Assembly (NCBI GenBank): GCA_903876445.1
Contig: CAIQZX010000016.1
Location: 1 to 36,818 of the forward strand
DNA: 36,818 bases
Direction: 5' to 3'
Source of the DNA: an uncultured Pseudomonadota bacterium
GTDB taxonomy: Bacteria; Pseudomonadota; Gammaproteobacteria; Methylococcales; Methylomonadaceae
Within the stretch, counting starts at the first letter, position 1. Each line of letters opens with the position of its first letter. Below the pieces are notes generated by a model. The model did no database searches. It saw only the letters and a list, made by a program, of their open reading frames with translations, and was not told the origin of the DNA. Below are positions 1 through 36,818 of the stretch, piece after piece. The position numbers and the translations under genes are program-made.

Positions 1-70
1 GGACTTTCGGGGGCTAGTCTGTGAAGTGAACGGTGCTGTAATGCCGTCAGCAGCAGAAACCAGCAGGTAG
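1..70 (+). pseudogene. tnpB: C-terminal end of a TnpB-like protein (partial, cut by window start)
   Basis: The frame starting at base 2 reads DFRGLVCEVNGAVMPSAAETSR and then stops at 68-70. The same peptide, with the extension KNQKQPEVY upstream, is encoded on the minus strand of the second element copy at 23984-24061. Protein-level conservation in two diverged copies directly before the right-end hairpins fits the C-terminus of a TnpB RNA-guided nuclease, which always ends just upstream of or within the right end. Too little is present to say whether the gene outside the window is intact. Confidence 0.45.
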
Positions 71-139
71 TAGTGATACACACCTGCTCCTGAGTTAAAT
101 CAGGAATCCCCGTTCCCTTTAGGGCGGGGAGGATGTCAA
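1..139 (+). mobile_element. Right end of an IS200/IS605-type (TnpB-associated) element
   Basis: The segment ends in the pattern typical of IS200/IS605 right ends: a GC-rich hairpin (CCCCG at 108-112 with CGGGG at 125-129, plus CCC 115-117 with GGG 122-124) followed by GGATGTCAA. Two further hairpins lie upstream (AGCAGGT 62-68 with ACCTGCT 82-88; CCTGA 89-93 with TCAGG 100-104). This three-hairpin string is the layout expected of the scaffold of a TnpB omega/reRNA, so the bases from 140 onward would be the guide if the locus is transcribed. The element is cut by the window start. A second copy lies inverted at 23915. The IS assignment is good; an active RNA is inference. Confidence 0.7.
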
Positions 140-335
140 CTACATCACAAAAGAACTCGCGAATGTTTAAATCATGAAGCAGTGCAATTTGTTCGAGCCT
201 AGACACCGAAACATTGGTTTCACCTCTTTCAATACAGCCATAACCATTTAATGACATATCCAATTTAGCCGCGACACTCTCTTGCGACCAACCTTTTTCC
301 AATCTTAGAAGACGGATTTTCCCTTTTATTAACAT
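1..335 (-). CDS. XRE-family HTH regulator, 3' end replaced by IS sequence
   Basis: An ATG at 335 opens a frame that stays open to the window edge (111 codons visible). Residues 5-62 form a classic Cro/CI (HTH_3) DNA-binding domain: IRLLRLEKGWSQ, then ESVAAKLDMS, the IERGETNVS turn, and LEQIALLHDLNIREFF. After residue 65 the frame runs into the IS right end and encodes element sequence (DILPALKGTGIPDL). The HTH domain is therefore whole, but the natural C-terminus has been cut off and replaced. The protein could still bind DNA if the chimeric tail is tolerated. A 7-bp inverted repeat 34 bp upstream is a candidate operator. The native target gene cannot be told. The start has no strong ribosome binding site. 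Confidence 0.7.
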   Translation of the reverse strand, partial: MLIKGKIRLLRLEKGWSQESVAAKLDMSLNGYGCIERGETNVSVSRLEQIALLHDLNIREFFCDVVDILPALKGTGIPDLTQEQVCITTTCWFLLLTALQHRSLHRLAPES

Positions 336-739
336 TTTGGCAACCTTAAATCAGTAACTGTAATTGTCACTATAGGCGGTTGAATTCTATAGTACCAGCA
401 ATAAAAATAAAATTTTGGGTTAAAGAAGTTGAAATCAAAAGTTACTGAATTTAAGAAGAAATTTTCTTAAAAACTGTCCGAAACTATTGAGTAGTGGCAA
501 GAGTAGCATTGCAAAAGTCTCAAACCAGTCTTATTTTGAAATAATAGGGTGACAATTTTAATCATTAAAAATAAAAAAAATACTTTAAAATCATTTTGTT
601 GTACCAAATTAGGGTTTTATTTTTTTGTTGGGTTCTATTTTGGAATCGTAGAATTGTAAAAAAAAAATTACTTTTTTTTGTGGTGTGGTACAAATGCGTC
701 ACTTCAAATAAACGATAAAAGTTAGAGATTCGTATAAAA
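336..739. other. Gene-free AT-rich stretch before the partner-switch operon
   Basis: No convincing gene is present. Besides the 369-393 inverted repeat it holds an 8-bp inverted repeat, TTGTACCA (599-606) and TGGTACAA (686-693), 79 bp apart, just upstream of the PAS-SpoIIE gene. This could be a split operator or a remnant of a small element. Poly-A and poly-T tracts between them make any promoter call unreliable. A minus-strand open frame across 565-780 is Phe/Ile/Lys-rich low-complexity sequence and is not supported as a gene. Confidence 0.4.
369..393. promoter_or_regulatory. Candidate operator (inverted repeat) upstream of the XRE gene
   Basis: ACTATAG (369-375) and CTATAGT (387-393) form a perfect 7-bp inverted repeat with an 11-bp spacer. 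Read on the minus strand, one half-site contains TATAGT, a possible -10 box for the XRE gene starting at 335. An inverted repeat overlapping the core promoter is the usual layout for an autorepressor of this family. Function is inferred from position only. Confidence 0.4.
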
Positions 740-2155
740 ATGAATATAAAGATGAGAATTTTATTTCGTAAATTGCCCATTCAATTAGTCTGTATTTTTT
801 TAGTTACGGCGTTGTCAATGGGAAGCTATGAAATTTTGAAAGAACTCTATTTCAAAGGACAATTAACTTTATGGGAATCACACATTATTACAATTTTCGT
901 AACAGCTACATCTTCTATGATTGCAGCTTTTTTTATGAGTCATTTAGCAAGAAAATTGGTAAACACCGCACAAGAATCTCAATTTAAAGTCCAAAGTATT
1001 ATGGAAAATTTATTTGATGCCATAATTATCATTGATAAATTTGGCATCATTGAAATGGTCAATCCAGCGGCAGAAAAGATATTTGGCTATGATTCAAAAA
1101 AACTCATTGGTCACAATGTTAAAATTTTAATGCCAGAACCACATTCTAGTAACCACAACGGTTATCTCGATAATTACCTAACGACAAAAATTCCTAAAAT
1201 TATTGGTCATGTTCGGCAAAGAGTTCAGGGGATTCATTCTGATGGAACAGTCATCCCTATAGATTTGGTTGTAAATGAAATGCTTCATCATAATCAAGTT
1301 GCATTTATAGCGACCATCAGGGATGTGACTAAAGAGAATCGTATCAATCTTGAAATGAGACAACTGAGAGAAACTGAGAAAAAAATGCTGAAGCATTTAA
1401 AAGATGAGCTTCAGATGGCAAGTCACATTCAAGCCAATATGCTTCCGACAAAATTTTTACTTTATCCTGAATGCAAAGAAATTGAGGTCTTTGCCTCAAT
1501 GACACCTGCAAATGAAATAGGGGGGGATTTTTATGATGTTTTTCTTATGAATGCGGAAAAAGTCTTTATCGCCGTTGGTGATGTTACAGGTAAAGGCGTA
1601 TGCGCTGCTCTACACATGACTGAATGTATGGCACATCTACACATGATTGCGGCACGCGAATCAAAACCGCATAAAATTTTGCAAAAGTTGAATAATCGTC
1701 TTTGTGAAAATAATGGCTCTGGTATGTACATAACTTTGTGCTGCGGAATTTTTAATATGGTAACGGGCGAATTTGTTTATTCGAGTGCTGGACATAGCCC
1801 ACCACTGACGAATAAAGATACGAAACGTTTTGAATTTATGCCGATGCCAAGTTCTATTGTTCTTGGATTTGTAAAAGACGCAAAATATAAATCCGTGGCT
1901 TTACAATTAAATCCGGGAGACAGTGTTTTTCTTTATACAGACGGCGTGACGGATGCCACAAATAAACAACAAGATTTATTTTGCGACGAAAGATTGTTGG
2001 AAACCTTATCTACCTTAAACGAAGCTAGCCCGAAGGTCATTATTGAGCATGTGAAGAATGAAATTGAAACGTTTGCTCATGAAGTTGATCAAGCGGATGA
2101 CATAACCATGCTGTGTTTTCGCTACCTTCGACCGCTCAATCCAAGCATGTCATAA
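740..2155 (+). CDS. Membrane PAS-SpoIIE (PP2C) phosphatase, RsbU-type, with FixL-like PAS
   Basis: 471 aa. Two hydrophobic segments (about residues 14-33 and 48-68) anchor it in the membrane. A PAS domain follows (about 80-197), then a coiled-coil linker (200-235) and a SpoIIE-type phosphatase domain (240-462) with metal-binding motifs GGDFYDVF (261-268), GDVTGKGV (280-287) and the late QADDITM (451-457). Such proteins dephosphorylate STAS anti-anti-sigma proteins, and the gene is followed by RsbW-like and STAS genes. The PAS matches FixL closely: MPEPHSSNHNGY, then IIGHVRQRVQGIHSDGT. His139 aligns with the FixL heme ligand His200 and Arg159 with Arg220, with identical spacing. An oxygen-sensing phosphatase is therefore likely but unproven. 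An ATG at 752 is an alternative start. Confidence 0.9.
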   Translation: MNIKMRILFRKLPIQLVCIFLVTALSMGSYEILKELYFKGQLTLWESHIITIFVTATSSMIAAFFMSHLARKLVNTAQESQFKVQSIMENLFDAIIIIDKFGIIEMVNPAAEKIFGYDSKKLIGHNVKILMPEPHSSNHNGYLDNYLTTKIPKIIGHVRQRVQGIHSDGTVIPIDLVVNEMLHHNQVAFIATIRDVTKENRINLEMRQLRETEKKMLKHLKDELQMASHIQANMLPTKFLLYPECKEIEVFASMTPANEIGGDFYDVFLMNAEKVFIAVGDVTGKGVCAALHMTECMAHLHMIAARESKPHKILQKLNNRLCENNGSGMYITLCCGIFNMVTGEFVYSSAGHSPPLTNKDTKRFEFMPMPSSIVLGFVKDAKYKSVALQLNPGDSVFLYTDGVTDATNKQQDLFCDERLLETLSTLNEASPKVIIEHVKNEIETFAHEVDQADDITMLCFRYLRPLNPSMS

Positions 2156-2203
2156 ACTTGTTATACAATGGTGATATAACTTTTATTTTTGGAGATTAAA
2201 GAA

Positions 2204-2629
2204 ATGCAATCCATTGGGAAATTTGAACTACAGATATTTAATGACTTTTCCGAGTTTAAGGTTATGAACGCATGGTTACAAAATGTATTTAAAACCCTAG
2301 CATTGCCCGAATTACTTGCCAAAGATTTAGATGTTTGTGTAAATGAAGCCGTTACCAATATCATTCTTTATGCCTATGAAGATCAAAAATCTCATCAAAT
2401 TCAGATGCAAATTGAATTTAATGAAAATGAAGAAATCTGTTTAACCATTCAAGATGACGGCTCACCTTTCGATCCGTTCAGCGCAGTTTTAACTGATAAG
2501 TACGAAAAGATTGACGGCTTAAACATCGGTGGATTAGGAATTCCATTGATGCGTAGCTTAACAAGTCAACGTCATTATCGTTGGGTTAATGGAAAAAACA
2601 ACACGACTCTTTGCTTTTGTTTGTCTTAA
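2204..2629 (+). CDS. RsbW-like anti-sigma serine kinase (HATPase_c_2)
   Basis: 141 aa from the ATG at 2204, chosen over a TTG at 2189 because GGAG at 2191-2194 sits nine bases upstream of the ATG. It is a single GHKL ATPase domain: N-box with Glu48 and Asn52 (NEAVTNIILYAY), G1 box QDDGSPFDP (83-91) and G2 box GGLGIPLMR (109-117). These are the marks of RsbW/SpoIIAB-type kinases that bind a sigma factor or other partner and phosphorylate a STAS protein. The STAS gene follows 64 bp downstream and the opposing phosphatase precedes it. No sigma factor is encoded nearby, so its output partner is unknown. Confidence 0.88.
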   Translation: MQSIGKFELQIFNDFSEFKVMNAWLQNVFKTLALPELLAKDLDVCVNEAVTNIILYAYEDQKSHQIQMQIEFNENEEICLTIQDDGSPFDPFSAVLTDKYEKIDGLNIGGLGIPLMRSLTSQRHYRWVNGKNNTTLCFCLS

Positions 2630-2693
2630 AGATAGCGGCATTTTATTTCTCTTAACATAACACGTTGTAATTATTTAACTTTGGAGTATGAAA

Positions 2694-3059
2694 ATGGAAA
2701 TAAGTTCTGAACAATTGGATGGTGACATCTATAAAATAAATTTAACGGGTCGAATGGATATTCCGGGTAATGCCGAAGTAGACATTACATTTTCTGGAAT
2801 GACTGCATCCCCGCGTAAATTTTTTATTTTGGATCTTTCGGGTGTAGATTTTATTGCGTCTATTGGTATTCGTACCATTCTTATGAGTGCGAAAGCAATT
2901 CAGAATCGTGGTGGAAAAATCGTACTATTAAATCCAGATAGTCATGTTGAAAAAATCTTATCGGTAGCTGGTGTTGGTACAATACTCGACATCGTTCACA
3001 GTTTAGAAACAGCACTCATTATGTTTTCATCACAGCCCACTTTGGAAGAAAATGATTGA
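2694..3059 (+). CDS. STAS-domain anti-sigma factor antagonist (RsbV-like)
   Basis: 121 aa from the ATG at 2694, preferred over the ATG at 2688 because GGAG then lies at a normal 7-base distance rather than 1. The STAS fold is clear: LTGRMDIPGN, FILDLSGVDFIASIGIR and GGKIVLLNP. Ser56 in IASIG is the expected site phosphorylated by the upstream RsbW-like kinase and dephosphorylated by the SpoIIE protein. The three genes make a complete partner-switching cycle. The C-terminal dozen residues are acidic and probably disordered. Confidence 0.9.
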   Translation: MEISSEQLDGDIYKINLTGRMDIPGNAEVDITFSGMTASPRKFFILDLSGVDFIASIGIRTILMSAKAIQNRGGKIVLLNPDSHVEKILSVAGVGTILDIVHSLETALIMFSSQPTLEEND

Positions 3060-3114
3060 AAACTGTAACTCGATGTTCAACTTTTGAGTAGTTACAAAAT
3101 ATGAAATTGATTGC

Positions 3115-3379
3115 TTGACATCCTCCACACCCTAAAAGGTTACCTAAAAGCCCGTAAAGCCCCGCCGTTCAGGGCGGGGATGTAAGGGTGCTTTTGATTT
3201 TGTTGTATTCATGTTGATCTTTCTTCTGTTGGGTGCGCTGTTGCTGCGTACTTCCTCTATCTGGCTTTTAAGCTACAGATAGGTTGAAATAAGGTGTTTT
3301 TCAGAAACACCTCTTTCGGGTATGAAGGGCTAAACTAAGGAATCCCCGTTTTAACCCTTTAGGGCGGGTAGGATGTCAA
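3115..3379 (+). mobile_element. Non-coding IS200/IS605-derived miniature element
   Basis: It carries both ends of an IS200/IS605-type element and no transposase. On the left is TTGACATCCTCC (3115-3126) and a left-end hairpin (CCCCGCC 3160-3166 with GGCGGGG 3173-3179, followed by ATGTAAG). On the right is AATCCCCG, then CCCTTTAGGGCGGG and GGATGTCAA ending at 3379. The interior forms hairpins (TATCTG/CAGATA around 3258-3281; GGTGTTT/AAACACC around 3292-3310), as in a TnpB omega-RNA scaffold. It fills most of the 410-bp gap between the STAS gene and the end of the chemotaxis operon. It would be mobilised only in trans. Confidence 0.65.
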
Positions 3380-3469
3380 AAAGCTAAAAAACAAATACTT
3401 TGAAATAATTGAGTGCTGGGCTGGTTTAACTGACCGTGCGAGATTCTCCACCTAGAGCTGACAACTCGA

Positions 3470-3865
3470 TCAACCGTAACTAGGACAATTATTGAATAAA
3501 GCGTTTATGTCCAACACTAAACCAACTTCTCCACTACCTAACAACGTGCAACCCGTCACGCCACGAATGTGTGATAAATAGCCTTGTAATGGGCGCGAAA
3601 GGACATTGTACTGACCAATCAATTCATTTACTTTGATAGCAATACATTGCTGTTTTTTTCCAACAACAATAACAAATAAATGTTTTTCATCATTCATTAA
3701 ATCTTGAACTACGGGAACTGTATCTTGATGGCTACCTTTTAAAAACTGTATAGGAATAACATGCTCTTCCTCTTCTAGCTTCAGCATATAACCGCCTTCG
3801 TTAGCCGATACTCGCATCAAACCTTCATTATCCGTGCGAACAATGCGCTGTATTCTGTCAATAGG
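3470..3865 (-). CDS. CheA3-like protein, C-terminal P5 (CheW-like) part, downstream of a frameshift
   Basis: This is the missing end of the long CheA encoded at 3817-7158. Conceptually restoring one base near 3866 gives the continuous reading IIPIDRIQRIVRTDNEG, and then a CheW-like fold (HVIPIQFL, HLFVIVVGKK, NELIGQYNVL, VTGCTLLGSGEVGLVLDI). The latter is the standard CheA C-terminus that docks on CheW and receptors. As the sequence stands, this part can be translated separately only from a weak TTG/ATG near 3817-3820. P5 codons remain free of stops, so the shift is either recent, a sequencing or assembly error, or a recoding site. Confidence 0.8.
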   Translation of the reverse strand, partial: PIDRIQRIVRTDNEGLMRVSANEGGYMLKLEEEEHVIPIQFLKGSHQDTVPVVQDLMNDEKHLFVIVVGKKQQCIAIKVNELIGQYNVLSRPLQGYLSHIRGVTGCTLLGSGEVGLVLDINALFNNCPSYG

Positions 3866-6800
3866 ATAATATATTGTATCGAATTTACTCGCACGACCAT
3901 TCCATCAAGGAGTAACATCGTCAGTGACATTGTTAATGTAAAGCGAATTCCGCCACCTAATGGTAAATTCGTAACAAACAAACTGCCGCCCAACGGGGTT
4001 AAATACTCTTTAATATCTGCAAACTCTAATCCACCATAATTTGAATCATCGTTTGACGTTACACCATATTCTTTATGAAAAATCATATCTATCGACGGCT
4101 TTTCCTGCCAGCCTAATTGCTTGGCACGTTGAGCAATTCTTTCCAAATCAATACCAATACCATCGTCTTCAACCGTTAATTGAATCCGATCTTCGTTTTC
4201 AACCAAAGCAACACGCAAAGAACCTCGTCCATCTTTTCCAATTGCGACACGATGTTCTGGTGATTGAATACTTTGCAAAATGCAGAAACCGACTAATGCG
4301 CGTAATGGCGACTTTAAGTTTTCTAACAATGTCATATCAAGTGATATGTCATCACCTTCAACTGTATTGAAATCGACATATCGATTATTTTTTCTAGCTA
4401 ACGCTTCAACAAATGGCACTAAGGGTTTTAATAACTGACTCACGGAGCGCATTCGTCCCGAAATCGCTTCTTCTTGCAACTGTGTAAGCAAAACATTCGT
4501 TTGCATACCAATTTGCACCATTTTTTCGATTTTTTCTTGTAACAATAGCAGTGAAAGACGAACATCATCTTTTGCAAGTGACCATTGACCATGAAAAGCA
4601 TTCATTTTAGATTCAATGGTTTTAATTAAATCATCTTTAACGAGTTCATCAAGTAAGTGTTGAACCATCGTTTGATGCGTCACTAATTCGCCGATAGACT
4701 CAAGCATATTACCTGATAGCTGACCTTGTTGTGCGGCTACCGGAATTTCGCCATCGTTTAAAAATAGACCCTCTTGCATTTTTTCAGGCGTGTCATCGAA
4801 ATCACTCAATTTTCTATCTGTTAGCGTTTGTTTTACAAAAAGAAAATTTCCTGTTGAATCCAATATATCTAAAGCCTCTCCAATTTGAGTAGGGTTCAAC
4901 GAGGTGGCGAGTAAAAAATCAAACAAGGTACGATTATCATCAAAAACGGTTACGTTACTAATCGCTTGCACAACGCCCGATTCAATCCAGTTTAGGAAGT
5001 TACAGGCTAAATTTTCATCTTGTTCTAAATCTGCTCGAATAATATAAAAATATTTGCCTTTTTGAATCGCCTCGGAAGCAATTTTCACACTTTCTGTTGT
5101 GAGAACCTTATGAAATGATTTAGGCAAACCTAAGCGTGCTTCTATACTTTGAGAAGAAATTGTTCCTGTCGATGTAAAGGCAACAGATGACGCTTCTTGG
5201 AATAATTTTTCAATTAACGCCATATCTGGCATACATCCAGACGTGATGTTTTCGAAAACCAATTCCATGTCCGTAATGAACGATTTTGCAATGTGTAACA
5301 TTACAGCATCGGTTTTCATAACATCGTTGATAACTCTTGCAAACAAATCACTTAATACCGTGCATAAATGTGCGGCAGTTCTGAATTCGTAATGCTGACA
5401 AGCATAATAAATTTCGCGTAATAGCTCGGTAATGTGCAAGCAGTTTTCATTTATGTCTACTTCATTTTTAATCAGTTCTAGCAATCGACGTATTAAAATT
5501 AAACTTTCAAATACACGATCGACACACCATTTTTCTAAAAATGTTTTCGCACAAAAATTGGTTGGCTTATTATTTTCTGGAAGGATGTTTTCAATAGCGA
5601 CTAAGGTTTCGTACAATCGAAACTCAAAATGATGTAATTTATTTTCAACAGTTTCGCCCTGTTCTAATGCAACAAAAAAATCTTCAGCGATTTCTGCTAA
5701 ATGGAAAAAACCTTGTGCTTCCGAGATATTTTTAATTTTATGTGCCGCGTCAATTAACTCATCAACGTGAACATTAACATTTGCACTGATTTCTCTTCGT
5801 CCAAAAATAGCAAAAACGTGAAGGGGTTCTTGGATTTCAGCGAAAAATTGAATAATGGGGATATTACTTTCAATATCGTGATTGGTGTGCGGTACTGAGT
5901 TTGGATTTTCAAATAAAATTGTTAATTGTTGGACTAAATTCGACGCATCTTCGATTGTAGGTAAAACTATTGCTAAGTATTGCCCTAAAAAAGTTTGCCA
6001 TTTTGCTAAACCAATTTGCGTTGCCGCAAATAATAATCGCATGGTAGCTTCAGCAAAATCTAATTGCAAACGTGCAGGCGAATTAGCGTATTCGTTCACA
6101 ATACTTCGCATTTCAAACAAAATATCATTCGCCATATCGACGAAAAGGTCTAAATACACCGGATCATCTACTAATGATTCTATTTTATCAAAAATCATTG
6201 CCAATACAGGTTCATCAACGGGCGTTACATCACCGCCAAAATCCCGATTGAAAAGACTCAATAAACCATCGTATAACGCTCTGAACTGTTCTTCACTTTG
6301 ATTTGATTGGGCTAAAAATTCCTCGATGATAAATTTCCATTCCGGTAATTTAATTTGTTCAACCGCTAATTGAAGGGATAAACAGGCATTTAAAAAATCA
6401 GCTTGTGCTTCAGTGACATCAATTTTGAAATTTTCAATCGCCATTTCCATATTTTCGAAAATGTCACTCGCCATATCCGAGAAAATTTCTCGATAAACCG
6501 GATCATTAGCTAACGTTTCTGTATTATCAAAAATAATCGATTCAATAGCTCTATCGATAGCTTCATCGGCATTTTCATTATCAGCAATGTCAATATCACC
6601 ATTTTCAATCATTTCAGTTATAAATGCTTCATTTACAATGGTTTCATCAGCAGTAGATTTATCGAAAGTAGGCGGAACTTCATCGATAACTTGCATTTTT
6701 TGGCGCGATTTTTTAGGTTTCTTTTCAACAGGCGAATTACGACAACGTGCCAATTTATCTTTCATTCGTTCAACAAGATCGTTTGACATTTCTGGATCGG

Positions 6801-7158
6801 TATCTTGCTGGGTTTCACATATTTGTGACAACATAGGATGTAAAACATCAACCATTTCAAGCAATAAATCAATGAGTTCGGCATCTAACGGAACACCTTC
6901 ATCACGCACTAATCCGACTAAATCTTCAGCAACGTGCGCCCGTGATTCAATAACGGAAAGTCCCATGACGCGAGAATTGCCTTTAAATGTGTGCATGGCT
7001 CGAAATAAACTACTTATCGTATCGGCATCTGTTGGCGCATCTTTCAAAATAAGTAATGCTTCTTCCATTGCACCTAAAGTTTGTTCGCTCTCATCGGCGT
7101 AAAGCCCCCAAACTTCATCTAATTCACTTGACATGGCTATTTCTCTATAATTTGTCAT
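3817..7158 (-). CDS. cheA: CheA3-like long chemotaxis protein: P1 (Hpt), long helical linker, decayed ATPase; frameshifted at its 3' end
   Basis: 1113 aa before the premature stop. Residues 12-138 are an Hpt/P1 domain with phospho-accepting His56 in RAMHTFKGNSRVMG. Residues 205-285 and 318-398 are two copies of an Hpt-like helical repeat (FDNTETLANDPVY / FDKIESLVDDPVY) without the active His. A further Hpt-like stretch has AAHKIKNISEAQG (471-483). Residues 885-1080 resemble CheA P3/P4, but the N-box is lost (GFCILQSIQSPEHR where CheA has NAxDHG) and the G2 box is changed (NYGGLEFADI for GRGVGMDV), so ATP binding is doubtful. The best reading is a phospho-relay and possibly regulatory CheA, phosphorylated by the P1-less kinase at 13373-14578. 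Start is ATG 7158 or, with a better AGAG site, ATG 7134. Confidence 0.88.
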   Translation of the reverse strand: MTNYREIAMSSELDEVWGLYADESEQTLGAMEEALLILKDAPTDADTISSLFRAMHTFKGNSRVMGLSVIESRAHVAEDLVGLVRDEGVPLDAELIDLLLEMVDVLHPMLSQICETQQDTDPEMSNDLVERMKDKLARCRNSPVEKKPKKSRQKMQVIDEVPPTFDKSTADETIVNEAFITEMIENGDIDIADNENADEAIDRAIESIIFDNTETLANDPVYREIFSDMASDIFENMEMAIENFKIDVTEAQADFLNACLSLQLAVEQIKLPEWKFIIEEFLAQSNQSEEQFRALYDGLLSLFNRDFGGDVTPVDEPVLAMIFDKIESLVDDPVYLDLFVDMANDILFEMRSIVNEYANSPARLQLDFAEATMRLLFAATQIGLAKWQTFLGQYLAIVLPTIEDASNLVQQLTILFENPNSVPHTNHDIESNIPIIQFFAEIQEPLHVFAIFGRREISANVNVHVDELIDAAHKIKNISEAQGFFHLAEIAEDFFVALEQGETVENKLHHFEFRLYETLVAIENILPENNKPTNFCAKTFLEKWCVDRVFESLILIRRLLELIKNEVDINENCLHITELLREIYYACQHYEFRTAAHLCTVLSDLFARVINDVMKTDAVMLHIAKSFITDMELVFENITSGCMPDMALIEKLFQEASSVAFTSTGTISSQSIEARLGLPKSFHKVLTTESVKIASEAIQKGKYFYIIRADLEQDENLACNFLNWIESGVVQAISNVTVFDDNRTLFDFLLATSLNPTQIGEALDILDSTGNFLFVKQTLTDRKLSDFDDTPEKMQEGLFLNDGEIPVAAQQGQLSGNMLESIGELVTHQTMVQHLLDELVKDDLIKTIESKMNAFHGQWSLAKDDVRLSLLLLQEKIEKMVQIGMQTNVLLTQLQEEAISGRMRSVSQLLKPLVPFVEALARKNNRYVDFNTVEGDDISLDMTLLENLKSPLRALVGFCILQSIQSPEHRVAIGKDGRGSLRVALVENEDRIQLTVEDDGIGIDLERIAQRAKQLGWQEKPSIDMIFHKEYGVTSNDDSNYGGLEFADIKEYLTPLGGSLFVTNLPLGGGIRFTLTMSLTMLLLDGMVVRVNSIQYIILLTEYSALFARIMKV

Positions 7159-7238
7159 TTATCGATAATTTTTAACTCCACCTATAAAACTCAAACGTTC
7201 AGATGGAGCATTCTATTCAGTCTTAAAACTTAATAGCT

Positions 7239-7643
7239 CTAACCCATCAATATCTTTTTGATAGTACGTTCCATTTCTGCACCACGAACGGCAGCTAAGT
7301 CTAACGAAACAGCACCAGATGGCTTCGTAATAATCGCATCAGCTCCGTACAAACGTGCTTTCGCAGCATAAGGTGAACCTTCTAATGCAACCGATGATAA
7401 AATAACAATTTTAGCTTTTGTTTTTGGGCGGGCTTGACGCAAAAACTCCAAACCATCCATTTCTGGCATTTCAATATCCAGCATAATCAACGACAAGTCA
7501 GGATTTTTCGCAAGTTCTTCAAGTGCCTTTTTACCATTGTCGGCATTTGCCACAACTGAAAAGTCACTCCATTTACTGATAATTCCACGGATTACATTAC
7601 GCATCATCACAGAATCATCAACTATCATCACTTTATAAGCCAT
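7239..7643 (-). CDS. cheY: CheY-like single-domain response regulator (CheB-type receiver)
   Basis: 134 aa from the ATG at 7643, chosen because GGGAGAGG lies just upstream. The frame extends 8 codons further without support. A full receiver: acidic pair Asp9/Asp10 (VDDS), phospho-acceptor Asp56 in IMLDIEMPEMDG, SS at 83-84, and Lys107 in ITKPSGAVSLD. The KPSG segment and overall sequence look more like the receiver of CheB than a classical CheY. It lies between the soluble MCP and the long CheA, the position of cheY6 in the Rhodobacter operon. It probably carries the signal to the motility motor or acts as phosphate sink; the target is not visible here. Confidence 0.9.
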   Translation of the reverse strand: MAYKVMIVDDSVMMRNVIRGIISKWSDFSVVANADNGKKALEELAKNPDLSLIMLDIEMPEMDGLEFLRQARPKTKAKIVILSSVALEGSPYAAKARLYGADAIITKPSGAVSLDLAAVRGAEMERTIKKILMG

Positions 7644-7701
7644 TTCTACCTCTCCCAGAATTTTCAAATCTAATTATAGTGTTGTCAAAATTTTTAAATG
7701 C

Positions 7702-7731
7702 ACACCGAGACAAGAGAATTTGCCTCGATGT
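7702..7731 (-). other. Intercistronic hairpin between the soluble MCP and cheY
   Basis: On the transcribed strand, ACATCGAGGCAA (from 7731) pairs with TTGTCTCGGTGT across a 6-base loop, giving a 12-bp stem with only G-U wobbles. It is followed by an A/T-rich stretch without a clean U-run. In the middle of an operon this could be a leaky terminator or an RNA-processing or stability element that sets different levels of MCP and CheY/CheA. Confidence 0.5.
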
Positions 7732-7742
7732 ACTTTTGGAAT

Positions 7743-10199
7743 TTAAAATTTCCCAAATCCACGTTCATCACTGTTTAACGGCATAATTTGTTTAGGCGAT
7801 TTTTTTCCTGTTCCCGTTGAAGATGTAGGTGATATTACAGGCGATGAATGTGAAGTAACAGGCGTTTTTAATCCAGTATGTTGTGCAAGCATAGCTTGTA
7901 ACTGATACAGCATTTCAGGTGTAATGCCATTTAAATCTAATAATCCTGATGGACGTTGACGTTCACGCAATTTGAATCGACTCAATTCTTGTTGTGTGCG
8001 TGTTGCGATTGCCGCTAATTCTCTTGATGCAGAAGCAAGTTCTTCGGACTGTTGGCTACCTTCGCGTGATGCCGAAGCCACTTGTCCCATTGCAATGTTG
8101 ATTTGTGACACGCCGCGTGACTGTTCTACGCTAGCGGTCGAGATTTCAGAAACAAGATTTTTCACTTCAATGACATTTGCGACAATTTTATCGAGTGCCT
8201 CACGGGTTTGACGCGCGATATTAACGCCATCACCAACTCGTTTTGTTGAATCTTCAATTAAGTCTGCCGTTTCACGCGCGGCTTTTGCACTACGTCCTGC
8301 TAAATTACGCACTTCTTGCGCGACAACCGCAAAACCACGACCATGTTGCCCTGCTCTTGCCGCTTCTACGGCGGCGTTTAACGCGAGCAAATTCGTTTGG
8401 AATGCAATTTCGTCAATCACCTTAATGATTTTAGCAATGCTTTGTGCAGAATCGTTAATCGAGTTCATTGCTTCGGACATAGCTTGCATTTTGACTTGTC
8501 CTTCATTTGCCGCTTCAGAAGTGACAACAACTAACTGATTAGCAGAATTTGCATTTTCAGTATTTGCTTTAACTTGACTATCAGTTTGTTCAAGAGCCGA
8601 AGTGACTTCTTCTACCGCAGAAGATTGCTCTTCAGCAGTTGCCGCCATATTTTGTGATGAACCATTTAATTGTGACGCAGCTTGACTAACTTGCTCAACA
8701 GTTTGAATTACTTGCGAGAAAGTATCATTCAATCCATTTAATGCGCGTTCAAATGCGTCGATAATTTTACGATAATCACCTTGATGTCTATTAGCATCAA
8801 CGTTGATGGCTAAATTTCCTTCAACAATCGCATTAGAAATAGCCGTTGAATCTTGAATAATCGAATTCACCGCATCGATACAAGTATTCAAATTATTTTT
8901 CAAAATGTTGAAATCACCATTGTAAGAATCAGTAATTTTGGCAGGAATGTTTCCTTTCGCAATGTTATCGACATAATCAGCCGCAACGTTTAGCGGATTG
9001 ATAACGGCATCTAACGTGTCATTAACGCCGACGACGATTTTACGGAAATCACCTTGATGTTTTGACGCATCGGCACGAGTCGCTAAACGTCCTTCAACAG
9101 CCGCAATCGCTAATAAATTTGCATCGGAAACCAACGCATTTACCGCGTCGATACAAGTATTTAAGTTATTTTTCAAAATATTGAAATCACCGTTATACGA
9201 ATCGGTAATTTTGGCAGGAATGTTTCCTTTCGCAATGTTGTCCACATAGTTTGCTGCAACATTTAGCGGATTGATAACAGCATCTAACGTGTCATTAACG
9301 CCGACGACGATTTTACGGAAATCACCTTGATGTTTTGACGCATCGGCACGAGTTGCTAAACGTCCTTCAACAGCCGCAATCGCTAATAAATTCGCATCGG
9401 AAACCAACGCATTGACCGCATCGATACAGGTGTTTAGATTATTTTTCAACACATTGAAATCACCGTTGTACGAATCGGTAATTTTGGCGGGAATGTTTCC
9501 TTTTGAGATGTTATCGACGTAATCCGCCGCGACATTTAACGGATTGATAACCGCATCTAACGTCGCATTAACACCAACCACAATTTTACGGAAATCTCCT
9601 TCATGTTTGCTGGCATCGGCACGAGTCGATAAACGTCCTTCTACAGCCGCGACTGATAACATATTCGCGTCAGAAACCAAGGCTTGAATGTTATTTTTAA
9701 GTAATACAAGCCATTCGTGAATTTGATCTTTCTCAGAAACCTTACCCATTTCAGCCGTCAAATCACCGCCAGAAATTTTTGCAACGAATGCAATCAAATC
9801 AGTCAACCAACTGTAGATACCGTTAATAGTATCTTTCATTTTTTCGTGATCGCCGTAACACGTTATTTCAACTTTGTTTCGTAAATCACCGCCACGAATG
9901 GCTCTTAAAACTTGATTGCCTTCAGCCATTGGAAGTAAGGCTTTATCCAACATTGTGTTCACGGCAGACAATAATTCTGAACTTTCAGCTGCTGCGCGTT
10001 CGGATAATAAACCTTGTTCAAATGCCTTTGTGAGGCGGACAACTTCTGCTAATACTATTTGTTCTGACATCTCGATTTCCTCGTTATTTAAAATAGTGCT
10101 GTTTTCTACCGAGAGTGGTAGGTCATTTTTTTCTGCATCAACCCAAGCCAGCGGATCGTTACTAGGGGGTTTGGGGGGTCTTCGTCGTCTTTCTGCCAT
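7743..10199 (-). CDS. Soluble poly-HAMP chemoreceptor (TlpT-like)
   Basis: 818 aa with no membrane segment, so cytoplasmic. The N-terminus is strongly basic ([12 protein letters not shown]), followed by DPLAWVD. HAMP-like units fill residues 90-490, including three near-perfect 91-residue repeats (173-263, 264-354, 355-445; for example [14 protein letters not shown] and [10 protein letters not shown]) and a diverged fourth. The MCP signalling domain follows, with the tip [20 protein letters not shown]. The C-terminal tail is Ser/Thr/Pro-rich and lacks a CheR-tether pentapeptide. It is directly downstream of the ParA gene, whose stop codon lies in this gene's GGAG ribosome site. In Rhodobacter the equivalent pair (PpfA, TlpT) positions cytoplasmic arrays, and the basic tail here is a plausible ParA-stimulating peptide. 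Confidence 0.92.
8865..9683 (-). repeat. Three 273-bp in-frame tandem repeats in the soluble MCP gene
   Basis: Matching bases recur at exactly 273-bp steps (for example the CGATACA motif near 8876, 9149 and 9422), which equals 91 codons. At protein level the two copies nearer the C-terminus differ at one residue (VAANYVDN against VAADYVDN). This shows recent duplication or ongoing gene conversion. Copy number is likely variable between strains, and the region is prone to assembly collapse. Confidence 0.9.
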
Positions 10200-10206
10200 T
10201 TTGGAA

Positions 10207-10917
10207 TTACTCCTGCGTTTTCAAGTGTTTTTGTCTTAACCAATAATTTGTTAATGATTGGTAATCATTCGCTCCCGAACTATCAGGTGCGTAATCAAAA
10301 ATACTCCAGCCATAACTTGGTGATTCTGCAAGACGTACGGATTTGCGAATAACACCATTTAATAAATTATCACTAAAACGCTGTGTTAAATTTTCACGCA
10401 CTTCACGATGGACAACCAGACGCGCATCAAACCGACAAAGCAATAATCGCATCCGACTGCGAGGAATAGATTGACGTTCCATCGTTTGAAATAATCGACT
10501 AACTCCCTGCATACTCAAAAATTCTGGCTCTAACGGCGTTAAAATCCAATCTGCTTGTGTCATTAAATGCGCCACTGTTTGGTTCCAAACGGGCGGCGCA
10601 TCAATAATAAAAAAACCGTCATGTTTAATAGGGAACGGCACAATAGTTGGCATTGTTTCAGGTTGAGAATCACCAACAATCAGCGATAAATTATCGCCAA
10701 TAATATGGGGACTTCCTTTCCGATTCGCTAACCAATCCGACACATTCCATGCGAAATCTTCGGCTTTAAGTCCTAACGCAGCAGTTAAATGTGTTTGCGG
10801 ATCTAAGTCCACCAACGTAACCGGAAAAGAACTCGAACGCGCCAAACCAACACCTAAATTTAATGCCGTTGTGGTTTTTCCAACACCACCTTTTTGATTA
10901 AAAATAAGAATGTTCAT
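10207..10917 (-). CDS. ParA/MinD-family ATPase of the chemotaxis cluster (PpfA-like)
   Basis: 236 aa. It begins with the deviant Walker A motif KGGVGKTTT, including the signature Lys9. VTLVDLDPQ is the A' motif and FFIIDAPP the Walker B region. ParA proteins dimerise on ATP, bind nucleoid DNA and are released by a partner's N-terminal peptide. Here there is no parB; the gene sits between cheW and the soluble MCP, so the MCP is the likely partner and the cargo is the chemotaxis array rather than DNA. Its stop lies within the ribosome site of the MCP gene, which suggests coupled translation. Confidence 0.92.
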
Positions 10918-10924
10918 GACATAC

Positions 10925-11467
10925 TTATTCTATTTTCAAATTTGAAAGTGTTTTTTGTAAATCAATAACGTGTTCCGAAACTAAGCATTGAACGTCTAAT
11001 AAAATTGCTACTTTATTACCTTGCTTGCCTAAACCACGAATTACGCCTTCTTGATTTGCACCGATTTGTGGTGGTTTATCAATTTGGCTTTCAGGAATTT
11101 CCATTACTTCACTGACGTTATCTACAATCAAACCAATCAACACGCTGTTAATATCTAAAACGATAATTACAGTTCGTTCGTTATACACTTCTTCTTTCAT
11201 GTTGAAACGTTTACGAACATCCATCACGGGAATAACCTTGCCGCGCAAATTGATAACGCCTTTAATGAAATAAGGCACATCAGGCACTTCCATAACACGT
11301 TGCATACCCACAATTTCAGTCACAAAGTTGATACCGATACCGTATTCTTCTGTGCCTAATCCAAATGTTAAGTACATATCGTTAATATCATTTTCATCGT
11401 TGAAAACTAAATTGAGTTCTTCATCTTCACCATGTTTTGGGCTTGTTTGATTTATATTTTTTGACAT
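10925..11467 (-). CDS. cheW: CheW coupling protein
   Basis: 180 aa, one CheW domain (about 30-170) after an acidic N-terminal tail: YLTFGLGTEEYGIGINFVTEIVG, then VPDVPYFIKGVINLRGKVIPVMD and the closing AILLDVQCLVSE. CheW links receptor tips to the P5 domain of CheA in chemoreceptor arrays. AGGAAATGAA upstream is a good ribosome site. It is seven bases from the ParA gene and in the same operon, so it presumably serves the soluble MCP and the two CheA proteins encoded here. Confidence 0.95.
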   Translation of the reverse strand: MSKNINQTSPKHGEDEELNLVFNDENDINDMYLTFGLGTEEYGIGINFVTEIVGMQRVMEVPDVPYFIKGVINLRGKVIPVMDVRKRFNMKEEVYNERTVIIVLDINSVLIGLIVDNVSEVMEIPESQIDKPPQIGANQEGVIRGLGKQGNKVAILLDVQCLVSEHVIDLQKTLSNLKIE

Positions 11468-11490
11468 TTCATTTCCTAAAATTGTAATTG

Positions 11491-12540
11491 TTATTTAAAT
11501 GCGTTCAGTAATGCACTAGGAATTTTTTCTAAAGGTAACATTTTTTCTACAGCCCCCATTTCATGGGCAACTTGCGGCATTCCAAACACCACAGATGTTG
11601 CTTCATCCTGTGCATAAGTACGTCCACCTGCTTGGCGAATTGCGAGCAAACCCGCCGCGCCATCTTTCCCCATACCAGTCAAAATAGCCGCTGACGTATT
11701 ATGTTTCGCTTCACGCGCCACCGAATAAAATAGTACATCTACAGATGGGCGGCTGTAATTAACCAAATCGCCTTCTTGCAATACAATTTTGTATTGATTT
11801 CCAGAGCGAATAATTCGTGTGTGATATTCCCCTCCCGGTGCAATTAACGCAACCCCTCGTTTAATTACTTCACCATTTTTTGCTTCTTTAACATCTATCT
11901 GGCACAAGCTATCTAACCGTTTTGCAAAAGTTTCAGTAAATCCTGCCGGCATATGCTGAACGATAATAATTGCGGGAGAATCTGCTGGAAACATCGGCAT
12001 AATGCGAGCAAGTGCTTCTACACCACCTGTTGAAGAGCCAATAGCAATAATACGTTCATGACTTATGTCAACATTCCGGCAAGGTTTTTCCGGTAAAAAC
12101 AAATCGTGACGAATTATTTTTTTTACGTTAACAGTCGCCGCTATTTTAATTCGTTCATTTATGTCACTAATTGACGAAGACAAGTTATCTATTAAATTGA
12201 ATGTTGGCTTTGCAATGACATCTACAGCCCCCGCTTCCAGCGCATCGAAGGTAATACGTTTTCCTTTTTGAGTAAGAGAACTTACGATAATTGTGGGTGT
12301 TGGCATCACTGCCATAAAATGTTTTAGAAATGTTAAACCATCCATTCGTGGCATTTCTAAATCCAATGTAATGACATCGGGGCGTAATTCCACCATTAAA
12401 TCTCTTGCCTCATAAGGATTTTCAGCTTGACCAACAATTTCTATTTCTGGGTCTTTCCTAATATGCCCCGATAAAATTCGACGCACTAATGCCGAATCAT
12501 CCACAATTAAAACGCGAATAGGTTTTTTTATATTACTCAT
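11491..12540 (-). CDS. cheB: CheB chemoreceptor glutamate methylesterase
   Basis: 349 aa. N-terminal receiver domain with phospho-acceptor Asp60 in VITLDLEMPRMDG and the CheB signature IVSSLTQKG, then a linker and the methylesterase domain. The catalytic triad is visible as Ser170 (GSSTGG), His196 (VQHMPAGF) and Asp293 (GMGKDGAAG). It removes methyl groups from receptor glutamates, opposing the CheR encoded just upstream. The start overlaps the cheR stop by four bases (ATGA), which implies translational coupling. All residues needed for activity are present. Confidence 0.97.
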   Translation of the reverse strand: MSNIKKPIRVLIVDDSALVRRILSGHIRKDPEIEIVGQAENPYEARDLMVELRPDVITLDLEMPRMDGLTFLKHFMAVMPTPTIIVSSLTQKGKRITFDALEAGAVDVIAKPTFNLIDNLSSSISDINERIKIAATVNVKKIIRHDLFLPEKPCRNVDISHERIIAIGSSTGGVEALARIMPMFPADSPAIIIVQHMPAGFTETFAKRLDSLCQIDVKEAKNGEVIKRGVALIAPGGEYHTRIIRSGNQYKIVLQEGDLVNYSRPSVDVLFYSVAREAKHNTSAAILTGMGKDGAAGLLAIRQAGGRTYAQDEATSVVFGMPQVAHEMGAVEKMLPLEKIPSALLNAFK

Positions 12541-13367
12541 AATTTTCTATATACGCTGCCTACGATATTTACCCAGCGAGTATTTAAATGTCTTAACGAA
12601 ACAGTCACGCTTGTGATAAGCCAACCACCTTGCTTGGTAACATCATAAATATTTTCAAGTACCTGTTTTTGATGCACCTCATCAAAGTAATACAAAACAT
12701 TGCGACAAAACACGACATCAAATTTATTATTAAATGGATAAGGCTGCGTTTTTAAATTCAGTCGTCTAAATGTACACGCCCGACATAAATGTTTATTAAC
12801 ACGATATTGACCGTTATTTAATGCGTCAAAATAATGCCTAATTATCAAATCAGGGGTATTTTCTAATGCGTTTTCTCGATAAATACCTTTTTCCGCATGA
12901 GCTATTACATGCTTATCAATATCCGTGCCTAAAATACTAAGATTGTTTTTTACCCACTCTATCCCCTTAGCTTCGGCGGCAATTATTGCAATGGTATAGG
13001 CTTCATCACCTGTTGAGGCGGCAGCACTCCAAATGCGAGCTTCATTTCCTAATGCTGGTAAAATAACGTCACGAAAATAATTAAGAACTAACGGTTCACG
13101 AAAGAAATAAGTGTGATTTGTTGCCGCCGCCGAAATAACAGTTGATTGCACATCGAACGAATGCCCCTGTTCTAATACATCCGCCAATTCTTCAAAACTT
13201 GAAAAATTTTCAGCATTACAAACTCGCCGCAAACGTTGTTCTAAAAGTGCTTGTTTTCTTTCTGGATAGTGCATCCCACAACTTTTATTCAGCCATTGAC
13301 GAATGCGTTCAAATGCCAGTTTATCTGCATTTGAATTTGAGTTATTAGACATTGTTTGTGTTGACAC
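12537..13367 (-). CDS. cheR: CheR chemoreceptor methyltransferase
   Basis: 276 aa, normal length for CheR. N-terminal helical domain with the TNHTYFFRE motif (83-91), then the SAM-binding region WSAAASTGDEAYTIA (113-127) and FCRNVLYYFD (220-229). It methylates receptor glutamates using S-adenosylmethionine. The usual second residue pattern SAGCSTGEE is altered to SAAASTGDE, but the acidic residue is kept. The listed start is a GTG; an ATG at 13352, five codons in, is equally possible because neither has a clear ribosome site. Only five bases separate it from the kinase gene upstream. Confidence 0.94.
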   Translation of the reverse strand: MSTQTMSNNSNSNADKLAFERIRQWLNKSCGMHYPERKQALLEQRLRRVCNAENFSSFEELADVLEQGHSFDVQSTVISAAATNHTYFFREPLVLNYFRDVILPALGNEARIWSAAASTGDEAYTIAIIAAEAKGIEWVKNNLSILGTDIDKHVIAHAEKGIYRENALENTPDLIIRHYFDALNNGQYRVNKHLCRACTFRRLNLKTQPYPFNNKFDVVFCRNVLYYFDEVHQKQVLENIYDVTKQGGWLITSVTVSLRHLNTRWVNIVGSVYRKL

Positions 13368-13372
13368 GTTTT

Positions 13373-14578
13373 TTAAACCAATTGTTCACAATCTAGGACA
13401 GTCGCAACTTCCCCAGTACCAAGTAACGCACAACCTAGACTTGCTCGAATTTTTCCTAACGAACTCGGAAGTGGTTTCATAACGACTTGTTGTTGATCGA
13501 AAATTTCATCAACAGGTAATCCAACCTGACCTTGGCTAGTATTGAAAACAACAATAATTTGACTACTTAACGCAATTTGCATGTCGTCACTTTCGCCATA
13601 AAACTTATTTAACCTACAAACAGGAATAAAGCTATCCCGCACTTTTACGACTTCTATATTATTGTCAGCAGAAATATGGGTAATTTGAGAATCGAGCGGT
13701 TGAAAAATTTCGCTCACGACATCAATAGGCGTGGCATATAGTCGATTGCCAACACGGACAACTAAACTATCAAGAAAAGCCAATGTAAGTGGAATAGAAA
13801 GTGTTACTCTTGCACCGACACCCCAAACGCTATGAATAGTGATTCTGCCACGCAATTCTTTAATCGTATTATTTAAGACATCCATTCCAACGCCGCGACC
13901 CGACAAATTGGTAACAGCTTCAGCAGTAGAAAAACCGGGTTGAAAAATGACCTTCCACAGCATATCGTCACTGGGTTCTTCATTGATGCCAAATAATCCG
14001 CGTTCTCGTGCTTTTGCCAGAATACGTTCACGATGTAATCCACGCCCATCGTCTGCAATTGTGATGTTAATGTCGCCCCCAACCTGCGTTGCAGATAAGG
14101 TAATTGTTCCAGCATCGGGTTTTCCACACGCAATGCGTTCTGCTGTCGATTCAAGACCGTGGTCAGCAGAATTTCGAACAATATGCACCAACGGTTCATA
14201 CAGCCTATCAACAACAACTTTGTCAATTTCGACTTCTTCACCTTCAAACACAAGATTGATTTTTTTATCGGTTTGACGTTCCAACTCTCGAATCATTCGC
14301 CGCATTCGGCGAAAAACTTCGCCAATTTCAACTTGGCGTAATTCTGTTGATATATCTTGAATCTCTCGTACAATCATTTTTAAACGATGAGCCGATTTTT
14401 CAAATTCATCTAATTCGATGCCTTTTAAATCTGGACTGTTGATAGTTTCTGAAACACTCAATCCCAGCTCACCAACTATATCCATCAAACGAGCAACTTT
14501 CTCAACAGGAATTCGCAAAAAAGCGGCTTGTTGAGCAGAAGCATTCGAATTCGTGTCATTTTCAATTTCTTTATTCAT
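13373..14578 (-). CDS. cheA: CheA4-like histidine kinase lacking the P1 (Hpt) and P2 domains
   Basis: 401 aa from ATG 14578 (a GTG at 14587 is the alternative). It begins almost directly with the P3 dimerisation helices (about 20-100). The P4 ATPase is intact: N-box VRNSADHGLE (Asn136), G1 box ADDGRGL (175-181), the F-box region ending in FQPGFST, and G2 box SGRGVGMDVL. A P5 CheW-like domain closes the protein. No His-containing P1 is present, and normal CheA is about 650 aa, so it cannot autophosphorylate a domain of its own. As in Rhodobacter CheA4, it should phosphorylate the P1 of the long CheA encoded at the other end of the operon. First gene of the chemotaxis operon. Confidence 0.93.
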   Translation of the reverse strand: MNKEIENDTNSNASAQQAAFLRIPVEKVARLMDIVGELGLSVSETINSPDLKGIELDEFEKSAHRLKMIVREIQDISTELRQVEIGEVFRRMRRMIRELERQTDKKINLVFEGEEVEIDKVVVDRLYEPLVHIVRNSADHGLESTAERIACGKPDAGTITLSATQVGGDINITIADDGRGLHRERILAKARERGLFGINEEPSDDMLWKVIFQPGFSTAEAVTNLSGRGVGMDVLNNTIKELRGRITIHSVWGVGARVTLSIPLTLAFLDSLVVRVGNRLYATPIDVVSEIFQPLDSQITHISADNNIEVVKVRDSFIPVCRLNKFYGESDDMQIALSSQIIVVFNTSQGQVGLPVDEIFDQQQVVMKPLPSSLGKIRASLGCALLGTGEVATVLDCEQLV

Positions 14579-14885
14579 GTAAAGCACGTCATATAGTTAT
14601 GGTGGAAAATTCAGAATACGTTATGCTAATATCGTTCCAAAATCAAAAAACTATAATTTCTTGATCATGCACGTTTTTTAGGACAGAGAAATTTGGCCTG
14701 TTGAGATTCAAATTCAAAGTATAGTGCAACCAACACATCATAAGCCCTTGCAATCATCGCCTTTATAACTTTGACATCAAGCAGTCATAAAATGGTTGTT
14801 AGAATGGCGACTTATAACGCAATCAGCACTTACGCTTTTTGTTTTTATTAGCACTGGGCTATGTCACTAACTAAAATAGTTGAAC
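14579..14885. other. Divergent intergenic region between the chemotaxis operon and an MCP gene
   Basis: Promoters in both directions are expected here. Towards the minus strand there is the sigma-54-like site at 14625-14639. Towards the plus strand there is TTGACA at 14771-14776 without a well-spaced -10 box. There is also a weak FliA-like pair, TAAA at 14788 and GCGA at 14807, with correct spacing but a poor -10 match. No gene or repeat is seen. Confidence 0.4.
14625..14639 (-). promoter_or_regulatory. Candidate sigma-54 promoter of the chemotaxis operon
   Basis: The minus strand reads TGGAACGATATTAGC. Against the sigma-54 pattern TGGCACGNNNNTTGC it has two mismatches and keeps the essential GG and GC at the right spacing. 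Transcription would begin near 14613, about 35 bases before the ATG at 14578. One match in a short region can arise by chance, so this is a candidate only. Confidence 0.35.
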
Positions 14886-17090
14886 ATGAAAGTTAATAGA
14901 GTCAGTTTCAAATCAAAAATTGTATTAGGTTTTTTTACCATCATCGGTTTAATGGCAATTCTAATTGTCTCTACACTTGTTAATTATGCCCAAACGGAAG
15001 AAGATTTAAAAAAAATTAAAGATGTTTTCTTACCCAACGCTTTATTGTCTGGGCAAATGTCTCGGGATATTGTACAAGTCCAACAATTTCTAAATAATGT
15101 TTCAGCAACCCGAAATAATGCCGCTTATGTTGACGCAGATCGCTCGCGAGAAGATTTCAAACATGGACTTGAACAATATCGACAATATGCCGCCGCTGAC
15201 GCTGATAAATTAAAAGCAATTTCTACCTTAGAACAAGGATTTGATGCGTTTTACATAGATGGTAAACGTATGACAGAAGCCTATCTAAACGAAGGTTCAG
15301 AAGCAGGCGATAAAATCATGGGTGATTTTGATCATGCAGCCAGCAAATTATCAGCGCAAATGATTCGACTTAGAAACAGCGAATCAAATGGCGCAAAAGC
15401 TAGCATTCAAAACATTTTCGATGATACACAAAAAATGCGAAATACCTTATGGATAATGGCTTCAGTAATTATTAGTTTGGCTGTTACGATTTCATTGCTA
15501 CTCAGTTATTATTTGAGCGAACAATTAGGGATTGATCCGTATTATGCGAAAGGTATTGCCAAAGAAATCGCAGACGGTCATTTGTCTCGAAAAATCAACC
15601 TCCGTAAAGGCGATAAAGACAGTTTACTGTATTCGATTAAAAATATGCAGGAAAAATTGTTAGTTCGTCGAACTGAAGAAAGACAGGCTGCTGCGGAAAT
15701 TTTGCGTATAAAAATTGGATTGGATAACGCCAGTAAAGGAATTATGATGGCAGATAACAATCGAAATTTAGTTTATTTAAATGACGCAGCAAAAAAGATA
15801 TTGAAGCAATACGCCTCCGATATTAAAGGTGAAGAACCGCATTTTGACGTGGAAAATTTGATTGGATTAAATATAGACGTGTTTCATCAAAATTCTCAAC
15901 ATCAAATGGGATTATTAAATTCGCTTACGGAAAGTGTTTTTTCGTATGCAAAACTGGGTAGTCGAACCATGACGATTGTTGCTAGTCCTATATTAGACGA
16001 ACATGGCGAACGTTTAGGCACGGTTGCCGAATGGTATGATTGCACAGCTGAAACAATTGTTGAAAAAGAAGTCGCCGAGATTGTTAAAGCCGCGAGTTTG
16101 GGTAATTTTTCTCAACGCTTTAATTTAGAAGATAAAGAAGACTTTTTACTCGATTTAACGCAAGGTTTAAATCAATTATTGAATACTTGTGAAGCTGGTT
16201 TAAACGATATTGCTGAAGTCTTATTTGCAATTTCACAAGGGGATTTAACCAAAAAAATCGAAACTGAATATGATGGGACGTTTGGAAAACTTAAAAACGA
16301 TACCAACATGACAGTTGAAAAACTTAAAGTAATGATTAACCAAATCAGAAGCTCGGCGGATAGTATTTATGGTGGTTCAAAAGAAATCGCATCGGGTAAT
16401 AATGACTTATCATATCGAACCGAAATGCAAGCCGCGCGTTTGCAAGAAACCGCTGCGAGTATGGAGCTACTCACGCAAGCCGTAAAAAATAATGTCAGCA
16501 ATGCTGAACAAGCCAATGTGCTTGTGACGAATTCGGTGAGTATCGCAATAGAAGGCGGAAAAGTCGTTGAAAATGTGATTGAAATGATGGACGGCATCAA
16601 TCAATCTTCACGACATATTGAAGATATTATTGCAGTGATTGATGATATTGCTTTTCAAACTAACATTTTGGCGTTGAACGCAGCAGTAGAAGCGGCTCGT
16701 GCCGGCGAACAAGGCAATGGTTTTGCGGTTGTTGCAGTAGAAGTTCGCGATTTGGCACAACGAGCAGCGTTGGCAGCGGCTGAAATCAAAAAATTGATTG
16801 CCGATTCTGTTGTACAAGTAAATAACGGTGTTTGCTTAGTTGAACAAGCAGGACTAACCATGAATAAGATTATTGATTCGATTCAAGGTGTGACGGAAAT
16901 AATGAGCAAAATCAGTGACGCATCTGCCGAACAAAATGCGGATATTGTTCAAGTTAATCAAGCCATTAACCAAATGGATAATGTCACGCAACAAAACGCA
17001 GCATTGGTTGAGCAATCAGCGGCAGCCGCTGAATCACTTAAAGACCAATCGCAGAATCTCTCTATTGTGATTCGTAATTTCAAAATTTAA
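14886..17090 (+). CDS. Transmembrane methyl-accepting chemotaxis protein with PAS-like cytoplasmic module
   Basis: 734 aa from ATG 14886 (a TTG at 14880 is less likely). Transmembrane segments at 11-32 and 188-209 frame a helical-bundle periplasmic sensor. After a HAMP-like stretch comes a PAS-like unit ([20 protein letters not shown], with [12 protein letters not shown]), a second HAMP-like unit ([20 protein letters not shown]) and the signalling domain with tip [20 protein letters not shown]. It ends at IRNFKI without a CheR tether. The PAS-HAMP-signalling part is paralogous to the receptor at 20407. It is transcribed divergently from the chemotaxis operon. The ligand is unknown. Confidence 0.93.
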
Positions 17091-17128
17091 CATTTTAATG
17101 ATTAAGGGTCGGTCAAAAAAATTTCCCT

Positions 17129-17290
17129 ATCGTATTTTGGGTAATCCTATTTTGCATTTTCAGGATTTAGTTCCGGATTAAAAAGTCGAACATCTCGTAA
17201 ATAAAGATGTTTTAATTTTGATTTACAGTCAAATATATATTACGCCTAATGAAATTGCACTTGCTACTTCAATCTGCCTTGTTTTAGAGT
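17129..17290 (+). pseudogene. Possible degraded coding remnant upstream of surA
   Basis: One frame reads YRILGNPILHFQDLVPD, a stop, then KVEHLVNKDVLILIYSQIYI and TPNEIALATSICLVLE before a final stop. The composition looks protein-like, unlike the surrounding AT-rich spacers, but I recognise no family and the internal stop prevents expression as one product. It could equally be chance. The rest of the 248-bp gap (17091-17338) shows nothing clear. Confidence 0.2.
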
Positions 17291-17338
17291 AGTTACAACT
17301 TTTGAACAAACAATTCAATTAACATCATACCCAAAATT

Positions 17339-18634
17339 ATGACATTCAAAAAAAAATTCGCTTTAGCATTACTTTGTAGCGCGTTACTTTTCCCTGTTTT
17401 TACATCCGCTGAAGTATTGGATAACATTGTCGCTATCGTTGAAGATGATGTAATTTTAGAAAATGAATTACAAAAAGAAGTCTCACTTATCGAACAACGA
17501 ATTGCCGCGAGTAAATCGCCAATGCCACCATTATCGATTTTACGGCGACAAGTTTTAGAACGCATGATTATCGATAAATTACAACGCCAACTCGCGGAAA
17601 AAGCCGGTATCAATGTCAGTGAAGATACATTGAATTCTTCTGCGTCAGATATTGCGCGACGTAACAATATGAATCTTGAAGAATTCCGCGTTGAACTCGG
17701 AAAACAAGGCATAAATTACGCCGCTTTTTTGGAAAATCTAAAAAATGAAATTATCGTAAATGAATTGCGAGGACGTGAAATTGGCGGGCGTGTCAAAGTC
17801 ACAGACCGTGAAGTTGAACATTATTTAGAAACACAAGGGAAAGTTGGTGAAGATTTAGCGCAATATCATTTGGGACATATTTTGATTGCATTGCCTGAAG
17901 GTGCATCATCCGCCGCCATTCAAAAAGCACAAGAAAAAGCAAACGATTTAGTGAAAAAATTACGCTCTGGGCAAGATTTCACACAACTTGCGATGAGTGA
18001 ATCCAACGATGGCAACGCTTTAAAAGGCGGTGATTTAGGTTGGAGAACTTTGCGCGATATGCCGACTTTATTTGTTAATGAAGCGGGAAGACTGCGTCAA
18101 GGTGATATTTCTGAACCGTTGCGAAGTCCAAGTGGTTTTCATATTATAAAAATGCTTGAAATCAAAGGGCTTTCGGAAAATCACACAATTGTTAAAACTA
18201 AGGTTCGACACATTTTAATCAAAACAAATGAACTGGTCGATGATGCTGAAGCAAGTAAACGTGCATGGGTGTTAAAAGAACGCATTGCAAGTGGTGATGA
18301 TTTTGCCACGCTCGCTCGCGCAAATTCGGATGACAAAGGTTCTGCGATTAAAGGCGGTTCGCTGGATTGGGTAGAATCGGGCGCATTAGTGAAACCGTTT
18401 GAAGATGCGATGACGAAATTAAAAATCAATGAAATTAGTGATCCTGTTCAAACACAATTTGGTTGGCATTTGATTCAAGTTTTAGATCGTGAAAACCGCG
18501 ATAACAGTGCTGAATTTAAAAAAAATCAAGTCCGTGATGCCATTCGCAAACGCAAAATAGAAGAAGAAACTGAATTATGGATGCGAAAATTACGCGATGA
18601 AGCCTTTGTCGAAATTTACTCAAATCGGATTTAA
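17339..18634 (+). CDS. surA: SurA periplasmic chaperone / peptidyl-prolyl isomerase
   Basis: 431 aa, the usual length. A signal peptide ends at TSAEV (residues 1-24). The N-terminal chaperone part begins LDNIVAIVEDDVILENEL, and is followed by two parvulin domains (about 173-275, from YHLGHILIALP; and 284-385, from KVRHILIKTNELV), each with the GGDLGW/GGSLDW and FGWH or SGFH motifs. It assists outer-membrane protein folding. It heads a tight cluster with the RNA-binding gene five bases downstream and rnd after that. This is not the common lptD-surA-pdxA neighbourhood. Confidence 0.96.
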   Translation: MTFKKKFALALLCSALLFPVFTSAEVLDNIVAIVEDDVILENELQKEVSLIEQRIAASKSPMPPLSILRRQVLERMIIDKLQRQLAEKAGINVSEDTLNSSASDIARRNNMNLEEFRVELGKQGINYAAFLENLKNEIIVNELRGREIGGRVKVTDREVEHYLETQGKVGEDLAQYHLGHILIALPEGASSAAIQKAQEKANDLVKKLRSGQDFTQLAMSESNDGNALKGGDLGWRTLRDMPTLFVNEAGRLRQGDISEPLRSPSGFHIIKMLEIKGLSENHTIVKTKVRHILIKTNELVDDAEASKRAWVLKERIASGDDFATLARANSDDKGSAIKGGSLDWVESGALVKPFEDAMTKLKINEISDPVQTQFGWHLIQVLDRENRDNSAEFKKNQVRDAIRKRKIEEETELWMRKLRDEAFVEIYSNRI

Positions 18635-18639
18635 AAATT

Positions 18640-19173
18640 ATGGTCGAAGTAAATTCATTTGAAATTATTGTTGGTCAATTACGGGGCATTATTAAACATC
18701 GTCATTTAGATGGAAAACGTAATGCGGTTTTAATTTTAGCAAACGAATTAGAAATAAACCCGCTGGACTGTGCAGCAGCTTTATTATCTTTACGTTTCGA
18801 GGGTGAAGTCGTTTCTCCACCGCCGCCAGAAATTCCGATTGTTCCTATTGAACCGTTAGATTTACCGCCAATCACATTACAACGCTATCGGTTGGATGTT
18901 GGTAAAAAACAGCGTGTAAATTTTGAAACGCTACAAAATTTGTTAATTGAAGAATCGGGGGTTGATAGAAATAACATTCAAAACGTCAGTATTCGTAATG
19001 ATTACACATTACTGGAATTACCCGATGAAATGCCAAGTGATATTTTTTTGCATTTGAAGAATATTACGATTAACGGCTATAAATTGAATATAAAACGTAT
19101 GAAAGTACACAAGCCGCCTTCTCATAAATCATCTAAATCGTCCCGTCACAATCCTTTCCGTCGCCGTCATTAA
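18640..19173 (+). CDS. Free-standing DbpA/DeaD-type RNA-binding domain protein (no helicase core)
   Basis: 177 aa. Residues 80-157 match the C-terminal RNA-binding domain of DEAD-box helicases DbpA and CsdA: QRYRLDVGKKQRVNFETL, IRNDYTLLELPDEMPSDIF and LNIKRMKV. Residues 5-50 (KRNAVLILANELEINPLDCAAALLSL, in parts) resemble the helical segment that precedes that domain in DeaD. The helicase motifs (Walker A, DEAD, SAT) are absent and there is no room upstream for them. A Pro-rich linker (58-78) and a basic tail (KSSKSSRHNPFRRRH) suit RNA binding. It lies between surA and rnd with gaps of 5 and 4 bases. Role in rRNA or ribosome assembly is inferred only. Confidence 0.8.
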   Translation: MVEVNSFEIIVGQLRGIIKHRHLDGKRNAVLILANELEINPLDCAAALLSLRFEGEVVSPPPPEIPIVPIEPLDLPPITLQRYRLDVGKKQRVNFETLQNLLIEESGVDRNNIQNVSIRNDYTLLELPDEMPSDIFLHLKNITINGYKLNIKRMKVHKPPSHKSSKSSRHNPFRRRH

Positions 19174-19177
19174 AATT

Positions 19178-20338
19178 ATGAAAAATATCGAATACGTTAA
19201 AAATATCAAACAACTTGATGACTTATGCGCTCGTATTGAGAACGCGCCTTGGATTGCCGTAGACACTGAATTCTTGCGCGAAAAAACATATTATCCGCAA
19301 TTTTGTTTATTACAATTAGCCACACCAGAATGGGTGGCGTGCGTTGATCCAATTGCATTGCCAAATCTCAATAAACTTTTTGAGGCGATTTATAATCCTA
19401 AAGTCATAAAAGTTTTTCATTCTTCACGTCAAGATTTAGAAATTTTTTATCAAATAACGGGAAAATTACCCACACCCATTTTTGATACTCAAATTGCCGC
19501 GCCGTTATTGGGCTTTACAGAAAATGCAGGCTATAGTTCGTTGGTAGCTGGTTTGTTAAATATCAATTTGAACAAAGCTCATACGCGAGCAGATTGGAGT
19601 TCACGTCCATTAAGTGCGGATGAAATTCAATATGCGGCGGATGATGTCATTTATTTATGTGCTATTTATGAAAAAATGGTTAAGCAATTACAAGATTTAA
19701 AACGTATAGATTGGTTAAAGGCGGAGTTTTTGGCGTTGGAAAATGTCGAACAATATCAAGTTACGCCAGAAAATGCGTGGTTGCGTGTCAAAGGAAAAAG
19801 TAAATTAACGGGCAAACAATTATCAATTATTCAAGTCATTGCAAAATGGCGCGAAGCGACAGCACAAAAAGAAAATCGTCCAAAAAGTTGGTTATTGCGC
19901 GATGATTTATTATTAGATTTTGCCAAAATTCAACCCGAAACAATCGCTGCGTTATCAAAAATTCGAGGTATCAATGAACGCTTGGTACATCAGTATGGAA
20001 AAGAATTGTGCGCTTTAGTAAAAAGTGCAAAAAGTTCACAACCCATTCCAATGCCTGAAAATACAAAAACGTTTTCAGGTAAAAATCAGCAACAAGAAGC
20101 CATTATTGACATTTTATTTGGGTTAGTACGCATTCGTGCCGAAGAAAATTTACTCAATCCAACCAGTTTAGCGACGCGCGAAGATTTAGAAGCGTTATTA
20201 AATGGTGATGATGAAAATTGTTTGTTATTGCGTGGATGGCGGTTTTCCATGGCGGGAAAAGAATTGCAACAATTATTACAAGGTGAAATGCAGTTAAAAA
20301 TAGAAAACGGTACCGTAAAAATTTCTACGTTTTATTAA
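19178..20338 (+). CDS. rnd: Ribonuclease D
   Basis: 386 aa. DEDDy 3'-5' exonuclease domain: Asp29 and Glu31 in AVDTEFLRE, Asp86 in SSRQDLEIFY, and Tyr152 with Asp156 in QYAADDVIYL. An HRDC domain follows (about 210-285), as in E. coli RNase D, which trims tRNA 3' ends. Four bases separate it from the DbpA-domain gene, so the two RNA-related proteins are probably co-translated. Confidence 0.96.
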   Translation: MKNIEYVKNIKQLDDLCARIENAPWIAVDTEFLREKTYYPQFCLLQLATPEWVACVDPIALPNLNKLFEAIYNPKVIKVFHSSRQDLEIFYQITGKLPTPIFDTQIAAPLLGFTENAGYSSLVAGLLNINLNKAHTRADWSSRPLSADEIQYAADDVIYLCAIYEKMVKQLQDLKRIDWLKAEFLALENVEQYQVTPENAWLRVKGKSKLTGKQLSIIQVIAKWREATAQKENRPKSWLLRDDLLLDFAKIQPETIAALSKIRGINERLVHQYGKELCALVKSAKSSQPIPMPENTKTFSGKNQQQEAIIDILFGLVRIRAEENLLNPTSLATREDLEALLNGDDENCLLLRGWRFSMAGKELQQLLQGEMQLKIENGTVKISTFY

Positions 20339-20406
20339 GATTACAATCATTTTGTCGATACTTAGGAATTATCAAAATAATAAAAAATTTACAAGGCTGA
20401 AAAACA

Positions 20407-23178
20407 ATGGCGACAAAACCGACAAATACTGAGTATCTCGTTCCTGAAAATGACTCAATGGTCACAAAAACGGATTTGAATGGTGTAATTACTTACGCTA
20501 ATGTAGATTTTGAGCGTGCTAGTGGTTTTAATTCTAAAGAACTGATTGGACATTCACATAATTTAATTCATCATCCAGATATGCCTTCAGAAGTATTCGC
20601 GGATTTATGGCGAACATTAAAATCCGGACATACATGGTTTGGCATTGTTAAAAATTTGCGAAAAGATGGTAGCTTTTTTTGGGCGATGATTAACATTACT
20701 CCCGATTATGAAAACGAAAAATTGATTGGTTATTTAGCTACTCGTTCTAAAGCAACAAAAGAGCAAATCGCACTTTTTGAACCCGCCTATACTCTTTTTA
20801 AAGCGGGTAAAGCCGGAAATCTAAGAATTAAAAATGGCTACCTTTATGAACATAATTTGCGTAGTCGTCTTGGTTTTTATAAACGATTGACGATTAAACA
20901 AAGTATCGGAACTATTATTGGTTTATTTTTAGTGATAACACTTGGGCTTGCTGAAATAGGCATGACAACATCAATAAATAATCAAAAATTGAATCTCGTT
21001 CACACAAAACACGTTGATGAGTTATCCAATATACTACAAGCACAACGATTGATAATAGAAAATTATTCGTTAATTGTGAAAGCGACCAGTGAAAAATCAG
21101 GTGAAGATTTAAAACACATAGCACAACAAATTGAAAAAAATAGTGATGAAATTAGCACATTGTGGAATGGGTATTTGGAATCTGATTTAACGCCCTATGA
21201 AAAAATACTTGCCGCACAATTTGTTGAAGCAAGAACCACATTTCTGAATGAGGGCTTACACAAAATCATTGCCGCTTTATACGCAAATGATTCACAAAAA
21301 CTGTTGGAGATTATCCAAAATAATGTCACACCATTGTACGAACCAATCAAAAATAAAATAAATGAGTTAGTGCAATATCAACTTACTAAAACACAAGAAA
21401 CGCATGAACAAGAGCAATTTAATTTCGATCATACGATGAAAGAATTATCGATTTGGATTTCTTCTGGACTGATTTTATTGATACTTGCGACCATGCGTTT
21501 ATATCGAAACATTGTTGAACCTTTGCGTGAGGCGACGTATTCAATACGACGAAACACAAATAAAAATATGAGAACAAACAATTATGCTAACGATGAAATT
21601 TCAGAAGTTTTAGATTCGTTTAAAACTAATCAAATCCGAAATCAATTTTTTACAGCTGAAGCGAAGCGCGTTTCTGATGCTAACTTGCGGGTAAAAATTG
21701 GTTTAGATAGTGTTAGTACCGGTGTAACCGTTGTTGATCATAATCGTAATATCATTTATTTCAATAAAGCTGCCGAAAATTTATTGCGAATTGCGGAATT
21801 AGATATTCGTAAAGAATTACCTGATTTCAAAGTTTCAGAATTGATGGGCAAAAACATTGATATTTTCCATAAAAATCCGACACATCAACAACGTATTCTT
21901 GAAGAATTAAAACAACGTATTACATCAAAAATAAATATCGGTGGACGTGCGTTAGTTGTTATCGCTAATCCTATTATTAACGAACGTGGCGAACATCTCG
22001 GCTCAACAGCAGAATGGCACGATCGCACAATGGATGTGTTGATTGAAAATGAAGTGGCTTCTGTTATGGATGGTATTGGACGTGGTGATTTTTCAAAACG
22101 TATTAACGAAGCGGGCAAAGAAGATTTTGTATTACAAATTAGTCAAGGCATCAATCGCTTAATCAAAGTGTGTTCAGAAAGTTTGAATGAAACGGCAAGC
22201 GTTTTAAATGCGTTATCGCGTGGTGATTTAACAAAAACCATTGACGGTGATTATTCGGGTACATTTGAAGATTTGAAAAATGACGTAAATACCACCGTCG
22301 AAAGTTTAAAAACGATTGTGCAACAAATTCAAGAAGCCACTAATTACATTAGTAATGGTTCAAAAGAAATTGCAGTTGGAAATAATGACTTGTCGAATCG
22401 CACGGAAAAACAAGCTACCAGTTTGGAGCAAACCGCATCGAGTATGCAGGAATTAACTTCAACAGTGCGTCACAACGCCGAAAATGCAAAAGAAGCGAAT
22501 AAGTTAGCGACAGAAGCCTCAAGCATTGCTGAACGAGGTGTCGAGGTTGTGAATCAAGTTGTTCGCACGATGGATGATATTAACGATTCATCACGCAAAA
22601 TTGGCGATATTATTTCCGTGATTGATGATATTGCATTCCAAACTAACATTTTAGCATTGAATGCGGCAGTTGAAGCCGCGCGAGCCGGTGATCAAGGAAA
22701 AGGCTTTGCGGTTGTGGCAACCGAAGTTCGTAATTTAGCACAACGTGCCGCGACAGCAGCAGGAGAAATCAAAAACTTAATCAATGATTCCGTTATGAAA
22801 GTTACCGGCGGCACAAAATTAGTTACCAATGCGGGTGAAACGATGGGAGAAATTGTCAGCTCAATTCGCGGCGTAACAACTATGATGTCACAAATCACTT
22901 CTGCATCTGCCGAACAAAGCCAAGGAATTGAACAAGTTAATCAAGCGGTTGGACTAATGGATGAAGTAACACAACAAAATGCCGCGTTAGTGGAACAATC
23001 CGCCGCCGCTGCAAAAGCATTGGAAGATCAAGCTCTGAATTTGTCCGTAGTCGTATCCCATTTCAATATGGGAAATACGTTTAAACAACCTACAATAAAA
23101 AAAGAGATGCCTGAAAAAGTACAAAGTGAACCCGCTGCAAAATTATCTGTACCGTATGATGATTGGGAAGAATTCTAG
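20407..23178 (+). CDS. Aer-like PAS chemoreceptor with transmembrane sensor and C-terminal DWEEF tether
   Basis: 923 aa. Residues 10-140 closely resemble the FAD-binding PAS of the E. coli redox/aerotaxis receptor Aer ([60 protein letters not shown]). Aer's Arg57 is His here, while His56, Asp58 and Trp77 are kept. Unlike Aer, it has two membrane segments (167-187, about 350-368) around a helical periplasmic domain, then a second PAS-like unit, HAMP and the signalling tip [20 protein letters not shown]. It ends in DDWEEF, a pentapeptide of the NWETF type that tethers CheR and CheB. A redox or oxygen sensor is likely; FAD binding is inferred. Confidence 0.93.
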
Positions 23179-23205
23179 GTACGGATAAAAGCGGGTTTTT
23201 TTTTT
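23131..23205 (+). terminator. Rho-independent terminator overlapping the end of the Aer-like MCP gene
   Basis: CCCGCT (23131-23136) pairs with AGCGGG (23190-23195), with an inner stem ATC-GTACC / GGTAC-GAT, followed by ten Ts (23196-23205). The stem includes the last codons and the stop codon of the MCP gene. Confidence 0.7.
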
Positions 23206-23228
23206 GTATAAAAATTGAGAGACGCGAA

Positions 23229-23843
23229 TTAAGCCATCAAATTTAAAAGCAAGGGCTGTAAAGAATGTGCTTGCCGCTCTTGTTTTAAACGATTGGTCAC
23301 AACAATACTCTTGATTGAGCTAAGGGCTAAATCAAAATCATCATTTACAATTAAATAATCAAATTCTGAATAGTGAAGCATTTCAGCAATCGCTTGATTC
23401 ATTCGACTTTCAATGACTTCGGCATCGTCTTTAGCACGTCTTTCTAGTCGTTGACGTAAAATTTCAATCGACGGCGGTAAAACAAAAATTGAAATACAAC
23501 CTGGAATTAAAAGCCGAATTTGTTGGGCACCTTGCCAATCAATTTCCAGAATTACATCGTGACCTTTTGCTAAATTATCTTCAACAGTCTTTTGTGCTGT
23601 ACCATAATAATTGTCAAAAACTTGAGCGGATTCTAAAAACGCATTTTCTTTTTGCATCGTGCTAAAGGTTTCTACATCGACAAAAAAATAATCTTTCCCA
23701 TCAACTTCACCTTCACGAGGTAAACGAGTGGTATGTGAAACAGAAACCACAAGATTATCGAGTTTTGAAATCAATTTTTTTACTAAACTGGTTTTTCCAG
23801 CACCGGATGGTGCAGAAATAATATAAAGATTGCCATTTTTCAT
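23229..23843 (-). CDS. gmk: Guanylate kinase
   Basis: 204 aa. P-loop SAPSGAGKTSLVKKL (9-23), then SVSHTTRLPREGEVDGKDYFF (the GMP-binding region, read in parts) and ILEIDWQGAQQIR. It phosphorylates GMP to GDP with ATP. It faces the surA-MCP group tail to tail, separated by the terminator at 23131-23205. guaA, which makes GMP, lies 1 kb away but in the opposite direction. Normal length; all key motifs present. Confidence 0.97.
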   Translation of the reverse strand: MKNGNLYIISAPSGAGKTSLVKKLISKLDNLVVSVSHTTRLPREGEVDGKDYFFVDVETFSTMQKENAFLESAQVFDNYYGTAQKTVEDNLAKGHDVILEIDWQGAQQIRLLIPGCISIFVLPPSIEILRQRLERRAKDDAEVIESRMNQAIAEMLHYSEFDYLIVNDDFDLALSSIKSIVVTNRLKQERQAHSLQPLLLNLMA

Positions 23844-23880
23844 AATTTTTATTGTATGTTAGATTTAAAGAATGCAGCGT

Positions 23881-23909
23881 ATTTTAACAATCTTCAATTC
23901 AATAGTCAG
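23881..23909 (-). promoter_or_regulatory. Candidate sigma-70 promoter of gmk
   Basis: On the minus strand CTGACT (-35) and TAAAAT (-10) are separated by 17 bases, about 40 bases before the gmk ATG. The IS right end begins only six bases upstream of the -35 box, so the insertion just spared it. Confidence 0.4.
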
Positions 23910-23914
23910 TTTCA

Positions 23915-24285
23915 TTGACATCCTCCCCGCCGTAAAGGGAACGGGGATTCCTGATTTAACTCAGGAGCAGGCGTATACCACTATTACCTGCTGGTTTCTG
24001 CTGCTGACGGCATTACTGCACCGTTCACTTCACAGACTAGCCCCCGATAGACCTCGGGTTGTTTTTGATTTTTGTGGCGAATCCTAACACTATTCTCTTG
24101 GTTTTCGATGAATATGTTTTATTGGTCTCGAGCCTAAAAGAGCTATGTCACCATGGTACTAACACTCGCTACTGGTCACATTTTGAGTGGATTTTAACAC
24201 AGGATAGATTTTACAGACTATGAAAAATTTGGAATTGAGCTGCTTACATCCTCGTCCTGAACGGCGAGGTTTTTCGCTACTAGAA
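23915..24285 (-). mobile_element. Internally deleted IS200/IS605-type element, inverted relative to the copy at 1-139
   Basis: Read on the minus strand, a left-end hairpin (24250-24269, CCTCG/CGAGG followed by ATGTAAG) is followed by about 180 bp of degenerate sequence. Then comes a TnpB C-terminal remnant (KNQKQPEVYRGLVCEVNG through AAETSR, stop at 23984-23986) and the same three-hairpin right end as at 1-139, finishing with GTCAA at 23915. Almost all of tnpB is gone. It fills most of the 464-bp gap between gmk and the carbonic-anhydrase-like gene. A plus-strand open frame across 23872-24087 is only this element read backwards. Confidence 0.7.
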
Positions 24286-24307
24286 GATAAAGTAATTAAG
24301 GAAAAAA

Positions 24308-24844
24308 ATGAGTATTAGAAATTTCAATCATGAAACACCAAAATTGGGCAGCAACGTTTATATCGATGATAGTGCGGTAGTTATTGGTGCGGTAACGTTA
24401 GGAGATGATGTATCGATATTTCCCACAGTCGTTGTGCGTGGGGATGTTGAAAAAATCACCATCGGTGCAAAAACTAATGTGCAAGACGGTGCGATTTTAC
24501 ACGTTTCACATCAAGGTAAATTTTCGGAGCGTGGGCATCCGTTAAACATTGGTAAAAGTGTGACAATTGGGCATCGGGCAGTCATTCATGGTTGCACCGT
24601 TGGTGATTACTGCTTGATTGGGATTGGCGCAATTATTATGGATGACGCTGTTTTAGACGATTATGTGATGCTCGGTGCGGGGTCTTTAGTACCACCGAAT
24701 AAAAAACTCGAAAGTGGTTATCTTTACGTTGGCTCACCGGCGAAACAAAGTCGCGCATTAACTGAAAATGAAAAAGAATTTCTGCGTTATTCGGCGGAGC
24801 ATTATGTTCATTTAAAAAATCAGCATATTGCCAACCAAATTTGA
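24308..24844 (+). CDS. Gamma-carbonic anhydrase-like left-handed beta-helix protein (YrdA/PaaY family)
   Basis: 178 aa built of hexapeptide repeats (for example VVIGAVTLGDDVSIFPTVVV). The three expected metal-ligand histidines are His65 (ILHVSH), His89 and His94 (GHRAVIHG). The C-terminal helix follows from about 150. Family members bind zinc or iron; some are carbonic anhydrases, while others such as PaaY act on CoA thioesters, so activity is open. AAGGAA upstream is the ribosome site. The IS remnant directly abuts the upstream region, so the native promoter may be lost or provided by the element. Confidence 0.9.
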   Translation: MSIRNFNHETPKLGSNVYIDDSAVVIGAVTLGDDVSIFPTVVVRGDVEKITIGAKTNVQDGAILHVSHQGKFSERGHPLNIGKSVTIGHRAVIHGCTVGDYCLIGIGAIIMDDAVLDDYVMLGAGSLVPPNKKLESGYLYVGSPAKQSRALTENEKEFLRYSAEHYVHLKNQHIANQI

Positions 24845-24885
24845 GTTAAAATTCAAGCCTTTTTCACCTTGTACCTTAAACCTCA

Positions 24886-26460
24886 ATGACAAACATTCAT
24901 TCAGACAAAATTTTAATTCTCGATTTCGGCTCGCAATATACCCAGCTAATCGCCCGCCGAATTCGGGAAATTGGCGTGTATTGCGAAATTTATTCGTGCG
25001 AATGCACCGATGACGAAATTCGAACTTTCGCCCCAAATGGCATTATCTTATCGGGTGGTCCCGAAAGTGTTACCGAAGGTAATACACCGCGTGCGCCACA
25101 ATCGGTTTTTGAAATTGGCGTGCCTGTTTTGGGAATTTGTTATGGTATGCAAACCATGACAGAACAATTAGGTGGTAAAGTTGAAACATCTGACCATCGC
25201 GAATTTGGTTACGCACAAATCCGAGCGCGTGGTCATTCCAAATTATTAAATGAAATTGAAGACTATGTTTCCGAAGAAGGCTTTGGATTGTTGGATGTTT
25301 GGATGAGCCACGGCGATCGCGTTGTGGATTTACCCAGCGGGTTTAAATTGATTGCGAGTTCAGACGGTGCGCCAATTGCCGGCATGGCAAACGAAGACAA
25401 AAATTTCTACGCGCTACAATTTCACCCTGAAGTCACGCACACCAAACAAGGCGGACGGATTTTGTCACGTTTTGTACTCGAAATTTGTGGCTGCCAAGCG
25501 TTGTGGAATTCGAGCAATATCATCGAAGACAGCATTAAAGCCGTGCGTGAAAAAGTCGGCAATGACGAAGTGATTTTAGGTTTATCAGGCGGCGTAGATT
25601 CGTCGGTTGTTGCGGCGTTATTGCACAAAGCGATTGGCACGCAACTCACTTGCGTGTTTGTGGATACGGGTTTATTGCGTTTGCATGAAGGCGACCAAGT
25701 GATGGCAATTTTCGCGCAACATTTGGGCGTAAAAGTGATTCGTGTCGATGCTGAAGCGCGTTATTTAGCGGCATTAGCAGGTGAAAATGACCCAGAGAAA
25801 AAACGTAAAATCATCGGCAATTTGTTCATTGAAATTTTTGACGAAGAAGCGGCTAAACTTTCTAACGCGAAATGGCTCGCGCAAGGCACGATTTATCCTG
25901 ATGTAATTGAATCGGCGGGCGCAAAAAGTGGCAAAGCGCATCTCATTAAATCGCATCATAACGTCGGCGGTTTGCCTGAAAATATGAAAATGAAATTGGT
26001 TGAACCGTTGCGCGAATTATTCAAAGACGAAGTGCGTAAACTGGGCGTGGAACTTGGTTTGCCAGCGGATATGGTTTATCGTCATCCTTTCCCCGGACCG
26101 GGTTTAGGTGTGCGAATTTTGGGCGAAGTGAAAAAAGAATATGCGGATTTGTTAAGGCTAGCGGATGCGATTTTTATCGAAGAGCTTTATAAAAATGATT
26201 TGTACGACAAAGTCAGCCAGGCATTTGCCGTGTTTTTGCCTGTAAAATCGGTCGGCGTAATGGGTGACGGACGACGTTATGATTATGTAATTGCAATTCG
26301 TGCGGTTGAAACGATTGATTTTATGACTGCACGTTGGGCGCATTTACCGTATGAATTTTTGGATTTAATTTCGCGGCGCATCATTAACGAAGTCGCGGGA
26401 ATTTCGCGGGTCACTTACGACATTTCTGGAAAACCACCCGCAACGATTGAGTGGGAATAA
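24886..26460 (+). CDS. guaA: GMP synthase (glutamine-hydrolysing)
   Basis: 524 aa, standard length. The N-terminal class I glutamine amidotransferase has nucleophile Cys85 in LGICYGMQ and the catalytic His/Glu in LQFHPEVTH. The ATP pyrophosphatase domain has the P-loop [11 protein letters not shown]. The C-terminal dimerisation domain ends in [10 protein letters not shown], as is universal for GuaA. It converts XMP to GMP. guaB is not in the window. It ends in a bidirectional terminator facing clpX. Confidence 0.98.
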
Positions 26461-26467
26461 ATTAACG

Positions 26468-26508
26468 AAAAAAGCCGCCATCACAAAAGAACGTGATAGC
26501 GGCTTTTT
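26468..26508. terminator. Bidirectional terminator between guaA and clpX
   Basis: AAAAAGCCGCCATCAC pairs with GTGATAGCGGCTTTTT across a short loop, with one mismatch. A-runs and T-runs flank both sides, so it can stop transcription of both convergent genes. Confidence 0.85.
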
Positions 26509-26527
26509 AATTTGCAAGCAGCACAGA

Positions 26528-27832
26528 CTAATTTTCAGCTGCCGCTTTTTTGGTTACTTTTCGTTCAGATTTTTCAGATTTTTCGACTTTTAAAATCATT
26601 TTTGGTTCGGCATTACCCAAAATAACCTCTTTATCGACAATTACCTTATTGACGTTGTCAGCAGATGGAATTTCATACATTGTATTTAACAATACATTTT
26701 CCACAATTGTTCGCAACCCGCGAGCGCCGGTTTTACGTTCCATTGCTTTTTGAGCGATTGTGACAAGTGAATCGTCGCTAAATTCTAATTCCGCGCCTTC
26801 CATTTCAAACAAATGTTTGTATTGTTTGATTAAAGCATTTTTTGGTTCAGTCAAAATTTGAACTAAAGCGACCTCGTCCAATTCTTCCAATGTGGCGACA
26901 ACGGGTAAACGTCCGACTAATTCAGGAATCAATCCATAACGAATCAAATCATCGGCTTCTACTTTTTCAAACCATTCGCCAACATTTTTGCTTTCGTCTT
27001 TTGTTTTGACTTCAGCAGAAAAACCAATGCCGCCTTTTTCAGAGCGAGCTTGAATCACTTTATCTAAACCAGAAAACGCACCGCCGACAATAAACAAAAT
27101 GTTTTTGGTATTAACATGAATAAAATCTTGATTCGGATTCTTGCGACCACCTTGTGGCGAAACAGAAGCAACAGTTCCTTCAATCAATTTCAACAATGCT
27201 TGCTGTACACCTTCGCCTGAAACGTCTCGCGTAATTGAACTACCTTCAGATTTACGAGTAATTTTGTCGATTTCGTCAATATAAACAATTGCCGATTCTG
27301 CTTTTTCGACATCGTAATCACATTTTTGCAAAATCTTTTGAATGATATTGTCTACGTCTTCACCGACATAACCCGCTTCTGTGAGTGTTGTCGCATCAGC
27401 AATCGCAAAAGGAACATCTAATAAGCGAGCCAATGTTTCAGCTAATAATGTTTTACCTGAACCTGTCGGTCCAATTAACAAAATGTTACTTTTTGAAAGC
27501 TCAATTTTATCCTTTTTCGATTTAATACTTTTGCTGCGTAAACGTTTGTAATGGTTGTAAACCGCAACGGCTAAGATTTTTTTCGCTTTTTCTTGACCAA
27601 TGACATAGCCATCTAACTCGCCTTTAATTTCTTTCGGTTTAGGTAACTCACCATCATGAAGCGTTGTGACTTCGCCCAATTCTTGAAGCAAAATATCTTC
27701 ACATAACGCAACGCATTCGTCACAAATATAAACAGAAGGACCTGCAATCATTTTGCGAATTTCGACTTGGCTTTTGTCACAAAATGAACAATAAACCATT
27801 TTCTCGTCGTCAGAATCTCTACTTTTGCTCAT
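26528..27832 (-). CDS. clpX: ClpX, ATP-dependent unfoldase of the ClpXP protease
   Basis: 434 aa. N-terminal zinc-binding domain with CSFC and CDEC cysteine pairs. AAA+ core with Walker [16 protein letters not shown], pore loop AGYVGED, Walker [11 protein letters not shown] and the ClpP-docking loop GGIGFSAEV. It unfolds substrates for ClpP, encoded nine bases upstream on the same strand. The order tig-clpP-clpX is the gammaproteobacterial norm. A Lys/Glu/Ala-rich tail closes the protein. Confidence 0.98.
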
Positions 27833-27841
27833 CGTAACGTC

Positions 27842-28495
27842 CTATTTCTCAGCTTTATTTGAGAGACTAGAACGATCGGTCAATACTTCATCAATCAATC
27901 CGTAAGTGACTGCATCTGTTGCGCTTAAAAAATTATCTCTATCGGTATCGCTTTGAATTTTTTTCAAAGTTTGACCGGTATGATGAGACAAAATTTTATT
28001 CAATTTTTCACGAATTGATAAAATTTCTTTCGCATGAATATCGAAATCCGAAGCCTGTCCTGAAAAACCGCCTAATGGCTGATGAATCATGACTCTTGAA
28101 TGCGGTAAACAAAAGCGTTTTCCTTTCGCGCCTGCTGTTAATAAAATTGCACCCATACTTGCCGCTTGACCGATACACATTGTGCTAACGTCAGGTTTAA
28201 TAAACTGCATTGTGTCATAAATCGACATCCCTGCAGTCACCGAACCGCCAGGTGAATTGATATAAAGGTGAATATCTTTGTCTGGGTTTTCAGATTCCAA
28301 AAACAACAACTGCGCCACGACAAGATTTGCCATGTAATCTTCAACTTGACCAACCAAAAAAATCACCCGCTCTTTGAGCAAGCGTGAATAAATATCAAAA
28401 GCGCGTTCGCCGCGTGCCGTTTGTTCGACGACCATTGGTACTAAACCACCAGCCGCTTGAGTTGCCATCATTTGCGCGAGTTGTTGTGAATACAT
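27842..28495 (-). CDS. clpP: ClpP, ATP-dependent serine protease subunit
   Basis: 217 aa. Catalytic Ser113 in GQAASMGA and His138 in [10 protein letters not shown] are present, and the aspartate lies in the SDTDRDNF segment. [11 protein letters not shown] is the oxyanion region. It forms the tetradecameric proteolytic chamber served by ClpX. No strong ribosome site is seen; the ATG at 28495 gives the usual short propeptide before [14 protein letters not shown]. Confidence 0.98.
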
Positions 28496-28517
28496 TTTTG
28501 CGTTCCGAAGTTTTGAA

Positions 28518-29819
28518 TTAAGTGTTCATAACGGTGTTGAAATCAACATTTTCAGTCGAGATTGTCGCTCTTTCAAGTAACCAGTCAGTTACCTGTTCTT
28601 CCATAGTCATTTGACGCACATCATTCAAACGATTTTCATCTTTGTAATACCAGTCAATCACTTGAGCTGGATCTTCATAATTTTTTGCCATCTCTTCAAC
28701 GTGGGCGCGAACTCTATCTTCATCTACTTTCAATTCATTTTGATGAATAACTTCGCCAATAATTAAGCTTAAGGCGGTACGTCTTTTTGCTTCTACTTCA
28801 AAAGGTTCACGGGGTAACTGTTTTTTGAATACTTCGAAGTCCATGTGATTTTTTTTCGCCATGTCTTTGTAAGGATCCAACAGTACATCAATTTCCTTTT
28901 CAACCAGTGCTTGTGGCAAAGTTAAATTTACTTTTTCATATAAAGCAGTGAAAACCGCATTACGCAACGCGAATTTTAACTTATTCGCTAACTCACGTTC
29001 CATATTTTCTTTAACATCTGCTCGGAATGTTTCAACTTCACTGCCTTTAAGATCATAAGATTTAACAAATTCGTCGTTAATTTCAGGTAAAACAGCGACT
29101 TCAACTTTTTTAATTTCGATTTCAAATTCTGCAGTTTTACCCGTTAATTTTTGATTTGGATAATCATCTGGAAAAGTTGCATTAAATGTTTTGGTATCAC
29201 CGACTTTTAAGCCAATTAAATTGTCTTCAAAACCAGGAATCATTTTGCTTGCGCCAATTTCAATTTGAAAATTTTCAGTTTTACCATCAGTGAAATTTTC
29301 GCCATCAACGCTGCCAGAGAAATCAATCGTCACTTGGTCTTTTTGTTCGCTTGTGCGTTCAACGGTTTCCCATGTTTTACGTTGTTCTCTTAATTTCAAA
29401 ATCATCTCGTCAACATCTTTTTCTTCAACGCTAGCAATTTTTTTTGTGACGGATAATTGATCAGTGCCTTCTAAATTAACAACTGGCATTACTTCGAACT
29501 GTGCGGTATAGGTGAATCCTTCGGAATCCTGAACAAGTTTAATTTCTGGATAGCCTGCTGGATGGATACCTTCTTGTTGCCCTAATGCTTCGAAATAACT
29601 GGATTCTATTAAGTCTTGTGTCACTTCATGACGCACTTGTGCGCCATACATTTTAGCTATGGTACTTAGAGGAACTTTACCACGACGAAATCCATCAATA
29701 CGCGCTTCTTTTGCAATTTTTTTTAAGCCGGATGCAACTTGCGGTTGAATAACCGACTCTGGCAAGGTGACGGTCATTTTGCGACCTAATTCTGATGTTT
29801 GTTCAACAGAAACTTCCAT
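28518..29819 (-). CDS. tig: Trigger factor, ribosome-associated chaperone
   Basis: 433 aa from the ATG at 29819, which has GGGGA seven bases upstream. A longer open frame to 29963 runs into the tRNA gene and is rejected. The N-terminal ribosome-binding domain has the signature GFRRGKVP. The FKBP-type isomerase domain (about 160-245) includes [16 protein letters not shown], and the helical C-terminal chaperone domain follows. It binds nascent chains at the ribosome exit. First gene of the tig-clpP-clpX block. Confidence 0.97.
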
Positions 29820-29921
29820 TATTTTCCCCACAAGATTTTTAATAAGATTGATGTTAGATTTTGAGTGCCGATTTGGCTCAATAGATTTGATATTTTTTGA
29901 ATAATTTTTTCTGATATTAAG

Positions 29922-30006
29922 TGGTGCGAATGGAGAGACTCGAACTCTCACGGGGTGACCCACGGGAACCTAAATCCAGCGCGTATACCAATTTCGCCAC
30001 ATTCGC
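29922..30006 (-). tRNA. tRNA-Leu(UAG)
   Basis: 85 nt including an encoded CCA end (29922-29924). The acceptor stem GCGAATG/CATTCGC is perfect, the T-arm is GAGAG-TTCGAGT-CTCTC, and a long variable arm (GGG-TCA-CCC) is typical of leucine tRNAs. The anticodon loop TTTAGGT has anticodon UAG at 29970-29972. The anticodon stem CTGGA/TCCCG has one U-C mismatch. tRNA-Leu just before tig is a common gammaproteobacterial arrangement. Confidence 0.95.
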
Positions 30007-30074
30007 ACTTAATGAACTTGGAATTATAGCCGCAATCCTGTTTAAGCAACAAGTAGTAATTTGTTTTTCGTCTG

Positions 30075-30080
30075 TATAAT
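30075..30080 (+). promoter_or_regulatory. Possible -10 box of ubiA
   Basis: A perfect TATAAT lies 32 bases before the ubiA ATG and would place the transcription start near 30087. No convincing -35 box is found at the right distance, so the call is tentative. Confidence 0.35.
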
Positions 30081-30111
30081 GTGCATTTTTTTATTTTATA
30101 GCTTTGATTTT

Positions 30112-30954
30112 ATGTTTAAACATTACTGGCATTTAGCGCGATTTGACAAACCTATCGGTACATTAATTCTTTTGTATCCCGCCTTATGGGCGTTATGGAT
30201 TGCCAGCAATGGCGACCCCAATTTCCGCGTTTTAATCGTCATTTCACTCGGCGTAATTGTTATGCGAGCCGCAGGTTGTGTGATTAACGACTATGCCGAT
30301 CGCGATTTTGATCCGCACGTCGAACGCACAAAATTACGTCCTATTGCTGCCGGAAATGTCACGCCAAAAGCGGCTCTTATTTTCTTCGCAGTCTTATGTT
30401 TAATTGCTTTTTGTTTAGTTTTACTACTTAATACATTTACGATTTTATTATCGTTCGTTGGCGCATTTTTAGCGGCAAGTTATCCGTTTATGAAACGTTA
30501 TACGCATTTACCCCAAGCCTATTTAGGTATTGCATTTGGTTGGGCAGTTCCGATGGCATTTGCAGCGCAATTAAACGCTATTCCCGCCGTTGCGTGGGTT
30601 TTGTATTTGGCGGTTATTTTATGGGCGTTGGTTTATGACACGATGTATGCGATGGTCGATAAAGACGACGATTTAAAAATTGGCGTGAAATCCACCGCGA
30701 TTTTATTTGGAAATTACGACCGGCACATTTTAGGTGCATTGCAAATTAGTATTTTGCTATTGTTATTTCTGGTTGGAAAAATGCAACAGTTGGGCGGATT
30801 TTATTATTTTGGATTGATTGTCGCGGCGGGATTTTCATTTTATCAACAAAAATTGATTTTCAACCGTGAAAAAAGCGCGTGTTTTGAGGCATTCTTGAAC
30901 AATAATTGGTTTGGATTGGCAATTTTTATTGGATTATTTTTCGATTGCCTTTAA
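30112..30954 (+). CDS. ubiA: 4-hydroxybenzoate polyprenyltransferase (ubiquinone biosynthesis)
   Basis: 280 aa from ATG 30112 ([16 protein letters not shown]), which matches family N-termini; upstream in-frame codons include the promoter region and are excluded. An integral membrane protein with about eight to nine helices. The two Asp-rich substrate motifs are NDYADRDFD (59-67) and [13 protein letters not shown]. It attaches the polyprenyl tail to 4-hydroxybenzoate. ubiC is not adjacent. It is convergent with tyrS. Confidence 0.95.
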
Positions 30955-30957
30955 ACC

Positions 30958-30989
30958 TTGCGCGAAATTCCCAAAAGAATTTCGCGCAA
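30958..30989. terminator. Perfect 13-bp hairpin between convergent ubiA and tyrS
   Basis: TTGCGCGAAATTC (30958-30970) and GAATTTCGCGCAA (30977-30989) form a perfect inverted repeat with a 6-base loop, starting four bases after the ubiA stop and ending seven before the tyrS stop. It lacks a clear T-run on either side, so termination may be Rho-assisted, or the hairpin may stabilise both mRNA ends. Confidence 0.6.
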
Positions 30990-30996
30990 TCGCAAA

Positions 30997-32193
30997 TTAA
31001 ATCGATATTTTTACTCTTGCAAATTTACGTTTACCAACTTGATAAACGTGTTGAGAACCCGTTTCGATTTCTAATTTTGGATTTTCTACTTTTTCGCCAT
31101 CAATTTTTACCGCGCCTTGGTTAATCATGCGAATTGCTTCGGAAGTGCTGGCGGTTAAATTTGCCTCTTTTAATAAATTTGTGATTCCTAACGTCGCGCC
31201 ATCAATGTTCAATTCCACTTCGGGCATTTCATCGGGAATTGCGCCACGCTGAAAACGTGCTTCGAAATTTTCTAAGGCTTTAACTGCCGCCGCTTGATTG
31301 TGAAAGCGGGCAATGATTTCTTGTGCTAATTTAAATTTATAATCGCGTGGATTTGCACCGTTTTGACATTCCGAATTCCATGCCGCAATTTCTGACATCG
31401 GACGGAAACTCAATAATTCAAAATAACGCCACATCAATTCGTCGCTAATCGACATAATTTTGCCGAACATGTCATCCGGTGCATCAGCAATACCAATGTA
31501 ATTATTCAGTGATTTTGACATTTTCTGTACGCCGTCTAAACCTTCTAAAATCGGCATTGTCATAACCACTTGCGGTTTTTGCCCGAAGGCTTCTTGTAAT
31601 TGTCGTCCCATCAACAAATTAAATTTTTGATCTGTTCCACCTAATTCTACGTCTGCTTTCATCGCCACGGAATCGTAGCCTTGAATAAGCGGGTATAAAA
31701 ATTCATGAATCGCAATTGACTGATTTCCTGTAAAACGTTTATGAAAATCATCGCGTTCCAACATTCGTGCCACGGTATTTTTCGCAGCTAATTGAATCAA
31801 TTCCGCCGATGACATGGCATTCATCCACGTCGAATTAAACATAACCTGTGTTTTTTCGGGATCAAGAATTTTAAAAATTTGCGCTTGATAAGTTTCGGCG
31901 TTCGCAGCGACTTCTTCACGAGTAAGCGGTTTTCGAGTGACATTTTTTCCGGTCGGATCACCAATCATGCCGGTAAAATCACCAATTAAAAATAAAATCT
32001 CATGTCCGGCATCTTGAAATTGTTTTAATTTGTTAATCAAAACTGTGTGACCTAAATGTAAATCGGGAGCCGTCGGATCAAATCCAGCTTTGATGCGTAA
32101 CGGGCGATTTTCAGCCAGTTTTTTAATCAATTCGGCTTCAACTAACACTTCGTGCGTGCCGCGTAATAATTCAATGGTGTCCGGTATATTCAT
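30997..32193 (-). CDS. tyrS: Tyrosyl-tRNA synthetase
   Basis: 398 aa. Class I signature HLGH (46-49) and KMSKS in [11 protein letters not shown]. The tyrosine pocket region includes [21 protein letters not shown]-terminal S4 RNA-binding domain (about 335-398) recognises tRNA. Ribosome site AGGAG lies seven bases upstream of the ATG. It is 20 bases downstream of the carboxypeptidase gene, so possibly in the same transcript. Confidence 0.97.
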
Positions 32194-32213
32194 GAAAACT
32201 CCTCTAATTTGTT

Positions 32214-33236
32214 TTAACGGTGGTGATGACCGCGACTGTGATGTGTTGTTGTTATTGTTTTTTTGTTTCTGGCAGCACCGACTTTTATTGCTTTTACCGT
32301 GTGATGATGGTGGTGTTTGTGACCGTGACGATGACGGTATTCTTCGTGTTCTTCATGTACGCTACCACCACCGGCACAATCTAATTGGTGCGGCGGCAAA
32401 CCCGCTGAGTCTGTTGGCAGAGTGCTGAGATTTGACACCACGTTGTAATCACCACTAAAACCGTGATCCATTTGGTTAATCATTAAATTGTAACGTTCGT
32501 TACTGGTGCGCCCACCCAAAATAACGCCAATCAATCGTCGTCCATTTTGCGACGCAGAACTGACTAAGTTATAACCCGAATTACAAGTAAAGCCGGTTTT
32601 CATTCCTTCAGCGCCGTCATAGGTTGCAGTAAATCGGTTGATACCAAAGCGTTCCCTTCCTTTGAATTCAAAACTGTGTGCAGAAAAATAATCGTAATAC
32701 TCCGGAAAATTCCGATACAGTTTTAACGCCAATAACGCCATGTCCCTAGCGGTTGTAACTTGCCAATCATTAGGTAAGCCGGTCGCATTCATAAAATAAG
32801 TGTTATACATTCCTAGCGAATGCGCTTTTGCTGTCATACGAATAGCAAAATTATCTTCTGTGACCGATAAATGTTCCGCTAAAACCACCGTCGCATCATT
32901 TGCCGAGCGCGTAATAATCGCTAATATCGCCTCTTCGACCGTAATACGTTCATTGTAATGCAATCCTAAGCGGCTATTCGGTTGACGCGCGGCATGATGT
33001 GAAGCGTGCATAGTGTCATTTAAATGAATTTGACCGTTACTTAACGCATCAAATGTCATGTAAAGTGTCATCATTTTGGTTAATGATGCTGGATACCATG
33101 ATTGCGCCGCTTCCACAGCGTGTAACACATTGCCATTTTCAGCATCAATCAAAATCGCCGCATGACGTGCGTGGGTAATTTGTGAGGCAAATACTAAACA
33201 CGCCGCATTCAAGGTAAATAAAAATTTTTTTCTCAC
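32214..33236 (-). CDS. D-alanyl-D-alanine carboxypeptidase (S11, penicillin-binding) with a His-rich C-terminal tail
   Basis: 340 aa starting at GTG 33236, directly after the upstream gene. The signal peptide ends near THA (21-23). The penicillin-binding active-site triad is complete: SLTK (Ser51, Lys54), SAN (111-113) and KTG (213-215). It trims the terminal D-Ala from peptidoglycan stem peptides in the periplasm. In place of the membrane-anchoring amphipathic domain of DacA-type enzymes, the tail (290-340) carries 15 histidines, including [12 protein letters not shown] and HHSRGHHHR. Such a tail could bind metal ions; this is inferred from composition. Confidence 0.93.
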
Positions 33237-33244
33237 GAGTTATT

Positions 33245-34222
33245 TTAATGGTTAAGTTTTAGTGAAAGGTGGCAATTGTAAGGTGATATTCCGTCACAGA
33301 AGCCCCAAAATTTTCCAAAATCGCCTTCTTCATTAGGCTTCCAGTTTTCTGAAAATGCCTCAAATGCTACAGCAGAAACTTTCTTTTCTGCTAATTTTTT
33401 AAATGTCTTTTCAATAACGAGTTGCTGATTTTTTTTACTCGCAACACCACATTGTTGTTTTGTTTTTAAACGAATTTGTGCTTGACCTTCTGGTGCAAAA
33501 ACCCAACCAAATTCAGTAATAATGGTTTCTTTTGTGGGATTTGTTTCTGTCACCTCTTTCCAACGATTATAATGAAAATCAGCGGCATTTTGTGCGTTAA
33601 TGCACGGAAACAAATCTGAATGTCTATTTTCCCACCACGGAAAAACGTTAATGCCAATCCAATCGACTTGTGCGCTGAATTGATTCTGATGGCACGGTTG
33701 TTCTCGATTACACCATTCCCACCAAGTATCGATTACGCCAATCGGTTGCGGCACTTTCGCTTCACGCAAGGCATTTAAACAACGCGCTGTTTCGCTATCG
33801 AAAGCATAATTATTTCGCGTTCGTACTTCTGAACCGCAACTTAAACGCACAATCGTTTCTGGATATTGCCGCGCCAACGCGATGCCGTGAGCAATTGAAT
33901 CAGTATTCACGAGTTTATCTTTATCAATCCATAAAATCGCAATCACTTTAAGATTCCGTTTTTTTGCCGCTGGAAAAATCGCTTCCAATCCATTCAACAC
34001 GCCATAACTCATAATGCAACGAAAGGGGGTTTGTTTAAGTAACGTATCTAATAATGTTTCTATAATTTCCGGCGAGGGGTTTGCGCCATAATTGGGTGTG
34101 AGTTGATTAACGTAAGGGCTGAAGGCAACACATTGTAATGGTTCAGAAGACTGATTTTTGGCGTGGATTTGCGGGACATAAAATAAAAAACTTAATGCTA
34201 TAAACGCTATCAATCGTTTCAT
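33245..34222 (-). CDS. Secreted GH17-type beta-glucanase-like glycosidase
   Basis: 325 aa with a signal peptide (1-21). The TIM-barrel sequence has GH17 features: CVAFSPYVNQLTPNYG near the start, candidate acid/base Glu132 in SCGSEVRTRNN, and nucleophile Glu237 in IITEFGWVF. GH17 enzymes cut or transfer beta-1,3-glucans. There are ten or so cysteines, suggesting disulphides and an extracytoplasmic location. The gene overlaps the RTX protein gene by four bases (ATGA), so the two are translationally coupled and probably work together outside the cell, for instance on a glucan matrix. Confidence 0.75.
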   Translation of the reverse strand: MKRLIAFIALSFLFYVPQIHAKNQSSEPLQCVAFSPYVNQLTPNYGANPSPEIIETLLDTLLKQTPFRCIMSYGVLNGLEAIFPAAKKRNLKVIAILWIDKDKLVNTDSIAHGIALARQYPETIVRLSCGSEVRTRNNYAFDSETARCLNALREAKVPQPIGVIDTWWEWCNREQPCHQNQFSAQVDWIGINVFPWWENRHSDLFPCINAQNAADFHYNRWKEVTETNPTKETIITEFGWVFAPEGQAQIRLKTKQQCGVASKKNQQLVIEKTFKKLAEKKVSAVAFEAFSENWKPNEEGDFGKFWGFCDGISPYNCHLSLKLNH

Positions 34223-36818
34223 GCCGGAAACGCTTCGATGCCGTTTAAAATTAACAAGGCACTTGAACCGGTCACAATGGTTTCAATATCGCGTACATTA
34301 TGAACATCGCCATCGGCAAACTGTACTAATTCAATGCTGGTCAAAATATCGCGTTCGCCAATTTTCGATTCATTCTCAAAACTGATGTATTCAACGGTAA
34401 TTTCATCTACACCGTCAGTATCGGGATTGCGCGAAAATTGATATTCATCAAACGCGCCATCAAAAACAACGGTATCATTTCCGTCACCACCATCTAAAGA
34501 ATCGTTACCATCACCGCCGACTAAGGTATCGTTTCCACCTTCGGCAATAATCGTGTCGTTGCCTTCCATGCCATCAAAATAATTAGCGATTGTGCCGCCA
34601 TCGGTTTCTTGTAAAAAATTATTCGCCGTATTTCCAACACCTTTCGTTGCGTCTTTACCGCTTAATGTCAGCATTTCTAAATCAGGACTTTGACTTAAAT
34701 CATAACTGACTGTGGCAATGACTTGATCTTGGTCTTCATTATTTGCGACTTCGATAATTTTATCTTCGACATTATTCATTTTATAAATATCATTTCCTGC
34801 GCCACCTTCTAATGTATCTGCTCCCGAACCGCCGTCTAAGGTGTCATCGCCTTCTCCACCGATTAAATAATCATTCCCTGTGTTGCCGCTTAAAAGGTTA
34901 TTCGCGATATTTCCTTCAATTCGATTATTTGCTTTATTTCCTGTACCGTTAATTTCGCTAATACCACTTAAAATTAAATTCTCAAGATTATCGCCCAACG
35001 TATAAGTTTGGTTACTTTCAACAGTATCATTCCCGCCGGTTTTAATGTTTTTTTCTGTTTCTTTAACAATGTCTTTCAGATGATCCACCACATAATAATC
35101 ATCACCTAAACCGCCAGCCATCGTATCAACGCCTTCTCCACCGTCTAAGGTATCATTGCCGTTTTCGCCGGTTAATGAATCGTTTTCCTTGCCACCCGTG
35201 ATTTTATCTTCACCACTGCCGCCGATTAGTATGTCTTTGCCTTCGCCACCCGTTAAAACATCATTCCCATTTTCACCATCTAAATAATCATCACCCGTGC
35301 CACCGTCCAGCGTATCATTGCCCGCGCCACCTTTAAAGGTATCCGCCCCTGCCCCACCCGATAAATAATCATCGCGTTCTGTACCTAAGCGTTTTTCATT
35401 TGCCACCGTGCCATTAAACGTTACGCCAGAATGTTTGCCAATATCGATATTTCCAGCGTTGGCGGTTTTTACCACCGCGCTCGTCGCGCTACTGCTGACT
35501 TTTTCTGCAAATCCTAACTTGTCCGTATAACTCACTGCCGCGCTAATTTTTTTGCCGATGTCTGTCGCTGTAAGTGTGTAACTGTTTTGTGTCGCGCCAC
35601 TGATAATTTTTCCATCGCGTAACCACGAAACACTCAACGCACCCAAACCATCCGAATCATTCAGCGTATTGGCTAGCGTTAAAACTTGTTTTTCAATCGC
35701 GTTACCCACAATTTTAATCGCGCCAGTCGGTTTGTGATTGATGATTTCAACCGGCGCGTCGATGATAACAGTCGGCTCTGGTTCAACCGGCTTCGCTTCC
35801 ACAAAATCCGTCGCGCTACTGGTCACACTTTCTAACGTGCCGATTTTATCGGTGTAACTGATTTTTGCTTTCAACGTTTTGCCGATGTCGCTCGCTTGCA
35901 AAACATAATTTGCTTGCGTCGCGCCACTAATCACTTTGCCATTTTGTAACCACTGATAATTAAATGCGCCTAAACCATCGGCATCTTTCAAGGTGTTTTG
36001 AATCGTCAACGTTTCGCCTTCCGTCGCCACGCCAGAAATCACCACGTTTCCTGTGACCGGATGCGAAACAATAACCGGCGCAATGCTGGTATCTTTTACC
36101 GTCACCGTTGCTTTCACCTCTTTTTTATCGTGTAACGTGACCGTTAGCGTTTCATTGCCTTCGGTTTTTTTGTCTTCTAAAAATTTAATCGGCAAAGTCG
36201 CCGTGCCGTCATCTTCAATCACAAAACTGTGCGTCGATAATCCGCCCAACACATCCGCATCTGAAATCGTGCCACTCAAATCAAACGGAATTTCTGTCCC
36301 AGCCGCTACATTTTGCGTCGTTAAAACAAACGCACTGCTGCCATTTTCGTTCACGCTGGTTTCGACAGTTAATTTATAAGACGGTGGCGCGATGGGATTC
36401 GACGGCGCAGTAAATTTGCCTTCGGTGGTGTTTAATAAAACCGCCACACTCGAACCTTCATCTCCGCGTGCCGCCGCAAGGTCAGGTTTGCCATCGTTAT
36501 TAAAATCCGCCACACCAACCGAAAAACTATAAAGCCCAGTGATGATTGGTAACTCGCTATGGGTAAAATTTTTGCCCGTGCCGTCACCTTGCAAAATAGA
36601 AATCGTATCACTGGAATCATTAGCCGTAATGAGGTCAGCATAGCCATCCCCATTGACATCGCTGACACTAATTGCTTTAGGAGCATTACCCACCGCAAAG
36701 GTCGTTTGTGCCGCAAAATCGCCCCGCCCGTCGCCCAGTAACACCGAGACGTTATTACTTCCAAAGTTTGCCGCGACCACATCCGCGTTGCCATCGCCGT
36801 TCACATCCGACACGCTCA
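34219..36818 (-). CDS. Large RTX-type calcium-binding surface/secreted protein (N-terminus beyond window)
   Basis: At least 866 codons; the frame is open to the window edge, so the start is outside. From the visible N-terminus: FG-GAP/VCBS-type repeats (SDVNGDGYADLITAN, FNNDGKPDLAAARG), a Calx-beta-like domain (about 150-240), two Ig-like repeats (VSWLRDGKIISGATQ and FNYQWLQNGKVISGATQ), and three blocks of RTX nonapeptides of the GGxGxDxL type (for example GGAGNDTLDGGTGDDYLDGE). RTX repeats bind calcium and mark type I secretion. No ABC exporter or TolC gene is seen in the window. It is the upstream partner of the coupled GH17 gene; adhesion or matrix binding is a plausible role. Confidence 0.88.
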   Translation of the reverse strand, partial: SVSDVNGDGNADVVAANFGSNNVSVLLGDGRGDFAAQTTFAVGNAPKAISVSDVNGDGYADLITANDSSDTISILQGDGTGKNFTHSELPIITGLYSFSVGVADFNNDGKPDLAAARGDEGSSVAVLLNTTEGKFTAPSNPIAPPSYKLTVETSVNENGSSAFVLTTQNVAAGTEIPFDLSGTISDADVLGGLSTHSFVIEDDGTATLPIKFLEDKKTEGNETLTVTLHDKKEVKATVTVKDTSIAPVIVSHPVTGNVVISGVATEGETLTIQNTLKDADGLGAFNYQWLQNGKVISGATQANYVLQASDIGKTLKAKISYTDKIGTLESVTSSATDFVEAKPVEPEPTVIIDAPVEIINHKPTGAIKIVGNAIEKQVLTLANTLNDSDGLGALSVSWLRDGKIISGATQNSYTLTATDIGKKISAAVSYTDKLGFAEKVSSSATSAVVKTANAGNIDIGKHSGVTFNGTVANEKRLGTERDDYLSGGAGADTFKGGAGNDTLDGGTGDDYLDGENGNDVLTGGEGKDILIGGSGEDKITGGKENDSLTGENGNDTLDGGEGVDTMAGGLGDDYYVVDHLKDIVKETEKNIKTGGNDTVESNQTYTLGDNLENLILSGISEINGTGNKANNRIEGNIANNLLSGNTGNDYLIGGEGDDTLDGGSGADTLEGGAGNDIYKMNNVEDKIIEVANNEDQDQVIATVSYDLSQSPDLEMLTLSGKDATKGVGNTANNFLQETDGGTIANYFDGMEGNDTIIAEGGNDTLVGGDGNDSLDGGDGNDTVVFDGAFDEYQFSRNPDTDGVDEITVEYISFENESKIGERDILTSIELVQFADGDVHNVRDIETIVTGSSALLILNGIEAFPA

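Follow-up and report, generated by a model that had tools for sequence, protein, structure and literature searches.

Gene content and class membership

The window analyzed here, a 36,818-nucleotide contig whose positions serve as coordinates throughout, carries on its minus strand (3470–14587) eight genes that Pfam domains and reading of the open frames identify, in order, as CheA4, CheR3, CheB2, CheW4, ParA, a soluble MCP, CheY6, and CheA3. The features are as follows.

13373..14587, minus: cheA4-type kinase, P3–P4–P5 without P1 (Pfam H-kinase_dim, HATPase_c, and CheW; catalytic boxes; tree)
12537..13367, minus: cheR3-type methyltransferase (Pfam; tree)
11491..12540, minus: cheB2-type methylesterase with receiver domain (Pfam; tree)
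10925..11467, minus: cheW4-type coupling protein (Pfam; tree)
10207..10917, minus: parA/ppfA-type ATPase, Walker A KGGVGKTT (Pfam; tree)
7743..10199, minus: tlpT-type chemoreceptor, predicted soluble, with repeated HAMP_2 domains (Pfam; no TM-like stretch)
10140..10157, minus: DPLAWV motif, MCP residues 15–20, proposed ParA-binding tag (motif comparison)
8865..9680, minus: tandem array of three 273-bp (91-residue) repeats within the receptor's HAMP portion
7239..7667, minus: cheY6-type response regulator with KPSG extended loop (PDB match 3kyj_B, E 3.6e-41)
3817..7158, minus: cheA3-type main frame, with P1, helical regions, an alpha/beta region, P3, dead P4, and the start of P5
6736..7128, minus: P1 (Hpt) of cheA3, phospho-acceptor His in HTFKGNSR (3kyi_A, E 1.6e-37; TMt 0.94)
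3925..4713, minus: cheA3 P3 and degenerate P4, residues 816–1078 (Pfam; structure; kinase boxes)
3470..3820, minus: remainder of the cheA3 P5 (CheW-like) in another frame (frameshift)

The domains confirm the eight che genes in the order given by the initial annotation. CheA4 has two possible starts, a GTG at 14587 and an in-frame ATG at 14578, the latter being the end that was annotated. The receptor's highest 19-residue hydropathy is 1.53, compared with 2.56 and 2.11 in the two other MCPs of the window, and on hydropathy alone it is predicted to be a soluble receptor without TM segments. A scan for sigma-70 promoters and terminators stayed near background (44 versus 38.2 and 12 versus 10.7).

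The second, long CheA does bear a P1 domain as annotated, but it is not a single open frame: P5 starts at the end of 3817–7158 and resumes in another frame as 3470–3820. We used the window sequence as it stands, with the frameshift left unmended. The frameshift may be an assembly error or a real mutation, and the data fit either. In five relatives (L032, L033, L034, L035, and L037), the P5 match falls within the span of the P1-bearing ORF, and in both relatives scanned by Pfam (L032 and L037), Hpt and CheW occur in one translation. Because P5 is broken, it is possible that CheA3 is unable to join an array and that this strain is losing the operon. The frameshift within P5 speaks for such decay, but the window is a single contig out of the 223 in its assembly, close relatives carry a one-frame CheA3, and the other frames, the CheA4 catalytic boxes, and the Walker A motif of ParA are all intact; we therefore regard decay as rather unlikely.

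The six genes cheA4, cheR, cheB, cheW, cheY6, and cheA3 are all present on the same strand in 50 of 71 cheOp3-type loci. The gene order of the window recurs in 48 of these 50, with L037 and L051 rearranged; the remaining 21 end at contig boundaries or have one parsed gene missing. This order equals that of Rhodobacter sphaeroides cheOp3, which we take to be cheA4-cheR3-cheB2-cheW4-ppfA-tlpT-cheY6-cheA3, in agreement with published gene lists. The annotated equivalence thus stands, but the order is common to the whole class rather than to Rhodobacter and this species alone.

All six gene trees set the cheOp3-type proteins apart from other che systems, the other side of the branch holding the other che paralogues used, including a second ParA-bearing cluster (C130) of the same genome. 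In the CheA4 tree, the cheOp3-type proteins (51 rows) lie on one side of a branch with support 100/100, and in the ParA tree a cheOp3-type/PpfA clade (23 rows) stands apart with support 100/98. SH-aLRT values for the cheOp3-type side are 99 for CheR, 91 for CheB, 88 for CheW, and 95 for CheY6, with two of the six trees giving only moderate support for the split.

ParA genes are common in che operons (77 of 206 species; PMC2829493), and C130 shows that this genome has another such cluster, so the locus could in principle be an ordinary che cluster with ParA that has come to look like cheOp3 by convergence. The split CheA, the identity of the CheY6, the gene order, and the trees make this highly improbable, and at the present sampling we reject it on trees and order. 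The order is not generic to such clusters: C130 (L039) reads CheA-CheW-MCP-CheW-ParA-STAS protein-CheR-CheB and encodes a full CheA with P1. Neither of the two outcomes that the initial annotation gave as refuting it, placement of the genes with different che systems or a generic order, was observed. The window has the gene order, CheA4, CheA3, CheY6 type, PpfA-clade ParA, and TM-less receptor of the cheOp3 class, and the annotated reading of the operon as a cheOp3-related unit is supported at the sequence level.

The split kinase

The top PDB match of the window P1 is R. sphaeroides CheA3-P1 (3kyi_A, E 1.6e-37; next match 5.5e-19), and that of the window CheY is R. sphaeroides CheY6 (3kyj_B, E 3.6e-41; next non-CheY6 match 3.8e-18). 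Across the cheOp3-type loci, the CheY6-type signature VDDxxM is found in 70 of 71 and the KPSG loop in all 71. With numbering matched by eye, the signature covers the position of Met13, a main contact of R. sphaeroides CheY6 to CheA3-P1 (PMC2817712).

The two CheAs divide the usual domains between them. CheA4 has P3–P4–P5 and no P1, and its kinase boxes are intact: N, G1, F, and G2 are all present in the window and are kept in 50, 50, 48, and 51, respectively, of 51 CheA4 proteins, none of which (0/51) has a P1-like HxKG. CheA3 has P1 and P5 (frameshifted in the window) separated by a long intervening region and is kinase-dead; of the four boxes, only G1 is kept, in 10 of 60 CheA3 proteins, with N, F, and G2 at 0. 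These 60 were picked by their P1 motif, so its presence in 60/60 is by construction.

The linker of CheA3 has otherwise been described as unknown in structure. It holds a dead CheA P3–P4, a lead that gives this linker a partly recognisable origin; in predicted structure comparison, CheA P4 chains fit the window CheA3 model with TMt up to 0.88. AlphaFold secondary structure had hinted that the middle of CheA3 may be extra Hpt domains or a P2, but profile comparison with seven full CheAs lent this no support (probabilities 0.1 to 11.9). A separate observation is that L111 alone shows three Hpt matches.

ParA and the DPLxW motif

ParA is in the window operon as annotated but is not a fixed part of it: it is present in 20 of 52 scorable cheOp3-type operons and is thus a removable part. 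ParA-positive and ParA-negative operons together form a natural experiment, from which six residues emerge as a candidate ParA–receptor contact. The motif [DN]PLxW[VLI] is found at the MCP N terminus in 14 of 20 ParA-positive operons versus 0 of 32 ParA-negative ones (Fisher p 2e-8, with kinship ignored); corrected for descent, the link amounts to six independent pairs, of which 4.8 agree and 0 oppose (p about 0.06). A DPL-type core is found in 19 of the 20. The six ParA-positive operons without the strict motif comprise three with DPLDR[IL], two with DPFA (L058 and L070), and L087, which has none and whose ParA shows KSGVGKTT as its Walker A. The motif is present in L108 even though its ParA is without a canonical Walker A. 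Eight ParA-negative operons, all of one clade, keep the DPL core with no W. The motif occurs in all four of the additional ParA loci examined (L147, L148, L151, and L179).

In the window, the gene directly after parA, the MCP, carries [DN]PLxW[VLIM] near its N terminus, where DPLAWV at residues 15–20 follows a basic, proline-rich stretch. The association extends to a second class of chemosensory ParA: in 29 of its 31 loci, the gene that follows ParA starts with the motif. The carriers there are STAS proteins or soluble globin/PAS receptors. Pfam on 10 of these partners (seven STAS, with L206 below the curated cut-off and L216 having STAS plus a globin domain; three globin and/or PAS) led us to drop the reading of the partners as CheW-like ParP proteins. 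Among 2537 distinct ORF N termini of the loci examined, 49 have the motif, several being one protein in overlapping loci, and all 49 are partner genes of che ParAs.

From this co-occurrence and position, we propose DPLxW as a ParA-binding tag of chemosensory arrays. A different possibility is that array and ParA exist without ParA touching DPLxW, the motif being a CheW/CheA contact or a travelling receptor feature. The descent-corrected support is weak, and the usual description of ParA partners mentions only positively charged N termini (PMC7993993, PMC10241942). On the other hand, the unrelated STAS and globin/PAS carriers of the second class share only their ParA neighbour, the orthologous receptors of ParA-negative operons have no motif, and the N terminus of R. 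sphaeroides TlpT binds PpfA (PMC3964821). We consider a motif that does not contact ParA the less probable case by a good measure. Of 13 papers containing the letters DPLAW, DPLDW, or DPLEW, judged by title only, none is on chemotaxis; the motif may have been noticed earlier.

A broader reading, whose parts we put forward jointly and which we judge evenly poised between right and wrong, is that DPLxW is a portable array-to-chromosome tether and that the CheY6 phosphatase of CheA3 arose from a dead-kinase CheA. An N-terminal DPLxW would then make any array protein (a cheOp3-type receptor, a globin or PAS receptor, or a STAS protein) cargo of the chemosensory ParA clades, much as GLGRGL serves chromosomal ParB, and after ParA loss the tag would decay, W first; therefore, DPLxW alone would mark from sequence which bacteria partition internal arrays. 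The P3–P4 kinase of CheA3 may have died once CheA4 had taken over its task, and the Methylococcales would still show a less advanced phase of this loss.

Proposed mechanism, origin, and relation to known systems

Taken as a whole, we think it likely that a methanotrophic Methylococcales genus here carries a cytoplasmic chemosensory operon of the cheOp3 class, which is linked through horizontal transfer to the Rhodobacterales operon and works as follows. The soluble poly-HAMP receptor, CheW4, and the P5 domains of both CheAs would form a cytoplasmic array. CheA4, an active kinase with no P1, would phosphorylate the P1 of CheA3 in trans, and CheA3-P would be the phosphate donor for CheB as well as for its CheY6, with CheR and CheB providing receptor adaptation. 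CheY6-P would act on the flagellum, and CheA3, its own kinase domain dead, would also speed phosphate loss from CheY6. A nucleoid-sitting ParA ATPase would hold and partition the array by binding the N-terminal DPLxW tag of the receptor; we infer that the operon products form a ParA-positioned cytoplasmic array. Gene content, order, descent, the loss of CheA3 kinase boxes, and tag–ParA co-occurrence are observations made here; trans-phosphorylation, phosphatase activity, motor control, and array formation are extrapolated from R. sphaeroides biochemistry.

The output could instead be a stress or partner-switch pathway, for example, as a SpoIIE phosphatase, an RsbW-like kinase, and a STAS protein adjoin cheA3 (740–3059) and the operon lies away from flagellar genes within the window. 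However, all 24 genomes searched have FliM, and the CheY belongs to the CheY6 type, which in R. sphaeroides stops the motor (PMC10924463), such that a nonflagellar output seems distinctly unlikely.

Most carriers of the class are Rhodobacterales; Hyphomicrobiales and other MAGs add a few, and the Methylococcales a single genus, in which the operon is present in 7 of 18 genomes as judged by CheY6 (0 of 83 other relatives). The Methylococcales and Rhodobacterales operons form separate clades, and horizontal transfer is the most likely relation between them. Fla1 has been described as gammaproteobacterial in origin (PMC7277832), and we considered a gammaproteobacterial donor that passed cheOp3 to Rhodobacter together with Fla1. 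This idea found no support in the separate clades and the sporadic occurrence in one Methylococcales genus; the long branch of Rhodobacterales FliM in a tree of 23 rows (L122 absent) was also counted against it. The root of the CheA4 tree is uncertain, its key node having support 94/29.

A cytoplasmic array with a split kinase is known from textbooks as a peculiarity of a single alphaproteobacterium and has been reported as rare (PMC2829493, PMC3591291). Methanotrophs belonging to two classes are now seen to carry the complete operon, and they offer natural variants with which to test which parts are essential.

C130 and its gammaproteobacterial relatives resemble the window operon in having a chemosensory ParA followed by a gene starting with DPLxW and, in the loci read, soluble receptors. 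They differ in their full CheA with P1, gene order, ParA of another clade, and placement of the tag on a STAS-domain protein or globin/PAS receptor. The gene content of C130 appears to resemble an F7 stage-1 cluster (PMC7184735). In the Vibrio ParC/ParP system, too, a ParA-family ATPase positions arrays via the N terminus of an array protein (PMC5706961). That system is polar and uses a CheW-like ParP adaptor, whereas no ParP-like adaptor accompanies ParA in the present operon, where the MCP lies directly behind parA and inspection of the sole CheW of the operon (10925–11467) found no N-terminal motif.

The closest known system is R. sphaeroides cheOp3, which agrees in the genes present and their order, in the split CheA, in the type of its CheY6, in a PpfA-type ParA, and in a soluble receptor with a basic N terminus and DPLxW. 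This likeness was checked on two congeners, Cereibacter ovatus (L063) and Luteovulum azotoformans (L061). The window operon differs in its host, a gammaproteobacterial methanotroph, in its location away from flagellar genes (R. sphaeroides cheOp3 lies within the fla1 locus; PMC7277832), in a receptor built of tandem HAMP repeats, and in a CheA3 with a better preserved P4 fold. Overall, the window operon is a further instance of the known cheOp3 class, with the tag and the pseudokinase as leads.

The operon and its host

Open reading frames and Pfam domains place eight genes on the minus strand, from 14587 to 3470, in the order CheA (P3-P4-P5), CheR, CheB, CheW, ParA, soluble MCP, CheY and long P1-bearing CheA, as the initial annotation had claimed. 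The P5 domain of the long CheA is split over two frames; in five relatives it lies inside a single ORF span, confirmed by Pfam in two. The host genome (2.81 Mb, 223 contigs) includes the window as contig C16. Because this genome encodes a pmoA/amoA-family gene (PF02461, E 1.3e-129) and two same-genus genomes are Methylococcales/Methylococcaceae, the host is identified as a methanotrophic gammaproteobacterium. The surroundings of the operon include:

740-3059 (+): consecutive genes for a PAS-SpoIIE phosphatase, an RsbW-like ATPase and a STAS protein, a partner-switch module adjoining the operon and convergent with cheA3
14880-17090 (+): membrane MCP gene, divergent from cheA4
20407-23178: further PAS/TarH MCP

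Genes similar to those of the partner-switch module are described for F7 stage-1 clusters in a passage of PMC7184735. On contig C154 of genome G000 (13955-15397), one 536-residue open frame holds three CheW domains.

The HAMP region of the operon's receptor contains 3.0 copies of a 273-bp tandem repeat (8865-9680), against 4.0 copies in the relative G004 (L033, 6627-7720). Receptor length ranges from 607 to 1266 residues within the genus, and array thickness may vary with receptor repeats and length.

CheA4 and CheA3 as a split kinase

CheA4, the kinase without P1, keeps the catalytic boxes of P4 (N 50/51, G1 50/51, F 48/51, G2 51/51). The N, F and G2 boxes are absent from CheA3 (0/60 each), and G1 is kept in 10/60. 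Sections of PMC3964821 and PMC2817712 describe the 794 residues between P1 and P5 of CheA3 as being of unknown structure and as including a CheY6-P phosphatase. Pfam detects a HATPase remnant in the Methylococcales CheA3 proteins scanned (33.0, 30.6 and 33.1 bits) and in L048, gives a sub-threshold match in L111, and finds none in CheA3 of L061 (Luteovulum azotoformans), L063 (Cereibacter ovatus), L098 or L102. With P5 removed, a profile of 51 Rhodobacterales-type CheA3 proteins matches CheA4 P3-P4 with a probability of 96.6 (E 5e-10), and that of other lineages with 99.2 (E 8e-20); the remaining CheA3 parts reach at most 0.9.

In AlphaFold models of CheA3 from the window (pLDDT 79.8) and from Cereibacter (80.8), a hairpin resembling P3 is present together with a fold resembling P4. 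CheA P4 chains align with TMt values of up to 0.88 in the former and mostly 0.5-0.6 in the latter. As pTM is 0.36 for each, the domain arrangement in these models is meaningless. The Cereibacter protein is a fair stand-in for that of R. sphaeroides, since over P1 it shares 85-86% identity with the R. sphaeroides crystal. On the boxes, profiles and models, CheA3 appears to be a full-length CheA with a dead kinase, eroded further in Rhodobacterales. For its alpha/beta and helical parts, comparison with seven full CheAs supported no domain assignment (probabilities 0.1 to 11.9). The gammaproteobacterial MAG co234_bin55 (L111, 1892-6409) encodes a CheA3-like protein of 1506 residues with three Hpt matches, perhaps an early form.

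ParA and the DPLxW motif

Passages in PMC3964821 report that PpfA, the cheOp3-type ParA, is bound by the TlpT N-terminus, and excerpts of PMC7993993 and PMC10241942 that charged N-termini mediate the action of many ParA/MinD partners. The cheW-cheY6 interval was covered in 55 loci, of which three without an MCP there (L049, L097, L100) were dropped. ParA is present in 20 of the remaining 52. The strict motif [DN]PLxW[VLI] lies near the MCP N-terminus in 14/20 loci with ParA versus 0/32 without, and a DPL-type core in 19/20 versus 8/32. Those eight, all ParA-less, form a single clade (100/100) from which the Trp is gone, the state that a relic would show. No PpfA orthologue was found in 14 whole genomes from the 32 ParA-less loci (best score 92 bits, two without a match; true orthologues score at least 255). 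Outside the discovery set, 4/4 ParA loci carry the motif (L147, L148, L151, L179). After allowing for descent, the association is suggestive only (6 independent pairs, 4.8 in the same direction, 0 opposite, p ~0.06). In two cheOp3-type operons, L087 and L108, ParA has a non-canonical Walker A, and the L087 receptor has also lost DPLxW.

The motif extends beyond this class. In the host's second ParA-bearing che cluster (C130) and in related clusters, the gene that follows parA begins G(Y/F/H)DPL(A/S)W(M/L) or with a sequence very like it; this start was seen in 13/13 loci of one set and 16/18 of another, the exceptions being L204 (DPLAA) and L218. The proteins that bear it are STAS proteins or globin/PAS receptors; in five extended loci (L233, L234, L236-L238) the tagged ORF shows the MCP signalling tip as well and lacks any TM-like stretch. 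DPLxW occurs in 0/23 loci with another, chromosomal-type ParA, where the next gene starts with a ParB-like GLGRGL or is unreadable. Among 2537 distinct ORF N-termini of the collected loci, 49 carry the motif, some of them being one protein repeated in overlapping loci, and all 49 belong to che-ParA partner genes. We read DPLxW as a candidate ParA tag.

Distribution, descent and relation to cheOp3

In the near-home sample of 101 genomes, 18 belong to the genus, the host among them, and 83 to other members of the family and order. Matches of CheY6 type (at least 177 bits) occur in 7/18 genus genomes and 0/83 others (best 71 bits). PpfA-type ParA (at least 337 bits) occurs in 6/18, with nothing else above 112 bits in a search of 61 genomes; combined, the two sets cover 8/18. 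Genome G008 (C76, 145636-146052) carries an additional gene of CheY6 type, which shares 63% identity with that of the window and has the rest of the operon absent nearby.

A P1-domain alignment searched across genomes of 84,980 species, which sees only proteins with two peptide patterns, returned 85 relatives. The 80 kept were 10 ordinary CheA (L112-L121) and 70 of CheA3 type (L042-L111), the latter mostly from Rhodobacterales, with six from the Methylococcales genus, three Hyphomicrobiales MAGs, two unplaced Proteobacteria MAGs, three MAGs placed only to Alphaproteobacteria and one divergent gammaproteobacterial MAG. Of the 71 loci that include a CheY6-type gene, 50 carry the complete core set of six che genes on one strand, and 48 of these share one gene order. 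The operon of Rhodosalinus sediminis (L051, 4454-15200) has cheB shifted to its end and lacks ParA and DPLxW; its receptor contains a TM-like segment of high hydrophobicity (maxKD 2.48) and so may be back in the membrane.

In gene trees, the check named in the initial annotation, cheOp3-type CheA4, ParA, CheR, CheB, CheW and CheY6 each stand apart from other che paralogues. The CheA4 tree separates 51 cheOp3-type rows from 7 paralogues (100/100) and places Methylococcales outside Rhodobacterales; the ParA tree separates 23 rows from 25 other ParA (100/98). SH-aLRT support is 99 for CheR, 91 for CheB, 88 for CheW and 95 for CheY6, in quick trees with few outgroups and long branches. Concatenation of five genes from 50 loci puts 44 rows from Rhodobacterales and other Alphaproteobacteria in one group (100/100) and three Methylococcales in another (100/100), the latter sharing one side of a 100/98 branch with the Hyphomicrobiales locus L106. 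The CheA3+CheY6 tree parts Rhodobacterales from all others (100/100), whose inner order is unresolved. ParA of the Hyphomicrobiales genome G104 (L179) groups with Methylococcales (100/100). PF02461 genes (E 1e-107 or better) were found in two of three operon-bearing Hyphomicrobiales genomes (L098, L106), and none in that of L052 or in three other genomes searched. Transfer of the operon among methanotrophs of shared habitat is a fair inference from three genomes, a small number.

In phmmer searches of the PDB, P1 of the long CheA matches R. sphaeroides CheA3-P1 best (3kyi, 1.6e-37; runner-up 5.5e-19), and CheY matches R. sphaeroides CheY6 (3kyj, 3.6e-41), the best hit beyond CheY6 entries being a CheB receiver (3.8e-18). 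From these matches, the trees and gene order, the proposed link to cheOp3 (cheA4-cheR3-cheB2-cheW4-ppfA-tlpT-cheY6-cheA3) stands, and the operon belongs to a class already known, here in a new host.
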